NCBI RefSeq assembly: GCF_021729035.1
Contig: NZ_JAJSAP010000005.1
Location: 124,001-188,000, forward strand
Length of the DNA stretch: 64,000 nt
Reading direction: 5' to 3'
Source: Microbulbifer sediminum
Lineage (GTDB): Bacteria > Pseudomonadota > Gammaproteobacteria > Pseudomonadales > Cellvibrionaceae
Both the position numbers and the translations under genes were made by a program. Below the pieces are notes generated by a model. The model saw nothing but the letters and a program-made list of their open reading frames with translations, was not told the DNA's origin and searched no databases. This document shows positions 1-64,000 of the stretch, piece after piece; position 1 is the stretch's first letter; each line of letters opens with the position of its first letter.

Positions 1-123
1 GGCCTGTTCTCGGACCGGGACTGCTCGTTCCGGGTGATCGGGGAACAGCTGGGACTCAGCCAGGAACGTGCCCGCCAGCTGCATTCCGACGCCCTGCGCC
101 AGCTCAAACGGCAGTGGCGCTGA
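1..123 (+). CDS. C-terminal end of an RpoS-like sigma-70 family factor (partial)
   Basis: The window opens inside a gene. The 40 visible codons end in TGA and read like sigma region 4.2, the helix-turn-helix that binds the -35 element: a GLFSDRD start, then IGEQLGLSQERARQLHSDAL. This matches the IGLTRERVRQI pattern of RpoS-type factors. Only the DNA-binding end is present, and it stops about ten residues after the helix, without the longer tail of E. coli RpoS, so a divergent paralogue is possible. Family call is firm; the RpoS subtype is inferred. Confidence 0.75.
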   Translation, partial: GLFSDRDCSFRVIGEQLGLSQERARQLHSDALRQLKRQWR

Positions 124-293
124 TCGCCCCTGCCGGACGCACTACACCTGCCACCAATGCGCCAACGCCATCGATGGTGGCAGGCTGTACCTGACGCGCC
201 ACTTGCCATTGCCGCATATCTGGCTAGTCTTTTCCTGACCCGGTGCCACCGGGCAACCATTTGCAAAGCAGCCAAATACTCAAGCGAGCCTTC

Positions 294-842
294 ATGCGCG
301 CAATTCCGCCTGCCATTATTCTCAGCGCCACTGTTCTCTCTTCCCCGGCATTGGCTGACCAGGAATTTATCCTCAGCATCGGCAAGGGCCTGGACAGCCT
401 GTTGATCCAGAGGGAGTCCATCGCCAGCGCCGAAATGGCCGGCTTCAGTTATGCCCATGATTTCGCCGAATTCCCGTTTCGCTCCGGACTCTGGCAGTGG
501 TGGGTGCAGGGTAGCTATTCCCATCTGTGGGAGCAGCACCTCGGTGAGGACCAGCACCAGGAAATTTTCGAGTTGAAGCCGGTGTTACGGTGGTATCCGG
601 GCGGCAATCACAATGGCTTTTTCGCCGAGGCGGGAGTGGGAGCGGCTTACCTGACCCACAAAAGCTTTGGTGATATCGAGCTGACCACCAAACCCAATTT
701 CGCCCTGCACTTTGTCGGCGGCTACCGCCTGCCCGGGGGTTGCTCCATGTCAGTGCGCTACAGCCACTTCTCCAATGCCTACACCAACACGCCCAATCCG
801 GGATTCGATTTCGCCTCCATCAACTGGCACTTCTCTTTCTAG
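294..842 (+). CDS. PagL-like lipid A 3-O-deacylase (acyloxyacyl hydrolase family)
   Basis: This is a 182-residue outer-membrane beta-barrel with a clear signal peptide ending in SPALA-DQ. PagL enzymes remove the 3-O-linked acyl chain of lipid A. The family motif is visible as YSHFSNA near the C terminus, giving the catalytic His (about residue 158) and Ser (about 160), followed by the PNPG turn. The third triad residue, Glu in Pseudomonas PagL, is Asp here (about residue 172). The chain ends in Phe, as outer-membrane barrels do. The ATG at 294 is preferred because it starts the signal peptide directly; an upstream start at 243 would add 17 uncharacteristic residues. It is followed by glycosyltransferases, consistent with an envelope role. 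Confidence 0.82.
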   Translation: MRAIPPAIILSATVLSSPALADQEFILSIGKGLDSLLIQRESIASAEMAGFSYAHDFAEFPFRSGLWQWWVQGSYSHLWEQHLGEDQHQEIFELKPVLRWYPGGNHNGFFAEAGVGAAYLTHKSFGDIELTTKPNFALHFVGGYRLPGGCSMSVRYSHFSNAYTNTPNPGFDFASINWHFSF

Positions 843-1100
843 TTACTTGCGTCAACGCGGTAACAAAAGCGTCATCCGCGAATCACGGCAATGTCACGAC
901 TGGCGCCCAGACTTATCCCAACTGACAGACGCGCGGCCTTCCTGCCGCACATCCCGGTGCACTGGCGGGGCAGGTGCAGCAGCGCTTTGTTTTCACACAG
1001 GAATCGCTTTCGCCGGGGATCAGCAACAATAATTTCCGGCCGGCCTATTCGTCCGCGCTTGCAGTGAATAGCCCGGGAACGGACGCAGAGCGGATGCAAC

Positions 1101-2132
1101 ATGATCCAGAATATCTGCCACCTGATTGCCAGCCGCGAGCACGGCAGTATTGAGAGACATGTGGCCGACCTCAGCCGCTGGCAGGCACACAACACCGGTG
1201 CAGACGTGACCGTAATCGCCCACCCGCGTTACCGCGAGGCACTGGACCGGTCGGTTGCCTTTATTGCCCTGAACACTGACAGGAGTCGCCACCACCCCAA
1301 CCTGGCCTGGCGGCTTGCCAACCAGTTGCGGGCCGGGAAATTCCAGATAGCCCACGGCCATGGCAGCAAGTCCGCACAACTGCTTGCCGCCGTCCAGCCC
1401 TACACTCAACTGAAACACATTATTACCCGGCACAATGTCCGCCACCCAAGGGACAAGTTGGCCAGCTCTTTCGATGCCCGTATCGCCGTAAGCGAGTCCG
1501 CAGTAGCCAATTCCAGGCTCTCCTGGCACGTAATTCCCAACGGTATTGAATTACCCCTGCGAGGAGATCTTGCCAGCGGGTCTCTCCTGCAGCCTGTCAC
1601 CGACCTGGTGTTGCCCTGCCGCCTGACCAAACTGAACCGGGTGGATCAATTACTGCAGGCCATGCAGGGCCTGCCCGGGATAAGCCTCTCTGTGACCGGG
1701 TCAGGCCCCGAGGAAGACAGCCTGAGAAAAACCTGCGATTACCTCGCAATCAGTGACCGTGTCACTTTTGCGGGGCACCAGGCCACAGGGGCACAGCCCC
1801 CGCGCGCCCCCGCCATCACGGTCATTCCGTCCCATGGTGAAGAGTCATCCTACCTCTTGGTCGACGCACTGCTCAGGCGACAACCGGTGCTGTGTCGCCG
1901 GGTCGGTGTTGCGGAGGAGTATTTACCCTCCCGCTTTTTGCTGGAGACAGATGATGCGGAGCACCTGTCGGGAAGGGTCCGCACGGCGCTCCGGGAAAGG
2001 GACACCCTGGTAGAGGCCTTTGCTCCTGCATTCTCCCGCGCAGCCCGCCACCTGACCCTGGATGCAATGGCATCGGCCACCTGGGATGTGTACCGGGGGT
2101 TACTGGACCGCGATCAGGCAGTGGCTGACTGA
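1101..2132 (+). CDS. GT-B glycosyltransferase (GT4-like)
   Basis: A 343-residue GT-B fold glycosyltransferase without signal peptide, so probably cytosolic and acting on a lipid- or surface-linked glycan. The N-terminal half begins MIQNICHLIASREHGSIERH, typical of the acceptor domain; the VIPNGIELP linker and the VTGSGPEED donor-domain segment follow. Near the C terminus SHGEESSYLLVDAL occupies the place of the E-x7-E nucleotide-sugar motif. The donor and acceptor sugars cannot be read from sequence. It converges on another glycosyltransferase, and the two stop codons overlap by 19 bp. Confidence 0.82.
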   Translation: MIQNICHLIASREHGSIERHVADLSRWQAHNTGADVTVIAHPRYREALDRSVAFIALNTDRSRHHPNLAWRLANQLRAGKFQIAHGHGSKSAQLLAAVQPYTQLKHIITRHNVRHPRDKLASSFDARIAVSESAVANSRLSWHVIPNGIELPLRGDLASGSLLQPVTDLVLPCRLTKLNRVDQLLQAMQGLPGISLSVTGSGPEEDSLRKTCDYLAISDRVTFAGHQATGAQPPRAPAITVIPSHGEESSYLLVDALLRRQPVLCRRVGVAEEYLPSRFLLETDDAEHLSGRVRTALRERDTLVEAFAPAFSRAARHLTLDAMASATWDVYRGLLDRDQAVAD

Positions 2133-3223
2133 CAGAGTTCCTCATACAGCTCAACCACCTGCGTGGCCGTCTCATCCACACTGAGGCCGGAAAAGTCCAG
2201 GCCGCCACGACGATCGAGCACGGCGAGGCTTTTCTGCACCAGCCCCTCGAAATCGCCCCGCTCGGCCAACCCCTGGGGAAAACAGCGCTGCAGAGTCTCG
2301 GCCGCACCGTCATCGGTGTAACAGATCACCGGGCAATTCATCGCCAACGCTTCATTCACCCTGGCGGAATACGTCTTCGGCTGTTCCGCCAGGTGATAGG
2401 TGATCTGCGAACTCGCATACAGCTCACGCATATCACGGCGGGCACCGAGGAAAAGCACCTTGTCTTCAAGACCCAGGTCGAGGGCAAGCTTTTCCAGGTT
2501 GCGTGCAAATTTTTCCTGTCCGGCCGGAGGGTCGCCCACCACCAGCCCGAATATGTCATCGTGCTCCCTGCCCAGCGCCGACAGGAGCTGTAAAAAAACC
2601 CGATGACCGTTACCGGGCTCGAGCGCTGCAGGTATCAGCAACCAGTTTTTACCCTCGAGCTGCGGGTATTCATTCAATAAGCGCAGCTGCCACTGCCCGG
2701 ACACTGCCGCAGAGCGATCGAATTCACGGGTATTGACCCCTCGCCAGATGACGCTGGGGGCCTGCGCCAGCCGCCTGGAGTTGCGCTCGAAAAGGGATTT
2801 GGCCAGCAGTTCCGACACGGCGATAACACGCTCTCCGTACACCTGTGCCCGGTTGAAGAAGCCGCGACCGGATTCTCCCTGGGCACTGGTGACCAGACGG
2901 GGACGCCCGGTTACGGGCATTCGCCGCCAGGCCTGCCAGGTAAGTCGCGCGGGGACGGCACCACTGACATGCAACACGTCCGCCTCGAGGTCCCGCAGTA
3001 AGCGGCGCAACCGCCCCACATGCCGCAGGCTCCAGAGGGAGGGCCGGTTGAGCGGCAGCTGGTAATGTCGTCCACCACGCATGGTGAGGCGCGGCACCAG
3101 TTCGCCGCCGCTGGAAATGACGATGCACTCGTGGCCCCGACGCATCAGCTCCTGGGCGAGATCCAGTATGGATCGCGCCAGTTCGCCCCCGTCGAAATCG
3201 GGTAATATTTGAACTACTCGCAT
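2114..3223 (-). CDS. GT-B glycosyltransferase (GT4-like)
   Basis: A 369-residue glycosyltransferase starting MRVVQILPDFDGGELARS, the usual first beta strand of GT4 enzymes with a glycine-rich loop. VLHVSGAVPARL, VIAVSELL, VIWRGVNTREFD and SARVNEALAMNCPVICY follow in the expected order; the last is the donor-binding region with E-A-x-A-x-x-x-P-V. The ATG at 3223 is preferred over an upstream start at 3298 because the fold begins there. It probably works in LPS or exopolysaccharide synthesis with the convergent gene at 1101-2132, with which it shares 19 bp at the 3' end. Donor sugar unknown. Confidence 0.83.
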   Translation of the reverse strand: MRVVQILPDFDGGELARSILDLAQELMRRGHECIVISSGGELVPRLTMRGGRHYQLPLNRPSLWSLRHVGRLRRLLRDLEADVLHVSGAVPARLTWQAWRRMPVTGRPRLVTSAQGESGRGFFNRAQVYGERVIAVSELLAKSLFERNSRRLAQAPSVIWRGVNTREFDRSAAVSGQWQLRLLNEYPQLEGKNWLLIPAALEPGNGHRVFLQLLSALGREHDDIFGLVVGDPPAGQEKFARNLEKLALDLGLEDKVLFLGARRDMRELYASSQITYHLAEQPKTYSARVNEALAMNCPVICYTDDGAAETLQRCFPQGLAERGDFEGLVQKSLAVLDRRGGLDFSGLSVDETATQVVELYEELCQSATA

Positions 3224-3406
3224 GTAACGGCAATATCCGTACTGTGTTTTTTTCACTATTGTCCGGAAACCGGGAACTTTTGCCGAGGTGCACACCACAT
3301 TTTTTACAATCTGCCGACAGGATCATTTCCGCAGCTCGAACCACCAGACGCGCTCGTGCTAGCATGTCCGGGCTAAATGCAAGGGAAAGCACTAAGGAAA
3401 ATATTG

Positions 3407-4321
3407 ATGAAACACATGAGAGTTCGCTCTTCCGCCCTCCCCCCCTTTTTTCGTGTCTGGACTGCCCTGCTGCTCCTGACACTTTCCTCGCTGGCTCCCG
3501 CCGCCAACGACACGGGAGTATTCTGGCTCGCCCAGAAAGATAACCAGACGGTTTACCTCCTCGGCTCGGTGCACCTGGCCAGCAGCGACTTCTATCCGCT
3601 GCGCGACACAATTGAGCAGGCCTATGGCAAGAGCGACGCACTGGTGGTTGAAGCAGATGTGCTGGCCGCAGAATCCGACCTGGCACTCCAGCAAAAAATC
3701 ATGCAGGCCTCGGTCTACCAGGGGCAGCGAACGCTGAAAGATGAACTTTCGGCAGACGTTTACAGGCAACTGCTGGCATGGCTGGAACAGCGTAAAATCC
3801 CGGAAGCCATGTTTATTCGCCAGCGCCCGGCCATCGCCATGGTCAGCATGAGCATGGTCGAGCTGCGGGCACAGGGACTGGAACCGGGACTGGGCATCGA
3901 CCGCCACTTCCTGCTGCAGGCACATAAGTCCGATAAACCGGTGCTGGAGCTCGAGGGCATCGTGGCGCAACTGGAAATGCTCAACAACCTCGACAATCCT
4001 GACCTGCTCCTGCAACAGACGCTCGAACAGCTCGAAGAGGTGGAATCCTTTGTACCGCGCATGGCCACCGCCTGGAAGTCCGGTGACATGGAAGCGCTTC
4101 ACGAGCTGGTGATTGCGGAGGGACTGAGGGAACACCCCGAATATGCCTCGCTCTACGACGTAATTTTTTTCGACCGGAACCGCACCATGGCTGAAAAGAT
4201 CACGGATTTCAGCGACCGTCACCGCACCCTCTTTGTCATTGTCGGCGCCGGGCACCTCGCCGGGGATAAAAGTGTGCTTGAGGGCCTGAAGCAACGCGGC
4301 TTCCAGCTCGAGCAACTCTGA
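3407..4321 (+). CDS. TraB/GumN family protein, exported
   Basis: A 304-residue protein of the TraB/GumN family (PF01963). A signal peptide ends near SLAPAANDT. The family hallmarks are both present: the N-terminal YLLGSVHLASSDFYPL strand, and the C-terminal VIVGAGHLAGDKSVLEGL with its GAGHL motif. Conserved His and Glu residues of these motifs resemble those of Tiki-type metalloproteases, so a periplasmic peptidase activity is possible; the bacterial function is not well established. The ATG at 3407 follows an AAGGA ribosome site, so it is preferred over the in-frame ATG at 3377. Confidence 0.85.
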   Translation: MKHMRVRSSALPPFFRVWTALLLLTLSSLAPAANDTGVFWLAQKDNQTVYLLGSVHLASSDFYPLRDTIEQAYGKSDALVVEADVLAAESDLALQQKIMQASVYQGQRTLKDELSADVYRQLLAWLEQRKIPEAMFIRQRPAIAMVSMSMVELRAQGLEPGLGIDRHFLLQAHKSDKPVLELEGIVAQLEMLNNLDNPDLLLQQTLEQLEEVESFVPRMATAWKSGDMEALHELVIAEGLREHPEYASLYDVIFFDRNRTMAEKITDFSDRHRTLFVIVGAGHLAGDKSVLEGLKQRGFQLEQL

Positions 4322-4460
4322 CAGGAAGGCTGGCCGGCGGCCATCCAGGAGAGCGTGCCTGCAATCCAGGTGGGCGCCGCTGTAACCGGGTGCCCAATAA
4401 ACTGAAAGATTACTGAAAACTGTAAACAACAGCGCCATTCTTGCGGTGCCGGGAAACTTA

Positions 4461-4488
4461 TTGACTAGACTCTGGTGGCACCATATTC
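4461..4488 (+). promoter_or_regulatory. possible sigma-70 promoter for the porin gene
   Basis: TTGACT at 4461-4466 and ATATTC/CATATT near 4482-4488 are spaced about 15-16 bp apart, 34 bp before the porin start. The -35 is good, the -10 is weak and the spacing slightly short. Position supports it; no other evidence. Confidence 0.3.
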
Positions 4489-4521
4489 GGTGCAAAGTGC
4501 AACTGAATTCCGGAGTCAGGC

Positions 4522-5811
4522 ATGGATGCTCGCAAGATCGCCCTCCCGCTACTCAGCCCACTGTGGCTGGGCTTTTATCTGCTCCCCGCCCAGGCTGATA
4601 TCGCCAAGACCAGCGGTGGCCTCGAGATCGTCTCTGATGACGGAAACTTCTCTGCCAAGCTGGGCGCACGCATCCACTTTGATACCTACCTCTTCGACGC
4701 CGATATCGAAGACCCGGTCAGCACCACTGAATTCCGCCGCGCGCGAATTACCCTCACCGGCGAGGCTTACAGCTGGAAATACAAACTGGAACAGGACTTC
4801 GCCGCCGGTGACACCCTGGCCGGGTTTCGCGACGTCTGGATCGGCCATGACTTTTTTGGCGGCACTATAAAGGTCGGCCAGTTCAAGCCTTTCCGGGCGA
4901 TGGAGGAATTGACCAGCTCCAACGAGATCCTGATGCTGGAGCGACCCTTTACCACTGCCACTGGCATCTATGACGGGCGCCAGTTCCAGCAGGGGCTCGG
5001 CTGGAACAATCACTGGGACTGTTTCACCGCCGGCGTCATGGCCTTCAATCTCCGCAATGCCGATACCCCCCGTAACGAGGGGGTCGGGGCCGCTGGCCGC
5101 TTTACCTGGGCGCCTGTCAATAACGACCTGAGCACCCTGCACCTCGGCGCCTCCTACAGTTATGAGAATGCCAACCGTGCGTCCGAGCCGCTGGAGGCGG
5201 ATGGGGACTATGCCGGTCGACGCGGACCCAGCCAGCTGATTGCGCTGACGCCTGGTGACGAGGAATTCTTCTTTGGGGACTTCGGTGACGAGGAGTTCTT
5301 CCTGGGGTCCCAGGGCGGCACCGTGCACGGTGCGGGCCTCGAGCTGGCAGGCACATGGGGGCCCTTTTACGCCCAGGCGGAATATACGTACGGCAACTAC
5401 GAGGGCGATTACCGCGTCTCTGAGCTTTTTTTTGAAGAGCTGTTCGATGCCCCGCCCAGCTTCGAGTGTGATGAAGAGTTTGGCTGCTTCATCGGCGACC
5501 AGGATGTCCATGCGTGGTACATCCAGGGCAGCTGGCTGATCACAGGGGAGCACAAGCCGTACAACAGCAAGAAAGGCGTGTTCAAGTCCGCCAAGCCCAA
5601 CAGCCCCTGGGGCGCCTGGGAGCTTACAGCACGGTATGAATCCATCCAGAATGATGAGATATCCGACCTCGAGGCGGACAGCTGGATTGTAGGCATCAAT
5701 TACTACCACAACCCCAAAGTGCGCTTTATGCTCAATCTCCGCTTTGGTGACGACGATTTTACCGGCGACGGTACCGACCAGCTGGGCATCCGCGCGCAGA
5801 TGAGCTGGTAA
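4522..5811 (+). CDS. OprO/OprP-type phosphate-selective porin family protein
   Basis: A 429-residue outer-membrane porin (PF07396). The signal peptide ends at LLPAQA-DI. Family features seen in order are FSAKLGARIHFDTYLFDAD, the FRRARITLTGEAYSWKYKL strand pair, and DVWIGHDFFGGTIKVGQFKP, the first strand and turn motifs of OprO/P. The barrel ends GIRAQMSW, with a C-terminal aromatic. Family members pass phosphate, polyphosphate or other anions; the acidic GDEEFFFGDFGDEEFF insertion around residues 250-265 is a tandem duplication that could alter selectivity, so substrate is open. A strong bidirectional terminator follows 30 bp after the stop. Confidence 0.88.
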   Translation: MDARKIALPLLSPLWLGFYLLPAQADIAKTSGGLEIVSDDGNFSAKLGARIHFDTYLFDADIEDPVSTTEFRRARITLTGEAYSWKYKLEQDFAAGDTLAGFRDVWIGHDFFGGTIKVGQFKPFRAMEELTSSNEILMLERPFTTATGIYDGRQFQQGLGWNNHWDCFTAGVMAFNLRNADTPRNEGVGAAGRFTWAPVNNDLSTLHLGASYSYENANRASEPLEADGDYAGRRGPSQLIALTPGDEEFFFGDFGDEEFFLGSQGGTVHGAGLELAGTWGPFYAQAEYTYGNYEGDYRVSELFFEELFDAPPSFECDEEFGCFIGDQDVHAWYIQGSWLITGEHKPYNSKKGVFKSAKPNSPWGAWELTARYESIQNDEISDLEADSWIVGINYYHNPKVRFMLNLRFGDDDFTGDGTDQLGIRAQMSW

Positions 5812-5840
5812 CAGGCTGGACAGCCCGGAATCCCGGACAA

Positions 5841-5867
5841 AAAAAGGGGCCCGGTGGGCCCCTTTTT
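5841..5867. terminator. bidirectional rho-independent terminator
   Basis: A perfect 7-bp GGGGCCC/GGGCCCC stem with a GGT loop is flanked by an A-run on the left and a T-run on the right, so it can stop both the porin transcript (plus) and the ferredoxin oxidoreductase transcript (minus). Confidence 0.92.
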
Positions 5868-5879
5868 CTGTTGCGGCGT

Positions 5880-8800
5880 TTACCCAACCTGCTGTGCAGT
5901 CTCCGGGTCGAAGACTTTCACTGGCTGGCCTGCGCCGGCACCGCTGGACGGATTCTGGAAGCGCTCCAGCGCGGCGTCGCGGAAGCTACGAGCCTCCTCG
6001 ACGCTGGCCTCCTTGACCGGGCCATAACCGCGGATGCGGTCCGGGTAGCTGAGCAGCTCAATGGCGGCCGCGTGGTTGTCCGCGTTGAGGGAGCCGATCA
6101 CCCGGTCCACCAGCTGCTCGTATTCGCTGATCAACTGGCGCTCCATCTTCCGCTCGGCTGTATAGCCAAACACGTCAAATGCCGTGCCGCGCAGGAACTT
6201 GAGACGTGCCAGCACGCCAAATGCCCGGTGCATCCAGCCACCAAACTTCATCTTGCGCGGGCGACCCAGCGCCTTGTCAAACGGTGCCAGCAGCGGCGGC
6301 GCCAGGTTGAACTGCAGCTCGAAATCGCCGGTAAAGTTTTCCTCCAGGGCACTGGTGAAGCGACCATCCGTATACAGGCGGGCCACCTCGTACTCATCCT
6401 TGTAGGCCAGCAACTTGGCGTAATAGCGCGCGACCACCTCGGCCAGCGCCTCGCTCGCCGGCACCCGCAGTATTTCTGCATCCTTCACCCTGTCCACCAG
6501 TGCCTGGTAACGACGCGCCAGCCCGGCATTCTGGTAACCGGTCAGGTGCTCTACCCGGTGGGCGACGATCTCTTCCAGGGTGCGGGGCAGTTGCACCTCA
6601 CGACGCGATCCTTTCAGCAGCTGGTCCAGTACGGCGCGATTGGCCGCAGCCAGGCGCCCGGCAGCAAATCCCTGCAGGTTTGCCTCTACCGCGACACCAT
6701 TGAGCTCGATGGCCTCCTGCAGGGCACCCAGTCCCAACGGCAGCATCCCTTTCTGCCAGGCGAAGCCCAGCATAAAGATGTTGGCTGTCAGGGTGTCGCC
6801 CAGGGCTGCTTCGGTAAGCTTGTGCCCTTCCACCGCCTCCAGTTCACGCACCGTATCGCTGATGGTATCCAGTACAGCCTGGGGCGAATGCGCGTCTTCG
6901 CGCCCCAGTACCGAGGCGGCAGTCGGGCTCAGGTGCGTATTCACCACCGCACGGGTATGGGTTTCGTCCAGCTTGGCCAGGCACGCCTGCAGGTTGCCCG
7001 CTGCGATCAGGTCACAGGCAAGCAGCGAGTCCGCGCGCCCGTCGGAGATACGTACTGCTTTCAGGGCCTCCGGTGCCGCTGCGAACCGCACGTGGGAGTA
7101 GACAGCTCCCCCCTTCTGGGCCAGGCCGGTCTGGTCCAGTGTACTGGTTGCCTTGCCCTCGATATGCGCAGCCATTGCCAGCAGCGCACCGATCGTCACG
7201 ACACCGGTACCGCCTACACCGGTCACCAGCAGGTTGTAGGGCTCGTCCAGCGGCGGCAGTTGCGGCGCCTCCAGCTTGTCGGCCTCAGTGCGCAGCACAT
7301 CCCCTACGCCAGCACGCTTGTTCAGCTTGCCGCCCTTGACGGTGACAAACGAGGGGCAGAAACCGTTGACGCAGGACATGTCCTGGTTACAGCCGGTCTG
7401 GTTGATACGGCGCTTGTCGCCGAAGGCGGTCTGCACCTTCTCGACTGCGATACAGCTGGATTGCTGGACGCAGTCGCCACAGCCCTCGCACACCAGTTCA
7501 TTGATAAACGGACGCCCCTCGGCCTGCGGCAGCAGGCCGCGCTTGCGCTTGCGCCGCAGTTCGGTGGCACAGGTCTGGTCGTAGATGATCACGGTACAAC
7601 CATCGGTCTCGCGCAACTCCTCCATCACCACCGGCATATGGTCGCGGTGACGGATCTCGACCTCTTTCGGGAAGGTAAGCATGCCCCGGTACTTGTCCGG
7701 GTTGTCCATCACCAGCACCACTTTTTGCACGCCCTCGGCAATGACCTGGCGACAGATCATGTCCGGGTGCAGCTCGCCATCGTGGGGCTGGCCACCGGTC
7801 ATGGCCACGGCGTCATTGAACAGGATCTTGTACGTGATGTTGACCTTCGCGGCCACGGCGGCGCGGATGGCCAGGATGCCGGAATGGAAATAGGTACCAT
7901 CACCGAGGTTGACGAACACGTGTTCTTCACTGGTGAACGGCGCCTGTCCGACCCAGTTGACGCCCTCGGCCCCCATCTGGGTAAAGGTATAGGTTTCGCG
8001 ATCGAGCCACTGCGCCATGTAGTGACAGCCGATACCCGCCAGGGCGCGACTGCCTTCCGGCACCTTGGTGGAACGGTTGTGCGGGCAACCGGCACAGAAC
8101 ATCGGCAGGCGCGATACACTGGAGCCGGTCTGGCGGGAAATCCGCTCAGCCAGGGCATCCAGGCGCATCAGGCGGTGCTTCGCCCGCTCACCCAGCTCCC
8201 GGTCACCCAGCACCCGTCCCAGGACCTGCGCCACCACCGCCGGCGACAGTTCGCCGTACATCGGCATCAGCGGGCGGTCATGTTCGTCAACCTTGCCGAG
8301 GATGCGGGGGAAATTGGGGTCCTGCAGATGGACGTTGTACAGCTCCTCTTTCAGCTGCACTTCCATCAGGCTGCGTTTCTCCTCGAGCACCAGCAAGTGA
8401 TCGAGGCCGCGGGCAAACTCCTGGATTCCAGGCACGTCCAGCGGATAAGTCATGCCCACCTTGAGGATACGGATACCCAGATCGCGGGCCTGCTGCTCAT
8501 CGATGCCCATGTCTTCCAGGGCCTGCATCAGGTCCAGGTGGGCCTTGCCGGTGCTGACAATCCCCAGGGTCGCCTGCGGGTTGTCCAGCACCACCTTGTT
8601 CAGTTTATTGGCGCGGGCAAACGCCAATGCGGCCGGGCGCTTGTAGCGCCACAGGCGCTCTTCCTGCTCCAGCGGGTTGTCCTGCTTGCGGATGTTCAGG
8701 CCACCCTCCGGGCGCTCCACGTCCGGGTAGCTGAACTGCACCCGCTCGGGGTCCACCTCTACCGTCGACGCACTATCCATATTTTCCGCCAGGGTGATCA

Positions 8801-9434
8801 TCGCCACCCAGCAGCCGCTGAAACGAGACAGTTCCAGGCCGTAGTGACCGTAGTCCAGCACCTCCTGCACGGTGGACGGGTTCAGCACCGGGATATGCAT
8901 ATCCACGAAGGCGAACTCGGACTGGCCGGGATAGGATGAGGACTTACAGCCGTGGTCGTCACCGGCAATGATCAGGGCGCCGCCCCTGGGCGAGGAACCC
9001 GCAGCATTGGCGTGGCGGAATGCATCGCCGGAGCGGTCGACCCCCGGTGTCTTGCCATACCAGATGCCACAGACGCCATCCACCTGCGCGCCGTCGAACA
9101 GGCCGACCTGCTGCGATCCCCACACCGAGGTCGCCGCCAGTTCCTCATTCACCCCGGGTACAAACCGGATATTGTGTTCCTGCAGCAGCTTGCCGGCGCG
9201 GCTCAGCTGCTGGTCGTAACCCCCCAGCGGCGAGCCACGGTATCCAGAAATAAAAGTGGCGGTATTGAGGCCGCGGGCCCGGTCCATGCGCATCTGGTCA
9301 ATCGGCAGGCGCACCAGCGCCTGGATCCCGGACAGCAATACCCTGCCCCTGAGGGTGGTATAGCGATCGTCCAGGGAAATCTTGCTGGGCTGGGGTTGCG
9401 CCGCGGTCTGCGGGCTCTTGACTGCTTCACTCAT
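5880..9434 (-). CDS. indolepyruvate ferredoxin oxidoreductase family protein (fused alpha and gamma parts)
   Basis: A 1184-residue single-chain 2-oxoacid:ferredoxin oxidoreductase. The N-terminal half carries the pyrimidine-binding and TPP-binding domains (GYRGSPLGGYD, then GDGTYFHSGILAIRAAVAA with the TPP/Mg motif). A cysteine cluster follows (CAGCPHNRS and VCEGCGDCVQQSSC, then CNQDMSC and GFCPSF) that should hold iron-sulfur clusters. The C-terminal third begins VTGVGGTGVVTIGALLAMAA, the gamma-subunit domain. The family decarboxylates aryl or branched 2-oxoacids to acyl-CoA; these long fused proteins are widespread in proteobacteria and the substrate is uncertain. The start at 9434 follows a GGAAGTAGG site; an upstream extension to 9590 is not family-like. 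It is divergent from an Lrp regulator, a likely controller. Confidence 0.9.
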   Translation of the reverse strand: MSEAVKSPQTAAQPQPSKISLDDRYTTLRGRVLLSGIQALVRLPIDQMRMDRARGLNTATFISGYRGSPLGGYDQQLSRAGKLLQEHNIRFVPGVNEELAATSVWGSQQVGLFDGAQVDGVCGIWYGKTPGVDRSGDAFRHANAAGSSPRGGALIIAGDDHGCKSSSYPGQSEFAFVDMHIPVLNPSTVQEVLDYGHYGLELSRFSGCWVAMITLAENMDSASTVEVDPERVQFSYPDVERPEGGLNIRKQDNPLEQEERLWRYKRPAALAFARANKLNKVVLDNPQATLGIVSTGKAHLDLMQALEDMGIDEQQARDLGIRILKVGMTYPLDVPGIQEFARGLDHLLVLEEKRSLMEVQLKEELYNVHLQDPNFPRILGKVDEHDRPLMPMYGELSPAVVAQVLGRVLGDRELGERAKHRLMRLDALAERISRQTGSSVSRLPMFCAGCPHNRSTKVPEGSRALAGIGCHYMAQWLDRETYTFTQMGAEGVNWVGQAPFTSEEHVFVNLGDGTYFHSGILAIRAAVAAKVNITYKILFNDAVAMTGGQPHDGELHPDMICRQVIAEGVQKVVLVMDNPDKYRGMLTFPKEVEIRHRDHMPVVMEELRETDGCTVIIYDQTCATELRRKRKRGLLPQAEGRPFINELVCEGCGDCVQQSSCIAVEKVQTAFGDKRRINQTGCNQDMSCVNGFCPSFVTVKGGKLNKRAGVGDVLRTEADKLEAPQLPPLDEPYNLLVTGVGGTGVVTIGALLAMAAHIEGKATSTLDQTGLAQKGGAVYSHVRFAAAPEALKAVRISDGRADSLLACDLIAAGNLQACLAKLDETHTRAVVNTHLSPTAASVLGREDAHSPQAVLDTISDTVRELEAVEGHKLTEAALGDTLTANIFMLGFAWQKGMLPLGLGALQEAIELNGVAVEANLQGFAAGRLAAANRAVLDQLLKGSRREVQLPRTLEEIVAHRVEHLTGYQNAGLARRYQALVDRVKDAEILRVPASEALAEVVARYYAKLLAYKDEYEVARLYTDGRFTSALEENFTGDFELQFNLAPPLLAPFDKALGRPRKMKFGGWMHRAFGVLARLKFLRGTAFDVFGYTAERKMERQLISEYEQLVDRVIGSLNADNHAAAIELLSYPDRIRGYGPVKEASVEEARSFRDAALERFQNPSSGAGAGQPVKVFDPETAQQVG

Positions 9435-9644
9435 ACGCCTACTTCCGGTTCTCTCTTCGCTCGAACTTCTGCTAAAAGCCCGTTTCGTGCTGATCGTTAT
9501 TGTTCCGGCAATCCAGGTCCCCCTGCCGCTCCCCTCTGCGGGGATTTGCGGCCAAATCCGGGGCCGGCAGCCCAGTTCACAGCACCACATGCAATCCGGC
9601 GGTGGCCTGCGACGAGCTGGTCAGGTCATACTAGTGCTTAAAGC

Positions 9645-9683
9645 GCAATGAATCATTGCTTTATTCACATATTTGTGCGTAAA
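9645..9683. promoter_or_regulatory. two adjacent palindromes, candidate Lrp operators
   Basis: In the 299-bp divergent gap between the oxidoreductase and the Lrp gene there is a perfect odd palindrome GCAATGA-A-TCATTGC at 9645-9659. It is followed at 9660-9683 by TTTATTCACA, a four-base spacer and TGTGCGTAAA, an inverted repeat matching at 8 of 10 positions. The two centres lie about 20 bp apart, two helical turns, as expected for stacked Lrp/AsnC dimers. Binding is inferred. Confidence 0.55.
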
Positions 9684-9733
9684 ATTATGATGACCATCTC
9701 GAACAAAGCAAATTCTGTAGGACAGGAGTTTAT

Positions 9734-10204
9734 ATGAAGCGTTCGACAGACCTGGACGATTTTGACCGCAAGATTCTGCGGGCGCTGCAGGAAAACGCCG
9801 ACTATTCCATGGCGGAACTCGGAGATAAAGTGGGCCTTTCCCACACGCCCTGCTGGCGCCGCATCAAACGCCTCGAGGCCGAAGGCATCATCCGCGGACG
9901 TGTGACGCTGCTCGACCCCCGTAAACTCGACCTGGGAGTCACAGTATACTGCTATGTGACCATCCAAAACCACGACGAAGAGTCACTGAACAGCTTCGAG
10001 TCAGCTGTGCACGACGTTCAGGAAGTGGTCGAGTGCTATTCAACCAGCGGCGATAAAGACTACGTGCTGCGTGTGGTGGTGGACAGCGTAGAGCACTACG
10101 AACAGCTACTCAAGCGGACACTGGTGCACCTGCCCAATGTCGCGTCGGTTAATTCAACCTTTGCCCTCAAACAGGTGAAGTACACCACCCAGCTGCCGCT
10201 CTAG
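9734..10204 (+). CDS. Lrp/AsnC family transcriptional regulator
   Basis: A 156-residue Lrp-type regulator. Residues 8-60 form the winged helix-turn-helix (FDRKILRALQENADYSMAEL, then VGLSHTPCWRRIKRLEAEG). The RAM effector-binding domain follows, with the typical GDKDYVLRVVVDSVEHYEQL segment. It starts 18 residues before the first helix and is preceded by an AGGAG site. Its divergent position next to the indolepyruvate-type oxidoreductase, a pairing often seen in proteobacteria, suggests it senses an amino acid and controls that enzyme and itself through the palindromes at 9645-9683. Confidence 0.92.
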   Translation: MKRSTDLDDFDRKILRALQENADYSMAELGDKVGLSHTPCWRRIKRLEAEGIIRGRVTLLDPRKLDLGVTVYCYVTIQNHDEESLNSFESAVHDVQEVVECYSTSGDKDYVLRVVVDSVEHYEQLLKRTLVHLPNVASVNSTFALKQVKYTTQLPL

Positions 10205-10531
10205 GCCGCGTGGCAGGCTCCTGCCTGGCGGGGCCTGGCGAGCAGCCCCGTCCAGAGCACCGTGAGAGCTGAAGAGGCCAGGCTTCCGCCTCAACAACTG
10301 CTTGTAGGCCTCGATACCCTTATCAAAAAGGCCTAATCGCTCACTTAACAGTGGTACATGCAAGTAGTGTTCAATATTTTCCGGTTTAAGCGCGGTCAAC
10401 CCCTCCAAACAGTCAAGCGGCTTCTCTAACTGTTTTAAGTTGATACACAAACGTACCAACCCTGCGAGAACTGACTCATTTTCAGGAATAACCTTCTGTG
10501 CTTCCAGAAGCAGAACTTCGGCCTGCCCCAT
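10154..10531 (-). pseudogene. TPR-repeat protein fragment, probably a remnant
   Basis: The reading frame gives 125 residues. Its first two thirds contain two TPR-like helices pairs (AEVLLLEAQKVIPENESV and LGLFDKGIEAYKQLLRRKPG), resembling the repeats at the start of TPR-sulfotransferase proteins. The match fades after about residue 80 and the frame runs on into the end of the Lrp gene on the other strand, which no real gene would need. TPR-like sequence continues upstream of the first ATG without a start codon (an in-frame TGA lies just beyond). I read this as the broken middle of a former TPR gene. Confidence 0.5.
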
Positions 10532-10712
10532 ATCACCGGAAGTAAGCAGCTTTATGGCGTCATTATGGTGTCATTAAACTTTTTATTTAAACCTGGAGCA
10601 GCTTTCATTGATACATATATAGAGGGGAAATTTCACTTAAGGGAAGGGAAAAAGAGACGACAACGTAACCTTTCTACTAAAGCCCCTCATTATCGCCTCT
10701 TGAAGCTTCTAA

Positions 10713-11003
10713 TCAGGGATCATTACGAACCTTGTTGCGGGTATTCTTATCAAGCATTTTTCTTGTTTCATATGACATATTCTCCCACTCAGCAGCGGTC
10801 ATACAAGTTTTCTGCTTGAAACGCGAACCGGTAATCTGTCGATACTTGCATATTTCCTGGTCTTTTGGATTCAAGTTGGTACCAGAAACAGCTTTCGCTT
10901 GACTAGCTGAGCCCTCATTTGCGTTATTGAGATCAGGGTTTCCAGCGCATGCCGCCAGGAATCCAATCACCAATAAGAGCAGGAATTTAGTTTTCAAATA
11001 CAC
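10713..11003 (-). CDS. small lipoprotein of unknown function
   Basis: A 96-residue exported protein. A hydrophobic segment KFLLLLVIGFLAAC ends in a lipobox, so the mature protein would be lipid-anchored at Cys. The C-terminal part has two cysteines in ICKYRQITGSRFKQKTC followed by AEWENM, a pattern I recognise from many small uncharacterised proteobacterial proteins with a C-x-TGSR-x-C-x-W arrangement. The GTG at 11003 is preferred to the ATG at 11009 because the GAGGAG ribosome site touches the ATG but lies six bases before the GTG. It sits in an AT-rich scar between two gene remnants. Confidence 0.65.
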   Translation of the reverse strand: MYLKTKFLLLLVIGFLAACAGNPDLNNANEGSASQAKAVSGTNLNPKDQEICKYRQITGSRFKQKTCMTAAEWENMSYETRKMLDKNTRNKVRNDP

Positions 11004-11222
11004 GACCATCTCCTCATACTTATTCTAGATAAGGGAATCCTATTCCCCACCCTGATTTTACATTGCAACTCTCTCTGCTGCATGCGAAATACGACGAACG
11101 GACCAGTAAGGGGCCCATTTTCATTTTGTTCTATTGAGCCACCTGGCTGATAGCGGGAGCAATCATCCTGCTTTTGATCGCAATCGGTATGGTCTTTCGA
11201 CAAAAAGGAGGCATCACGGGGG

Positions 11223-11396
11223 AACGCCTTGTTGGGCGCTTGGGGAGTGTCGGCTGTCATTTTGCTGGCATCTGCACCACTGGTGCGCCTACTCGGTAAC
11301 CGCGGTCTGATTGCTGCAGAAAGATTGATGGGCATGGTACTGCTAATGCTAGCCGTGGAGTTGTTCCTCGATGGAATGAAACAAAGCCTCGCTTAA
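11223..11396 (+). pseudogene. MarC-family membrane protein, C-terminal remnant
   Basis: Reading plus-strand codons from 11223 to the TAA at 11394-11396 gives 57 residues. They contain LLGNRGLIAAERLMGMVLL and then AVELFLDGMKQS, the conserved last two transmembrane helices of MarC/YchE (NAAT) family proteins. The rest of the gene (usually about 200 residues) is absent; a short hydrophobic stretch in another frame at 11150-11200 may be frameshifted residue. No start codon or ribosome site fits. Best read as the tail of a deleted gene. Confidence 0.55.
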
Positions 11397-11511
11397 TTTT
11401 TAATCAGCAGCCTTGTCACAACAAGACTGCTCAAACTTTAACTAAACCACACCTCCCTCCACCTCGAGCGGCCTGTTCACTTTTAGATCAAAATGAAATG
11501 GTGGGACCCGG

Positions 11512-12024
11512 TCAGGCCCTCGCGTGTAGCTTTTCCAGCACCTGGTCCAGCACCTGCTGCAGGTTCCGGCCGTCACAATCGACGGTGATATCCGCATATT
11601 TGCGGTAGAGCGCCTGGCGTTCCGCGAACAACTCATCAAAGGACTGCCCGGGCGCCTTGGCGATCCCGCGACTGTCGTAATTGTGGATACGGCGACGCAG
11701 CTCCGCCGCAGAGCAATTGAGAAAGACCACCGGCCCGAAGCCCGCCAGGTTTTTCATGCCCTCCTCGCTATAGACAACACTGCCACCGGTGGCAATCACG
11801 TGATTCGGCAGGTGCGCCGCCCGGATCACCTCACCTTCAATCCGCCGCAGGTTCATGTAATCCGACTCGTCCATGATCTCCTGGAGGGTTTTGTTTTCCC
11901 GCAACTGGATCAGCACGTCGGTATCGACAAAATCCAGCGCGAGTTCCTTTGCCAGCAGGACCCCAAGGGTACTCTTGCCCGCCCCGGGCATCCCGACCAA
12001 TACGATACTTTTCTGTTTCTTCAT
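11512..12024 (-). CDS. shikimate kinase homologue
   Basis: A 170-residue P-loop kinase of shikimate kinase length. Walker A is GMPGAGKST at residues 11-19; the DTD shikimate-contact pair, the RRIEGEV segment and the ATGGSVV turn (family ATGGG) follow in order, as does the lid region with ERQALYRKYADI. The predicted reaction is ATP-dependent 3-phosphorylation of shikimate in aromatic amino acid synthesis. The main aroK of gammaproteobacteria normally lies beside aroB, which is not here, and the third glycine is Ser, so this may be a second, specialised copy. ATG at 12024 is chosen; a TTG at 12060 is possible. Confidence 0.78.
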   Translation of the reverse strand: MKKQKSIVLVGMPGAGKSTLGVLLAKELALDFVDTDVLIQLRENKTLQEIMDESDYMNLRRIEGEVIRAAHLPNHVIATGGSVVYSEEGMKNLAGFGPVVFLNCSAAELRRRIHNYDSRGIAKAPGQSFDELFAERQALYRKYADITVDCDGRNLQQVLDQVLEKLHARA

Positions 12025-12122
12025 GAACTTATTGTGACTACTCAAATACCCTGACCGCAATGTCCCGCTGGATTTCCCATGCAGGCACCGACCGGAACCC
12101 TACCCCGCCCATGGCAGATCTC

Positions 12123-12845
12123 TCAATCCCCACGACGGGGAGCGACCAGCGCACGCAACCAGCCACGCAGGGAATTCCCCCCCAGTAGCATTCGGTCCAG
12201 CTCATCCATATTGTGCGCCTGGCGGAATGCATCGGCAAACAGTGCCTCCCGGGTAATCATGCGGCGCCCCGGATTGATCCTGCGAATCTCCCGCGCCGGG
12301 TTGCCGGCCACCACAGTATTTTCCGGAACATCCTTGGTGACCACACTGCCGGCACCGACAACTGAATTATCCCCGATGTGCACGCCCTTGCAGACAATAA
12401 CGCTGTCGCCGAGCCAGACGTTGTTGCCCAGTCGTACCGGTGAAGTACAACGGAAGGGGCGGGTGCGGTTATACAAACCGTGCCAGTCCGAATCACTGAT
12501 ATAGGTATTGGCGGCGATCATGCACGCGTCGCCAATCTGAATGGACTCTTCAGCGGAGATACGCACCCCCGGTGAAATCAGAACGTAATCGCCGATGCAA
12601 ATCTCCGCTTTCTTACCGCGGTGGCCAAGGGTGGTCAGGCGAATAGGGTTATCCGGTGTAGAGATCAGGTGCGGGAAGTCACCCAGGCGAATACGATCGC
12701 CAAACACCTGCACGGACCCCGGATCCATGATTTCCGGTTCCCGGCCAATAGCATCGAACTGTGGCCACAGGAAGCGGCGGGCGCGCCAGTTGCGCAGTCG
12801 CAACTGCAGTTGCTTGAGCCAGTACGGCCGGTGGTCCTTACGCAT
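12123..12845 (-). CDS. hexapeptide-repeat acyltransferase
   Basis: A 240-residue left-handed beta-helix acyltransferase. Repeated hexapeptide turns are visible from about residue 80: IGDYVLISPGVRISAEE, IGDACMIAANTYISDSD, then LGNNVWLGDSVIVCKGVHIG and VVGAGSVVTKDVPENTVVAG. The last matches the C-terminal coenzyme-binding coil of the maltose/galactoside O-acetyltransferase group, and the SDSDWHG segment supplies the catalytic His. Such proteins acetylate or formylate sugars; the neighbouring methyltransferases and glycosyltransferase point to a surface glycan. It is divergent from the methyltransferase at 12961. Confidence 0.85.
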   Translation of the reverse strand: MRKDHRPYWLKQLQLRLRNWRARRFLWPQFDAIGREPEIMDPGSVQVFGDRIRLGDFPHLISTPDNPIRLTTLGHRGKKAEICIGDYVLISPGVRISAEESIQIGDACMIAANTYISDSDWHGLYNRTRPFRCTSPVRLGNNVWLGDSVIVCKGVHIGDNSVVGAGSVVTKDVPENTVVAGNPAREIRRINPGRRMITREALFADAFRQAHNMDELDRMLLGGNSLRGWLRALVAPRRGD

Positions 12846-12960
12846 ATCAATGAGTTACCCTGGAGAAATGCCCCCGGCTCCGGCAATGCATAGATGCCAA
12901 TTGCTTTTCCCCCGGGGCCGGTTTACTGTGGCCCAAAATTCAGTGCAAAACCGAACAATC

Positions 12961-13578
12961 ATGTCCATCAGCCTGCCTGTCGATATCCAGTCCATCAAGG
13001 GTTTCCTGGCCGCCCACGAGGGCGAAGCACTCTATCACCTTGCCGCCGAGGCCAGCGGCTCTGGAGCCTGTCTGGAAGTCGGTAGCTATTGTGGGAAGTC
13101 CACTATTTACATGGCTTCCGCGTGCAAGCTGATGAACGGGGTCCTCTATGCGGTAGACCACCACCGTGGCTCGGAGGAACACCAGCCCGGGGAGGAATAC
13201 CACGACCCATCCCTTTACGACGAAAGCGCGCAGCTGATGGACAGTTTCCGCACTTTCCGCAGCAATATCCGCGCAGCCAACCTGGAAAACTGGGTTGTGC
13301 CGATCGTGGCAAGCTCGTCGGTGGCAGCACGCTTCTGGAACACCCCGCTCAGCCTGGTGTTCATTGATGGCGGTCATTCCCTGGAGGCGGCCATGACGGA
13401 TTACCGCAGCTGGTCCCGCCATATCGTGCCCGGCGGATACCTGGCGATCCACGATATTTTCCCGGACCCCAATGACGGCGGCCAGGCACCTTACGAAATA
13501 TACAAGCTAGCGCTGGCTTCCGCCCAGTTCGAGCTGGTCGAGCTGGTCGACACCCTCGGTATCCTGCGCCGGGTCTGA
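12961..13578 (+). CDS. class I SAM-dependent methyltransferase (Methyltransf_24 type)
   Basis: A 205-residue protein with motif I as CLEVGSYCGKSTIYMA (residues about 38-53), motif II around YAVDHHRGSEEH, and the acidic post-motif LVFIDGGHSLEAAMTDY (residues 138-154). The H-D motif GGYLAIHDIFPDP fits small-molecule or sugar O-methyltransferases that bind a divalent metal. The start is unambiguous: upstream frames lack the fold. Its last 72 bases overlap the 3' end of the opposite-strand toroid gene, an unusually long convergent overlap. Confidence 0.83.
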   Translation: MSISLPVDIQSIKGFLAAHEGEALYHLAAEASGSGACLEVGSYCGKSTIYMASACKLMNGVLYAVDHHRGSEEHQPGEEYHDPSLYDESAQLMDSFRTFRSNIRAANLENWVVPIVASSSVAARFWNTPLSLVFIDGGHSLEAAMTDYRSWSRHIVPGGYLAIHDIFPDPNDGGQAPYEIYKLALASAQFELVELVDTLGILRRV

Positions 13579-14631
13579 CGGCAGGCTTACCGTGGTGAAC
13601 AGGTCGCAGGCTGCCGTCAGCGAAGCCAGGGCATCCGCGGCCAGGAGCATGGCGCCAACGGTCCAGGTGGTTTTCTCCTCCGGCCAGACGGCATCGTCAC
13701 GGTAGACATAACCCGTCCAGTAGCCGCCGTCCCGGTCTTGCCAGCGATGTAATGCCCGGTAGATTTCTGCCGCGCGCTTTTGCTCACCCGCCGCCAGCAG
13801 TGCCATGGTCAGCTCGCAGCTTTCCGCCACCGTCACCCATGGCTCGTCGTTGACACAACGACAACCCAGGCCCTCGACAACAAACTCCTCCCACCTCTGC
13901 TCCAGTCGTGCGCGGGCAGCGGCACCACGGAACACGCCGGTGAGCACCGGATAGAACCAGTCCATGGAGAAGCGGGCCTTGCTCTCCCACGTGCGGTCAA
14001 AACGCTCCGGCGCCAGCCGCAGCGCATCACCGAGCCTCTGACGCGCGAGCATCCAGTCCGGCCGGGGATGACCAAGGGTATGGGCGATGAAAATGCCGCA
14101 CTCGAGGCTCTTGTAGATTGATGAACAACCGGTAACCAGCGCATCCTCCATAGGCCGCCCCTCGGCATCCACGGCCCAGTGGATGTCACCGAATCCCGTC
14201 TGCAGCCGCAGCACGAATTCAATCGCTCGCCTTACCATGGGCCAGTGGTGCTGCAGGAAATCACGGTCTCCGGTCACCAGGTAATGGTGCCAGATGCCCG
14301 TGGCGACATAGGCAACAAAATTGCTCTCCCGGCGCTCGCCGTTATCTATCGCGCTATCCCGGTACGCCGCCCACCAGCTGCCATCCTGTAGCTGTAACCG
14401 GGCCAGCCACTCATAGGCCCGCTCTGCAGCAGGGTACTCACCGGCGATACTCAGTCCCATTGCCGCCTCGACGTGATCCCAGGGATCCGCATAGCCGTCC
14501 GCAAACCAGGGAATAGAACCATCGGGCTGCTGCTGCGACAGGATATAACTGGCACTGTCACGGAGGAAATCCGGCGGGAACAGCGGCTCCTGATTGGGTA
14601 TCGCAACACGGGCCGTCACAGGATTGTTCAT
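13507..14631 (-). CDS. alpha/alpha-toroid protein (prenyltransferase/terpene-cyclase-like repeats)
   Basis: A 374-residue protein built from repeated helix pairs with QW-like signatures: QQPDGSIPWFADGYADPW, LQLQDGSWWAAYRDSA and WQDRDGGYWTGYVY. This pattern is that of alpha6/alpha6 toroids such as prenyltransferase beta subunits, terpene cyclases and six-hairpin glycosidases. No DxDD cyclase motif is evident, so the activity cannot be named. It starts in an ATGA overlap with the stop of the upstream methyltransferase, so it is translationally coupled in a three-gene operon with a glycosyltransferase. Some homologues are annotated simply as prenyltransferase; a role in glycan or lipid tailoring is inference. 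Confidence 0.7.
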   Translation of the reverse strand: MNNPVTARVAIPNQEPLFPPDFLRDSASYILSQQQPDGSIPWFADGYADPWDHVEAAMGLSIAGEYPAAERAYEWLARLQLQDGSWWAAYRDSAIDNGERRESNFVAYVATGIWHHYLVTGDRDFLQHHWPMVRRAIEFVLRLQTGFGDIHWAVDAEGRPMEDALVTGCSSIYKSLECGIFIAHTLGHPRPDWMLARQRLGDALRLAPERFDRTWESKARFSMDWFYPVLTGVFRGAAARARLEQRWEEFVVEGLGCRCVNDEPWVTVAESCELTMALLAAGEQKRAAEIYRALHRWQDRDGGYWTGYVYRDDAVWPEEKTTWTVGAMLLAADALASLTAACDLFTTVSLPSDPAQDTEGVDQLDQLELGGSQR

Positions 14632-15377
14632 GCACGCGCCTCCAGTGCTGGAACCGCCTGTTCCGACTGGCAGGGCGGCTTTACAAAATACAACACGATG
14701 CTTTTCCCCAGCACCGGGGCCAGCAGTTTTTCCAGCACCCTGGTCAGCAGCGGCTGCTGCATCAGGTCCCAGACCAGGAAGCGGTGATAGATCTCCAGCA
14801 GGCGGGAATCCTCGCGGTTCCAGAACAGGCACTTGAGCCACCAGTATGGGGCGTGCAGCGCGTGTGCCTTGTGCCGCGCATAACACCGATGGCCGAAAGA
14901 CTCGATGGAGCGCCGTAACTGACGCTCACGAAAAATACGGATATGGCCGCCCTCCACCTGGTGATACTCATCGCTGAGTTTCCAGCACACCCATTCGGGA
15001 AAGAACGTCGGTACACTGGCGGCAAAGGTGCCTGAGGGCTTGAGGACCCGGTCGATCTCGGCGAGCATGCTGCGAAAGTCATCGATATGTTCGAGCACCT
15101 CGGAGCAGATCACCACATCAAAGCTGTTATCAGCGAACGGCAGGCGCAGGCCATCAGCCACCCCGAGCAGTAGCCGGCCGGCGGGCTCTCCCCCGTCCAT
15201 AAATGGTGCCGCGCGGTCCCTGGCAGTGGATACATCAGCAAAATCCAGGTCAACCCCATAGACATCAACGCTGTCGGAAAGCGCCAGGTGAATGGCGTGA
15301 CGCCCCTCTCCACAACCCAGGTCCAGCACCTTCTGTCCGGACTCCAACTTCAGCCGGTGCGGCTCCACAGTGATCAT
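14628..15377 (-). CDS. class I SAM-dependent methyltransferase (Methyltransf_11 type)
   Basis: A 249-residue methyltransferase. Motif I is VLDLGCGEGRHAIHLA (residues about 15-30), motif II VYGVDLDFADV, and the LPFADNSFDVVICSEVLEH segment with motif IV follows. The C-terminal half carries extra helices and a possible membrane-facing hydrophobic patch, so the acceptor may be a lipid or glycolipid. Its ATG overlaps the stop codon of the upstream glycosyltransferase by one base and its stop overlaps the next start by four, so all three are coupled. An upstream start at 15482 is only the shadow of the previous gene. Confidence 0.85.
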   Translation of the reverse strand: MITVEPHRLKLESGQKVLDLGCGEGRHAIHLALSDSVDVYGVDLDFADVSTARDRAAPFMDGGEPAGRLLLGVADGLRLPFADNSFDVVICSEVLEHIDDFRSMLAEIDRVLKPSGTFAASVPTFFPEWVCWKLSDEYHQVEGGHIRIFRERQLRRSIESFGHRCYARHKAHALHAPYWWLKCLFWNREDSRLLEIYHRFLVWDLMQQPLLTRVLEKLLAPVLGKSIVLYFVKPPCQSEQAVPALEARA

Positions 15378-16720
15378 CAGGCGGCCTCCGCCTTGTCGTC
15401 CGCCACCGACACCGAGAGCGGTAACAATGCCCCGGCCTGTGGACCCGCGGAGATAATGCCCCGGTAATACTCCACCAGGCACACGGCCACATGCCGCCAG
15501 GAGAATTCGCGCTCGATGCGCACCCGGCCCCGCTTTGACAGGTCCGCGCGCAGGGTCGGGTCACCAAGTAACTCCGTAATGGCTGTAGCGAGCGCCTCGC
15601 TGTCACCGGCAGGGACCAGTAACCCGGCATCCCCCACCACCTCCGGCAAGGCACCGCCGTCACTGGAAATGACCGGGGTACCACAGGCCATGGCCTCCCC
15701 GGCCGGCAAGCCAAACCCCTCATAGAGGGAGGGGCACACCACCATTGATGCGGATGCGTAATATTCGGCCATCTGCTCGTTGGAGATACCGGATTCAAAT
15801 CGCACCGCATCCTGCAAATGCAGGTCGCGCAACAGCGCAGCCGTGGGGCCGCCCTCACTCAGGCGGCCGATCACCAGCAGCTCCAGTTCCGGATACTGCT
15901 CACGAACCTGGGCCAGGGCCAGCAGCAGTACCCGCAGCCCCTTCAGGGGCTGGTCAGCGGATGCGGTCGTCATGATACGCAGCGGCAGCCTCTGGATATG
16001 GGGCTGCGGACGGAACACGGCGGTGTCGATACCGTTGTGGATGACCTGGATTTGGTGCTCGTGCACGCCGAACTGGTCAATGATATCCCGCCTTGACTGT
16101 GCGGAGACGGTCACGATATGAGCCAGCCGGCGGGCGACCCGCTTCTGCATGCGCAGGAAACTGTGCCAGCGACGCACCAGCAGGCGAAAACGCCAGTCGG
16201 GCGCGGCGTCCAGTGCGAGCTCGCGGTCGCGGGTAATCGGGTGGTGGATGGTGGCGACCACCGGCAGGCCGTTTTTCTCGATATCCAGCAACCCGTAACA
16301 GAGTGACTGGTTATCATGCACGATATCGTATTCGTTGCCGTGGCGGCGCAGGTATTTCGCTACCCGCCGGCCAAACGTGTACGGCTCGGCGAAGCCCCCG
16401 GTCAACTTGCTCCACCACTCGAAGAAATCCGCCCAGCTCAACAGGTGTCGCCAACGCAACGCACGGGTGGGGTTTTCAGATTCGTATAGATTCAGCCCCG
16501 GCATCTTGACCAGGCGCACGCGCGGATCCAGCTCTGGGTAGGGCTGGCCGGAAATCACATCCACCTGGTGGCCGGCCTCGATCAGGGCCTTGCTCAGGTA
16601 GTGCAGGTAGACCCCCTGCCCACCGCAATGTGGATGGCTGCGATAGCCCAGGAGACAGATCTTCAGTGGACGCGAACTCGAGACAGCAGGACCGTCGGCA
16701 CGTTTCTCCAGGGCGGTCAT
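15377..16720 (-). CDS. GT4 family glycosyltransferase
   Basis: A 447-residue GT-B enzyme. The N-terminal domain starts ICLLGYRSHPHCGGQGVY, with the glycine loop that binds the acceptor; VIHNGIDTAVFRP bridges to the donor domain, which has the textbook E-x7-E motif in PSLYEGFGLPAGEAMACGTP. No signal peptide. It leads a tightly coupled operon with a methyltransferase and a toroid protein. The ATG at 16720 sits after a GGGGA site; ATG 16735 is possible. Likely acts on a lipid-linked or surface glycan; sugar unknown. Confidence 0.88.
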   Translation of the reverse strand: MTALEKRADGPAVSSSRPLKICLLGYRSHPHCGGQGVYLHYLSKALIEAGHQVDVISGQPYPELDPRVRLVKMPGLNLYESENPTRALRWRHLLSWADFFEWWSKLTGGFAEPYTFGRRVAKYLRRHGNEYDIVHDNQSLCYGLLDIEKNGLPVVATIHHPITRDRELALDAAPDWRFRLLVRRWHSFLRMQKRVARRLAHIVTVSAQSRRDIIDQFGVHEHQIQVIHNGIDTAVFRPQPHIQRLPLRIMTTASADQPLKGLRVLLLALAQVREQYPELELLVIGRLSEGGPTAALLRDLHLQDAVRFESGISNEQMAEYYASASMVVCPSLYEGFGLPAGEAMACGTPVISSDGGALPEVVGDAGLLVPAGDSEALATAITELLGDPTLRADLSKRGRVRIEREFSWRHVAVCLVEYYRGIISAGPQAGALLPLSVSVADDKAEAA

Positions 16721-16847
16721 TGATTCCCCATTCAATTCATATTATTGGCAAAGGCAGATACAGGCGAAGAATACACCGGCGAGGATATGACTGCCACCGC
16801 CAAGACGTCCACAAAACCCGCAGGGCCCGCCCCCGGCGACCAGGCAT

Positions 16848-16880
16848 AAAAAACGGGAGGGCAGTAACCTGCCCTCCCGT
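16848..16880 (-). terminator. rho-independent terminator after the OmpW-like gene
   Basis: On the minus strand a 12-bp perfect stem, ACGGGAGGGCAG paired with CTGCCCTCCCGT around a four-base loop, is followed by six T. It lies 19 bp after the OmpW-like stop codon. Confidence 0.92.
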
Positions 16881-16898
16881 ACGAGACCTGCAAGCCAA

Positions 16899-17750
16899 TC
16901 AGAAACTGAACTTGTAACCGACGCCCAGGTTGAAAATCCAGGGATCCAGCTGTAGTTCGTCACGGATTCGCACCGGCAATTCAGCGGGTTCACCGAAATC
17001 GGCCGGACGGGTGAAGGTATTGAAACCCAGGTCCAGATCGGGCTCCGAATCCACATACATGGCGGAGGCATTGATGATCCAGGTATCGTCGCGCCCAAAT
17101 GCGAAGTCCACACCCACCTGGGCGGTCCAGCTGAAGTCGCTGCCGAAGCTGATCAGGCCATGATCCCGGGCACCATCAACCCGTGTCACGCCGCGGACAA
17201 AGTCCTCATCGATATTGGTGTAGGCCACGCCAATGCCCACATACGGTTGCCACAGGCAGGACGGGTCGAGGAAAAACCAGTCGAGATACAGGCTCACGGT
17301 GCTGTAGTCGAAGTCACCCAGCCCCTCGGAGAACTCCCCGATAAACTCGTTGGTATCGGCAACCACCGCATCAGATCTCAGGACCGCATCGAGGCTCGCC
17401 TCACTTTCCCAATAAAGCTCGATCGCCCAGTGATCCATAAAGATATATGTGCCACTGATAAACCAGGTGGTTTCATCATCGATATCCAGGCCTACGCCCA
17501 CGTCAATCGGGACCGACTCGACCTCATCTGTGGAGGGATCATCGGCCAGGAAAGACTGGACGGTGCGATAATCTTCGTCCGGGTCCACCCAGGCGGCACC
17601 CGCGCGAATGATGGTCGAACCGGCAATATATCCGGATGGCGGGGGCGGTGTCTGGACCGGGTAACCTGAAGGGCCCGCAAGAGCCGACTGTGCGGCGAGG
17701 CCGGCATTAACCGCCACTGCCAGGGGTATGAGGAGGGGCTTCAGTCTCAT
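16899..17750 (-). CDS. OmpW-family outer membrane protein
   Basis: A 283-residue outer-membrane barrel with signal peptide ending SALA-GP. OmpW features are RAGAAWVDPDEDYRTVQSF near the N terminus, DETTWFISGTYIFMDHWAIE for strands 2-3, the LYLDWFFLDPSCLWQPYVG strand, and the final LGVGYKFSF. OmpW proteins form a small eight-stranded channel for hydrophobic compounds. At 283 residues it is about 60 longer than E. coli OmpW because the extracellular loops are extended. The ATG at 17750 follows an AAGGAG site; a longer upstream frame would add a non-signal stretch. Confidence 0.82.
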   Translation of the reverse strand: MRLKPLLIPLAVAVNAGLAAQSALAGPSGYPVQTPPPPSGYIAGSTIIRAGAAWVDPDEDYRTVQSFLADDPSTDEVESVPIDVGVGLDIDDETTWFISGTYIFMDHWAIELYWESEASLDAVLRSDAVVADTNEFIGEFSEGLGDFDYSTVSLYLDWFFLDPSCLWQPYVGIGVAYTNIDEDFVRGVTRVDGARDHGLISFGSDFSWTAQVGVDFAFGRDDTWIINASAMYVDSEPDLDLGFNTFTRPADFGEPAELPVRIRDELQLDPWIFNLGVGYKFSF

Positions 17751-17894
17751 GGGGTAACTCCTTGTAACGCTTAAAAGCTCCTTCGCCGCATGTGCGGTTA
17801 CAAACAGTATAGGTGGGGTTTTGCGAGCTGCAGAAAGCCTTACCCAAAAGAAGAATAATTTGAGGAAATTAATTTTCGTAAAAAACTTTTCCGC

Positions 17895-17921
17895 AAAAAA
17901 AATGCCCGCCAGTTGGCGGGC
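17895..17921 (-). terminator. rho-independent terminator after the glutamine-synthetase homologue
   Basis: On the minus strand GCCCGCCA pairs with TGGCGGGC across a tight loop and is followed by a run of eight T. It lies about 145 bp downstream of the stop codon at 18066. Confidence 0.85.
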
Positions 17922-18065
17922 CAGTTTTCTCGAACACACTTTCAGGAGGAGAGCGTCAGACATGCTGATTGCCTGTCTGACTCTAGGTATAGCAGAGGAC
18001 TTTTCGCCATAGCCAGTGGCAGTCGCGAATCTCCTCTTTTTGCCGGCACAGGCCGGCCTCCCGCG

Positions 18066-19448
18066 TCAAACGCGGTGGAGGTAGCTCTGGTACTCCACAT
18101 CGGTGACACGGGCGTCGATCTCTGCAAGCTCCTGGCGCTTGAGCAAAATAAACAACTCAACAAATCGCGGGTCGAGATATTTTTGCCAGAGGGCAGTCTG
18201 CTCAAATCGCTTGAGCGCCCCGCCCCAGGTATTGATCAGCTGCTCACTTTCCACCTGGTAGGCGTCACCCTCAACGGGCGCCGGAGCCTCGAGCTGCTGC
18301 TCGATACCGTGACAGACGCCCGCCAGGATTGCCGCCAGCACCAGATAGGGATTGACGTCGGCACCGGCAATCCGGTGTTCTATGCGGCGCGCTTCCGGGT
18401 TGCTCGCCGGCACTCGCAGGGTTGTCGTACGGTTGTCGTAACCCCAGCACAGATTCAGCGGGGCATGGGAGCTCTCCTGGAAGCGACGATAGGAATTCGC
18501 ATGCGGCGCGAACAGCGCCATGGCGTCATTCGCCGTCGCCAGCATACCGGCCGCGGCCTGGCGCAGCAGCGGTGTACCCAGGTCGCCGCCGTCATTGAAA
18601 ACATTGTTGCCGTCTTTATCGATCAGGCTCAGGTGGACATGCATGCCATTACCGGCCTGGTCACCAAAAGGCTTGGCCATGGTGCTTACCCGCAGCCCAT
18701 GGCTCCGGGCCACGCCCTTCAGCAACCGCTTGAACAGCAGGGTCTGGTCCGCCACTTTCACCGGGTCGGCGCTGTGCAGCAGGTTGATCTCGAATTGCCC
18801 CGGAGCGCACTCTGAAAGAATCGAATCCGCCGGGATTCCCTGCTCTTCGCAGGCCGCGCGTACATCGGCAAAGAAGTGCCGCTGGGCATCCAGCTCCGAC
18901 AGGTCATAAACGTCGGTGGAAGGCACCAGCTCCGCGTCGTTATCGCTGACCGGCCGCGGCCGCGCCAGGTGGTCTGCATCCTCGCGCAGCAGGTAAAACT
19001 CAAGCTCGGTGGCGCAGACGGCGCGGTAACCCAGCCCATCCAGTCGCTCAACCACCCGCTGCAGCTGGGTGCGGGGATCGGCGTAGAGGGGTGAACCATC
19101 CGCCTCGTGCAATTGCATATGCAGCTGTGCGGTTTTCTCCCGGTGCCAGGGTGCCAGGGATATCGGTGAGACCGGGATACAGACACCGTCACTATCGCCA
19201 CTGGCAAAAACCAGCGGGCTGTTTTCAATATCCCTGCCCCAGACATCCAGGCTGACCGCGCTGCGCGGCATCTGCAGGCCGCCTTTCAGCAACTTGCCCG
19301 CAGCCTCGGCTGGCAGCCACTTACCTCGCGGGATGCCGTTGATATCGAATGCAAAGCCCTCGACCCACTTGAGGTCGGGATGCTCGGCAAGGAAAGCCTC
19401 GGATTCACTGAGAATCTCTGGCGATGGCGAGAGTTGTTCTTCTGACAT
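18066..19448 (-). CDS. glutamine synthetase family, PuuA-like gamma-glutamylpolyamine synthetase
   Basis: A 460-residue GlnA-fold ligase of the PuuA/GlnA3 branch rather than true glutamine synthetase: there is no Tyr adenylylation loop, and the length is typical. Active-site motifs are CATELEFYLL (metal Glu), ECAPGQFEINLLH, MAKPFGDQAGNGMHVHLSL and EARRIEHRIAGADVNPYL. Family members join glutamate to putrescine or related amines using ATP, starting gamma-glutamylated polyamine breakdown. The gene follows a SpuC-like aminotransferase by 68 bp with a hairpin between, so both probably serve polyamine catabolism in the nitrogen locus that includes arginine-yielding enzymes. Confidence 0.85.
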   Translation of the reverse strand: MSEEQLSPSPEILSESEAFLAEHPDLKWVEGFAFDINGIPRGKWLPAEAAGKLLKGGLQMPRSAVSLDVWGRDIENSPLVFASGDSDGVCIPVSPISLAPWHREKTAQLHMQLHEADGSPLYADPRTQLQRVVERLDGLGYRAVCATELEFYLLREDADHLARPRPVSDNDAELVPSTDVYDLSELDAQRHFFADVRAACEEQGIPADSILSECAPGQFEINLLHSADPVKVADQTLLFKRLLKGVARSHGLRVSTMAKPFGDQAGNGMHVHLSLIDKDGNNVFNDGGDLGTPLLRQAAAGMLATANDAMALFAPHANSYRRFQESSHAPLNLCWGYDNRTTTLRVPASNPEARRIEHRIAGADVNPYLVLAAILAGVCHGIEQQLEAPAPVEGDAYQVESEQLINTWGGALKRFEQTALWQKYLDPRFVELFILLKRQELAEIDARVTDVEYQSYLHRV

Positions 19449-19483
19449 AAATTGCCCGGGAATTAATAATGGCCAAAACGCGA

Positions 19484-19506
19484 AGCGGGCGCCGGCGGCG
19501 CCCGCT
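19484..19506 (-). terminator. GC-rich hairpin between the aminotransferase and the glutamine-synthetase homologue
   Basis: AGCGGGCGCC and GGCGCCCGCT form a perfect ten-base stem around a three-base loop, followed on the minus strand by GCGTTTTGG. The T-run is only four, so this may attenuate rather than fully stop transcription from the aminotransferase gene. Confidence 0.6.
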
Positions 19507-19516
19507 GGGACAGAGT

Positions 19517-20866
19517 TTACGCCAGAGCCTTGGCAGTATCATCCAGCGCGCGATGCGCCTTATCCACCAGCTCGTCCACCTGCTCGGTGGTAATGATCAG
19601 CGGCGGCGCAATGATCATGGTGTCACCGGTCGCCCGCATGACCAGGCCATGCTTGATGCTCATATCGCGGCAGACGCCCCCGGCGGTGCAGTCGTCATCG
19701 AAGCGTGCACGGCTGTTCTTGTCTTTCACCAGCTCCAGCGCACCCACCATGCCCAGGCTGCGTGCCTCGCCGACGATCGGGTGCTCGGCCAGCTCTGCCC
19801 AGCGCCTGGCCAGATAGGGGCCGGTAACATCCCGTACGTTGCCGATAATGTTCTCGCTGCGCAGGATGTTGATTGTGGCAAGGCCCGCCATACAGGCTGC
19901 CGGGTGCGCGGAGTATGTGTAACCATGGGTGAACTCACCGCCCTTCGCCTTGATTACCTCGGCGACGCGGTCGCTGACCATGGTACCGCCGAGCGGGAAG
20001 TAGCCGTTGGTCACAGCCTTGGCAAAGGTCATCAGGTCCGGCTCCATACCGTAGTAGTCGGCACCGAACCACTCACCGGTGCGGCCGAAACCAAAGATCA
20101 CCTCGTCCATCACCAGCAGGATATCGTACTGGTCGAGGACTTTTTTCACTTCCGGCCAGTAGGTTTCCGGCGGAATGATTACGCCGCCGGCGCCCTGGAT
20201 TGGCTCGGCGATAAACGCCGCCACTTTCTCCGGGCCCAGTTGCTGGATCTTCTCGTCCAGGCAGCGCGCCGCGTGTACGCCGAACTCCTCCGGGGACATT
20301 TCACCGCCCTCCCCGAACCAGTAAGGCTGCTGGATGTGCTCGATGTAATCCAGCGCCTGGAACTGCTTGTGCATGCCGTTCATGCCGCCCAGGCTGGCGC
20401 CACCGATGGTGGAACCGTGATAGGCGTTCTTGCGCGAGATCACGATGCGCTTTTCCGGCTGCTCTTTCAGGTCCCAGTAGCGGCGGATGATACGCAGGTT
20501 GGTATCGTTGGCCTCGGAACCGGAACCGGTAAAGAAGACGTTGTTCATGTGCGCCGGGGTCACCTCTGCCAGGGCGTCCGCCAGCTGGATGGAGGGCACG
20601 GTGGTGCACTGGAAGAAGCTGTTGTAGAACGGTAGCGTGCGCAGCTGCTCGTAAATGGCGTCAGCAATCTCGTTGCGGCTGTAGCCCAGGTTACAGCACC
20701 ACAGGCCCGACATGCCGTCGAGCATGCGATGGCCGTCGATATCGGTGATATACGCGCCATCGGCATTGGTGATCACACGGGTGCCCTGTTTACCCAGGTC
20801 ATTGAAATCGGTAAACGGGTGCAGCAGATGCTCGCGGTCGTGTTGTTGCAGCTCGCTCTTGTTCAT
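19517..20866 (-). CDS. class III PLP aminotransferase, SpuC-like (putrescine-pyruvate)
   Basis: A 449-residue class-III aminotransferase. Motifs in order: MLDGMSGLWCCNLGYSRNEI, the phosphate-binding FFTGSGSEANDTNLR, AFIAEPIQGAGGVIIPP, the Asp that binds the ring nitrogen in LLVMDEVIFGFGRTGEW, and the PLP-lysine context MTFAKAVTNGYFPLGG. The sequence is of the SpuC type, which moves an amino group from putrescine to pyruvate. Close relatives act on beta-alanine or other omega-amines, so substrate is inferred from the PuuA-like neighbour. A GGAG ribosome site precedes the ATG. Confidence 0.88.
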   Translation of the reverse strand: MNKSELQQHDREHLLHPFTDFNDLGKQGTRVITNADGAYITDIDGHRMLDGMSGLWCCNLGYSRNEIADAIYEQLRTLPFYNSFFQCTTVPSIQLADALAEVTPAHMNNVFFTGSGSEANDTNLRIIRRYWDLKEQPEKRIVISRKNAYHGSTIGGASLGGMNGMHKQFQALDYIEHIQQPYWFGEGGEMSPEEFGVHAARCLDEKIQQLGPEKVAAFIAEPIQGAGGVIIPPETYWPEVKKVLDQYDILLVMDEVIFGFGRTGEWFGADYYGMEPDLMTFAKAVTNGYFPLGGTMVSDRVAEVIKAKGGEFTHGYTYSAHPAACMAGLATINILRSENIIGNVRDVTGPYLARRWAELAEHPIVGEARSLGMVGALELVKDKNSRARFDDDCTAGGVCRDMSIKHGLVMRATGDTMIIAPPLIITTEQVDELVDKAHRALDDTAKALA

Positions 20867-21027
20867 ATTCTCACTCCTGACTGGTTACAGCGCGACCGGG
20901 CCCCCACCGGCCGGCAGGGGCCCGCGGCTCGGCCGCCTCAATTTGTGATCACATTTTAGTGCGAGCCGCGGGAATAGCGCAAGGGCTGACTCCAGTCACT
21001 CTAGGGTAAGAATCCCCGGGGGCGCAT

Positions 21028-22455
21028 TCAGACCGGGAGGTCGCGGCTCCCGGCAAGGGGCGCCAGCATCGCTTCAGGGCTCAGCAACGCCTCCAGCTGC
21101 TCCGGGCTCATCAGCTTTTCCTCGATCACCAGCTCCGCGACACTACGGCCGGTGGCCAGCGCCCGCTGGGCAATGGCGGAGGTCTTGCCGTAGCCCAGGT
21201 ATGGATTGAGAGCGGTGACCAGTCCGATACTCTGCTCCAGGTAGCCCCGGCACACCGCCTCGTTGGCGGTAATACCCTGGATGCAGTCGCGCTGTAGCGA
21301 TCCCATCGCGGCGCCCAGGTAGCGGATGGACTCCAGCAGCTTGAAGCCGATCAGCGGTTCCATCACGTTCAGCTGCAGCTGCCCGGCCTCGGCGGCCATG
21401 GTGATGGCGGTGTCGTTGCCGACCACGGTAAAGGCCACCTGGTTGACCGCTTCCGGAATCACCGGGTTGACCTTGCCCGGCATGATCGACGAGCCCGGCT
21501 GCTTCTGCGGCAGGTTGATTTCGTTGAGTCCGGCGCGGGGACCGGAGGACAACAGCCGCAGGTCGTTACATATCTTCGACAGTTTGATCGCGCAGCGCTT
21601 GAGCATGCCCGACAAGAGGACAAATGCCCCCATGTCCGAAGTGGCCTCCACCAGGTCGGCGGCGGCTTTCACCGGCACACCGCTGATACGCCGCAGGTGG
21701 CCGATGGCCAGGTCGCGGTAATCCGCCTCGGTATTCAACCCGGTGCCAATGGCGGTGCCGCCCAGGTTGACCTCGGTCAGCAACTCGGCCATTTCATTGA
21801 GGCGCGCCACTTCCTCACCGATATTGGTGGCGAAGGCATTGAACTCCTGGCCCAGCGACATGGGTACCGCATCCTGCAGCTGGGTGCGCCCCATTTTCAG
21901 GACCGGGGCGAATTCCCTCCCCTTCTCCGCCAGCGCTTCCTGCAACCGGGCAGCAGCGGCGGTAAGCTCGCGCAGGCCGAAGACCATCGACAGCCGCAGG
22001 GCCGTGGGGTACACATCATTGGTGGACTGGGACATATTGACGTGGATATTGGGATGCAGTGAATCGTAATCCCCGCGCTCGCGCCCCAGGATTTCCAGGG
22101 CCCGGTTGGCGATCACTTCGTTGGCATTCATATTGGTCGAGGTGCCGGCGCCCCCCTGGATCATATCCACACAGAAATGCTCGTGGTGCTGTCCCCCGAT
22201 CAGTTCGTCACAGGCGTGCACAATCGCCCCGAGCTGTTCCTCGTCCAGCTTGCCCAGGTCGCTATTGGCCAGGGCACAGGCACGCTTGACCATGGCCAGC
22301 GCCACCACCAGGTCGGGAAAATGATTCAGGGGAATACCGCTGATACTGAAGTTCTCCAGTGCCCGCAGGGTCTGCACCCCGTAATAGGCCGCTGCCGGTA
22401 CCGACCGCTCGCCCAGCAGGTCTTTTTCCACACGAAAGTTGGCGGTGTCGCTCAT
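21028..22455 (-). CDS. aspA: aspartate ammonia-lyase
   Basis: A 475-residue member of the fumarase/aspartase superfamily with the signature GSSIMPGKVNP (catalytic flexible loop with the Ser) and aspartase-type pieces such as GGAGTSTNMNANEVIANRAL and LKMGRTQLQDAVPMSLGQEF. It converts aspartate to fumarate and ammonia in the cytosol. The ATG at 22455 matches the usual aspartase N terminus; an upstream extension to 22563 does not. It ends the putative cyanophycin operon (gap 197 bp after the cyanophycinase), and would deaminate the aspartate released there. Confidence 0.92.
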   Translation of the reverse strand: MSDTANFRVEKDLLGERSVPAAAYYGVQTLRALENFSISGIPLNHFPDLVVALAMVKRACALANSDLGKLDEEQLGAIVHACDELIGGQHHEHFCVDMIQGGAGTSTNMNANEVIANRALEILGRERGDYDSLHPNIHVNMSQSTNDVYPTALRLSMVFGLRELTAAAARLQEALAEKGREFAPVLKMGRTQLQDAVPMSLGQEFNAFATNIGEEVARLNEMAELLTEVNLGGTAIGTGLNTEADYRDLAIGHLRRISGVPVKAAADLVEATSDMGAFVLLSGMLKRCAIKLSKICNDLRLLSSGPRAGLNEINLPQKQPGSSIMPGKVNPVIPEAVNQVAFTVVGNDTAITMAAEAGQLQLNVMEPLIGFKLLESIRYLGAAMGSLQRDCIQGITANEAVCRGYLEQSIGLVTALNPYLGYGKTSAIAQRALATGRSVAELVIEEKLMSPEQLEALLSPEAMLAPLAGSRDLPV

Positions 22456-22652
22456 GTCGTTTTCCACAAAGAGGTCCGGCCGGCACGCGGTCGCGCCCGG
22501 CCCGGGAATAAAACGGGAAAGAATCAGTGCCCGGGTGCCGGGCGGGAGCATAGTAACGCCCACGGACTAACCGGCAATCAGGGCTGGCGATTCTCGCCGG
22601 CCCGGTGGCGAGAATTCAGTGGCCGGTCCTGGAAGCCAGCGGGGCCATGGAT

Positions 22653-23954
22653 TTATTCAGGGCTTCCCTGGTGAATCTCCACCGCCACCGGCTCCACCGA
22701 CAGCCTGACATCGCTGATCGAGTACTGGTCCTTGGTACCGGAGCCGTAACGCCAGTAGCCCCGGCTGTCATCGGTCTGCTCGAAGCGGAATCGTACCCCG
22801 TCGCCGGCCTCACTGAAGGCATAGCGGCGCAGCTCGCGGCTCTTGTCGTTGTCCAGCAGGGAGAATCCCAGCAGGTGATCCAGGCGGCTGTTGGGCAGCG
22901 CCAGGCCAGCGCCCTGCTGCGCCTCGTAGGAGAATGCCTCCCGGTCCCGGGTCTGGGCGCCATCCATGCGCTTTTCACCGGTTTGCCAGTTATAGCTGTC
23001 GCCGTGGCTGAACACGGACAGCAACAGCCCGTCCACGGCGAAGCGACCTTCGCCCGCAAACCGCGCATCACGTGCGTCCACCAGGATCAGATTGCCACTG
23101 CCGATCACCTCCAGCTCCCCGGAATCCAGATGCACCATCACCGCGGTATCCTCATCGATACCATAACCCAGGCGGAGGCCCGCACTGTGCGACGGTGCCA
23201 GCGCCCGGATCAGCCGACCCAGTCGGCTCTTGCGATCGAAGTGCTGGTCGACAATACCGCCGGGGAAAAATCCCAGGCCGGGCCTGACCACCAGCAGGCC
23301 GGACTCCTGTGCCTCCATACCCGCGTATTCGTCGGTCCCCGGTCGGGTCAGCGCGCTCAGGGAGTCCCCACCGGCAATCATCGGGTTGCTCATGATCGCG
23401 GCACCGGCGCTGGTACCGCCCACCACAGCACCCCTGGCGAGCTTTCCCCGGATCGCGGCCAGGAGCGGGGAATCCTCACCAGCCGGGTCCACCAGGGTCT
23501 GGGTAATGCGGGTCTGGTCACCACCCACGAACCAGATACCACCAACCCTGTTCATGGTGGCGACCACCTTTTCATCAAAGGCCCCACGGGCCCAGGTGCT
23601 TTCATCCTCCTCGGTGTCCCGGTCGTCGCGCACCGCGACCGGGAGCACATGCACGGGCCCCTTGTACCCGTGGTCGCGCAGGTCCTTCAGGAACTGCCCG
23701 GCATAATGCGCAGGGCGCCCGGAAGCCGCCGGCACGATGGCTACTTCCGGGTAGCCGGCCGGGATCGAGTCGATAAACGCCCGGTACACGGCGGCGTTAT
23801 CACTGCGCAGCGCGCCGCCCACAATCAGCAACCGCCCTTCCCGGGCCTGCGCCTCTACAGGCGCCATCTCGCTGCCTCCGCCGCGGGCATCGCCACAGCC
23901 GGCGACAACGACAGCTGCGGCAATCAGAAGGGTTCGGTACAGTCTTTTTATCAT
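22653..23954 (-). CDS. cyanophycinase, lipoprotein (peptidase S51 family)
   Basis: A 433-residue exported serine peptidase. The signal peptide MIKRLYRTLLIAAAVVVAGC ends in a lipobox, so it is anchored in the envelope. The S51 fold is clear: LLIVGGALRSDNAAVYRAF, WFVGGDQTRITQTL, and the nucleophile elbow VVGGTSAGAAIMS. Cyanophycinases cut the Asp-Arg polymer cyanophycin into beta-Asp-Arg dipeptides; exported forms let a cell feed on external polymer. The ATG at 23954 overlaps the AraC stop as ATGA; a GTG at 23963 is possible. The C-terminal 130 residues are extra to the catalytic core. Confidence 0.85.
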   Translation of the reverse strand: MIKRLYRTLLIAAAVVVAGCGDARGGGSEMAPVEAQAREGRLLIVGGALRSDNAAVYRAFIDSIPAGYPEVAIVPAASGRPAHYAGQFLKDLRDHGYKGPVHVLPVAVRDDRDTEEDESTWARGAFDEKVVATMNRVGGIWFVGGDQTRITQTLVDPAGEDSPLLAAIRGKLARGAVVGGTSAGAAIMSNPMIAGGDSLSALTRPGTDEYAGMEAQESGLLVVRPGLGFFPGGIVDQHFDRKSRLGRLIRALAPSHSAGLRLGYGIDEDTAVMVHLDSGELEVIGSGNLILVDARDARFAGEGRFAVDGLLLSVFSHGDSYNWQTGEKRMDGAQTRDREAFSYEAQQGAGLALPNSRLDHLLGFSLLDNDKSRELRRYAFSEAGDGVRFRFEQTDDSRGYWRYGSGTKDQYSISDVRLSVEPVAVEIHQGSPE

Positions 23955-24919
23955 CGTAAACACTCGCGGTAAGTGGTTCCCGTTGTCGGGCCGCAGCCGG
24001 GGTTGCCCCCACTGCGGCCCCGGCTAAAACCGGGATGAACAGGATGCTGCCGCTCCTCGCGGGGCGTGCAGCCGAAATAATTGCGAAAGGCACGGCTGAA
24101 ATGTGATGGCGAGCCAAACCCGCAGCGCCTGCCAACTTCCTCGATGCTGAGGTCACTGTGGTGCAGCAGGTCGCGGGCAAGGGCCAGTCGCAGGCCGATA
24201 TAGAATCGTGCCGGCAGCTGGCCAGACAGGCGCTTGAACACCCGCTCGAGTTTCTTGCTGGTAACCTGCAGGTAATCGGCAATCTCGCCGGTGGTCAGCG
24301 GCTCGGACAGGTTGCTGCGCATCAGTGCCTGCGCTTCAGCAAGCAGCGCCCGGTCACCGACCTCACCACGGGGGGAATCCCCCCGCCCACTGCCAGAGCC
24401 CTGCCAGTCTGCCAGCAGGGTATCCAGCATCAGGGGCAGCATTTCCTCATCGGAACAGGTCCAGATACGCTGGTCCCGTGCCATTCCCTGTGAAGACAGC
24501 GCGAGTCCGGGCTCAAGTGCCAGCAGGCGGGAGTGGAGCTCCTCCGGTGCACTGCAGGTCCGGTTCTCGAGCAGGCCAAGCTGGGCCAGCACCAGGACGC
24601 CTGAACCAATACCAATGCAGTAATGCGCCTGCCGGGCATGCGCCATGAGCCGCCCGCGCATGGCGGCGCGCAACGGTGGCTCACCTGAATGCTGGCGCCC
24701 ACCACAGAGAAACAGTGCCTGCGGGGAACGCGGCACGGAGGCCAGCACCTCGGCCTGGATTCGCACTCCATGCCGGGCCGGCACCGAACTTCCACTGAGG
24801 CTGAAAACCTGCGGTGACTGCGCGGCAAGTGCAAAGCGCTCCATCAATATCCCCAGCGCTCCCATCGGAAAACCGGGCAGCAGCACCACTGCAACATTCG
24901 CGGTAGGCGGGGTATTCAT
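23951..24919 (-). CDS. GlxA-type AraC family transcriptional regulator
   Basis: A 322-residue regulator. Residues 1-170 form a DJ-1/PfpI-like domain (NVAVVLLPGFPMGALGILME, ALFLCGG), here probably a sensor without catalytic Cys. Residues 200-300 form the AraC double helix-turn-helix (LTTGEIADYLQVTSKKLERV and IEEVGRRCGFGSPSHFSRAF). It lies inside the operon, one base after the dipeptidase stop and overlapping the next gene, so it is most likely the local activator responding to a peptide or amino acid. This regulator class often accompanies arginine or polyamine catabolic genes. Confidence 0.85.
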   Translation of the reverse strand: MNTPPTANVAVVLLPGFPMGALGILMERFALAAQSPQVFSLSGSSVPARHGVRIQAEVLASVPRSPQALFLCGGRQHSGEPPLRAAMRGRLMAHARQAHYCIGIGSGVLVLAQLGLLENRTCSAPEELHSRLLALEPGLALSSQGMARDQRIWTCSDEEMLPLMLDTLLADWQGSGSGRGDSPRGEVGDRALLAEAQALMRSNLSEPLTTGEIADYLQVTSKKLERVFKRLSGQLPARFYIGLRLALARDLLHHSDLSIEEVGRRCGFGSPSHFSRAFRNYFGCTPREERQHPVHPGFSRGRSGGNPGCGPTTGTTYRECLR

Positions 24920-24920
24920 A

Positions 24921-26093
24921 TCAGGCAAAAGCACCCCGGAACTGCAACTGGCTGTCGAAATACTGCCAGCGCCCTTTTGCCATCACATGGCGGATCGTGA
25001 AGCTTTCGGGATCCACCAGGCTCAGGTCAGCATCGAGCCCCTCGCCAATACCCCCCTTGCGGCGCAGCCCCAGCACCCTGGCCGGGTTCGAGGTAACCGC
25101 CTGCAGCGCCCTGACGAAGTCGACCCCCTCTGCCTGTACCGCACGACGGAACTCATCGAACAGGCTCCCCACCGATCCCACCTCGATATCCTGCAGGGTG
25201 CCGTTGTCACAGAAGTTGGTCATCGAGCCCTGGGCATCGGAAGAGAATGTCAGGCGGTCCTCCGGTGCACCGGACTCCAGCGCCACCCGCAACGCACGGC
25301 TTGCGCGCAGCTCGCCCGACGCCAGGATTTCCGGCGTAGTGGATGTGGTGAAATCGATAAAGCCACCCGCCTGGGCAAACTCGACGCCGTGCTGCAGCAG
25401 GTTCTCGTTGCGATTGATATGGGTAGGGTAAAACTGGCTGATCGGGATATCCGAATTGCTGACCGCATCGAAGAGCGGCTGCAGGCGGCCGTCACAGCCA
25501 CCCACATGGATGCTGATGACCCCGCTCTTGCCGCTCAGCAGGCCCGCGACCCGGGCATCGGAGGCGACCCGCAACAGCTCAGCCGTGGACGGGTGAGAAG
25601 AGCGATGATCGGAAATGGCCAGCTCGCCCACGCCAATAATATTGTCCACCAGCATGATGTCGGTACGGACACTGCCGGTAAGGGTATTGACCGGGAACTG
25701 GTATGAACCACTGTGCATATAGCAGGACAGTCCCTGGGCATCCAGGGCCCGGGCCTTGCCGTACAGTTCATTCAGGGTGCGCGTGGTGGCATCGGTGCCC
25801 AGCACGCCGATCACGGTGGTCACCCCGGAGGCAAAGGCCTCCCGCGGGTCCAGTTCTGGCGTGCGGGAGGCAAAGCCGCCCTCACCCCCACCGCCGCTGA
25901 TATGGACCAGGGAATCGACCAGCCCCGGCAACAACCAGGCCCCGTCCGCATCCACCACCTGGCCGATATTTTCCGGCAGGGCGAGGTTGTGGTCGATCTT
26001 CGCAATCCTGTCCCCGGCCACCAGCACATCGCAGATTCCAAAATCCCGCGGGGCGAAGACGTGGGCGTTTTTTATCAGTGTTATTTGTGACAT
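24921..26093 (-). CDS. iadA: isoaspartyl dipeptidase (IadA) homologue with an altered metal site
   Basis: A 390-residue amidohydrolase-fold protein matching IadA over its whole length. Family motifs: PGLVDSLVHISGGGGEGG, GVLGTDATTRT, AISDHRSS, LLSGKSGVISIHVGG, PTHINRN and LTFSSDAQGS (metal Asp). In E. coli IadA the first motif is D-Q-H-V-H and both His bind zinc; here it is D-S-L-V-H, so the first metal His is Leu62 while His64 remains. A Glu (157) stands where some relatives have the carboxylated Lys. It would cut beta-aspartyl dipeptides made by cyanophycinase, the next-but-one gene. Activity with this substitution is uncertain. Confidence 0.83.
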   Translation of the reverse strand: MSQITLIKNAHVFAPRDFGICDVLVAGDRIAKIDHNLALPENIGQVVDADGAWLLPGLVDSLVHISGGGGEGGFASRTPELDPREAFASGVTTVIGVLGTDATTRTLNELYGKARALDAQGLSCYMHSGSYQFPVNTLTGSVRTDIMLVDNIIGVGELAISDHRSSHPSTAELLRVASDARVAGLLSGKSGVISIHVGGCDGRLQPLFDAVSNSDIPISQFYPTHINRNENLLQHGVEFAQAGGFIDFTTSTTPEILASGELRASRALRVALESGAPEDRLTFSSDAQGSMTNFCDNGTLQDIEVGSVGSLFDEFRRAVQAEGVDFVRALQAVTSNPARVLGLRRKGGIGEGLDADLSLVDPESFTIRHVMAKGRWQYFDSQLQFRGAFA

Positions 26094-26109
26094 ATCAATT
26101 GTTTACTGC

Positions 26110-27627
26110 TCAGAAGCCGGCCAGGGCGGCGACAAGTACTGACAGGGAGGCAAACAGGAACAGGCCCGTCCACAACGGCAACACGAAGCGAAGCCAGAGG
26201 CCCCAGTCCAGCCGGGCCGCCCCCAGGCAACCCATCAGGGCGGCCGAAGTCGGCACGATAATATTGGTGAAACCGTCACCCAGCTGGAAGGCCAGTACCG
26301 CGGTCTGGCGGGTAACCCCCACCACGTCCGCCAGCGGCGCCATGATCGGCATAGTCAGGGCTGCCTGCCCTGAACCGGATGTAATAAAGAAATTGAAAAC
26401 CGTCTGGAAAACCAGCATGAACCAGGCGGAGACCGCGCCGGAGACATCGGCCAGCCCCTGGCCCGCCCAGTGCAGCAGGGTATTCAGGACACTGGCCCCG
26501 TTGGGATCGTCTCCCCCCAGCAGCAACACGATGCCCTTGGCCAGCGCTACCACCATGGCTGCCGGCAATAGCTGCTGGGCACCCTCCTTGAATGCAGCCG
26601 CCGCCTTATTCGCCGTCAGGCCATTGAGCCCGAAGGCGATGGCGACAATCGCAATCACAATCCCCATGGTGAAAAACTGGCTGGCGATTTCCGGCAGGAA
26701 ATAACTGCGCTCCACCACGCCCCAGATCATCCAGGCGATACCCGCCGCGAACAGCAACAGGATCCAGCCGTCGCCGCGGACCATGGTCTGCAGGGATTCC
26801 GCCGACTGCTGCTTCCGGCGGAATACCGCATCCGAATCATGTGCCAGGGACGACTCAGGGTCGCGCTGGATACGGCGTGCGTAGAAGAGCGTGTAGCCCG
26901 CAAGCAGGCAGGTGGCGACAAACCAGATCGCCATGCGGGGCCCACTGCCGGACATCAGCGGCACATCGGCAATACCCTGGGCAATACTGACACCAAAGGG
27001 ATTCATCCACGAGGTAGCGAAGCCCACCTGGGTGGCGACGTATGTCACCAGCAGTGCGGTGATACTGTCATACCCCATGGTCACCAGCAGTGGCACCACG
27101 ATCAGCGTAAAGGGAATGACCTCTTCCCCCATGCCGAATACTGCCCCACCCAGGGAAAAGAGCACACACAGGATGCCCAGGTAGAGATGCCCGGCCTCGC
27201 GGTTGCGGGCGATGACCTGGAACAACCCGCGCTCCACCGAGCCACTGGCAAAAATCAGCCCGAAAGCGCCGCCGGTCAGCAGGATAAAGGCGAAAACCCC
27301 GATCGAGGCGCCCCACTTGCTGCCCGAGACCATCCCCTCGAAGGCGAAATTCAGCAGGCCGATCTCTCCGCCTTCTGCAAATACGGCCATACCCTGCGGC
27401 GCATCCGTCGCCTGCTGGTAAGTGGCCGGGTCGATCACCTTGCGTTCGACACCGTTGACCGTCTGCACAATGGTCTCGTAAGTGCCGGCCGGGATCAGGA
27501 AGTTGAGGGCAAATGCGACCAGTGCCACGCACAACAAGATCAGGTAGGTATCCGGCATTGCCCATTTGGGCTCTGCGACCACCTCATCGGCGCCTTGCCG
27601 TTCGACTTCAGGGGCAGAAGCTTGCAT
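26110..27627 (-). CDS. YfcC-type (DcuC/ArcD-like, PF03606) inner-membrane transporter
   Basis: A 505-residue polytopic membrane protein with about twelve hydrophobic segments. It carries FILLTGGAFGLIFASGSVER, LFSLGGAVFGMGEEVIPFTL, and the QTVFNFFITSGSGQAALTMP segment with its hairpin SGSGQ motif, all typical of YfcC family carriers. Members are linked to uptake of basic amino acids, dipeptides or C4-dicarboxylates. It lies 16 bp before the dipeptidase gene and 77 bp after the TonB receptor, so here it plausibly imports beta-Asp-Arg or its products across the inner membrane. Confidence 0.85.
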   Translation of the reverse strand: MQASAPEVERQGADEVVAEPKWAMPDTYLILLCVALVAFALNFLIPAGTYETIVQTVNGVERKVIDPATYQQATDAPQGMAVFAEGGEIGLLNFAFEGMVSGSKWGASIGVFAFILLTGGAFGLIFASGSVERGLFQVIARNREAGHLYLGILCVLFSLGGAVFGMGEEVIPFTLIVVPLLVTMGYDSITALLVTYVATQVGFATSWMNPFGVSIAQGIADVPLMSGSGPRMAIWFVATCLLAGYTLFYARRIQRDPESSLAHDSDAVFRRKQQSAESLQTMVRGDGWILLLFAAGIAWMIWGVVERSYFLPEIASQFFTMGIVIAIVAIAFGLNGLTANKAAAAFKEGAQQLLPAAMVVALAKGIVLLLGGDDPNGASVLNTLLHWAGQGLADVSGAVSAWFMLVFQTVFNFFITSGSGQAALTMPIMAPLADVVGVTRQTAVLAFQLGDGFTNIIVPTSAALMGCLGAARLDWGLWLRFVLPLWTGLFLFASLSVLVAALAGF

Positions 27628-27664
27628 AGGGGTACACCAAGTTGGTTTTTATACTGGTTAACAG

Positions 27665-27691
27665 CCACCGCACCCCTGTGGGGGGCGGTGG
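27665..27691 (-). other. stem-loop between TonB receptor and transporter
   Basis: CCACCGC at 27665-27671 pairs with GCGGTGG at 27685-27691, with a further CCCC/GGGG stem inside. No T-run follows, so it may act as an mRNA processing or stability element that sets different levels of the receptor and transporter. Confidence 0.45.
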
Positions 27692-27703
27692 TATCCGGCT
27701 CGA

Positions 27704-30508
27704 TTAAAACGCGTGGCCGTAGCTCAGGGTGACGAAGCGGCCCATGGAACTGTGGTTGACGTGATCCACATTGGCACCGGTACCCAGGACCAGGGGGGGC
27801 TCCTTGTCGGTCAGGTTATTGACGCGCAGGCTGAGCCAGCTGCCGTTCTCGAAATCGCGGCCAACACTGGCATCCAGTACCGTCCAGGCATCCACCTCGA
27901 CTTCGGCACCCTCGGGCAGGCCCGCCGCCTCCAATATCCGGAAGGTGGGGTCGTCAGCGTAGCTGTGGGTGTAGCGCGCGCCCAGCGAGGCAGACCACTG
28001 CTCGTTCATCCAGCGCACCCTGGCATTGGCCAGCCAGCGCGGGTACCGGTATTCCCCGGCCTCACTCACTTCGCCCAGGGCGTCCGAGGGGTAACGGTCA
28101 AACTCGGCCAGGTAGGTAGTATCGAGGGTGAAGCGGAAGCTGCCCAGGCTGTCGGTATCCAGGTACTGGGTGAATGCCATATCCACACCACTGGTTTCCT
28201 GCAGGCCCAGGTTGGTGAGCTGGAAGTGGGCATCCACCACATAACCGTTGGCAACCTCCAGGCCCGGGGTGCCAGTAGCCAGCTCGCCCTCTCCCACCAC
28301 GGCAAACTCACCGGCCAGTGCCCGCAGGATAAAGTCGTCCTCCTCGACACCGATCAGGTTCTCGTGCTCGATATTCCAGTAGTCGATGCTCAGCTCGGTA
28401 TCCGCAAACGGTTTAAGGAGTACGCCGGCACCCCAGGTGGTCGCCTCCTCCGGCTTCAGGTTGTCATTGCTGACTTCTTCCGAGAACAGGAACTCGCCGT
28501 CTTCATTGTTCGCTCCGCCACAGGCACCCGGGGTCATCGTGCAGTCCACGGTGTAGCTGCTCAGCAGGGTGCCGGCACCCACCTGTGCCAGGGAGGGCGC
28601 CCGGAAGGAAGTCGACCAGTTACCGCGCAAAACGACTTTATCGCCAAGGAGTGACTGGCGCATGGCGACCTTTGGATTGAAATCGCCACCAAAGCTGTCG
28701 TAGTAGTCATAGCGCATGGCCAGCTGCATTTCGGTGGTCGCCGTCAGGGGAATCGACTGTTCCATATAGACTGCCCACTGGTCGCGCTCGGCATCGGCCG
28801 AAGTGGAACTGAAGCCAAGGATCGGCTCCGGGTTCATTGTGGTGGAAACCGCCTCCCCCGACGGGGTGTCTTTCACGGTTTCGCGACGGAACTCGGCGCC
28901 CACGGCGACCTTGACCGTACCGGCCGGCAGATCGAACAGGTCACCGGAGAAATTGCCATCGATGGCGTACAGGTTGGACTCGCCACTGCGCGCGGCATCA
29001 GTGCGCACAAAGTCAGCGATGGCATCCACCTGGTCGCCCTGGCCCCCAAACGGGTTATACCAGGCTGTGGTCTTGCCCAGGTCTTCACAGGTCTCCCCGG
29101 TACCGTAGCTTGCACCTGGCCGGACAAGATCCACGTCCCACCGACTGACTACCGTGCCGTCGGTACACAGGTTGCCCAGGGAAGCGTTGTAGAAAGCCTC
29201 TGTATTGTAGAGGCCCGAGATACCACGCTGTTCGTTCTCGTTGCGACCAATATTCGCCGCAACCTCCCAGTCCCAGTTGTTCAGCTCACCGCGCAGGCCG
29301 GTGAGGAAACGCACCGACTGGCTCTCCACCTCGACCGCACGGGCATCCGGGAACTTGCCCCAGGCATAAACCGGGAAACCGTAGAAATCACTGAAATCCT
29401 GGGCCCCCTCAAACGATCCCTCCTCGACAATATCTGCCTGCAGCGCACCAGGCCACAGCGGGCTTTCCGGATCGAAAGGCGCGCGGCTGAAGTTGGCCGG
29501 GGAACTGGTGCCTTTCGCCTCGCTGGTCTGGAACATGACATTGTTGAACCATTCCAGGTTATCGCTCAGGTCATAATTGAAAGTCGCCACCACGCTGCCA
29601 CTCTGGTAGTCGTCCTGGGTGGCGGCAACGGCGTTGGTATTGAATTCACAGTAGTCACCAAAGTCACCGAACTTGAATTGATCCTCAGGACAGCCACCGG
29701 CTGCGGGTCCCTCGGTCTGGTCATACGCCATCCAGAACAGGTCATTGAAGCTGGGATAAACCCCCTGCTGGCTGGGGCGAACAGAATTGGCAGAAATATC
29801 CCGGTCGCGGTCGTAGAGTGCATTGCGCTTGAACAGGTCCACCACCACCATGCTGTGGCTGCGCTCGCCGGTGCGCCCCCAGATCCAGTTCAGGTTGTAC
29901 TTGCCCTCATCTGTACTGGCGGTGGAGTTACCGTGGGTGATACTGACTTCACTGCCTTCAAAATCATCACGGAGCACGAAATTAACCACACCGGCAACCG
30001 CATCGGCGCCGTATGTTGCAGCCGCACCGCTGGGTAGGACTTCGACGCGCTCAATGGCAGACAGGGGAATGGAGTTTACGTCGACAAAAGATTCCTGCCC
30101 CTTGGCGAAAGAACTGACAGATACACGACGGCCGTTTACCAGTACCAGTGTTGCCGAACTGCCCAGGCCGCGCAGGGAAACACCTGCAGCCCCCACCGGC
30201 GTATTGCTGGAAAGTGGCCCACCCGTCGCCGTGGAGAAGGTGCCGGAGCCACCACCGGTCTGCGTCAGCTCCTGCAGAATCTCGATTGCGGAGGTCGCGC
30301 CGGATGCCTCGATATCGTCACGGTTGATCTGCACAACCTGCACCGCGCTCCCGGTATCGAGCCCCTTGATGTGACTACCGGTGACGGTGATCTCTTCCAC
30401 GGCTTCACCAGCGGGGTTGGGCAAGTCCTGCGCGAACGCACTGCCGGCAACCAGAGAACAACCGACCGCCAGGCGAATGGCTTTGTAAAGATGGGTTCTC
30501 TTATTCAT
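27704..30508 (-). CDS. TonB-dependent outer membrane receptor, probably for cyanophycin-derived peptides
   Basis: A 934-residue receptor. Signal peptide ends SAFAQD; a TonB box EEITVTGSH follows, then the plug (AIEILQELTQTGGGSGTF, LRGLGSSATLVLVNGRRVSV, RVEVLPSGAAATYGADAVAG, FVLRDDF). The barrel ends with FVTLSYGHAF and a C-terminal Phe. These N-terminal features belong to the large CirA/peptide-type TBDR group. It leads a same-strand run of transporter, dipeptidase, regulator and cyanophycinase, so oligopeptide uptake is a reasonable inference, not a proven one. AGAGGGAA precedes the ATG. Confidence 0.88.
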   Translation of the reverse strand: MNKRTHLYKAIRLAVGCSLVAGSAFAQDLPNPAGEAVEEITVTGSHIKGLDTGSAVQVVQINRDDIEASGATSAIEILQELTQTGGGSGTFSTATGGPLSSNTPVGAAGVSLRGLGSSATLVLVNGRRVSVSSFAKGQESFVDVNSIPLSAIERVEVLPSGAAATYGADAVAGVVNFVLRDDFEGSEVSITHGNSTASTDEGKYNLNWIWGRTGERSHSMVVVDLFKRNALYDRDRDISANSVRPSQQGVYPSFNDLFWMAYDQTEGPAAGGCPEDQFKFGDFGDYCEFNTNAVAATQDDYQSGSVVATFNYDLSDNLEWFNNVMFQTSEAKGTSSPANFSRAPFDPESPLWPGALQADIVEEGSFEGAQDFSDFYGFPVYAWGKFPDARAVEVESQSVRFLTGLRGELNNWDWEVAANIGRNENEQRGISGLYNTEAFYNASLGNLCTDGTVVSRWDVDLVRPGASYGTGETCEDLGKTTAWYNPFGGQGDQVDAIADFVRTDAARSGESNLYAIDGNFSGDLFDLPAGTVKVAVGAEFRRETVKDTPSGEAVSTTMNPEPILGFSSTSADAERDQWAVYMEQSIPLTATTEMQLAMRYDYYDSFGGDFNPKVAMRQSLLGDKVVLRGNWSTSFRAPSLAQVGAGTLLSSYTVDCTMTPGACGGANNEDGEFLFSEEVSNDNLKPEEATTWGAGVLLKPFADTELSIDYWNIEHENLIGVEEDDFILRALAGEFAVVGEGELATGTPGLEVANGYVVDAHFQLTNLGLQETSGVDMAFTQYLDTDSLGSFRFTLDTTYLAEFDRYPSDALGEVSEAGEYRYPRWLANARVRWMNEQWSASLGARYTHSYADDPTFRILEAAGLPEGAEVEVDAWTVLDASVGRDFENGSWLSLRVNNLTDKEPPLVLGTGANVDHVNHSSMGRFVTLSYGHAF

Positions 30509-31065
30509 TTGGATTCCCTCTGTATTCAGGCTCCGGGGCCCTTCTTATCCTGGATTTCGAATGTGCTTATTGAGGGCAAGCAATGCCCACAGGCAAACGC
30601 CGGCGGCCCGGTTGCGCACACAGGTCAGCATGCCGGAGACATACCGATAATGCGGGATACTGTTGGCGATATAAGGCGGGAAAAAGAGAACCGACTTATA
30701 GCTTCCCTGTGCTCGGCGGCACGCTCAACTTTGTCCTATCAAAACAGGGTCAAGCGCACGGTCAGGCCGATGCGTGGAAGCTACTCGTCAAACCACTCGC
30801 TAAGGTGGTAGTTGGCGGAGCAGCACTGGATGGCAGCAATGGATACCACGTTGCTTGTGTTCATAGTGCTTTTTCTTTGGAAGTGGTTGCTTGTTGTTAT
30901 CCAACGAACTTCACCGATTTTTTATCACGGTGAAAAAATGCTGTAAAGCCTTTATTGGCATGCAGGGAAGACCGGTGTACCCCCCCCACCAAACAGAATT
31001 TTCTGCAGCCATCGATTACAAAACAGGCACCCATCAAACGATGCGGGCAGGGGAAAATTTCCCAC
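30509..31065. other. long intergenic region before the TonB receptor gene
   Basis: No convincing gene is seen in about 550 bp. On the minus strand a 27-codon frame (30781-30864) could be a leader peptide, but its ribosome site is weak. TTTTTTATCAC-G-GTGAAAAAA at about 30918-30938 is an imperfect inverted repeat that could bind a regulator. Promoters for the receptor operon must lie here; none stood out clearly. Confidence 0.4.
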
Positions 31066-31100
31066 AAACAAGCCGGGGCGGGAATCTCTCCCCGCCCCGG
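31066..31100 (-). terminator. terminator after the second cyanophycinase
   Basis: CCGGGGCGGG (31073-31082) pairs perfectly with CCCGCCCCGG (31091-31100); on the minus strand it is followed by CTTGTTTGT. The T-run is interrupted, but position 27 bp after the stop supports termination. Confidence 0.7.
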
Positions 31101-31126
31101 CCCCGCCGCACAGGGGACAACCGCGG

Positions 31127-32503
31127 TTACTGGTATGGCTGCTTGATATAGAAGTCGGTCTTGCTGCCGTCGATGCCAATCCTGACAGGCGCAACCGATG
31201 TCGCCCCAGTCAGTATGTTGTACTGGTCGGACTCGGAGAGCTGGTAACGCAGTACGTTCTCATAGATAACCGGCAATCCACAGGTCGCCTGGGTACGGGA
31301 AGTCGAGCCGTCCTCGGCCAGCACATAGACATTGCCGCTACCATCGACCACCCCTGTGCCATCGCTGGCAAAGAAGATCGAGGTCTGCTCGTCCACACCT
31401 ATACCACGGATGCCCACCGGCAGGCCGGCCATAAAGGCCATCAGGCGCCCCATACGATCCCGCTCTGCAAAGTGGGAATCGACCAGTACATTCTCCATCG
31501 TGGCGGTGGTCAGGAAATCCGTCGAGATGTTGGTGTACTCGTGGCAGAGGTCGGTCACAGCCTCCGGGGAGTAGGCGCCGTTAGTCCCGTCGGGATCGTA
31601 GATATACTCGGATTGCACCGCCGCTCCGGCGGAGGTACCACCCAGCACGGCACCCCGGGCAAGGGCCTCATCCAGCGCCTGCTGCACCGGGGTTCCCTGC
31701 CACTGGTTGAGGTAGTCGGACTGGTCACCACCGGCCAGCCAGATAAACTCGGCGGACTGCAGGGCCCAGAGTACATACGCGTCATCTGTGTACTGGGCGC
31801 GGTCAACCATCAGGGTTTCGACCGAGTCGGCCCCCAGCAGGTTGTAGAGATAGTCGTTATAGCCATCACTACCGGAAGTCCGCAGGACCACAACATCGCC
31901 ACCGCCAAACACTGGCTTGACGCGTCGCTCAAACGCCACGTCCACATCGGTACCTCCGCCCATGACCAGCAGCCCCCCGCCATTGGGGACGAGCTCCACA
32001 CAGGTATCATCCGGATTACCGGTAAGGTAAGTGGTGAGGCCGCCGGGCTTGCCGGGCCGGGCGCCGAGATTGCAATTGCCGCCGTCACCCCCACCGGAGG
32101 ACGGAATCCCGGCGACTGACAGACTATAGGATCCGCGACCGCTGTACTGGGTGACCTTCAATGTGTACAGCCCCGCGCCACCAACAGAAACGGGAGCACT
32201 TTCCGGGTTATCCCCGGTCTCCGCGGCATAGAGCTGCTGCTGTGGATCGTAGAGGTATCAGTCAAAATCATCACTACCGGCATGACTCAGGCTGATATCG
32301 AGGGTGGCCGCGTGATCGACATTGAAGTAAAACCAGTCCTGGTCGCGACGGTTGCCGATATCCCCGGCCACCTGCTGGCTTGAGCAGACGGGTCCGTCTG
32401 CCTCGGACTCGGCATCATTGGATTCGGATTCCTGCGTGATACAGGCCAGGGCACCGTGACTCAGGAATAATGTTGAAAAGAGTAACGCGAGCTTGCCGGG
32501 CAT
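31127..32503 (-). pseudogene. second cyanophycinase (PPC domain plus S51 peptidase) with an in-frame TGA at codon 82
   Basis: The frame from 32503 to the TAA at 31127 is a 459-codon gene interrupted once, by TGA at 32258-32260. Before it: signal peptide with lipobox-like GALAC, then ESESNDAESEADGPVC and DQDWFYFNVD, the start of a bacterial pre-peptidase C-terminal (PPC) domain. After it, in the same frame: YLYDPQQQLYAAETGDNP, completing that domain; the family expects D-W-Y-L-Y-D, so TGG to TGA is the simplest event. The S51 peptidase domain follows intact (FIWLAGGDQSDYL, VLGGTSAGAAVQSE). A strong AGGAG site precedes the start. Recently inactivated gene, readthrough or base-call error are all possible. 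Confidence 0.8.
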
Positions 32504-32754
32504 TGTGTTCTCCTTGACGTATTGCGCTCGGATGCAACCGGGCGGTTATTGTTATATCGTCAAAGAGTAACGGCTTTGTCATCGGCAAATTGCGGAGCCA
32601 GTTCGCAGCGGCTAAAAACGTCAAGTCCGGGCGCAATGCGAACATTTGCAAAGAAAGTTGCGCAATATTTCAGTGCATTTACACGACTATTTCCCACAAA
32701 CTGTGCATGCGCAATGTCCACCCGCTGATGAACAGCTCAATTGCGGACCGCAGG

Positions 32755-33063
32755 TTAAATACCGCAACCAGCCCCATCAATCAGCATATGCGTCACCAGT
32801 CCCACCCCGAGCATGCGCACGGACTTCCAGGGCAGGAACAGCAGTGCACCCATGAGGGAGATAGGCAGCATGGTGTGCAACGGGTAAGAGTTTATGGCGC
32901 ACTGGACCGGGCCTGAAGCCGCCGGCACAAACAGATGATCCAGGTCGACCAGGTTTGCCGCCAGCATGATCAGCGCCGCTTTCAGCCAGTCATCGCGAAA
33001 AAGCAGCCAGGCCAGTGCGATCGGCACCACTACATGAAGGGCAATATGAATAAATCCGTACAT
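32755..33063 (-). CDS. small four-helix membrane protein, DUF6122-like
   Basis: A 102-residue inner-membrane protein with about four hydrophobic helices. His and Asp residues at helix ends are conserved in type: FIHIALHVVVP, LVDLDHLFVPA, then YPLHTMLP and GLVTHMLID. This arrangement resembles DUF6122 and the YdjM-like membrane metal-dependent hydrolases, so a membrane metalloenzyme is conceivable. AGGATTTC precedes the ATG and it starts seven bases after the GntR stop, so it is the last gene of a patatin-GntR operon. Function unknown. Confidence 0.65.
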   Translation of the reverse strand: MYGFIHIALHVVVPIALAWLLFRDDWLKAALIMLAANLVDLDHLFVPAASGPVQCAINSYPLHTMLPISLMGALLFLPWKSVRMLGVGLVTHMLIDGAGCGI

Positions 33064-33069
33064 GAAATC

Positions 33070-33741
33070 CTACAATAATTCTTCTGCGGAGAGGGAACCG
33101 AGACCTTCCTCGATATCCTGGCGAATGGCTGTGCGCACCAGCTCCGGATCTTTCGAGGCTATTGCCTCCAGCAGGTCCTGGTGGCGATCGGGCAGCTCCT
33201 GTACACCAAAGCGCTGGAACACCAGGTGCTGCAGTGGGGCAGTCTGCAGCCAGAGGCTCTCGATCAGGGAGAGGATGATATGTGGCCGCCCGAGCCGGTA
33301 AAGGGTGAAATGGAATTCCAGGTTGGCCGTGACGTATTCTTCAATGTCTTTTTCTGCCAGTGCGTCGGTCACCCGGCCATCCAGCCTGCGCAACTGCTCC
33401 AGCTCCTCGGTCCCCACGTACGGCAGTGCCTGCTCGGCCGCCTGGCATTCCAGTGCAACGCGCGCAGCGCAGATTTCTGCCAGTTTTTCCGGGGTCATGG
33501 TGGGCACGGTTACCCGGCGGGTATCCGAGAGTTCCAGCGCCCGCTCTGAAGTCAGGCGACGCAGTGCCTCACGCACTGGCATGGGGCTGCAATCCAGCTC
33601 CGCCGCCAGGCCGCGGATCGTAATGGCATGGCCCGGCAGGAAGCGGCCGCGGAGGATGGCGTCGCGCACCTGGAAATAGACCCGCTCCTGGGTTGTGCGG
33701 TATTCCTCCTGGGGTGCGCTGAAATCCTGCTGTTCACTCAT
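33070..33741 (-). CDS. GntR family (FadR/FCD subfamily) transcriptional regulator
   Basis: A 223-residue regulator. Residues 15-80 give the GntR winged helix: YFQVRDAILRGRFLPGHAI and LAAELDCSPMPVREALRRL, the recognition helix. Residues 90-210 form the all-helical FCD ligand domain (ARVALECQAAEQALPYVG, then HFTLYRLGRPHIILSLIESL) with its metal-binding His residues. Ligands are typically organic acids. It starts in an ATGA overlap with the patatin stop, so both are translated together. Confidence 0.9.
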   Translation of the reverse strand: MSEQQDFSAPQEEYRTTQERVYFQVRDAILRGRFLPGHAITIRGLAAELDCSPMPVREALRRLTSERALELSDTRRVTVPTMTPEKLAEICAARVALECQAAEQALPYVGTEELEQLRRLDGRVTDALAEKDIEEYVTANLEFHFTLYRLGRPHIILSLIESLWLQTAPLQHLVFQRFGVQELPDRHQDLLEAIASKDPELVRTAIRQDIEEGLGSLSAEELL

Positions 33742-34844
33742 GCCGCACTTACCCGATCCAGTTTGTGCAGGACATCATCACGCCCGACTTCGATCATATG
33801 CTCAGCGAGCGTGCCCTGTTGCCACATCTCGAAAAAATCCTCGGCAACCCGCCGGCTGGCATCGACTACGGCGTTCCAGTACTGCAATCGTTCCGCGGTT
33901 GAAAACTGGTAAAAATCGTCACGATCCGGGATTTTACCGTGCGGCAGTGAAGCCACAAAGGCCGGCGAAGGTGCCACCAACAGGGTATTTTGCATGGCAC
34001 CACCCTTTACCCAACGCCAGCTCAGGCTCTTGTCGAACCAGCCGGGAACCATGTAGGGGAAAAAGTGTGGATACAGCGCCACCCCCTCGGGATGGCGGAA
34101 TCGCAGGTCAAAGTGGTAATCAGTGATGCCACCGTCCCGGTAGTTACCGAGCGGTGCGCCCTCCGGGTTCTGCACGCCCGCCATCACCAGCGGGATCGAA
34201 CCACTGGCCAGCACCGACGAACGGACATTCCCGGCCGACAGAGGAATATTGACCGTGCGCAGGCTGTCGAAATGCACCGCCGGGGTATCGCCAGCGTGAA
34301 ATACGACGCGATCCCAGAACGCGCTCAGGCTGCGACGGGAAAAAGCATTGGCCAGGGCCGAGGCCAGCAGCGCCGGGGCCAGTACCGCGCGGCGCTCACT
34401 GGCGAGCGGCCCACGGCCACGGACGGTCACAAAGTGACTCTGCCAGGTCCGGTTGGCCGCGACCTGGGCAGCGCCCTCTTCCCCCAGGACATCCTGCAGT
34501 ATCTTCCCGGCGGTGGTGGTGATCTCCGCCGGGGTGGGCTTGCCGGAATCGTACACCTGGTTGACGTATCCATATTCCAGCGCTTCCAGGGCCTCCAGTG
34601 GCCGCGCCATGGCATAACACATGTTGCGAAAACTGCCGATAGACGAGCCTACCGTAGCGATGGGCTCCTTCCGGTCGCGGAAGAACTCCCCCATCAGCAC
34701 CCGGTCCAGCTGGCTGATCACCAGCCACTTGGGCCCCCCAGAGGCGCCCACCAGGGTCGAAATCTGTTCCTGGCGCAGGCCCTCTTCCCGGACCCGCCGG
34801 GCAGCTTCCGCCCCAGCCAGTATTACGCAGGATCTTTTCTTCAC
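33738..34844 (-). CDS. patatin-like phospholipase
   Basis: A 368-residue serine hydrolase. The oxyanion loop is GASGGPKWLV, the nucleophile elbow GSSIGSFR (G-x-S-x-G), and the catalytic Asp lies in YRDGGITDYHF (patatin DG motif). Patatins release fatty acids from phospholipids. No signal peptide is visible, so it is probably cytosolic or membrane-associated. The start is chosen at the GTG at 34844, giving MKKRSCVILAG as in relatives; an upstream TTG at 34886 is less likely. Coupled with a GntR regulator and a membrane protein, suggesting regulation by a lipid-derived metabolite. Confidence 0.82.
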   Translation of the reverse strand: MKKRSCVILAGAEAARRVREEGLRQEQISTLVGASGGPKWLVISQLDRVLMGEFFRDRKEPIATVGSSIGSFRNMCYAMARPLEALEALEYGYVNQVYDSGKPTPAEITTTAGKILQDVLGEEGAAQVAANRTWQSHFVTVRGRGPLASERRAVLAPALLASALANAFSRRSLSAFWDRVVFHAGDTPAVHFDSLRTVNIPLSAGNVRSSVLASGSIPLVMAGVQNPEGAPLGNYRDGGITDYHFDLRFRHPEGVALYPHFFPYMVPGWFDKSLSWRWVKGGAMQNTLLVAPSPAFVASLPHGKIPDRDDFYQFSTAERLQYWNAVVDASRRVAEDFFEMWQQGTLAEHMIEVGRDDVLHKLDRVSAA

Positions 34845-34951
34845 TACATTATCCAAATTCAGATCGGGCCCGCCTTCAGGCCCCAATCACGGGCTGTATT
34901 GACACTTTGCGGTGCTCCACCGCTCCGCCCTACTCGAACCATCGTCGCGGG

Positions 34952-35168
34952 GCTGGCAGGCTGCCTGTGCCAGCACACAGGAAGCGGAATGTACTCGAGT
35001 ACAAGAGCATTCCGGGCACTGCCACTGGCGGCGCAGTCAACCAACTGCCTTCCTCGAGGCGAAGAGTGACTCGGGAAGCGTCATGAGCGCCGGCAGGTTG
35101 GTCGGTGCCAGCGCGCAGTAACCGGAGTGTGCACAAGGCACATGAGGATTCCGAGCACTGCCACCGGC
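34952..35168. repeat. pair of imperfect direct repeats with nested hairpins
   Basis: The 358-bp gap between the patatin and glyoxalase genes holds two related copies of about 63 bp at 34967-35029 and 35105-35168. Both read GTGCCAGC-x-C-x-CAG... to ATTCCG-x-GCACTGCCAC-x-GGC. Each can fold on itself: CGGAATG with CATTCCG around the palindrome GTACTCGAGTAC in the first, a degenerate equivalent in the second. Between them AACCAACTGCC (35039) faces GGCAGGTTGGT (35091), and GCTGGCA/TGCCAGC (34952-34974) makes another hairpin. Looks like repeated palindromic elements (REP/BIME-like) or a structured RNA. Confidence 0.6.
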
Positions 35169-35202
35169 CGGGATGCCAAGCGCAATAGCTTCCCGTTCAC
35201 TC

Positions 35203-35643
35203 TTACCAGGTGCCGGTGTTTTCCATTGACGCCCAGGGCTCCTCCGGCTCCAGTGCCTCCCCCTTTTGCAGCAGCTCGATCGAGATACCGTCCGGTGAGC
35301 GCACGAATGCCATATGACCGTCCCGCGGTGGGCGGTTGATGGTGACTCCCTCGTCCATCAGTCGCTGGCAGATGGCGTAGATATTATCCACACGGTACGC
35401 CAGATGGCCAAAGTTCCGGCCACCGGTGTAGGTTTCCGGGTCCCAGTTATGGGTCAGTTCCACCAGTGGGGCCTTGTTCTCCCGCGCGCTCTCCGCATCC
35501 CCGGGCGCGGCCAGGAATACCAGGGTAAAGCGCCCCTTGTCATTGTCGACACGGCTGATCTCCTGCAGGCCCAGCTTCTCGCAGTAGAACTTGAGGGATT
35601 CCTCGAGGTCCGCTACCCGGACCATGGTATGCAGGTATTCCAT
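35203..35643 (-). CDS. gloA: lactoylglutathione lyase (glyoxalase I)
   Basis: A 146-residue VOC-fold enzyme. It begins MEYLHTMVRVADLEESLKFY; metal ligands of glyoxalase I are visible as His5, Glu in LVELTHNW, His in FGHLAYRV and Glu in GISIELLQ. It isomerises the methylglyoxal-glutathione hemithioacetal to lactoylglutathione. The short alpha-helical spacing suggests the nickel-type bacterial class. A GAGGAG site sits before the ATG. It is a single gene flanked by the repeat region. Confidence 0.92.
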   Translation of the reverse strand: MEYLHTMVRVADLEESLKFYCEKLGLQEISRVDNDKGRFTLVFLAAPGDAESARENKAPLVELTHNWDPETYTGGRNFGHLAYRVDNIYAICQRLMDEGVTINRPPRDGHMAFVRSPDGISIELLQKGEALEPEEPWASMENTGTW

Positions 35644-35867
35644 CGTATAACTCCTCTGACGGTAGGCTTGGTTGGTCGGGTGACCCGGTCAAATATTGCT
35701 CGCACCGGAAAGCCGGAACGAGCACGGTGCCAATTGTGAACGGCAATCGCGCAGATATACAGGCATAAACGCCGCCGCTGCACTAATGGGTGCATATCTG
35801 CGCAGGGCCAAACCGGCTACAATCGGGCAGTAAAATAAAGGTTCAAGATTACGGACGCCAGAGCCAG

Positions 35868-37043
35868 ATGTATCAAAAGTATTATCGTCAATTCCTGCAG
35901 GGCGCTGCAGAAAGCGCCGCCAGCGGCGCCAAAGCACCGCTCCACATGGCCTGCCACTCCCACCACTACTGGCCGGACATCACCCTGGAAGCGGTTCAGC
36001 AGTACTGGCAGGACTCCGCCCGCCTGGCGGACAGCAAGTGGGGGCCAATTTTTGAGCAGAAGATTCCCGCCTGGCAGGCAGCGGTCGCCCGCGTCCTCAA
36101 CTTGCCGGCGCCGGACCGGATCGCCCTGGCACCCAATACCCACGAACTGGTTTTCCGCCTGATCAGCGCCTTCGACCTTTCCCGTCCCCTGCGCATCCTG
36201 ACCACGGACGGGGAGTTTTACAGTTTCACCCGCCAGCTGCAGCGTCTCGAGGAAGAGGCCAATGTCGAGGTTACCCGGATACACAAGGAGCCCTACGACA
36301 CCCTTGCCGAGCGATTCGAGCAGGAACTGCACCACGGGCATTACGAACTGGCCTATGCCAGCCAGGTATTCTTCGATTCCGGCATCGCCTTCCCCGACCT
36401 GGCCGGGATCGCCGGGCGCAAGCCGGAGCGCACCGAGTTTGTCATCGACGGTTATCACGGCTACTTCGCCCGCCCCACCGACCTGGGAGAGATAGCGGAC
36501 AAGGTTTTCTATACCGCCGGTTCCTATAAGTACCAGGGGGCCGGTGAGGGCCTGTGTTTCATGAGTATTCCTGCGGGCTGCACCCTGCGCCCACTGTACA
36601 CCGGCTGGTTTGCGGATATGGCCGAACTGGAAAACCGGGCTGACCAGGTCGGGTTCGCAGATAACTGGCTGCGTTTCGCCGGCTCCACGATGGATTACTC
36701 CACGCTCTACAAGGCTGTGGCCATCCTCGAGCTGTTCGAGCGGGAAGGCATCACGGTGGAAAAAATCCATGAATACGTCCGGGGTCGCCAGCAGCAATTC
36801 CTGGCGACCATGGACAGCGCCGGCCACCCGCTCCTGAATCGGCAGAACCTGATTTACCACGACCTGGAGCGGGGGCATGGGCACTTCTTCACCTTTGATT
36901 GCACAACGGCACAACGTGCCAGGCAACTGCAGGAGGAGCTGCTCACACGCGGCGTGCTGTGTGACCGCCGACAGCAGCTGCTGAGGCTGGGCTTTGCCAT
37001 CTACCAGGACGAAAATGAAACATTTCAGCGCGTGTTCAGCTAA
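35868..37043 (+). CDS. class V PLP-dependent enzyme, kynureninase-like
   Basis: A 391-residue aminotransferase class V-fold protein. Its PLP region reads FFDSGIAFPDL, VIDGYHGYFARP (ring-binding Asp) and AGSYKYQGAGEGLCFM with the Schiff-base Lys, which resembles kynureninase. The N-terminal ALAPNTHELVFRLISAFD carries the phosphate loop. No kynurenine pathway genes are near, so it may be a cysteine desulfurase- or kynureninase-like enzyme of other substrate. ATG at 35868 is chosen because the fold begins there; an upstream start at 35790 adds unrelated residues. Confidence 0.78.
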   Translation: MYQKYYRQFLQGAAESAASGAKAPLHMACHSHHYWPDITLEAVQQYWQDSARLADSKWGPIFEQKIPAWQAAVARVLNLPAPDRIALAPNTHELVFRLISAFDLSRPLRILTTDGEFYSFTRQLQRLEEEANVEVTRIHKEPYDTLAERFEQELHHGHYELAYASQVFFDSGIAFPDLAGIAGRKPERTEFVIDGYHGYFARPTDLGEIADKVFYTAGSYKYQGAGEGLCFMSIPAGCTLRPLYTGWFADMAELENRADQVGFADNWLRFAGSTMDYSTLYKAVAILELFEREGITVEKIHEYVRGRQQQFLATMDSAGHPLLNRQNLIYHDLERGHGHFFTFDCTTAQRARQLQEELLTRGVLCDRRQQLLRLGFAIYQDENETFQRVFS

Positions 37044-37105
37044 CAGACACAACAATTACAACTGACTGTTCTGATATGAATCCATGGAAAAGTAAGGAAA
37101 ACGCC

Positions 37106-37831
37106 ATGCAGAAAATGATGAAGTTAATCTCCGGCGGCCTCGTTGCAGGCCTGATCCTGTTCGGCGCCGGCTGCGGAAACGGCGGCGAGGGAAAACCCAG
37201 CGGCACCCTGGTGTCCATTTCGGCCCGGGGTGAGGCGAGCAAGGTTCCCGACGTGGCCGACATCTCTGCTGGCGTGGTCACCGAGGCGGCAGAAAGCCAG
37301 CGGGCCATGCAGGCCAACGCCGAACAGATGGAAAAACTGATCAAGGCCATTGAGAAGACCGGCATCGACAAAAAAGACGTGCAGACCAGCGGTATCAGCC
37401 TGACCCCGCGCTACACATCCCGCCCCAACAGCGAGGGTCCCAATCGCCAGATCACCGGCTACATGGCCCGTAACACCGTACGCATCACTGTGCGTGAGAT
37501 TGACGACCTGGGGAATGTCCTCGACAGTATGGCCGAGGCCGGGGCGAACAATATTTACGGGCCCAGCTTTTCCATTGGCGAGCCGGAGCCACTGCTGGCC
37601 GAGGCCCGCGGCAAGGCCCTGGAACAGGCTCGGGAGCGCGCGGCGTCCTATGCGGAATCCCTGGGCATGAAAGTGGCCCGCATTGTCAGCATTTCCGAGG
37701 GCGGCAATGTCGGCGCACCGCGCCCGATGATGCGAGCAGAGATGGCTTCAGCGGATGCCCGCACACCAGTCGCCCCGGGCGAAACCACAGTATCGGTCAA
37801 CCTGGAACTCGTCTTCGAGTTACAGAACTGA
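37106..37831 (+). CDS. SIMPL-domain lipoprotein
   Basis: A 241-residue exported protein. The signal peptide ends LILFGAGC, a lipobox, so it is probably anchored to the outer membrane or periplasmic face. The SIMPL (DUF541) domain shows VSISARGEASKVPDVADI, a KAIEKTGIDKKDVQTSGISL stretch, and TGYMARNTVRITVREIDDLG. SIMPL proteins are implicated in oxidative-stress tolerance and form ring or shell assemblies, but their activity is unknown. AAGGA precedes the start. Confidence 0.88.
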   Translation: MQKMMKLISGGLVAGLILFGAGCGNGGEGKPSGTLVSISARGEASKVPDVADISAGVVTEAAESQRAMQANAEQMEKLIKAIEKTGIDKKDVQTSGISLTPRYTSRPNSEGPNRQITGYMARNTVRITVREIDDLGNVLDSMAEAGANNIYGPSFSIGEPEPLLAEARGKALEQARERAASYAESLGMKVARIVSISEGGNVGAPRPMMRAEMASADARTPVAPGETTVSVNLELVFELQN

Positions 37832-37919
37832 GCGTTTCAGCGTCTGCGCGGGTCGTCCCCGGCCCGCGCCCCGCCACGGCAGCACTGTCTCCGGCCCCAA
37901 AACCATCCCCTTGCACCGG

Positions 37920-38384
37920 TCAGTCCCGGACCCGGAAACGCTCAAACCGGCTATCATCCTCGAGGCTGCGAAAGGTCGCGGAATCCGTATCAATGGATAG
38001 GATCTGATCTCGCATTTCCTTGATGTACTCGCCATCGGAATAACGGGCATCGGTGATCACCAGTATGCCCTGCTCCACCCGCCAGTTGCTGGAATAGGTC
38101 ACCCGCTCCACCTCAGTCATATTCCCGTCGTCCTGGAGAACGACGTAACTGATATAGCCCTGAGCAGACCCGTCGGCTTTATAGCTTTTTTCCCCGTAAA
38201 CATAGAGCCGCCCCTCCATGTGGACGTATGACCCACGCCAGGTTCCGACCAGGGACTTGCTGATGTACTCGTCACCTGCATTCCCCCACACCGATTGGAC
38301 CTGGAGCAAGAGCAGAAGTACAAAGGCCACCCTCGGGGATACGCTTGCAAACCATGATGAGAGCCGGCGCCCGGAGCATTGCAT
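37920..38384 (-). CDS. exported hypothetical protein
   Basis: A 154-residue protein with an N-terminal hydrophobic stretch (AFVLLLLLQVQSVWGNAGDE) that looks like a signal peptide after a basic start. The mature part has a lipocalin-like beginning, SLVGTWRGSYVHMEGRLYVY, and repeated beta strands, as in small periplasmic beta-sandwich or lipocalin-type proteins. I do not recognise a family. It starts 10 bp after the amidohydrolase stop on the same strand, so the two probably share a transcript. Confidence 0.6.
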   Translation of the reverse strand: MQCSGRRLSSWFASVSPRVAFVLLLLLQVQSVWGNAGDEYISKSLVGTWRGSYVHMEGRLYVYGEKSYKADGSAQGYISYVVLQDDGNMTEVERVTYSSNWRVEQGILVITDARYSDGEYIKEMRDQILSIDTDSATFRSLEDDSRFERFRVRD

Positions 38385-38394
38385 ACCAACTACC

Positions 38395-39726
38395 TCAGCG
38401 GGGCTGTGGCGGCTGCCGATAGATCTTGCCGCCTTTCATAATAAACCGGACCCGCTGCAACTGGGTAATGTCTTCAAGCGGATTGCCCGCAACGGCGATG
38501 ATATCGGCGTGCTTGCCGGCACTGATACTGCCCAACTGGTCTTGCATATGCAGTAGTTCGGCTGCATTCCAGGTGGCACTGCGCAGGGCATCGGCGGGGG
38601 TCATACCGGCATCCACCATCAGTGCAAACTCCTGCGCGTTGTCACCGTGGCGGCTGACGCCGCTGTCCGTACCGAAGGCAATCTTGACCCCGCGCCGGTA
38701 GGCCTCGGCAAATGTCTCCTTGATCAGTGGGCCGATGGTGGCCGCCTTGGTGCGCACAATCTCCGGGAAAAAGCCCTCAACCCGCGACTTCTCCGTAACC
38801 CAGTCACCCGCCAGCAGCGTGGGAACATACCAGGTACCATTGCGCTTCATCAGCTCAATGGTCTCACCATCCATATAGGTACCGTGCTCGATGGAGTCAA
38901 CACCTGCGCGAATCGCCCGCTCCATTCCCTCCTTGCCGTGCGCGTGGACCGCCACGGTAAATCCGTAATCCTTCGCGGTGGATACAACCGCTTCCAGCTC
39001 ATCCTTCATGAACTGCGGGTTCTGGCCACTCTTCGCCACACTTAACACACCGCCCGTAGCAGTGATCTTGATCAGGTCGGCACCATCCTTGTAGCGCTGG
39101 CGGACGGCTTCACGGGCACTCGCCACACCGTTGACCACGCCATCAATCGGGCCAGGTTGCCCCATCAGCTCCATCCGATAACCATTGGTTGGGTCCGCGT
39201 GCCCGCCGGTAGTGGCAATCGACTTGCCAGCGGTGAAGATACGCGGACCATCAATCGTGCCCTGGCCTATGGCCTTACGCAGGCTCACAGTCACATTATC
39301 GGTATCGCCCAGGTCACGCACAGTCGTAAACCCGGCCATCAGTGTACGGCGGGCCGTATCCACCCCGCGCAAGGCATAATCCGCCGGATTCCAGGTATAT
39401 CGCTCGACGTAGGTGCGCGGACCGAACTCTGTCACCAGGTGCGTGTGCATATCCATCAGCCCCGGCAAAACGGTATATCCCCGCAAATCCACCAGCTGCT
39501 CCCGGTCCCGCTTGGCAAAGCCCTTCTGTACAGACTCAATGCGTCCGTCGACGACATGGATCGTCCGGTTTTCCAGCATATTCCCGGATTCACTGTCGAA
39601 CATCTGTCCGGCGAAGATCGCCAGGGATTCGGCCACCGCCGGCGCGGCGCAAATGGACGCCAGTAACGCCGCCGCCAGAGTCGCGGCGCGAATACGAAAG
39701 ATTCCCCGATTGGTCATTGTGGTCAT
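38395..39726 (-). CDS. exported amidohydrolase (imidazolonepropionase-like/dipeptidase group)
   Basis: A 443-residue secreted amidohydrolase. Signal peptide ends APAVAES. Metal-site motifs: DMHTHL (HxH), [10 protein letters not shown] (carboxylated Lys), [19 protein letters not shown] and FGTDSGV (Asp), the full binuclear set. The group includes periplasmic dipeptidases that remove C-terminal Arg, Lys or Pro from dipeptides, so a peptide-scavenging role fits. Its closest relative within this window is the paralogue at 62674-63969. AAGGGG precedes the ATG. Confidence 0.85.
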
Positions 39727-39821
39727 TGCTACCCCTTCTCGGACTGGCTTAGCCTCGGTTATTGTTGTGCTTCCTCTAGGCGCACAATCTACCCTATTCC
39801 CTAAGCGGAGAGAAACAGCTG

Positions 39822-40436
39822 ATGAGAATCTATGAATATGCTCAGGCCCCCAACTGCCGACGGGTGCGCATGTTCCTGGCAGAAAAAGGCATCGAAGATG
39901 TGGAGTTCGTGCCTGTGGACATTGCCCGTGGCGAGAATCGAACAGATGAGTACCGGCGCAAGGACTTCAATGGCAAGGTGCCGGTTCTGGAGCTACAGGA
40001 CGGGACAGCCATCGCCGAGTCCGTTGCCATCAAACGCTACTTCGAGGAACTGCACCCCGAAAAGCCGCTGTTCGGCCGCGATCCCCATGAGAAAGCCGTG
40101 GTTGAGATGTGGGTACGACGGGCGGAGTTTAACCTGATGTTCAACGTGGGTATGTGCTTCCAGCACACCACCGGCTTCTTTGCCGACCGCATGAACACCT
40201 TCCCGGACTATGGTGAGGACTGCGGCAGCAAGGCGCGAGCGTTTTTTGAGCAGCTGGACCAACACCTGGAAAACAACCGCTTCCTGGCCGGGGATTATTT
40301 CTCGGTGGCGGATATCAGCATGCTGTGTGCCCTGGATTTCGGCAAGGTCGTCAACCTGCGCCCGTCGGCGGAACAGCACCCGCATCTGGAACGCTGGCGG
40401 GATGAATTGAGCGAGCGACCCAGCGCACGGGCCTGA
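39822..40436 (+). CDS. glutathione S-transferase
   Basis: A 204-residue GST. The thioredoxin-like N-terminal domain begins [20 protein letters not shown], continues with the cis-Pro motif NGKVPVLEL, and the GSH-binding [14 protein letters not shown]. The helical C-terminal domain has [20 protein letters not shown], the N-capping box of the fold. It conjugates glutathione to electrophiles in the cytosol. GGAGAG lies before the ATG. Subclass not assigned. Confidence 0.9.
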
Positions 40437-40548
40437 CAGCCCCGGCCAGCGACCTCTTGCGGATCTTCCTGCCACGCACGGGAGTCACAGCTCAAACGTA
40501 CGCCGGCTTCGCCCAGCATGGTCGCGCTCGCATCCCCCGTGCCAGGCA

Positions 40549-41880
40549 CTACCCCGGCACGGCGTCCGCGGTTGTGCTGGCCGGGGTGCTGAGAACCCGC
40601 ACGTCACGCTGCGGGAAGGGAATCTCGATACCATGCTGCTGTAACGTCTCAAAAATGATCAACAGCAGGTCGCCACCGACACGATTGCGACCATCATCGA
40701 TCCCTTCCATCCAGAATTCCACGAACATATTGACGCCGTTATCTCCGAAACTGTCAATCTCACAGTCAGGGCGCTCCTCAATGGGGAGGTGGTCGCCACT
40801 CAGTACCTGTGGATGGGCTGCCACTGCACGTTTGATGATCTCCACCATCTCGCGGATATTGGTCCGGTAACTGACAGAGAAGTCCACACGGTAACGCTGC
40901 TTCTTGTTTTTGTGTGTCCAGTTGATAAAGGAGTTGGAGACAAACTTTTCGTTTGGTACCACGATATCCTTGCCATCAAATGTCTCCAGGGTGGTAGAGC
41001 GCATGTTCAGTCTCGTCACCACTCCGGTGCGCCCGTCCTCCAGCTCGATATAGTCGCCCACCGTCACCGAGCGATCCACGAGAATGATGATGCCGGAAAT
41101 AAAGTTAGAGGCAATCGTCTGCAAGCCAAAGCCGACGCCCACCCCGACGGCGCCACCAAAGACCGCCAGCGCCGTCAGGTTGATCCCCATCAGTTGCAGG
41201 ATGAGCAACGCGATCAGGGTAAACAGGCCGATCTCAAACAGCTTTGCCGCAACTTCACGGGTGCGGAAGTCCAGGGTCTCCTGCTTGCGAATGATGTTCT
41301 GGCCGGTAGAGTTCGATACCCGTCCCAGCCAGAACAGCAATGAGCCGAAAATCACCGTGCGGACAATGCCGTAGGCAGAAAGCCGGATATTGCCAATCTG
41401 GAGCGCCATGGCATCCAGGACCTGCACAATATCGTCCAGCACCCCGATGACGTAGAGAAACAGGATCGGCATCCCGACCCAGCGGAATATATGGGCCGCC
41501 ACCGGGTTGGTGACCACCACCCGTACAAAGGAATTGAACAGCAGGATAATCGCAATAGCCAGCGCAGCCTGAACCACCCAGCTCTGGCCGATCACCATCG
41601 GAATAAAGGCGACCGAAATTTTCAGCAACAGGATGGCCAACAGGGGAAAAAGCAGCCTGCCGAAGCGATAGGCCAGCATCCGCAGGGGATGCATCTCGGG
41701 ATATTCCGGCGGGCGGGCGAGCGTGGGGATATAGCTTTGCAAGCGATGGGTAACCAGGAAAGCGAGCCCGTAGATCAGCACAATGATGCCGATCTGGCTC
41801 AGTACAGTTACCTCACTGGTGGAGGCGAGCAGCGCACTCGTCCGCTCTGACAACTGTTGCAGCAATTCCTTGGTATCCAT
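40549..41880 (-). CDS. MscS family mechanosensitive ion channel
   Basis: A 443-residue inner-membrane channel with several N-terminal hydrophobic segments beyond the three of MscS itself. The pore-lining TM3 is GAVGVGVGFGLQTIASNFI, followed by the SGIIILVDRSVTVGDYIELE beta domain, where NEKFVSNSFINWT lies. MscS channels release solutes on hypo-osmotic shock. The ATG at 41880 is preferred over the GTG at 41889. It follows the RimK-RCK gene by 128 bp on the same strand, so both could answer to ionic or osmotic change. Confidence 0.9.
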   Translation of the reverse strand: MDTKELLQQLSERTSALLASTSEVTVLSQIGIIVLIYGLAFLVTHRLQSYIPTLARPPEYPEMHPLRMLAYRFGRLLFPLLAILLLKISVAFIPMVIGQSWVVQAALAIAIILLFNSFVRVVVTNPVAAHIFRWVGMPILFLYVIGVLDDIVQVLDAMALQIGNIRLSAYGIVRTVIFGSLLFWLGRVSNSTGQNIIRKQETLDFRTREVAAKLFEIGLFTLIALLILQLMGINLTALAVFGGAVGVGVGFGLQTIASNFISGIIILVDRSVTVGDYIELEDGRTGVVTRLNMRSTTLETFDGKDIVVPNEKFVSNSFINWTHKNKKQRYRVDFSVSYRTNIREMVEIIKRAVAAHPQVLSGDHLPIEERPDCEIDSFGDNGVNMFVEFWMEGIDDGRNRVGGDLLLIIFETLQQHGIEIPFPQRDVRVLSTPASTTADAVPG

Positions 41881-42008
41881 ATCCGTCACCGGACAGTTTC
41901 CGGGTATCGCCCTGTAGACCCGCCTGAAACCATTAAAACACTGTAACCGGCGCAGGGGTATAGCACCACGCCCCTTTATCGCACATGGCGGTGCTCCACC
42001 CGGCCAGG

Positions 42009-43229
42009 TCAGTCGGCCGATTCCGCTTCCGTGTCCGCAACGGTAACCGCGTCATCCGGGAGGCTGGTGATATCCGGCTGGCGCCGGCGTCGGGTCTTGG
42101 CCGGGATCATGTCACGCATGACCTCCAGCTTGCCGAAGCAAAGGAGCTTGTCGTTGGCCTCCAGCTCCCGTGTGGCTTTGGGGTTGGGGATCACCTTGCG
42201 GCCCCGGTAAAGGGTCAGGACATTGATATCATGCTCTTCCGTACGAATGTCGGCGATGGTCCGGCCCACAAACTTGGAACCCTCCGGCACATAGATCTCA
42301 CTGACACCGTAGCCCTTACTGACGGTAAGGCGCTGGCGCACGTCGATCTCGGGAAAGTCCACCTGGGCGGCAATATACTCAATCACGGCCCCGGCCACAT
42401 CGAGCCCGGTACAGGTCTCAATGCCTTCCAGACCGGGCGACGAATTCACCTCCATGATCTGCGGACCATTCGCGCCCTCCAGCATATCCACGCCGGCCAC
42501 CTGCAGGCCCATGATCTGCGTGGCGCGAACGGCGGTTTCGATATATTCCTCGGGCAGCTCCACCGCCTCGGCCAGGCCCCCACGATGGACGTTGCTGCGG
42601 AATTCCTGCCCCTGTGCCACCCGACGCATGGCCGCAACCACGCGATCGCCCACCACAAAGGCGCGGATATCCCGCCCCTTGCTCTCGGCGACAAACTTTT
42701 GGATCAGCACGTTCTGCTTTTGTGCCTGTAACAGTTCGATAATGGCCTCTGCCTGCTTGACGGTATCGGCCAGTAGCACGCCTATGCCCTGGGTGCCCTC
42801 GATCAGCTTGATCACCACCGGCGCTCCACCCACCCGCTCGATAGCAGGCAGCACGTCCTTCTTGTCATGTACGAACGTCGTGCGGGGAATGCCCACATAA
42901 TGGCGACTGAGTAACTGCAGGCTGCGCAGTTTATCGCGGGAGTTATTGATTCCGTGGGCGGTGTTTGCGCAGAAAACATCCATCTCCTGAAACTGTCGCA
43001 CCACCGCCGTGCCGTAGTAGGTGATCGACGCCCCGATACGCGGCAGGACGGCATCAAAATCAGCGATCTGTTTCTGCCGGTAGTACAGATCCGGTGCTCC
43101 GCGCTGCAGGTCGATGGCAAACTTGATTGTGTCAAGCACCTGCACCTCATGTCCGCGCTTCTGGGCGGCTTCCTGCAGGCGCATGGAGCTATAGCATTTG
43201 GGTGAACGGGACAGGATCGCAAGCTTCAT
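42009..43229 (-). CDS. rimK: RimK-type ATP-grasp glutamate ligase with a C-terminal RCK_C-like domain
   Basis: A 406-residue protein. Residues 1-300 are RimK: MKLAILSRSPKCYSSMRLQE, LLSRHYVGIPRTTFVHDKKD, the ATP-grasp lid VIKLIEGTQGIGVLLADT, and VAGVDMLEGANGPQIMEVNS with metal-binding Glu/Asn. RimK adds glutamates to the C terminus of ribosomal protein S6. Residues about 305-375 (VSEIYVPEGSKFVGRTIADI, then ANDKLLCFGKLEVM) match a TrkA-C/RCK_C domain, a ligand-sensing module of potassium channels and transporters. E. coli RimK, about 300 residues, lacks it. ATG 43229 follows AAGGTGATG. No rimB protease gene is adjacent. Confidence 0.85.
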   Translation of the reverse strand: MKLAILSRSPKCYSSMRLQEAAQKRGHEVQVLDTIKFAIDLQRGAPDLYYRQKQIADFDAVLPRIGASITYYGTAVVRQFQEMDVFCANTAHGINNSRDKLRSLQLLSRHYVGIPRTTFVHDKKDVLPAIERVGGAPVVIKLIEGTQGIGVLLADTVKQAEAIIELLQAQKQNVLIQKFVAESKGRDIRAFVVGDRVVAAMRRVAQGQEFRSNVHRGGLAEAVELPEEYIETAVRATQIMGLQVAGVDMLEGANGPQIMEVNSSPGLEGIETCTGLDVAGAVIEYIAAQVDFPEIDVRQRLTVSKGYGVSEIYVPEGSKFVGRTIADIRTEEHDINVLTLYRGRKVIPNPKATRELEANDKLLCFGKLEVMRDMIPAKTRRRRQPDITSLPDDAVTVADTEAESAD

Positions 43230-43467
43230 GGGCATCACCTTTTATTTTTCGGCCAGGCGGGCGCACCAGCCGGGACCGGACGAGGTCGGGCGAATAGATT
43301 GTACAGGTATCGCGGGCAATCCCCGCGTGGCGACAGCAACGGATTATTTTTGAACTCTGGCATCCCCTGCCGGGTACGCCGCACAGATCAGCGCACCCGA
43401 CGGGAAATACATTCCAGCCTAGTAGAAAACGGAGGAAACGCCAATATCGGGCTCTCAACAGCCGGAT

Positions 43468-46302
43468 TCAGGTTTCCCCGGGCAAGACGGTCACCGGGCC
43501 GACATCCAGCGCCTCGATATCCTCCCGGATCTTGTCCAGGTCGCCCACAATCACCCAGGTAAACTGGTCAGGGGCCAGGAAATTTTCCGCCGCCTGCATG
43601 ACATCCGTACGCGTCAACGCGGATACCCGCTGCGGGTAGTCGGCGAGGTACTCCGGCGGCAGGCCTTTTTCCACCTGCCAGGCAATGCTGGATAACAGCT
43701 GCCCCTTGGTCTGGAAGCGCGCGCTCTGTTTCAGCACTTCGTCATCCCGGTAGTCTGCCAGCTCCTCGTCCGTTACCGGCTTCTCCCCCAGGAACAGGTT
43801 GTACTCCCTGAGCAGCTCGGTGATGGCCTGGGCCGTTTTGTCGGTCTGCACCGGGGCAAACAACAAATAGGGCCGCTGTCCTTCCGTATCCAGCGAAACC
43901 GCCCTCGCCCCGTAGGACCAGTGCTTGTCCTCCCGCAGGTTCATATTCACCCGCGAGGTAAACTTGCCGGCAATTACACTGGCCATCGCATCGAAAGCCT
44001 CGGCACCTTCGGGCTGCCACGGGGGCACCACCAGCCCCGCGAGGATGTAGCTCTGCTCGGCACCCGGCCGGTCCAGCAGGTATACACGGGGGCGTGGAGG
44101 GCGCTCCACCGTCGCGACCTCGATCTGTGGCAGCTCCGTATCCGGCGCCTTCCAGCCCTTCAGGGCGCCATCAAGCTTCGACTTCAGGTCTTCTGCGTTT
44201 ACGTCCCCCACCACCGTCAGCACGGCGTTATCCGGGCGCACCCAGGTATTGTGGAACTTTACCAGGTCGTCGCGGGTCAGCGACCGGATCCCCTCCACGG
44301 TTCCGGAACCGGTCAGCGGCGCACCATAGGGATGCCCGCCACCGTAGAGCAGCGGTGGCAGTTCGCGCAGGGCGAGCCCCTGTGGCTGCGCTTTTTCCTG
44401 GGCGATGGCATCGATGCGGTTTGACTTTACCCGCGCCAGGTCCCCTTCCGGGAACAGAGGTTTCTTGATGACCTCGGCCAGCAGGTCCAGGGATGGCTCA
44501 AGCTGAGTGGTCAGCGCGCTGAAATTGATACTGTTGTAATCCAGTCCACTGCTGGCGCTGACACTTGCTCCCAGCTCTTCCTGCCGGCTGCTGAATGCGA
44601 GGCTGTCGTATTTGCCCGCCCCCTCACTGAGCATACGGGCGGCCACGGAAGCGAGGCCCGGCTTGTCGCCGTCCGCCGCCGCGCCACTGCGGAATTGCAG
44701 GTTCATGAAAACGGCCGGGGTATCATGGCGCTCGGCCAGCACTACCCGCAGGCCATTGTCGAGTGTGAACGCCTTCTGCGGCGGCAACTCCAGCGCCACC
44801 GTCTTGTCTACCGGCGGCAGGGCACTGCGATCCGCTCCCTCGCTGGTCGTTCGGTATTCCTCCTCCGGCTTGATGACCAGGGTGTAATTCTCAGGTGTCA
44901 GCCAGCGCTCCGCGACGTCCTGGACCTCCAGCGCCGATACCCGGGAGTAATCCTCCAGTCCGGTGATCAGCGCGCCGGGATCGCCATAGTAGAACTCGGA
45001 GCGCGCCAGGATATCGCTCTTGCCACCAAAACCACCGATCTTTTCCAGTCCCTTGACCAGCCCGGCAAACTCACTCTGCTTGATGCGGCGCAGCTCAGCG
45101 ACACTGACCCCGCCCCCGGCAAACTGTCGCAACTCTTCCTCGAGCAGTTGCTCGACTTTTTCCACGGGTTGCCCCGGCTTGACGTCGACAACGATAAAGA
45201 GCTGGCCAGCGAGCTGGCGGCCAAAATAGTACGCACTGACACTGGTAGCAACCTGCTCCTCCCGTACCAGTCGCCGGTATAGCAGGGAGTTATTGCGGTT
45301 GGCCAGCAACGAGGTCATCAGGTCAAGTGCGTTTTCCTCATCGCTCCCGAGCCCGGGCACGTTCCAGACTTTGTAGATCCGTGCCTGTGGAACCTGGTCA
45401 GTCATTACCTCGCGCTTTTCGGGTTGCACCGGCAGCTCCCAACTCACCAGCCGCGGGGGCACCGAGGTGCTGGGAATGTCGCCGAAGTATTTCCGCGCCC
45501 TGGCCATAGCGTCCTCAACCGTGATGTCACCGGCGATCACCAGGATGGCGTTGGCGGGCTGGTAATACTCCGTAAACCACTGCTTCACATCCTCCAGGCT
45601 GGCATTGTCCAGATCGTCCATGGAACCGATGGTGGTCCAGGAATATGGGTGATGCGGGGGAAAGGTACTTTCGGCAATGATTTCAAACGCCCTGCCATAG
45701 GGCGCATTCTCTCCCTGGCGCTTCTCGTTTTTCACCACGCCACGTTGTTCATCCAGCTTTTCCTGGCTGATGGCCCCCTGGAAATGCCCCATTCGATCGG
45801 ACTCCATCCACAGTGCCATATCCAGCGCGCCCACCGGCACAGTTTCAAAATAGTTGGTGCGATCATTGTTGGTGGTGCCATTCATATCGGTGGCGCCGGA
45901 GCGCTGGAACGGCTCGAAGTATTCCCCCGGGTAGTTTTCCGATCCATTGAACATCAGGTGTTCGAACAGGTGCGCAAACCCGGTTTTACCGGGTTTCTCA
46001 TCCTTCGAGCCCACCTTGTACCAGATATTGACGGCCACTACCGGCGCCTTGTGATCCTCATGCACGATCACGGTCAGGCCGTTGGCAAGCTTTTCCCTGT
46101 GGAAAGGAATCTCAATATCGGGCACTTCGACATAGGCTTCCTTTTTTGCCGCCGCCGCACGGCTGCTGGCAGCGGCCTCCTTGTCCACCGTCAGGGCGCG
46201 GTGTTCACCCTCACCATTCTGCCGTGACTGCTCGGGCGCTCCGCAGCCACAGGACAGTAATGCCCAAAGGACGATCGAGAAAAAAGCTAAACGCAAGTAC
46301 AT
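43468..46302 (-). CDS. M16 family zinc protease (two-lobed), lipoprotein
   Basis: A 944-residue protease. The signal peptide MYLRLAFFSIVLWALLSC has a lipobox at Cys18. The N-terminal lobe has the inverted zinc motif HLFEH at 111-115; the distal Glu is probably in ENAPYGRAFEIIAEST. A second M16 lobe from about residue 510 lacks HxxEH (VAARMLSEGAGK), as expected for the inactive half that closes the chamber. M16 members degrade peptides. A GGGGA site precedes the ATG, and a ten-copy heptanucleotide repeat begins 53 bp upstream. Confidence 0.9.
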   Translation of the reverse strand: MYLRLAFFSIVLWALLSCGCGAPEQSRQNGEGEHRALTVDKEAAASSRAAAAKKEAYVEVPDIEIPFHREKLANGLTVIVHEDHKAPVVAVNIWYKVGSKDEKPGKTGFAHLFEHLMFNGSENYPGEYFEPFQRSGATDMNGTTNNDRTNYFETVPVGALDMALWMESDRMGHFQGAISQEKLDEQRGVVKNEKRQGENAPYGRAFEIIAESTFPPHHPYSWTTIGSMDDLDNASLEDVKQWFTEYYQPANAILVIAGDITVEDAMARARKYFGDIPSTSVPPRLVSWELPVQPEKREVMTDQVPQARIYKVWNVPGLGSDEENALDLMTSLLANRNNSLLYRRLVREEQVATSVSAYYFGRQLAGQLFIVVDVKPGQPVEKVEQLLEEELRQFAGGGVSVAELRRIKQSEFAGLVKGLEKIGGFGGKSDILARSEFYYGDPGALITGLEDYSRVSALEVQDVAERWLTPENYTLVIKPEEEYRTTSEGADRSALPPVDKTVALELPPQKAFTLDNGLRVVLAERHDTPAVFMNLQFRSGAAADGDKPGLASVAARMLSEGAGKYDSLAFSSRQEELGASVSASSGLDYNSINFSALTTQLEPSLDLLAEVIKKPLFPEGDLARVKSNRIDAIAQEKAQPQGLALRELPPLLYGGGHPYGAPLTGSGTVEGIRSLTRDDLVKFHNTWVRPDNAVLTVVGDVNAEDLKSKLDGALKGWKAPDTELPQIEVATVERPPRPRVYLLDRPGAEQSYILAGLVVPPWQPEGAEAFDAMASVIAGKFTSRVNMNLREDKHWSYGARAVSLDTEGQRPYLLFAPVQTDKTAQAITELLREYNLFLGEKPVTDEELADYRDDEVLKQSARFQTKGQLLSSIAWQVEKGLPPEYLADYPQRVSALTRTDVMQAAENFLAPDQFTWVIVGDLDKIREDIEALDVGPVTVLPGET

Positions 46303-46354
46303 GAATGAATTCCCCGCTAGAGGTCGCCGTTATTCTGCCCGCACTGGCGCAGGC

Positions 46355-46424
46355 GCCAGGAGCCAGGAGCCAGGAGCCAGGAGCCAGGAGCCAGGAGCCA
46401 GGAGCCAGGAGCCAGGAGCCAGGA
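46355..46424. repeat. ten-copy 7-bp tandem repeat (GCCAGGA) upstream of the M16 protease
   Basis: Ten perfect copies of GCCAGGA run without interruption from 46355 to 46424, 53-122 bp before the protease start codon at 46302, in the region where promoter or leader would lie. Perfect short tandem repeats slip during replication, so copy number probably varies between strains and cells. A 7-bp change alters spacing by a fraction of a helical turn, so it could tune or switch promoter use. Confidence 0.95.
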
Positions 46425-46540
46425 AAGGATAGTTTAGGCAACAAATTGCTTTACAGGCCGGGCAAATCGACCGACTACCGTCACCTGACGGAAAGCAGGC
46501 CCGGGGAAAGAAAGGCGAAACAGATCAAGGGAGGGCGGAT

Positions 46541-46566
46541 AAAAAACCGGGCGCACCAGCGCCCGG
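46541..46566 (-). terminator. terminator after leucine dehydrogenase
   Basis: CCGGGCGC (46547-46554) pairs with GCGCCCGG (46559-46566) around ACCA; on the minus strand six T follow at once (46546-46541). It lies 105 bp beyond the stop codon. A second hairpin, CCCCGCCA/TGGCGGGG at about 46631-46656, stands between. Confidence 0.88.
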
Positions 46567-46670
46567 GAAATACTTCAGTTGGACTTCGCGACGATACATC
46601 GCCAGAGGGAGAAAACTTTCAGGCACCTGCCCCGCCACTACTGTTACTGGCGGGGTCTGGTGCGCCGGGA

Positions 46671-47747
46671 TCAGGCTGCTGCAGAGTCAGTTTTTTTTAC
46701 TGCATCCTCGTGCCCGAAACGCTCTTCGGCTATCCGGTCTGCCACATGCGCGGTGGTTTCACCGGTTTCCTCAGCACGCTGAAAAATTTCCTGCATGGTG
46801 TCGCCGATACGCTCAATGTGCTCCTTTACCTGCGCCGGGTTGTAGTCACCCTGCTGCTGGTAGTAGACGTCGATAATGCCGCCGGCATTAATAACGTAAT
46901 CCGGTGCGTAGAGGATACCTTTCTCACGCAGTGCCTGGGCGTGACGCTCTTCGGCCAGCTGGTTATTGGCTGCGCCGGCAATGGCACCGACCTTCAGTCG
47001 CGCAATGGTGTCATCGTTAAGGATGGCTCCCATGGCACAGGGAGCGAACAGGTCGACATCCAGGTCAAAAATCTCATCGGAGCCCACGGCCGTGGCTCCC
47101 AGCTCGCTGACAGCACGGTCGATATTGTCCTGGAAAATATCCGTTACATAGATCTCGGCACCAGCCTCTTTCAGAAGTTTCGCCAGGCGGAAGCCCACAT
47201 TGCCCACGCCCTGGATGGACACCTTCAGGCCCTGCAGGTCGTCGCGCCCCCAGCGATGCTTGGCGGTGGCCTTCAGGCCCACAAATACACCGTAAGCGGT
47301 AGAGGGAGACGGATCGCCGCCGGTCTCGGAGCCCTCGATCAGGCCGGAAACGAATTTCGTGGTCTCGCCGATCACCTTCATGTCGGCAACACTGGTGCCG
47401 GAATCTTCAGCGGTGATGTAACGGCCGCCCAGGGTATTGATGAACTCACCCATGGCGCGCAGCAATTCCGGCGTCTTTTCCTTGCGCGGGTCACCGATGA
47501 TCACGGACTTGCCACCACCCAGCTTGAGCCCGGCCATGGCAGACTTGTAGGTCATGCCACGGGACAGGCGCAGTACGTCCTCCAGCGCCTCACCGTCATC
47601 GGCGTAAGGCCACATGCGGCAACCGCCCAGTGAGGGTCCCAGATTGGTGTTGTGCACCGCAATAATCGCCTTCAGTCCGCTTTTGGCATCCTGGTAAAAA
47701 GCCACTTGTTCGTGCTTATCGTAGGCGGGATGGGAGAATATGCTCAT
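46671..47747 (-). CDS. leucine (branched-chain amino acid) dehydrogenase
   Basis: A 358-residue Glu/Leu/Phe/Val dehydrogenase. The catalytic lysine region is LGGCRMWPY and [15 protein letters not shown]; the dinucleotide loop is [20 protein letters not shown]. Length and the [10 protein letters not shown] motif point to leucine dehydrogenase, which deaminates branched-chain amino acids with NAD to 2-oxo acids. GAGAGGAAC precedes the ATG. Its product could feed a branched-chain 2-oxoacid pathway; no such operon is adjacent. Confidence 0.9.
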
Positions 47748-48051
47748 TTTGTGTTCCTCTCCGGAGACCGGTTCTACAGCTGGGGAACAACCACAGCCCT
47801 TTGTGCGTTTTTATTTGAAGGTAAGATTATATCTATGATCAGGATATAGAGTTTGCAATCTTTGCACAAACAGGTGCCCTTAGGGCTAATTTATCATCCT
47901 ATATGCCTTATATTAGGACGCAGGGTCACAATGGACTGCAGGTGGCTTCCCGGTCATTTACCGCCGGGCCCCGGTGAAGGGTTTAAACTGGTTCCGCAAT
48001 TTCTGTCTGGTAGAATCCGCGCCCAAATCGACCCGTGTAGAGACCTCCCGC
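47748..48051. other. AT-rich divergent intergenic region
   Basis: About 300 bp separates the divergent leucine dehydrogenase and RNase II genes. It is AT-rich around 47815-47925. TATATT at 47909-47914 could be a -10 element for the RNase II gene, but no good -35 fits. No gene or structured element seen. Confidence 0.3.
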
Positions 48052-50034
48052 ATGCTGAACCCGGATGCCCTCAAGCAACTGAACCAACTGAAAACCGATA
48101 TCCGCTCCACCAAGGAGTTTGCCGAGGGCCGGGTCCGCGGCAGCAACGGCAAATTCGGTTTTGTCGTACTTGACGACGGGCGCGAGGCCTTTCTCCCGCC
48201 CCCCGAAATGGAACGCGTGTTCCCCGGTGACCGGGTGCGGGTGAGCCTCACTGAAGAGGACAAGGGCAAGCTGTCCGCCGAACTGGACGCCCTGCTCGAG
48301 AGTGAACTGGATTACCTCGTCGGACAGTACGTCCAGCGCGGCCAGGGACATTTTATCCAGCCCAGCCAGAACGGCCTGACCCGCTGGATCTTCCTGCCTC
48401 CGAAGGCCCGCGGCAAGGCCACCCCGGGTGAGTTTATCGCCTGCAAGGTAACCCGCCACCCGTTCAAGGACGGCAAGGCCCAGGCCAGGGTGCAGGAAGT
48501 GATCGGCAAGCCGGAAATGCCGGGTATCGAGCACGCCTTTGTGGTGGCCCAGCACCGGCTGCCGGAAAAGTTCAGTGACACCGCCCTGAAACAGGTCCGG
48601 GAGATCAGGGAGAAACTTGCCGGCGTCGCCGCCGGGCGCGAGGACCTCTCCGGACAGGGATTTGCCACTATTGATGCCGAGTCCACCCGCGACATGGACG
48701 ATGCCATTGCCGTCTCCGCGCGCGATGATGGCTGGACGCTGCATATTGCCGTGGCCGACCCATCGAGCCTGATTGAACCGGGTAGCCCCCTGGACCGGGA
48801 AGCCTTCGAGCGCGCCCACAGCCAGTACCTGCCTGGCGAGACACTCCCCATGCTGCCCCGCGAGTTGTGCGAAGACGCCTTTTCCCTCCTGCCTGGTGAA
48901 TTGCGCCCGGCACTGGTCCTGCACGTTGATGTCAACGGGGATGGCAGTATCGGCAACAGCCGCTACCAGTTCGCGGCCATCCGCTCCCGGCACAAGTTGA
49001 GTTATGACAGCGTGAGCCGCTTTATCGAGGGTGACAACGACGCTGTGCCCGAGGACCAGCAGGAAAGTCTCCGCAACCTGGCTGCCCTCAGTGAGGTACG
49101 CGCAAATTACCGCGCAAGCCACTCACTGATCATGGAGGACCGCCCGGATTACGACATCCACCTCGATGACAAGCGCAAGATTGCGCGCATCGAAAAGCGC
49201 GAGCGCAATGTGGCCCAGCGCATGGTCGAAGAAGCCATGCTGGCCACTAACATCGCCATGGGTGCTGAGCTCGCCACCCTACAGCAGGGCTGTTTCTCGG
49301 TGCATCTGGGCTTCCGCGATGAGCGTATGGGTGAAGTCAAAAGCCTGCTCAAGGAACTGCTGCCGGAGCATGCGGAAAAAGACCTGCACCAGCTGGACAA
49401 CTACCTGGCACTGGTGAAGTACCTGGAGACCCACGACGAGCCGCAGATGCAGAACCTGCTGGCAGTGCTCAAGCGTATGTTGCGCCCGGGCCAGCTGGCC
49501 AATACGCCGGGCGCACACCTGGGCCTGGGCCTGGAGGCGTACGCCACGGTTACCTCACCGATCCGCAAGTACAACGACCTGCACAACCACCGGGTGCTGC
49601 AGGCTGCCGCCGCGGGACAGCAGGGAGAGGCGCTGGACGACGACAAGATCGCGGCACTGCAGGACAGCCTGCTCCGCGGCCGCCAGGCCAACCGTGCCCT
49701 GGAGCAATGGCTTTACTGCCAGTTTATGCAGGATAAGGTGGGCCGGGAATTTACCGGCAGGGTCACGCTGGTCAATGGTGCCGGCCTGGGTGTTCGCCTG
49801 GACGACTTCGGCATCGATGGCTTTGTGCGGCTGAACACCGACAAGAAAAACCTGCCGGACTTCGATGGCAAGCACCTGACCCTGGCCCACAATGACCTCT
49901 CCTACCGGTTAGAGCAGCCAGTGACGGTGAAGATCGGCAGTGTCGACGTCGACAAGCGTCGCATCGCCCTGGAGATCGTCGGCGGCGGCACCCCGGTGGC
50001 CACTGCCGCTGCCACCTCTGCTGCGGACGAGTAA
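48052..50034 (+). CDS. rnb: RNase II-type 3'-5' exoribonuclease
   Basis: A 660-residue enzyme of RNase II/R type. The N-terminal cold-shock domains include FVVLDDGREAFLPPPEMERV; the RNB domain has the catalytic acidic set DAESTRDMDDAIAV (four Asp in the RNB signature) and the YATVTSPIRKYNDLHNHRVL motif; a C-terminal S1 domain follows (GRVTLVNGAGLGVRLDDFGI). It degrades single-stranded RNA from the 3' end. Length matches RNase II (about 650) rather than RNase R (about 800). ATG at 48052 is preferred over the upstream ATG at 47974. Confidence 0.88.
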   Translation: MLNPDALKQLNQLKTDIRSTKEFAEGRVRGSNGKFGFVVLDDGREAFLPPPEMERVFPGDRVRVSLTEEDKGKLSAELDALLESELDYLVGQYVQRGQGHFIQPSQNGLTRWIFLPPKARGKATPGEFIACKVTRHPFKDGKAQARVQEVIGKPEMPGIEHAFVVAQHRLPEKFSDTALKQVREIREKLAGVAAGREDLSGQGFATIDAESTRDMDDAIAVSARDDGWTLHIAVADPSSLIEPGSPLDREAFERAHSQYLPGETLPMLPRELCEDAFSLLPGELRPALVLHVDVNGDGSIGNSRYQFAAIRSRHKLSYDSVSRFIEGDNDAVPEDQQESLRNLAALSEVRANYRASHSLIMEDRPDYDIHLDDKRKIARIEKRERNVAQRMVEEAMLATNIAMGAELATLQQGCFSVHLGFRDERMGEVKSLLKELLPEHAEKDLHQLDNYLALVKYLETHDEPQMQNLLAVLKRMLRPGQLANTPGAHLGLGLEAYATVTSPIRKYNDLHNHRVLQAAAAGQQGEALDDDKIAALQDSLLRGRQANRALEQWLYCQFMQDKVGREFTGRVTLVNGAGLGVRLDDFGIDGFVRLNTDKKNLPDFDGKHLTLAHNDLSYRLEQPVTVKIGSVDVDKRRIALEIVGGGTPVATAAATSAADE

Positions 50035-50201
50035 TACACCGGCGCGCCCCTCCAGGGGGCGCGCCTGGCTGTCACTCTCCCGCCTCCAATCTTATAATTG
50101 CCCCGCAATTTCCCGGGCCGGGCCACAAGCCCGGCCGGCCTATACCCGCGGCCAGCCTACCCGGCCGGGACCGCACAAAAATTAAGTAAGAAGGACGCGA
50201 T

Positions 50202-51677
50202 ATGTCATCCATTGCCGAACTGAGCCCGACCCCACTGTGGAAGCATTTCTCACGGCTGTGTGAGATTCCCCGCCCCTCAAAACACGAAGAAAAAGTGGTG
50301 GCTTACATCCTCGATTTTTGTAAGGAGCGCGGGCTGGAAGCCAGGCTGGACCAGATCGGCAACATCATCATCCGTAAACCGGCCACCCCAGGGATGGAAG
50401 ACCGCAAGACGCTCGCCATGCAGAGTCATGTGGATATGGTGCCGCAAAAAAATGCCGACACCGACCACGACTTCCTCAAGGATCCAATCCGCCCGCAGAT
50501 CGACGGTGACTGGGTTACCGCCACCGGCACAACGCTGGGGGCCGATAACGGTATCGGCGTGGCCGCCATACTGGCCCTGCTGGAAAGCACTGATATCCCG
50601 CACCCGCCGCTGGAAGCCCTGCTGACCATCGACGAGGAAGCCGGCATGACCGGCGCCAAGCACCTGCAACCGGGACATTTTGAGGCCGAACTGTTACTAA
50701 ACCTGGATACCGAGGACGAGGGCGAGCTGTACGTGGGCTGCGCCGGGGGCGTGGACATCAATGTGGAGCTGCCCTACTCTGCGGAAGCGGCTCCGGCTGG
50801 CCACAAGGCGTTCAAGCTCAACGTGCGCGGCCTGCGCGGCGGCCATTCCGGACTGGACATCGACAAGGGCCGCGGCAACGCCAACAAGATCGCCAACCGC
50901 ATCATCGATATCGCCACGCGGGAGATTGAAGAGCTGCGTATCGCGGCGCTCGACGGCGGCACCCTGCGCAACGCGATCCCGCGAGAGTCCTTCAGCACCC
51001 TCACCGTGCCTGCCGACAGCGCTGCCCGCTTGATGGAAATCGTCCTGCAGGAGGCCGCCGTGATCAAAGCGGAGCTCGACAACGAACCGAAACTGGACAT
51101 CGCGGTAGAGGAAACCGAAGCCCCGGCATCTGTCATGGACCGGGAGAGCGAGCGCAGGGTCATCCGCATGCTGCGTGCCTGCCCCAGTGGCGTGGAGCGC
51201 ATGAGCACGGACCTCGAGGGCATCGCGGAAACCTCCAACAACCTGGCCCGCGTGGTGACAGAAGAACAGGATGGCAAACACCTTTTACGCATCCAGTGCC
51301 TGGTACGCAGCCTGTCAGACAGCGCCCGCGATGACCACGGTCTGAATGTTGCTGCCACCTTCGAGCTGGCCGGCGCACAGGTATCACTGGACAATGCCTA
51401 CCCGGGCTGGACGCCGAATGTGAAATCCCCGCTACTGGCATTAATGAAGGATGTCTACAAGGATATGACTGGCGCCGAGCCGGAAGTAAAAGTCATCCAT
51501 GCCGGCCTGGAGTGCGGCCTGCTGGCCAAGCCTTACCCCCACTGGGATATGGTCTCCTTCGGGCCCACTATCCGCCGGGCCCACTCGCCGGAAGAGCGGG
51601 TACATATCGAGAGTGTGGGGAAATTCTGGGACTACTTCCTGAAGGTGGTACAGGCCATCCCGGCGCGGCATCACTGA
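50202..51677 (+). CDS. pepD: aminoacyl-histidine dipeptidase (PepD, M20C)
   Basis: A 491-residue dinuclear zinc peptidase. Ligands appear in MQSHVDMVPQ (HVD), TTLGADNGIGVAA (bridging Asp), LLTIDEEAGMTGA (general base Glu and ligand Glu) and LLNLDTEDEGELYVGCAGG. PepD cleaves Xaa-His and many other dipeptides in the cytosol. AAGGA lies before the ATG. It follows the RNase II gene by 167 bp and precedes a membrane protease, so a peptide-recycling neighbourhood is possible. Confidence 0.92.
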   Translation: MSSIAELSPTPLWKHFSRLCEIPRPSKHEEKVVAYILDFCKERGLEARLDQIGNIIIRKPATPGMEDRKTLAMQSHVDMVPQKNADTDHDFLKDPIRPQIDGDWVTATGTTLGADNGIGVAAILALLESTDIPHPPLEALLTIDEEAGMTGAKHLQPGHFEAELLLNLDTEDEGELYVGCAGGVDINVELPYSAEAAPAGHKAFKLNVRGLRGGHSGLDIDKGRGNANKIANRIIDIATREIEELRIAALDGGTLRNAIPRESFSTLTVPADSAARLMEIVLQEAAVIKAELDNEPKLDIAVEETEAPASVMDRESERRVIRMLRACPSGVERMSTDLEGIAETSNNLARVVTEEQDGKHLLRIQCLVRSLSDSARDDHGLNVAATFELAGAQVSLDNAYPGWTPNVKSPLLALMKDVYKDMTGAEPEVKVIHAGLECGLLAKPYPHWDMVSFGPTIRRAHSPEERVHIESVGKFWDYFLKVVQAIPARHH

Positions 51678-51782
51678 GACCCCGGGACACGGCGGCTCCC
51701 GCTGCTCATTTAGCGGGAGCAAATTGCCGGGCGACCCCGGCACCGCCAGACACTCACCGGCACAGGCTACTGGATAGCGGAA

Positions 51783-52463
51783 ATGATCTACGGACTGGGA
51801 GCACTGCTCGTCGTATTACTGGTATACGGCCCCTCACTTTGGGTGCGGTTCGTGATGTGGCGCCATGCAAAGCCAATAAAGGACATGCCCGGTACCGGTG
51901 GCGACCTCGCCCGTCACCTGGTCGAGCGCTTCAGCCTTGCCGGTGTCTCTGTGGAGCGGGGCCAGCCCAATGGCGACCACTATGATCCGGTAAAGAAAGT
52001 TGTTTCCCTCAGCCCGCGTGTGCACGATGGCAAGTCACTGACCGCCGTCGCCGTGGCCGCGCACGAAATCGGGCATGCCATCCAGTTTGTTCGCGATGAT
52101 CCAGTCAGTCATCTACGACAAAAACACCTGGGCAAGGCATTTTTTATCCGGAAGGTCGGTACCGGATTGATGCTGGCCCTGTCGGCGCTCGCCATGGTCC
52201 TGAAAATCCCCCATGTGATCGCCCTTGCCATCGCTCTGGGCGTTATTACCATGCTGGCCTCGGCATTGATGTACGCCGCCATCCTACCGGAGGAATATGA
52301 CGCCAGCTTCAATAAGGCTCTGCCGATACTGGAAGAGGGCTATGTGCCGCCCGAACACCTCCCCGCCATCCGCTCCGTCCTGAAGGCCGCAGCGCTCACC
52401 TACTTCGCCGGTGCCCTGGCAGAGCTGCTCAGCCTGTGGCGGTGGTTGCGGTTTCTTCGCTAG
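51783..52463 (+). CDS. YugP-like membrane zinc metallopeptidase
   Basis: A 226-residue inner-membrane protein. A transmembrane helix (residues 3-20) precedes a soluble part with the zinc motif VAVAAHEIGHAIQF (HExxH). Two more hydrophobic helices follow. PF04298 (Zn_peptidase_2) members are called YugP in Bacillus. The third zinc ligand should be the Glu of ILPEEYDASFNKA in the C-terminal region. Substrate unknown; membrane-protein quality control is a family-based guess. GCGGA precedes the ATG. Confidence 0.85.
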   Translation: MIYGLGALLVVLLVYGPSLWVRFVMWRHAKPIKDMPGTGGDLARHLVERFSLAGVSVERGQPNGDHYDPVKKVVSLSPRVHDGKSLTAVAVAAHEIGHAIQFVRDDPVSHLRQKHLGKAFFIRKVGTGLMLALSALAMVLKIPHVIALAIALGVITMLASALMYAAILPEEYDASFNKALPILEEGYVPPEHLPAIRSVLKAAALTYFAGALAELLSLWRWLRFLR

Positions 52464-52700
52464 GCCCAGGTGGTAAACGCCAATTTACCCCCCCCTGACA
52501 TTCCCGGTAGAGCCTGCAGGTCTGAGAATGGCCTCACGTTTTTGGCATTTTCTGCAGGCCAATTCTTGTTTCCGTCTAGCGGTCGTATTTTTCCCTTCGA
52601 CAGTTGGGGTATCAATACACGAGTCAGTCGCGCAGCACAGCGTTGGAAACGCACCATGCTAAATGGGTTCTGCTGAAGTAACTCCCTCCCCCACCCTATG
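52464..52700. other. intergenic region, no gene seen; possible small RNA
   Basis: About 240 bp after the zinc-peptidase stop carries no convincing reading frame on either strand. It leads straight into a strong rho-independent terminator, so it may be the 3' UTR or an independent small RNA. Confidence 0.3.
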
Positions 52701-52725
52701 GGCCGCTCCATGAGCGGCCTTTTTT
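52701..52725 (+). terminator. rho-independent terminator
   Basis: GGCCGCTC and GAGCGGCC form an eight-base perfect stem with loop CAT, followed by six T. It ends transcription from the zinc-peptidase gene or an unannotated small RNA. Between it and the TonB receptor (52726-53012) nothing is recognisable except an AAAGGA ribosome site. Confidence 0.92.
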
Positions 52726-53012
52726 ATACTTGCTCCTCGAATAACATCAATTAAATGGCCGGCTTAAAGTCCCGAGAAACCAGGTGCCCGAAATATCCGC
52801 CGGGAAAACCTGAGCTATGCCGTAAAACCTGAATACCGTAGCCACATTAATTTCATATTCCTGTAAATCCCGGTTCATCAGGGGGGCGCTATTGTAGCCC
52901 CGCCAAATAAGAGCCGCATGAAAGAAAGAACCCGGAGCGCCCTTCATTGCAAAAGAGGGCAAATATTCAGCGGCCCGGTTTCATACCTACTGATTGACAA
53001 GGGAACAAAGGA

Positions 53013-55403
53013 ATGAACAGTTCAAGGAAACACCTATCCGCAGCCGTCTCCATGGCTACAGCGATTGCTGCGGCTGGCGCGACAGCACAGGACAACAACA
53101 ATGGCCATAACAGTAACAGTAACAGTAACAGTAACAGTATCGAGGAACTGGTAGTACTCGGTAGCGGCGAAACTTTCAACACCAGTAGCGTCACCGATGC
53201 TATGCGCAGGCAACAGTCCACCATTACCAGCATCAATGCACTGATCGACAACCTGCCCGGTGTTTCCGTCAACGAGGGAGACACCTACGGCTTTGATGAT
53301 TGGTCCACCAATATCACCGTACGCGGTTTCACCACCAGCCTGGATGAACAGCAGGTCGGCACCACCATTGACGGTATCCCCAACGGGGGCTCCAATTATG
53401 GTGGGGGCTCCAAGGCCAACCGCTTTATCGACCCGGCCAATATCGGCGGTGTCGCCGTGTCCCAGGGCACAGCGGACATAGCCTCGCGCTCCACCGAGGC
53501 CCTGGGAGGCACCATCGACTACCGCACCGATGACCCTACCGAAGAGCGGCGTACGCGCGTCGAGATGTCCGGCGGTGAGTTCGATGCGCAGCGCTATTAT
53601 CTGCGCTACGACACCGGCAGCTTTGCAGAAGGCAGCACCAGGGCCTGGATCTCCTATTCGAACCAGGAGGCGACCGACTGGATCACCGAGACCGCCGAAA
53701 ACGAACGCGAGCATGTTGCAGCCAAGCTGGTGGCCACCGTCCCGGCCGGCACCCTCTCGGGTTATGTCTCTTACGATGATATCCACGAAGACAACTACCA
53801 GCGTATTTATTCCGCTGCCCAGTTCGAGCAGTTCCCCGAAAACGACTTTCTCAACGGAGAATGGAGCGGTGTACCCTATATCGACCAGTTATATCGTCGC
53901 GGCTGGTCCACCCTGCGGGAGAACCTGCTCGGCTATGCCCGGTTCAACCTGGACCTGGCGGAGAGCCTGAACCTGGAAGGCAGTGTCTACTACCATACCA
54001 ACGAGGGTCGCGGGGACTGGGTCCCGCCCTACCTGGTGGATGTCACCGATGACGGCGACAATGGCCAGTCCGAGTTCCTCGGTGGCACCACTGCCAGGAC
54101 CAGCCGTAGTGCCGGCCAGTTCTTCTATGTGGACGCCGATGGCAACGCGCTGCAACCGATTGACGACTGTACTTCCAGCATTGTCACCATCTATGGCCAG
54201 GCCGGTGCGCAGTACGACCCGGCATGCTATGAGGCCGGCGCTATCCCGGTGATGTCCTACCGCCACACACACTATGAAAAAGAGCGCAACGGATTCACCC
54301 TCGACTTTACCCATAATGGTGAAATCGTGGGCCTGCAGAATGAATTCCGCGGTGGCTTCTGGTACGAGGACGCCACCCGCGACGAGCACCGGGACTGGCA
54401 CCGGATCACCGACACCACCAGCGGACCGAAGTTCGACGGCACGCCCTACTGGGAGCAGTACCGTCGCAGCTATCCGCAGCAGACCAAAAAGTGGTACCTG
54501 CAGGATGCTCTGACTGTCGACACCGTCACCCTGAGCCTCGGCGCCAAGCAGTTCCTGGTGGATGTGAAGCGCGAGGACCTCTTCTCCGAAAGCCTGGATG
54601 CGGATCTCGAATCTGATTCCGACATCCTGCTGTCAGCCGGCCTGGTCTGGGATGCCCCCGTGGATGGCACCGAGGTATTCGCGGGCTATGTCGAAAACTT
54701 CAAGGCCATCGGCGACAGTGTCCTGGAACGGCCGGAGTCCAATCTCGACAATCTGGACCCGGAAACATCCGAGACCATCGAGATGGGCCTCCGTTACACA
54801 GGCGATACACTGGCCACCACTGCCACCCTGTTCAGGAATGAATTCGACAACCGCATCATTTTCCTGGACAACAACACCGCGGCGGGTCCCAACTACCTGA
54901 TTGGCACCAATGGTTCCTATTTCAACGCCGGCGGCATAGAGTCCAATGGACTGGAACTGCTGCTGGACTATGACCTGAACCAGGGCCTGAACCTGTACGC
55001 TTCCTACACACTCCTTGATGCCAGCTATATCGGCACTGGTGATGCCGCGGTTGACGCCACCCAGGGACTGGTGCCGGGCAATGAAGTGGTGGGCATTGCC
55101 GGCCAGCTGTTCGTGGCCGGACTGGACTGGCGTTCTTCGGTGTTCTACGGCGGCCTGTCAGCCAAGCTCACCGGCGACCGCTACGTGGACCTGGCAAACA
55201 CCTGGGAAGCAAATTCCTATGTAGTCGCCGACGCTTACCTGGGCATCAACCTGGCGGGCGTCAGCCCGGCACTGCAGGGCATTAACCTCAACCTGGTGGT
55301 GAACAACCTGACGGACGAGGACTACCTGGGCACCGTGGTCTCGGGCGGCGCCTGGATCGGCGCACCTCGCACCGCCTCCCTCTCCGCTACCGTGGATTTC
55401 TGA
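53013..55403 (+). CDS. TonB-dependent outer membrane receptor
   Basis: A 796-residue receptor with signal peptide ending AGATAQD. A low-complexity linker of alternating Ser-Asn follows, encoded by a hexamer repeat, then IEELVVLGSGETF, a TonB-box-like segment, and the plug (INALIDNLPGVSVNEGDTYG, then VDGIPNGG-like IDGIPNGGSNYGGGSK and VSQGTADIASRSTEALGG). The barrel ends TASLSATVDF. It has no adjacent uptake genes and no visible Fur box, so the ligand is unknown; the plug type occurs in siderophore, cofactor and carbohydrate receptors. Confidence 0.88.
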   Translation: MNSSRKHLSAAVSMATAIAAAGATAQDNNNGHNSNSNSNSNSIEELVVLGSGETFNTSSVTDAMRRQQSTITSINALIDNLPGVSVNEGDTYGFDDWSTNITVRGFTTSLDEQQVGTTIDGIPNGGSNYGGGSKANRFIDPANIGGVAVSQGTADIASRSTEALGGTIDYRTDDPTEERRTRVEMSGGEFDAQRYYLRYDTGSFAEGSTRAWISYSNQEATDWITETAENEREHVAAKLVATVPAGTLSGYVSYDDIHEDNYQRIYSAAQFEQFPENDFLNGEWSGVPYIDQLYRRGWSTLRENLLGYARFNLDLAESLNLEGSVYYHTNEGRGDWVPPYLVDVTDDGDNGQSEFLGGTTARTSRSAGQFFYVDADGNALQPIDDCTSSIVTIYGQAGAQYDPACYEAGAIPVMSYRHTHYEKERNGFTLDFTHNGEIVGLQNEFRGGFWYEDATRDEHRDWHRITDTTSGPKFDGTPYWEQYRRSYPQQTKKWYLQDALTVDTVTLSLGAKQFLVDVKREDLFSESLDADLESDSDILLSAGLVWDAPVDGTEVFAGYVENFKAIGDSVLERPESNLDNLDPETSETIEMGLRYTGDTLATTATLFRNEFDNRIIFLDNNTAAGPNYLIGTNGSYFNAGGIESNGLELLLDYDLNQGLNLYASYTLLDASYIGTGDAAVDATQGLVPGNEVVGIAGQLFVAGLDWRSSVFYGGLSAKLTGDRYVDLANTWEANSYVVADAYLGINLAGVSPALQGINLNLVVNNLTDEDYLGTVVSGGAWIGAPRTASLSATVDF
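53109..53138 (+). repeat. five-copy in-frame hexamer (AACAGT) in the TonB receptor gene
   Basis: Five exact copies of AACAGT encode alternating Asn-Ser just after the signal peptide. Being six bases, a change in copy number adds or removes two residues and keeps the frame, so it can vary linker length without inactivating the receptor. Confidence 0.9.
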
Positions 55404-55684
55404 CCGGTTGTTGCAAGCCACCGGCGGGCCCGCCTGAGGCGGCCCGCCGCACCCTGGCAGCCAGGCAGTACCCAGGCCTGGAGCTGGAACACCGGATCAT
55501 CGAGGGTGCTGACCATGAGACAGACTTCCCACGTGACGGCCATCCAGGGGCCTTACAGGTTGCTCAGCATTTAACCTGCGCAGCCCACTCCAGCGACAAA
55601 TCTGCGGACGGCGCACTGGTTGTGGCCGACCGCTTCACGCATAATTGCCGGCCGCTTCCGAAAACAGAATGAATGGCCCGTTGT

Positions 55685-56677
55685 ATGTGGTTCAAGAACC
55701 TGCGCGTATACCGCCTCACCAAAGAATTCGACCTAACTGCTGAAAGATTGAACGAACTGCTGGAACCAGGAACCTTTGTCCCCTGCGGCAGCCAGGATGC
55801 GGCCCGCTATGGCTGGGTACCGCCGCTCGGTCGCCACGGTTCCGAACTGGTCCACAGCACTAACGGCTACCTGATGGTCTGTGCCAAGAAGCAGGAAAAG
55901 GTCCTGCCCGCGGGCGTGATCAATGAGAAAGTCGAGGAAATGGCGCAGGCCATCTCCCAGAAGGAAGGCCGTCAGGTGGGCCGCAAGGAGCGCCAGAACC
56001 TCAAAGACGAGGTACTGATGGAGATGCGCCCCAAGGCGTTCGCCCGCTCCCGCCTGCACTACGCCTACATCGCTCCCAGGGACGGCTGGGTGGTGGTGGA
56101 TGCTTCATCGGCGTCGGCAGCCGAGGAACTGCTGGAGAATCTGCGCGAGGCAATCAGCAGCCTGGCGGTAGTACCCCTGTCAGCCAAGAACCTGCCGCAG
56201 CAGACTATGACCCACTGGCTGCATGCCCCCGATGCACCGGAACAGTTCGAGTTCGGCCATGAGTGTGAGCTACGTGACCCCAAGGACAGCGGCAGCGTGA
56301 TCCGTTGCAAGAACCAGGACCTGTGCGCCGAGGAGATCCACAACCACCTGGTGGCAGGGATGCAGGTGCACAAGCTGGGCCTGACCTGGCGCGGTGGCGT
56401 GGAGTTCATGGTCGATGACCAGTTATCCCTGAAACGGGTCAAGTTCAGTGATGAACTGATTGAGAAGGCCGACAGCGCTGACGCCGATAACGCGGCACAG
56501 CGCTTCGATGCGGATTTCTCGGTCATGACCATCGAGATCTCGGCCCTGCTCACAGACCTTCTCGCGGCATTCGGTGGCGCGAACACGGAGACCGCCAGCG
56601 TAGAGGAAATCGTCGCCCGCGCCTCCCGTGCCGAGGCGGAGCAGCAGTCTGCAGAGGTCGAGGAAGTGGTATTCTGA
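55685..56677 (+). CDS. rdgC: recombination-associated protein RdgC
   Basis: A 330-residue protein that starts MWFKNLRVYRLTKEFDLTA, the standard RdgC N terminus, and contains GRQVGRKERQNLKDEVLMEM and ARSRLHYAYIAPRDGWVVVD. RdgC forms a ring dimer around DNA and limits RecA activity. It is confined to beta- and gammaproteobacteria, which supports the host assignment. The ATG at 55685 is chosen because RdgC proteins begin MWFKN; an ATG 12 bases earlier is spurious. Confidence 0.95.
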   Translation: MWFKNLRVYRLTKEFDLTAERLNELLEPGTFVPCGSQDAARYGWVPPLGRHGSELVHSTNGYLMVCAKKQEKVLPAGVINEKVEEMAQAISQKEGRQVGRKERQNLKDEVLMEMRPKAFARSRLHYAYIAPRDGWVVVDASSASAAEELLENLREAISSLAVVPLSAKNLPQQTMTHWLHAPDAPEQFEFGHECELRDPKDSGSVIRCKNQDLCAEEIHNHLVAGMQVHKLGLTWRGGVEFMVDDQLSLKRVKFSDELIEKADSADADNAAQRFDADFSVMTIEISALLTDLLAAFGGANTETASVEEIVARASRAEAEQQSAEVEEVVF

Positions 56678-56987
56678 TCTCCTGGCCAGCCCCTCATCGG
56701 GGGGGGCTGGCTCTGCGTCACTCGATCGGGGCCAGGCTTGCGCTTGCAGTCGCACTGGCCCCGCGGGCAGCGACCGTCCCCGCGCCTTATCCGCGCGGTC
56801 CATTCAGGCTGCCTCCCTCCCGTGTCATGCATCTTCAGTTCCACTGACGCAGCGCGAAGTCCCGACGGAATTTGCCGCCACATCCCGCACCTTACTGGAC
56901 TATGCTCACTGACTGAGTCCCCGCCGGACCTGAATGCGGAAAAGCGCCGCCCGGCAATCACCCCCAATGGAGCAATGGGTGTTCAGC
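56678..56987. other. intergenic region with one hairpin
   Basis: About 310 bp lies between rdgC and the DUF4136 gene. GCCAGCCCC (56685-56693) pairs with GGGGCTGGC (56703-56711) just after the rdgC stop, but no T-run follows. No gene is seen; long minus-strand frames here are shadows of rdgC. Confidence 0.4.
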
Positions 56988-57542
56988 ATGAAATACCGCC
57001 ATGTCAGCTTCTTCATCGCCTCCCTGCTGCTCACAGGCTGCGAGGCGCCGCAGAGATTCGAGATGCCGCAGATATTCTCCTCTCCTGGTAGTGAGGGGCA
57101 GTGGGAAAAATACGACACCTTTAACTTCGTGCCGTCGGGGGGCAGTGATGGCCGCGTGGTGTCGATCCTTCATGCAGAGGTTTCGCGGCAGATGAACGCG
57201 CGCGGCATGAAGCGCAGCCGCAACCCGGATGTCCTGGTCAATATCGCGGTACACGCGAGACAGCGATCGAAAACGCGAGTCGGGACCACCGGCTTCGCCG
57301 CGGCACGCTATCCGTTTTTACAGGAGTATTACCGCGAACTTTCGGAAAAGCACGTGACCGACATCGATGGGGAAACCGAGGGCCGGCTGACCATCGACGT
57401 GCTCGATGTAGAACAGGGCGAGATGGTCTGGCGCGGCCGGACCGGGGGCCGCATCACCACATCGATGATGCAGGAACCGGAGGAGACGTTGGCCACGGCG
57501 GTGGATGAGATTTTCCGGGAGTTCCCGAAAGCCGGGGGCTGA
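56988..57542 (+). CDS. DUF4136 lipoprotein
   Basis: A 184-residue exported lipoprotein with signal MKYRHVSFFIASLLLTGC and lipobox Cys at residue 18. The rest matches the DUF4136 pattern: YDTFNFVPSG near the start, HAEVSRQMNARGMKRSRNPD in the middle (mixed alpha-beta), then GRLTIDVLDVEQGEMVWRGR and the ETLATAVDEIFREFP end. These proteins are outer-membrane or periplasmic and of unknown role. ATG at 56988 is preferred because it opens the signal peptide. Confidence 0.85.
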   Translation: MKYRHVSFFIASLLLTGCEAPQRFEMPQIFSSPGSEGQWEKYDTFNFVPSGGSDGRVVSILHAEVSRQMNARGMKRSRNPDVLVNIAVHARQRSKTRVGTTGFAAARYPFLQEYYRELSEKHVTDIDGETEGRLTIDVLDVEQGEMVWRGRTGGRITTSMMQEPEETLATAVDEIFREFPKAGG

Positions 57543-57586
57543 TCACCGGGGGTCGGGCCACCGGATAAGACGCGCCCCGGGATGTA

Positions 57587-59113
57587 TCAGACCTTTACCA
57601 TCGGCCGGCCTTCCCGGCTCCAGAGCACGTGATACTTCTCATTTTCCGGACGGTCAGTACGGGAAAACGTATGGGCACCAAAGAAGTCCCGCTGTGCCTG
57701 CAGCAGATTGGCAGGCAGGGATTCGCGGCGGAAGGCATCGTAGTAGTTCAATGCGGATGAGAGCGCCGGTACCGGAATGCCCCGCAGGCTGGCATCCGCC
57801 ACCGCCTGGCGCCAGTTGCCCTGGTTGGCCGCAATCTGCTCGATAAAGAAATCGTCCAGCAGCAGGTTGGACAGCTTGTGGTCGCGCTCGTAGGCATCAC
57901 TGATCGACTGCAGGAAGACCGCCCGGATAATGCAGCCGGCGCGCCAGATGCGGGCAATCTCGGCGAAGTTCAGCTGCCACCCCTGTTCACGTGCCGCCAG
58001 CTTCATCAGGTCGAAGCCCTGGGCGTAGATACAGATCTTGGCGCAGTACATGGCATCGTGCAGCTGGGCAATCACGTTCTCCCGCTGGTCGGCTGGCACC
58101 GGACTCACTTCCGGGCCCAGCAGTTTTTTTGCCGCCCGCGTACGCAGTACCTTGCGTGTGGACAGGGAACGCGCAAAAACCGCCTCGGCAATACTGGGGG
58201 CAGGACACCCTACCTCGAGACTGCTCACCGCCGTCCACAGCCCGGTGCCCTTCTGGCCGGCACGGTCCAGGATCACGTCCACCAGCGGCTGGCTGGTCTC
58301 TGCGTCGACGGTGGCCAGTACTTCCGCGCTGATATCAATCAGGTAGCTGTTGAGTGGTCCCCTGTTCCACTCGCGGAATACCGCCGCAATCTCGGTGGGG
58401 GTCATATCCAGGGCGCTGCGCATCACGTCATACGCTTCGCAGATCAACTGCATGTCGGCGTACTCGATGCCATTGTGCACCATCTTCACGTAATGCCCCG
58501 AGCCAATGGGGCCAATATAGGCGGCGCAGGGTTCGCCTTCCTTGACCGGGTTGCCGGGCTCGAAGCGCTCGATTGGCTGGCCGCTTTCCGGATCCACTTT
58601 GGCGGCCATGGCGTGCCAGACCGGCTCGATCCGGGCCCAGGCATAGGGGTCGCCACTGGGCATCAGGGACGGCCCGAAACGGGCCCCCACCTCACCGCCG
58701 GACACGGCGGTGGTAAAGAAGATCAGGCGTCCCTCGTAGCGCTTGCAGCGCTCGACGGAGTCGGTCCAAAGGCTGTTACCGGTGTCCACCACGATATCGT
58801 CAGCCTTGAGGCCGGCATCCAGTAACTTGTTGCAGACATCGTCGACCGGGGCGCCCGCGGGAACCGACAGGATCACCAGGTGCGGCGCCTTCACCCGTGC
58901 CAGCAGCTCAGTGTAGGAGTTGCAGGTCTCGATTCGCGCCGGCTGGCTTCCCCGCTCCAGCCGGTCCTGCTCCAGCAGGGCTTCGAGGCGACTGTGGTCC
59001 AGGTCAAAGGCACAGACCCGGTAGCCGTTATCGGCCAGGTTCAGGATCAGGTTCTTACCCATCACCCCCGCGCCAATAAAACCAATGTCGCACAGTGAGT
59101 CGGTATCAGCCAT
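57587..59113 (-). CDS. gnd: 6-phosphogluconate dehydrogenase (decarboxylating)
   Basis: A 508-residue enzyme with a Rossmann N terminus, IGFIGAGVMGKNLILNLADN, and the substrate-binding VSGGEVGARFGPSLMPSG and IGSGHYVKMVHNGIEYADMQ segments. The signature of the second domain is ILDRAGQKGTGLWTAVSSLE-like VILDRAGQKGTGLWTA. It oxidises 6-phosphogluconate to ribulose 5-phosphate with NADP and releases CO2, in the pentose phosphate pathway. Long form. GGAG precedes the ATG; the upstream frame to 59293 is non-coding. No zwf or pgl is in this window. Confidence 0.95.
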   Translation of the reverse strand: MADTDSLCDIGFIGAGVMGKNLILNLADNGYRVCAFDLDHSRLEALLEQDRLERGSQPARIETCNSYTELLARVKAPHLVILSVPAGAPVDDVCNKLLDAGLKADDIVVDTGNSLWTDSVERCKRYEGRLIFFTTAVSGGEVGARFGPSLMPSGDPYAWARIEPVWHAMAAKVDPESGQPIERFEPGNPVKEGEPCAAYIGPIGSGHYVKMVHNGIEYADMQLICEAYDVMRSALDMTPTEIAAVFREWNRGPLNSYLIDISAEVLATVDAETSQPLVDVILDRAGQKGTGLWTAVSSLEVGCPAPSIAEAVFARSLSTRKVLRTRAAKKLLGPEVSPVPADQRENVIAQLHDAMYCAKICIYAQGFDLMKLAAREQGWQLNFAEIARIWRAGCIIRAVFLQSISDAYERDHKLSNLLLDDFFIEQIAANQGNWRQAVADASLRGIPVPALSSALNYYDAFRRESLPANLLQAQRDFFGAHTFSRTDRPENEKYHVLWSREGRPMVKV

Positions 59114-59407
59114 GGATCGCTCCGGAAATCGTGAAAATGAAGCCTGGCGGGCGCCAGATTGGGCGCGAAGTATAACAACACGCCGGCGTGACCGGGAGGC
59201 CAGCTTGCCACCCATACCGACCCACTTGCGGGCAAAACCACCGGACAGAGTATTCTGCTGAAAAGATAGCAAGTTACAGACATTGCCTCTCATGATGGTG
59301 TCAATTCAGGTACCATACCCCGGCCCAACAGACACATCAGACTGGCAGGCAATGGGGCTTGAATGGCCCCAGGCCTGCCAGGGACAGACAAGAACCCACG
59401 GAGCCCC

Positions 59408-59713
59408 ATGGACAAGCAGGCACTGATCGAATTCTATCTTGCGCACCAGTGGCTGGTGCTGCCGATGTTTATCCTCCTGGTCATCGGCGTGGCACTGCTC
59501 TGGTTCGGCGGGCTGATCGCGGCCCTGGTCGCTCTGGGAAACAGGCAGTGGTTCTGGGGCATTCCCACTATCATCCTGGGCCCGTTTACCGGCCTGCCCT
59601 ATGCCCTGCGCTACCCCGGGCGCGCGGAATACGCCAGGAGCCTGATGTTGCGCGGGCTTGCGCTGGCACTGGTTTCCCTGACCATCCTGTTGTTGATCTG
59701 GCTATTCGCCTGA
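59408..59713 (+). CDS. small inner-membrane protein, function unknown
   Basis: A 101-residue protein with three hydrophobic helices, LVLPMFILLVIGVALLWFGG, then the VALGNRQWFWGIPTIILGPF loop and ALALVSLTILLLIWLFA. No charged catalytic pattern is present. I recognise no named family. It is upstream of an exported hydrolase gene (119 bp gap). The ATG at 59408 is preferred as the first Met before helix 1. Confidence 0.65.
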   Translation: MDKQALIEFYLAHQWLVLPMFILLVIGVALLWFGGLIAALVALGNRQWFWGIPTIILGPFTGLPYALRYPGRAEYARSLMLRGLALALVSLTILLLIWLFA

Positions 59714-59832
59714 ACCCGGCGAGAGAGTCAGCAACCCTCAATGTAATCATCTGTAATGCCGTGCGCTATTGGCAGTCCAGGCATGATGGTAGTCTCGGCG
59801 GGTTTCTATGGAAAAGAACAGGTCGAGTCACT

Positions 59833-60957
59833 ATGGCCCCCATGTCCCAGCAGTTGTCCCGCATCCTTTTATTGCTCTCCTTATTCCTGGGTCCCGGAAT
59901 AGAGGCAGCAACGCTGCCCGGTGGTGAACAGTCGCCGCGTTACATTTGCCCGCCGTGCAAACACGAGGAAAGCCTGTTCCAGGCCAGCAGCGTCACTGAA
60001 GCCGGCGCATGTAAAGTATGTGGCATGCAACTGGTGGAAAAGCCCCTGGGGCCGGGGAGTGACGGTTTGGCGCTTCACGAGGGTTCCGGCAGTTTCCTGA
60101 TCGACAGTAACACTCCCGACGCCTACCCCCTGGCGATCTTCTACCACCGCCCGGAGAACCTGCGTGAGGATGCGCCGGTGGTGATTGTTATCCCGGGGGC
60201 CGGCCGCAACGCCTGGCGCTACCGGGATACCTGGGTGGACGCTGCGGAGAAGTATGGCGCACTGGTACTGGTCCCGCATTACTCGGAAACCTACTACCCG
60301 GAATTCTGGAATTACAATATTGCGGGCATGATCGACAATGTTCGTATCAACGAAACGCGCACCCGTGTAGAAAGTTACGATATTAACCGGGTGCCGGATA
60401 CCTGGCTGTTTAACGATTTCGACAAGATCTTCGACGTTGCCGTTGAAGCACTGGGCCTGAGTACCAATGCATACGACCTCTTCGGCCATTCCGCCGGCGG
60501 GCAGGTCCTGCATCGTTTTGCCCTGTTTGCCGGCGACAGCAAAGCCAGGCGAATCCTCGCCAGCAACTCCGGCTGGTACACCGCGCCCCGTTTCGACAAG
60601 CCGTTTCCCTACGGCATAGGCAGCGATATGCTGGACAGGGCCCAACTGAAAAAGGCCTTCAGCAGGGAACTGGTGGTCTTCCTCGGAGAGCTGGATAACG
60701 CCGATGAATCCCGTGGCCACCTGGTGCGCACGCCAGAGATCGACTGGCAGGGGGAACATCGCCTGTCGCGGGGGCAGTATTTCTTCGCCCAGGCGCAGGA
60801 ACGGGCCGATGAGCTGGACACAGACCTTCGCTGGAAACTAAAGGTCATCACCGGGGTTGGGCACGATTATACAGCCATGGGAGAGGCGGCAGCCGCTTAC
60901 CTCTATGCCGGGAAGGAAAGCCACCAGGCTGGCCCCGGGGCCAGCCATCGCCGATAG
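59833..60957 (+). CDS. exported alpha/beta hydrolase with N-terminal four-cysteine zinc-ribbon-like segment
   Basis: A 374-residue secreted protein. Signal peptide up to about residue 25 (GIEAATLPG). Residues 39-63 have Cys pairs C-P-P-C and C-K-V-C with CGMQLVEK after them, like the heavy-metal-binding domain seen in metal efflux proteins (CPMH...CPxCGM). The hydrolase core follows: VIVIPGAGRNAWRYRDTW (oxyanion loop), AYDLFGHSAGGQVLHRFALF with the nucleophile Ser220, and HDYTAMGE with the catalytic His. Substrate unknown. The C terminus reads into a remnant of an enoyl-CoA hydratase gene. ATG 59842 is an alternative. Confidence 0.75.
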   Translation: MAPMSQQLSRILLLLSLFLGPGIEAATLPGGEQSPRYICPPCKHEESLFQASSVTEAGACKVCGMQLVEKPLGPGSDGLALHEGSGSFLIDSNTPDAYPLAIFYHRPENLREDAPVVIVIPGAGRNAWRYRDTWVDAAEKYGALVLVPHYSETYYPEFWNYNIAGMIDNVRINETRTRVESYDINRVPDTWLFNDFDKIFDVAVEALGLSTNAYDLFGHSAGGQVLHRFALFAGDSKARRILASNSGWYTAPRFDKPFPYGIGSDMLDRAQLKKAFSRELVVFLGELDNADESRGHLVRTPEIDWQGEHRLSRGQYFFAQAQERADELDTDLRWKLKVITGVGHDYTAMGEAAAAYLYAGKESHQAGPGASHRR

Positions 60958-60971
60958 TCCGCACCGGCTCG

Positions 60972-61169
60972 TCAATTGTCGCCACCGCTGGTAAATACTG
61001 CGACCCGCAGGCGCTCATCAACGGCAAAACCTAAAACCGCTTCCCGCAATGCCGTGGCCGTTATCCTGTCCACCCCGTCGCACCTTTCCGGGCGACGGAC
61101 AATGATCATAGGGATGTCACCCTCAGCGCCGGTGCAGACCGGAGCTTCACCGGATATCCCCCTCTCCAT
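60972..61169 (-). pseudogene. enoyl-CoA hydratase N-terminal fragment
   Basis: Reading the minus strand from 61169, the frame gives about 65 residues of the crotonase start: MIIVRRPERCDGVDRITATA, then LREAVLGFAVDERLRVAVFT and SGGDN. This corresponds to the N-terminal third, ending exactly where the family has the oxyanion-hole FCAG motif; here a TGA follows, then RAGAD in the same frame. No downstream catalytic Glu region is left, because the neighbouring hydrolase gene ends there. Probable deletion relic. Confidence 0.6.
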
Positions 61170-61309
61170 GCTCGAGTACTGACTTCCGGTCCATCTTATT
61201 CGCCGCAGGCCGGCATGCACGCCCATTCCATCACTGTGACGCCGTTGTGGGGAGCCTACAATCTCCCGGTAATGAACCGTTTTGGCCGCAAGTTGTGAGT
61301 GCCGCAACA

Positions 61310-62647
61310 ATGCCCAGGATTGACGCCCAAAGAACGCTCGAGCAGGTAAATGCTGCTTCCCTGCCCCTCGCGGGCAATGATACTGATCTCGATCCCCTGC
61401 TACGCAAAGCCGCCGGCCGGAGTGTCATCCTGCTTGGTGAGGCCAGCCACGGCACCCATGACTTCTATTCGATGCGAGCGGACATCACCCGTCGCCTGAT
61501 CGAAGAGCAGGGCCTCGACGGGATCGTGATCGAAGGTGACTGGCCGGATGTCTACCGGATCAATCGCTTTATCCGTGACGAGGATGGCGATACCAGCGCC
61601 CGCGCCGCACTTGGGGACTTCGAGCGCTTTCCGCTCTGGATGTGGCGCAATACCGTGATCGAACCTTTTATCGACTGGCTGCGGGACTGGAACCGCGCAC
61701 ATGCACCGGAAGAGCAGGTGGGCATCTACGGCATGGATCTCTACAGCATGTATCGCTCCGCCGATGCAGTGATTGCCTACCTGGAGCAGGTGGATCCAGC
61801 CGCAGCTCAGCGGGCGCGGGAGCGCTATGCATGCCTGGACCAGCACGGCGATCCCCAGCGCTACGGCTACCAGGCTGCCATGGGACTGAGTGAATCCTGC
61901 CAGAAGGCAGCGATCGAACAGTTGCTGGAAATGCTGCAGGCACACAACCAGTTGCTGCAACGGAATGGCTTGCGCGGAGAGGACGAACTCTTTTATGCCG
62001 AGCGCAATGCGCGGGTGGTCCACCACGCCGAGGCCTACTACCGGGGCATGTTCTTCGCCGGCGTCAACACCTGGAACCTGCGCGACCGGCATATGGTCGA
62101 CACCCTGCTGGACCTTCGCCACCACCTAACCCAACAGCGTGATCGGCGGGCGCGCATAGCGGTCTGGGCCCACAATTCGCACCTGGGCGACGCCCGCGCA
62201 ACCGACGCAGCGCTACACGAAGAGGTAAACGTCGGCCAGCTGGTGCGCGAGAAACTGGGTGACGATGCGCTGCTGCTGGGATTCACCACCTATAAGGGCC
62301 ATGTGACAGCAGCGACCGACTGGGACCGGCCCGCAGAGCACCGCTGGGTGCGGCCGGCACTGGACGGCAGTATTGAGGCACTGTTCCACCGTGCAGAACG
62401 GAAACGGTTTTACCTCGACATGGCTTCACTGCCACCGGAAACCCTCGGCCATCCGCTCCTGGAGCGGGCCATCGGCGTCATCTACCGGCCGGAAACGGAG
62501 CGCCAGAGCCATTATTTTCGCACCCGGCTACAGCACCAGTTCGACGCAGTGATACACCTCGATGAGACGACCGCCCTGGAGCCGCTGGATATGACCGAGG
62601 GCTGGCAGGAGCGGGAGCCCCCGGAAACCTGGCCCTATGGCATCTGA
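61310..62647 (+). CDS. erythromycin esterase family protein
   Basis: A 445-residue protein of PF05139. The conserved N-terminal motif is ILLGEASHGTHDFYSMRADI (catalytic His and Glu region), followed by GIVIEGDWPDVYRINRFI, VGIYGMDLYSMYRSADAV and the AVWAHNSHLGDARAT motif. The family includes macrolide esterases EreA/EreB, but most members in environmental bacteria have no shown link to macrolides and may hydrolyse other lactones or serve unknown roles. Start at ATG 61310; a GTG at 61295 is possible. Confidence 0.88.
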   Translation: MPRIDAQRTLEQVNAASLPLAGNDTDLDPLLRKAAGRSVILLGEASHGTHDFYSMRADITRRLIEEQGLDGIVIEGDWPDVYRINRFIRDEDGDTSARAALGDFERFPLWMWRNTVIEPFIDWLRDWNRAHAPEEQVGIYGMDLYSMYRSADAVIAYLEQVDPAAAQRARERYACLDQHGDPQRYGYQAAMGLSESCQKAAIEQLLEMLQAHNQLLQRNGLRGEDELFYAERNARVVHHAEAYYRGMFFAGVNTWNLRDRHMVDTLLDLRHHLTQQRDRRARIAVWAHNSHLGDARATDAALHEEVNVGQLVREKLGDDALLLGFTTYKGHVTAATDWDRPAEHRWVRPALDGSIEALFHRAERKRFYLDMASLPPETLGHPLLERAIGVIYRPETERQSHYFRTRLQHQFDAVIHLDETTALEPLDMTEGWQEREPPETWPYGI

Positions 62648-62673
62648 ACCCGGCCCCGCCTCGCCATGGCCGA

Positions 62674-63969
62674 TCAGAAATCGCGACTATCGTGCCTGAA
62701 CACCTGCCCATCTTTCATTACGAAATTAACCCGTTCCATCACGCTGATGTCCTCCAGCGGATTCCCCGGCACTGCCACCATGTCTGCCAGTTTGCCCGCG
62801 CGGATACTGCCCAGCCTCGCCTCCTGCCCCAGCAGCCTGGCGGAATTGATGGTGGCTGCCTGCAGCGCCTGCAGCGGCGTCATGCCGAATTCCACCATAC
62901 GCGAAAACTGGCGCGCATTCTGGCCATGGGGGTAGACGGAGGCATCGGAACCAAAAACCATCCTCACCCCGGCTTCCACTGCCTCGCGGAAGCTCTCGCG
63001 CTGGCGGCCACCGACTTTGCGCTCCTTCTCGAGGCTCTCCGGGAGGATACCGGCCCTTTCCCCCTCCGAGAGAATATATTCAGTGACGTAGATATCCATG
63101 GACAGGACAGTGTCATTTTTCTTTGCCAGCCGGATTGCCTCGCGATCGAGGAAACTGGCGTGCTCGATGGAGTCCACACCGGCACGGATGGCCGCCTTGA
63201 TCCCTTCGGTGCCGTGGGCATGGGCAGCTACGATTGCACCGCGCCTGTGGGCCTCAATCACCGCCGCCCGCATTTCCTCCCCCGTCAGCTGCTGGGCACC
63301 GGGTTCGGTATTTTTGGACAATACGCCACCGGTAGCGCACATCTTTATCAGGTCAGCGCCATACTTGAAGTTCTCCCGCACCTTGGCCCGCACCGCCCAT
63401 GGACCATCGGCGACACCTTTCCCGCGGGCCTCGTACTCATGGGTTAACAGGTTGTTGTCACAGTGCCCCCCGGTGATCCCGATTGCCGGGCCGGATACAA
63501 ACAGTCGCGGCCCGGGCACGTCACCGTCATTGATAGCATCGCGCAGCGCAATATCCGCGTATCCGGACGCCCCCAGGTTGCGCATGGTGGTAAAGCCGGC
63601 TCTGAGCGAAGTGCGCGCGTTCTTCACCCCGGTGATCGCCGCACGCTCGGATGTCACTGCCAGGCGCCGGTAACCGTGCTGGTCGGAGGACCCTGTCAGG
63701 TGCACATGCATATCCATCAGGCCCGGCACCAGGGTCATGCCAGCCAACGCCAGTGCTCCCTCCGGGACCTGGGCATTGGCCTCGACCGACACGATTCTGT
63801 CGCCATCGACAGCCACGAGCGGGGATTCAATGACCGCTCCACTCTCCACATCGATCAGGCGATCCGCTGTGATATAGGTAACGGCCATCGAGGCCTGGGC
63901 GAAGATGGCACTGCCGACGCCCAGCAGGATGGCCATGAGGGATTTCCTATTGTTGGTTTTACGATGCAT
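62674..63969 (-). CDS. exported amidohydrolase, paralogue of the gene at 38395-39726
   Basis: A 431-residue secreted amidohydrolase with signal peptide ending QASMAV. Metal motifs match the binuclear set: DMHVHL, LIKMCATGGV, VAAHAHGTEG, SIEHASFLD and FGSDASV. Like its paralogue, it belongs with the imidazolonepropionase-like dipeptidases. Both contain the GPLxxxNPLEDI-type C terminus (AVPGNPLEDISVMERV against [16 protein letters not shown]), so they arose by duplication. A strong AGGAGAAGGA site precedes the ATG. Substrate not predictable; a peptide or carboxypeptidase role is inferred. Confidence 0.86.
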   Translation of the reverse strand: MHRKTNNRKSLMAILLGVGSAIFAQASMAVTYITADRLIDVESGAVIESPLVAVDGDRIVSVEANAQVPEGALALAGMTLVPGLMDMHVHLTGSSDQHGYRRLAVTSERAAITGVKNARTSLRAGFTTMRNLGASGYADIALRDAINDGDVPGPRLFVSGPAIGITGGHCDNNLLTHEYEARGKGVADGPWAVRAKVRENFKYGADLIKMCATGGVLSKNTEPGAQQLTGEEMRAAVIEAHRRGAIVAAHAHGTEGIKAAIRAGVDSIEHASFLDREAIRLAKKNDTVLSMDIYVTEYILSEGERAGILPESLEKERKVGGRQRESFREAVEAGVRMVFGSDASVYPHGQNARQFSRMVEFGMTPLQALQAATINSARLLGQEARLGSIRAGKLADMVAVPGNPLEDISVMERVNFVMKDGQVFRHDSRDF

Positions 63970-64000
63970 TCCTTCTCCTAATGGGTTCGATTGCAGTTGG

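What the first reader, a model, noticed from the sequence alone, without database searches (positions are those of the whole stretch)
18066..32503. A coherent nine-gene locus that could harvest external cyanophycin
On the minus strand in order sit a second cyanophycinase (interrupted), TonB receptor, YfcC transporter, isoaspartyl dipeptidase homologue, GlxA/AraC regulator, exported cyanophycinase, aspartase, a SpuC-like aminotransferase and a PuuA-like glutamine-synthetase homologue. The first six core genes from 22.6 to 30.5 kb have gaps of 16-77 bp or overlap. Established knowledge: cyanophycinase makes beta-Asp-Arg dipeptides, IadA cleaves beta-aspartyl dipeptides, aspartase takes aspartate to fumarate and ammonia, and SpuC/PuuA feed on putrescine. 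Inference: this is a take-up-and-degrade system for polymer left by other organisms, with arginine routed through a decarboxylation step not in this window. The lack of a synthetase gene and the lipoprotein export of the enzymes fit scavenging.
Basis: partly seen in the sequence, partly recalled or inferred. Interest (0 to 1): 0.75.

Follow-up and report, generated by a model that had tools for sequence, protein, structure and literature searches.

The report
Cyanophycin scavenging locus with altered dipeptidase
A Microbulbifer bacterium carries a gene cluster predicted to digest and take up cyanophycin, a nitrogen store made by other microbes, and the cluster's dipeptide-cutting enzyme belongs to a large branch in which leucine stands where solved relatives have a metal-binding histidine, so it would probably work with a changed metal centre.

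Summary
The genes are there. The window lies in a Microbulbifer genome. The tight core is five genes (TonB receptor, YfcC-type transporter, IadA, AraC-type regulator, lipoprotein cyanophycinase), not six. IadA and cyanophycinase occur in the same 16 of 37 Microbulbifer genomes; cyanophycin synthetase passes its cut-off in 0 of 48. Cyanophycin utilisation loci are already in print, so that part is a new member of a known kind. The unexpected part is the IadA. Its first metal-ligand histidine (EcIadA H68) is Leu62. Leu is found in 329 of 353 nearest proteins, and the LxH form is one clade (98/87) in which ten other active-site residues do not change. Outside the genus this IadA sits with cyanophycinase, cyanophycin synthetase, the arginine succinyltransferase operon or a basic-amino-acid ABC transporter (20 of 25 loci). 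In two alphaproteobacterial versions of the locus an IaaA takes its place. I read it as a β-Asp-Arg dipeptidase with an altered, perhaps single-metal, centre; activity, metal content and transport are untested. Against this: 5 of 25 loci lack such neighbours, 10 of 17 genomes without a local cyanophycinase gave no cyanophycinase match, and no acidic residue marks Arg recognition. The second cyanophycinase is broken here and open in 8 of 8 relatives.

The parts
31127..32503 (-). second, secreted cyanophycinase-like gene (PPC-type N-terminus in an intact relative + peptidase S51); broken by an in-frame TGA at codon 82 (32258-32260); open part 31127-32161
   Evidence: sequence; S51 46 bits, TIGR02069 97 bits, below its cut-off of 126.6; intact homologue in L022 has PPC + S51; the 80-aa N-terminal piece alone matches no Pfam family; frame open in 8 of 8 relatives
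27704..30508 (-). TonB-dependent outer-membrane receptor, predicted importer of cyanophycin pieces
   Evidence: plug + barrel; no close solved relative (best 70 bits, siderophore/colicin receptors); 57-59% identical receptors beside YfcC and cyanophycinase in L047, L060, L073, L132-L134
26110..27627 (-). YfcC/DcuC-family inner-membrane transporter, predicted to carry the dipeptide
   Evidence: NF008611 653 bits, cut-off 500
24921..26093 (-). LxH-type isoaspartyl dipeptidase (IadA); Leu62 codon at 25908-25910 stands where EcIadA has metal ligand His68
   Evidence: TIGR01975 451 bits; alignments to solved IadA; model TM 0.89-0.95 to the 28 solved IadA chains listed; Leu62 conserved
23951..24934 (-). 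GlxA-like AraC-family regulator
   Evidence: HTH_18 81 bits; DJ-1/PfpI 25 bits, just under cut-off; a GlxA-like gene is also next to LxH IadA in 12 loci with or without the AST operon
22653..23963 (-). exported lipoprotein cyanophycinase (CphE-like)
   Evidence: TIGR02069 180 bits, cut-off 126.6; aligns to solved cyanophycinases through GDQ, GTSAGA, DQHF and GIDEDT motifs
21028..22455 (-). aspartate ammonia-lyase AspA (accessory)
   Evidence: TIGR00839 684.6 bits, cut-off 681.2; present in 2 of 5 complete named Microbulbifer loci
19517..20866 (-). class-III aminotransferase of the PRK07480 subfamily (SpuC-like, name recalled)
   Evidence: 724 bits, cut-off 510; kept in L022-L026
18066..19448 (-). 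glutamine-synthetase-fold ligase, possibly a polyamine glutamylase; PuuA identity not supported by cut-off
   Evidence: PF00120 341 bits; GGputSyn 203 of 650; kept in L022-L026

Best explanation
This locus likely lets Microbulbifer digest outside cyanophycin at its surface, import the resulting β-Asp-Arg dipeptides and split them in the cell, the last cut predicted to be made by an IadA in which the first metal-ligand histidine is a leucine. Steps: the lipoprotein cyanophycinase 22653-23963 (and, in relatives, a second secreted one that is broken here) would cut the polymer to β-Asp-Arg; the TonB receptor would bring pieces across the outer membrane and the YfcC-type carrier across the inner one; IadA, with no signal peptide evident by eye, would hydrolyse β-Asp-Arg to Asp and Arg; AspA would turn Asp into fumarate and ammonia; Arg would go by SpeA and agmatinase (elsewhere in the genome) to putrescine and on to the class-III aminotransferase and the GS-like ligase; the AraC-type regulator would sense the supply. 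Shown: gene content, conserved linkage, absence of a cyanophycin synthetase over its cut-off, and the LxH change as one strictly kept substitution shared by a clade. Inferred: substrates, direction of transport, a weakened or lost α-metal, regulation.
For: Family models over cut-off for cyanophycinase, IadA, YfcC and AspA. IadA and cyanophycinase present in the same 16 of 37 Microbulbifer genomes and without a match in the same 21. CphA over cut-off in 0 of 48. Receptor-YfcC-cyanophycinase module also in Exilibacterium L073, Woeseiaceae L047/L060 and order-level loci; in alphaproteobacterial L040 and L065 the dipeptidase place is taken by an IaaA-type gene (41-43% identical to the own-genome IaaA homologue; Asparaginase_2 confirmed on L040), which argues that a β-aspartyl dipeptidase is needed there. 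LxH: Leu62 in 47 of 47 clade members against His in 50 of 50 others; one clade, support 98/87, 100% of 200 bootstrap trees; 329 of 353 proteins Leu, 22 His, 2 lacking the region, with ten other active-site residues invariant in 328 of 328 complete Leu rows. LxH neighbours elsewhere: cyanophycin synthetase (L137 1127 bits against 850), AST operon, basic-amino-acid ABC transporter.
Against: No assay, no growth test, no transcript. Of 25 LxH loci outside Microbulbifer, 5 have neither cyanophycin nor arginine genes nearby, only the regulator. Of 17 LxH genomes without a local cyanophycinase, 10 gave no TIGR02069 match at E <= 0.001, 5 only matches below the cut-off, 2 one over it. HxH IadAs are also linked to cyanophycin genes (10 of 10 in the order search), so that linkage is not special to LxH. 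Only V59, L62, Y222 and T253 mark the LxH class by my criterion and none is acidic, so no Arg pocket is visible. The one IadA characterised from a cyanophycin cluster (LmIadA, HxH) is promiscuous, as is the one IaaA (PMC10206079). CpsIadA's ZN1 is described with His73, Glu and Asp only (PMC5517026), so losing the first His may not empty the site. An IaaA-family gene elsewhere in the genome (337 bits, under the 567 cut-off of the PRK10226 model) could do the same cut.
Confidence: 0.7

Rival explanations
1. The IadA is an ordinary two-metal type I enzyme and Leu62 matters little: the α-metal is held by His64, Glu157 and Asp286 and the enzyme is as promiscuous as its relatives. The locus is then simply another cyanophycin utilisation locus.
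For: CpsIadA ZN1 is described with His73, Glu166 and Asp293; the other site residues are invariant in the rows examined; model TM 0.89-0.95 to solved IadAs.
Against: EcIadA and LmIadA use both histidines (PMC10206079); the three solved enzymes whose alignments I saw (Fervidobacterium, Leucothrix, Colwellia) keep HxH; Leu is kept in 329 of 353 proteins with no third residue, unlike a neutral site.
Confidence: 0.3
2. The substrate is β-aspartyl peptides in general (from damaged or dead protein), not cyanophycin; the S51 enzymes release isoaspartyl peptides from other polymers.
For: LmIadA from a cyanophycin cluster is promiscuous; 10 of 17 LxH genomes without a local cyanophycinase gave no cyanophycinase match.
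Against: The exported S51 enzyme passes the cyanophycinase equivalog cut-off; LxH loci carry arginine catabolism or basic-amino-acid uptake genes, and two carry cyanophycin synthetase.
Confidence: 0.12
3. The LxH protein has left dipeptidase chemistry and hydrolyses another arginine-related amide.
For: A metal ligand is lost; AST and ABC contexts without cyanophycinase; in another β-mononuclear amidohydrolase both HxH histidines were essential (PMC12017989), and an AxA mutant of a NagA was inactive (PMC6016474).
Against: Residues that bind the β-Asp part and the catalytic Asp and Tyr are invariant (roles from PMC5517026); replacement by an IaaA-type gene in L040 and L065.
Confidence: 0.12
4. 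The locus is decaying and no longer works in this strain.
For: Second cyanophycinase broken here; L027 has lost part of receptor and YfcC; IadA is split by stops in G582.
Against: The five core genes are open and 82-99% identical to YPW16; the Leu62 change is shared by the clade, not decay.
Confidence: 0.06

Closest known systems
Cyanophycin utilization locus (Ben Hania et al. 2017, as cited in PMC10206079; original not read)
   Same: cyanophycinase, iadA and a transporter clustered, no cyanophycin synthetase, scavenging proposed
   Different: TonB receptor plus YfcC carrier, AraC-type regulator, LxH IadA, accessory AspA, aminotransferase and GS-like genes; whether the original has any of these I could not check
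TonB receptor beside cyanophycinase in Citromicrobium sp. JLT1363 (PMC3400609, passages read)
   Same: TonB receptor predicted to serve cyanophycin uptake
   Different: no IadA or YfcC mentioned in the main text (term search); in my alphaproteobacterial loci L040 and L065 the dipeptidase is IaaA-type
Type I IadA (CpsIadA PMC5517026; LmIadA PMC10206079)
   Same: fold, bridging Glu, H196, H225, D286, Y131, R164, R228, E71
   Different: first His of HxH is Leu in the whole clade examined
NagA with a mononuclear site (E. coli, V. cholerae; PMC6016474 passages)
   Same: precedent in the same superfamily for HxH being lost (QxN) in one branch with a single metal kept
   Different: different substrate; only one of the two histidines is lost here

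Membership tests
Cyanophycin utilization locus | cyanophycinase gene | tested here: met
   TIGR02069 180 bits, cut-off 126.6
Cyanophycin utilization locus | isoaspartyl dipeptidase gene within 5 kb of cyanophycinase | tested here: met
   IadA 24921-26093, about 1 kb from cyanophycinase; within 3 kb in 16 of 16 Microbulbifer genomes
Cyanophycin utilization locus | transporter in the cluster | tested here: met
   TonB receptor and YfcC
Cyanophycin utilization locus | no CphA1 in the genome | tested here: met
   0 of 48 over cut-off; own best match 191.5 bits in the search (235 for the whole frame) of 850, in the ATP-grasp part
Cyanophycin utilization locus | growth on or degradation of cyanophycin | not testable with these tools
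   needs bench work
Isoaspartyl dipeptidase IadA, family by descent | TIGR01975 over cut-off and IadA fold | tested here: met
   451 bits, cut-off 331; TM 0.89-0.95 to solved IadA chains
Type I or type II IadA (two-metal, HxH) | both histidines of the HxH metal motif | tested here: not met
   Leu62-Val-His64; Leu in 47 of 47 clade members
Type I IadA | Glu in place of carboxylated Lys | tested here: met
   Glu157
Type I IadA | two zinc ions bound | not testable with these tools
   metal content unknown
Cyanophycinase (second gene, 31127-32503) | TIGR02069 over cut-off | tested here: not met
   97.1 of 126.6 bits for the open part
PuuA gamma-glutamylputrescine synthetase | NF045547 over cut-off | tested here: not met
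   203 of 650 bits
Aspartate ammonia-lyase | TIGR00839 over cut-off | tested here: met
   684.6 of 681.2 bits
SpuC polyamine aminotransferase | putrescine activity | tested here: inconclusive
   PRK07480 subfamily 724 of 510 bits; the link of that subfamily to SpuC is recalled, and activity was not tested

The most novel reading that the evidence does not exclude
LxH IadA is a third active-site class of isoaspartyl dipeptidase: it arose once by loss of an α-metal histidine, runs on a single β-site metal, and is devoted to β-Asp-Arg. Its spread over four gene settings (polymer scavenging, polymer storage, arginine succinyltransferase catabolism, basic-amino-acid uptake) marks β-Asp-Arg as a traded nutrient that some bacteria eat without breaking the polymer themselves.
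Probability: 0.35. Interest if true: 0.72.

Novelty: new variant of a known kind. Interest (0 to 1): 0.55.

Why it matters
Cyanophycin is a nitrogen store, and who eats it after cells die is little tested. If right, one residue marks a widespread branch of dipeptidases tied to arginine and cyanophycin genes, so β-Asp-Arg feeding could be traced in genomes in which no cyanophycinase was detected. It would also show a two-metal peptidase family moving to a changed metal centre in nature, with HxH sister enzymes available for direct comparison. It could qualify the published view, drawn from one HxH-type IadA and one IaaA, that dipeptidases of cyanophycin clusters stay generalists.

Tried and rejected
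Decay of IadA: I first took Leu62 for a lesion like the TGA in the second cyanophycinase; rejected because Leu is kept across the clade.

Cyanophycin synthetase or CphA2 in the genome: two tandem ~660-aa frames on contig 14 match the model only in the ATP-grasp part (235 and 209 of 850 bits); not CphA1 by its model. No CphA2 model was run.

Recurring TGA in cyanophycinases: one search listed one TGA inside the matches of two relatives (G027, G063). My frame check found no stop inside the homologous part of G027 and one at the C-terminal end in G063, so I take both for the ordinary ends of the genes.

Receptor ligand from solved structures: only siderophore and colicin receptors at up to 70 bits; no help. 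Promoter and terminator scan: nothing above shuffles. AstA in Microbulbifer: 0 of 48. Agmatine deiminase in the own genome: none. Solved structures for the regulator: only its DNA-binding half matches.

Paper searches for a one-metal IadA, IadA structures, cyanophycinase with TonB, β-Asp-Arg, IadA with arginine succinyltransferase, cyanophycin + TonB + isoaspartyl and Microbulbifer + cyanophycin showed no report of the LxH class in their listings. Three listings were capped (15 of 29, 25 of 33, 10 of 15 papers), I saw titles and abstract starts of most, and the library is open-access only, so this is not proof of absence.
Full report
What is in the sequence. The window is 64 kb of a 3.85-Mb genome that belongs to Microbulbifer: the nearest named relative found is Microbulbifer sp. 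YPW16, with cyanophycinase 94% and IadA 96% identical. The cyanophycinase, IadA, YfcC and AspA pass curated cut-offs. The GS-like gene passes none of the five models it matches, and the aminotransferase passes a subfamily model. The tight core is five genes, receptor to cyanophycinase, with gaps of 76 and 16 and overlaps of 14 and 13. The second cyanophycinase is broken by an in-frame TGA at codon 82, is below the cyanophycinase cut-off in its open part, and is open through the same region in 8 of 8 relatives checked. The two S51 matches of the genome are these two genes.

Linkage and distribution. IadA (E <= 1e-30) was found in 16 of 37 Microbulbifer genomes and cyanophycinase (E <= 1e-15) in the same 16 of those 37, and in 20 of 48 when more of the genus was searched; the two places lie within 3 kb in 16 of 16. 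Five of six named Microbulbifer loci keep receptor, YfcC, IadA, regulator (in L026 only its DNA-binding half matched), cyanophycinase, aminotransferase and GS-like gene; AspA is kept in 2 of those 5; the sixth (L027) has lost part of the receptor and of YfcC and shows no regulator, AspA, aminotransferase or GS-like match. Outside the genus the receptor-YfcC-IadA-cyanophycinase set occurs in Exilibacterium L073, in Woeseiaceae L047 and L060 with another gene order, and in order-level loci L110, L119, L132-L134 and L142. In Sphingomonadaceae L040 and Brevundimonas L065 the receptor, YfcC and cyanophycinase are followed by an IaaA-type gene instead of IadA (Asparaginase_2 confirmed on L040). No genome of 48 has a cyanophycin synthetase over the cut-off.

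The altered IadA. Against solved IadAs the window protein aligns without a gap over the HxH motif, but the first His is Leu62. EcIadA uses H68 and H70, and LmIadA H64 and H66, with the other ligands (PMC10206079, first part of the results read). Glu157, His196, His225 and Asp286 are all kept. In 97 IadA sequences Leu62 is in 47 of 47 of one group and His in 50 of 50 others; Y131, R164, R228, E71, T100 and H64 are invariant in all 97. The Leu group is one clade (98/87; 100% of 200 bootstrap trees), next to cyanophycinase-linked Bacilli enzymes with HxH, which were found through their cyanophycinase (midpoint root, and the tree is flagged for some long branches). In 353 proteins from three searches, nearest hits only and so enriched for this clade, 329 have Leu, 22 His and 2 lack the region; the other ten site residues are the same in 328 of 328 complete Leu rows. 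The model has pLDDT 94 and TM 0.89-0.95 to the 28 solved IadA chains that head the list.

Where LxH IadA lives. An order-level search not based on cyanophycinase found IadA in 46 of 390 genomes. I could class 45: 30 LxH (5 Microbulbifer), 10 HxH and 5 Lys-type. Of the 25 LxH loci outside Microbulbifer: 6 have receptor, YfcC and cyanophycinase (G045, G485, G582, G704, G721, G786); 7 have the arginine succinyltransferase operon (G042, G460, G571, G612, G651, G689, G759; models confirmed on L123 and in part on L109); 5 have a basic-amino-acid ABC transporter (G041, G513, G624, G734, G741; best specific models HisP/HisQ/HisM and Lys/Arg/Orn-binding, each short of its cut-off in the genes scanned, while the general permease domain TIGR01726 passes on L129); 2 have cyanophycin synthetase (G628, G738; 1127 bits on L137); 5 have only a GlxA-like regulator (G548, G592, G671, G708, G775). 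L119 joins the first two settings: it also holds an arginine/ornithine succinyltransferase gene (384 of 284 bits). HxH: 10 of 10 have cyanophycin synthetase and cyanophycinase nearby; Lys-type: 0 of 5 have any of these sets. One further LxH locus from the class search (G415, L111) has YfcC and a distant receptor. These genomes are related, so the counts are not independent events. Nearest named proteins place the ABC-linked L129 near Vreelandella/Halomonas and the synthetase-linked L137 in gamma proteobacterium NOR5-3, next to Congregibacter.

Mechanism. Shown by sequence: enzyme families, conserved order, one shared Leu. Inferred: polymer cut outside or at the outer membrane by the lipoprotein; uptake by receptor and YfcC; cytoplasmic cut by IadA; Asp to fumarate by AspA; Arg to putrescine by SpeA (699 bits) and agmatinase (234 of 174 bits), which lie together on another contig beside norspermidine synthesis and so may be biosynthetic. 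AstA is absent from 48 of 48 Microbulbifer genomes, so the Arg route differs from that of the AST-linked relatives. For the metal centre I favour loss or weakening of the α-site with the β-site (Glu157, His196, His225) kept. E. coli and V. cholerae NagA are a precedent: HxH is QxN there and one metal is bound; an engineered QxN change in another NagA kept activity with a 7-fold higher Km, though an AxA change abolished it and both were less stable (PMC6016474 passages). Two more published facts weaken this: CpsIadA ZN1 is described with only the second His plus Glu and Asp (PMC5517026, active-site section read), and in OngB, also one-metal, both HxH histidines were needed (PMC12017989 passages).

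Results against. Of 17 LxH genomes without a local cyanophycinase, 10 gave no TIGR02069 match at E <= 0.001, 5 only matches below the cut-off and 2 one above. No acidic LxH-specific residue suggests Arg binding. HxH enzymes are linked to cyanophycin too. The own genome has an IaaA-family gene, which could back up the step. Transcription as one unit is untested, and pattern scans gave nothing above chance.

What is known. Cyanophycin scavenging clusters are in print: Ben Hania 2017 is cited for a cyanophycin utilization locus in PMC10206079 (original not read), and 45 of 52 genomes with cyanophycinase and dipeptidase but no CphA1 had them clustered. A TonB receptor beside cyanophycinase with predicted cyanophycin uptake dates to 2012 (PMC3400609 passages). 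So the locus is a new member of a known kind. I found no report of the LxH class in the listings, some of them capped, in a library of open papers only. I therefore file the whole as a new variant of a known kind.

Noticed in passing
G000 contig 14, 127089-131481 (L105:1590-5982): Two tandem ~660-aa ATP-grasp ligases that match the cyanophycin synthetase model only in its ATP-grasp part; the first also matches an acylphosphatase model at its C-terminus (79.6 bits, cut-off 98). Function unknown.
   Followed up: partly
L027 (Microbulbifer sp. NKW57), about 7426: The receptor match stops at residue 384 and joins YfcC at residue 79: an apparent deletion inside the locus.
   Followed up: partly
L142 (G582): The LxH IadA is split by stops, and the neighbouring aminotransferase match is in three pieces: decay or sequencing errors.
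   Followed up: no
window 32755-33741: A DUF6122 gene and a GntR-FCD regulator, 6 bp apart, precede the broken second cyanophycinase; the GntR gene is kept in all five complete named Microbulbifer loci.
   Followed up: no
L040:11212-12063 and L065:11206-12039: In two alphaproteobacterial receptor-YfcC-cyanophycinase loci the dipeptidase is IaaA-type instead of IadA.
   Followed up: yes
L111 (G415): A 593-aa protein with a cyanophycinase-like part (33% identity) is encoded on the opposite strand beside YfcC, LxH IadA and a distant receptor.
   Followed up: no
L117, L118, L122, L124, L126: LxH IadA followed directly by a GlxA-like regulator, with no cyanophycin, AST or ABC sets found nearby; the substrate source in these genomes is unclear.
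   Followed up: partly
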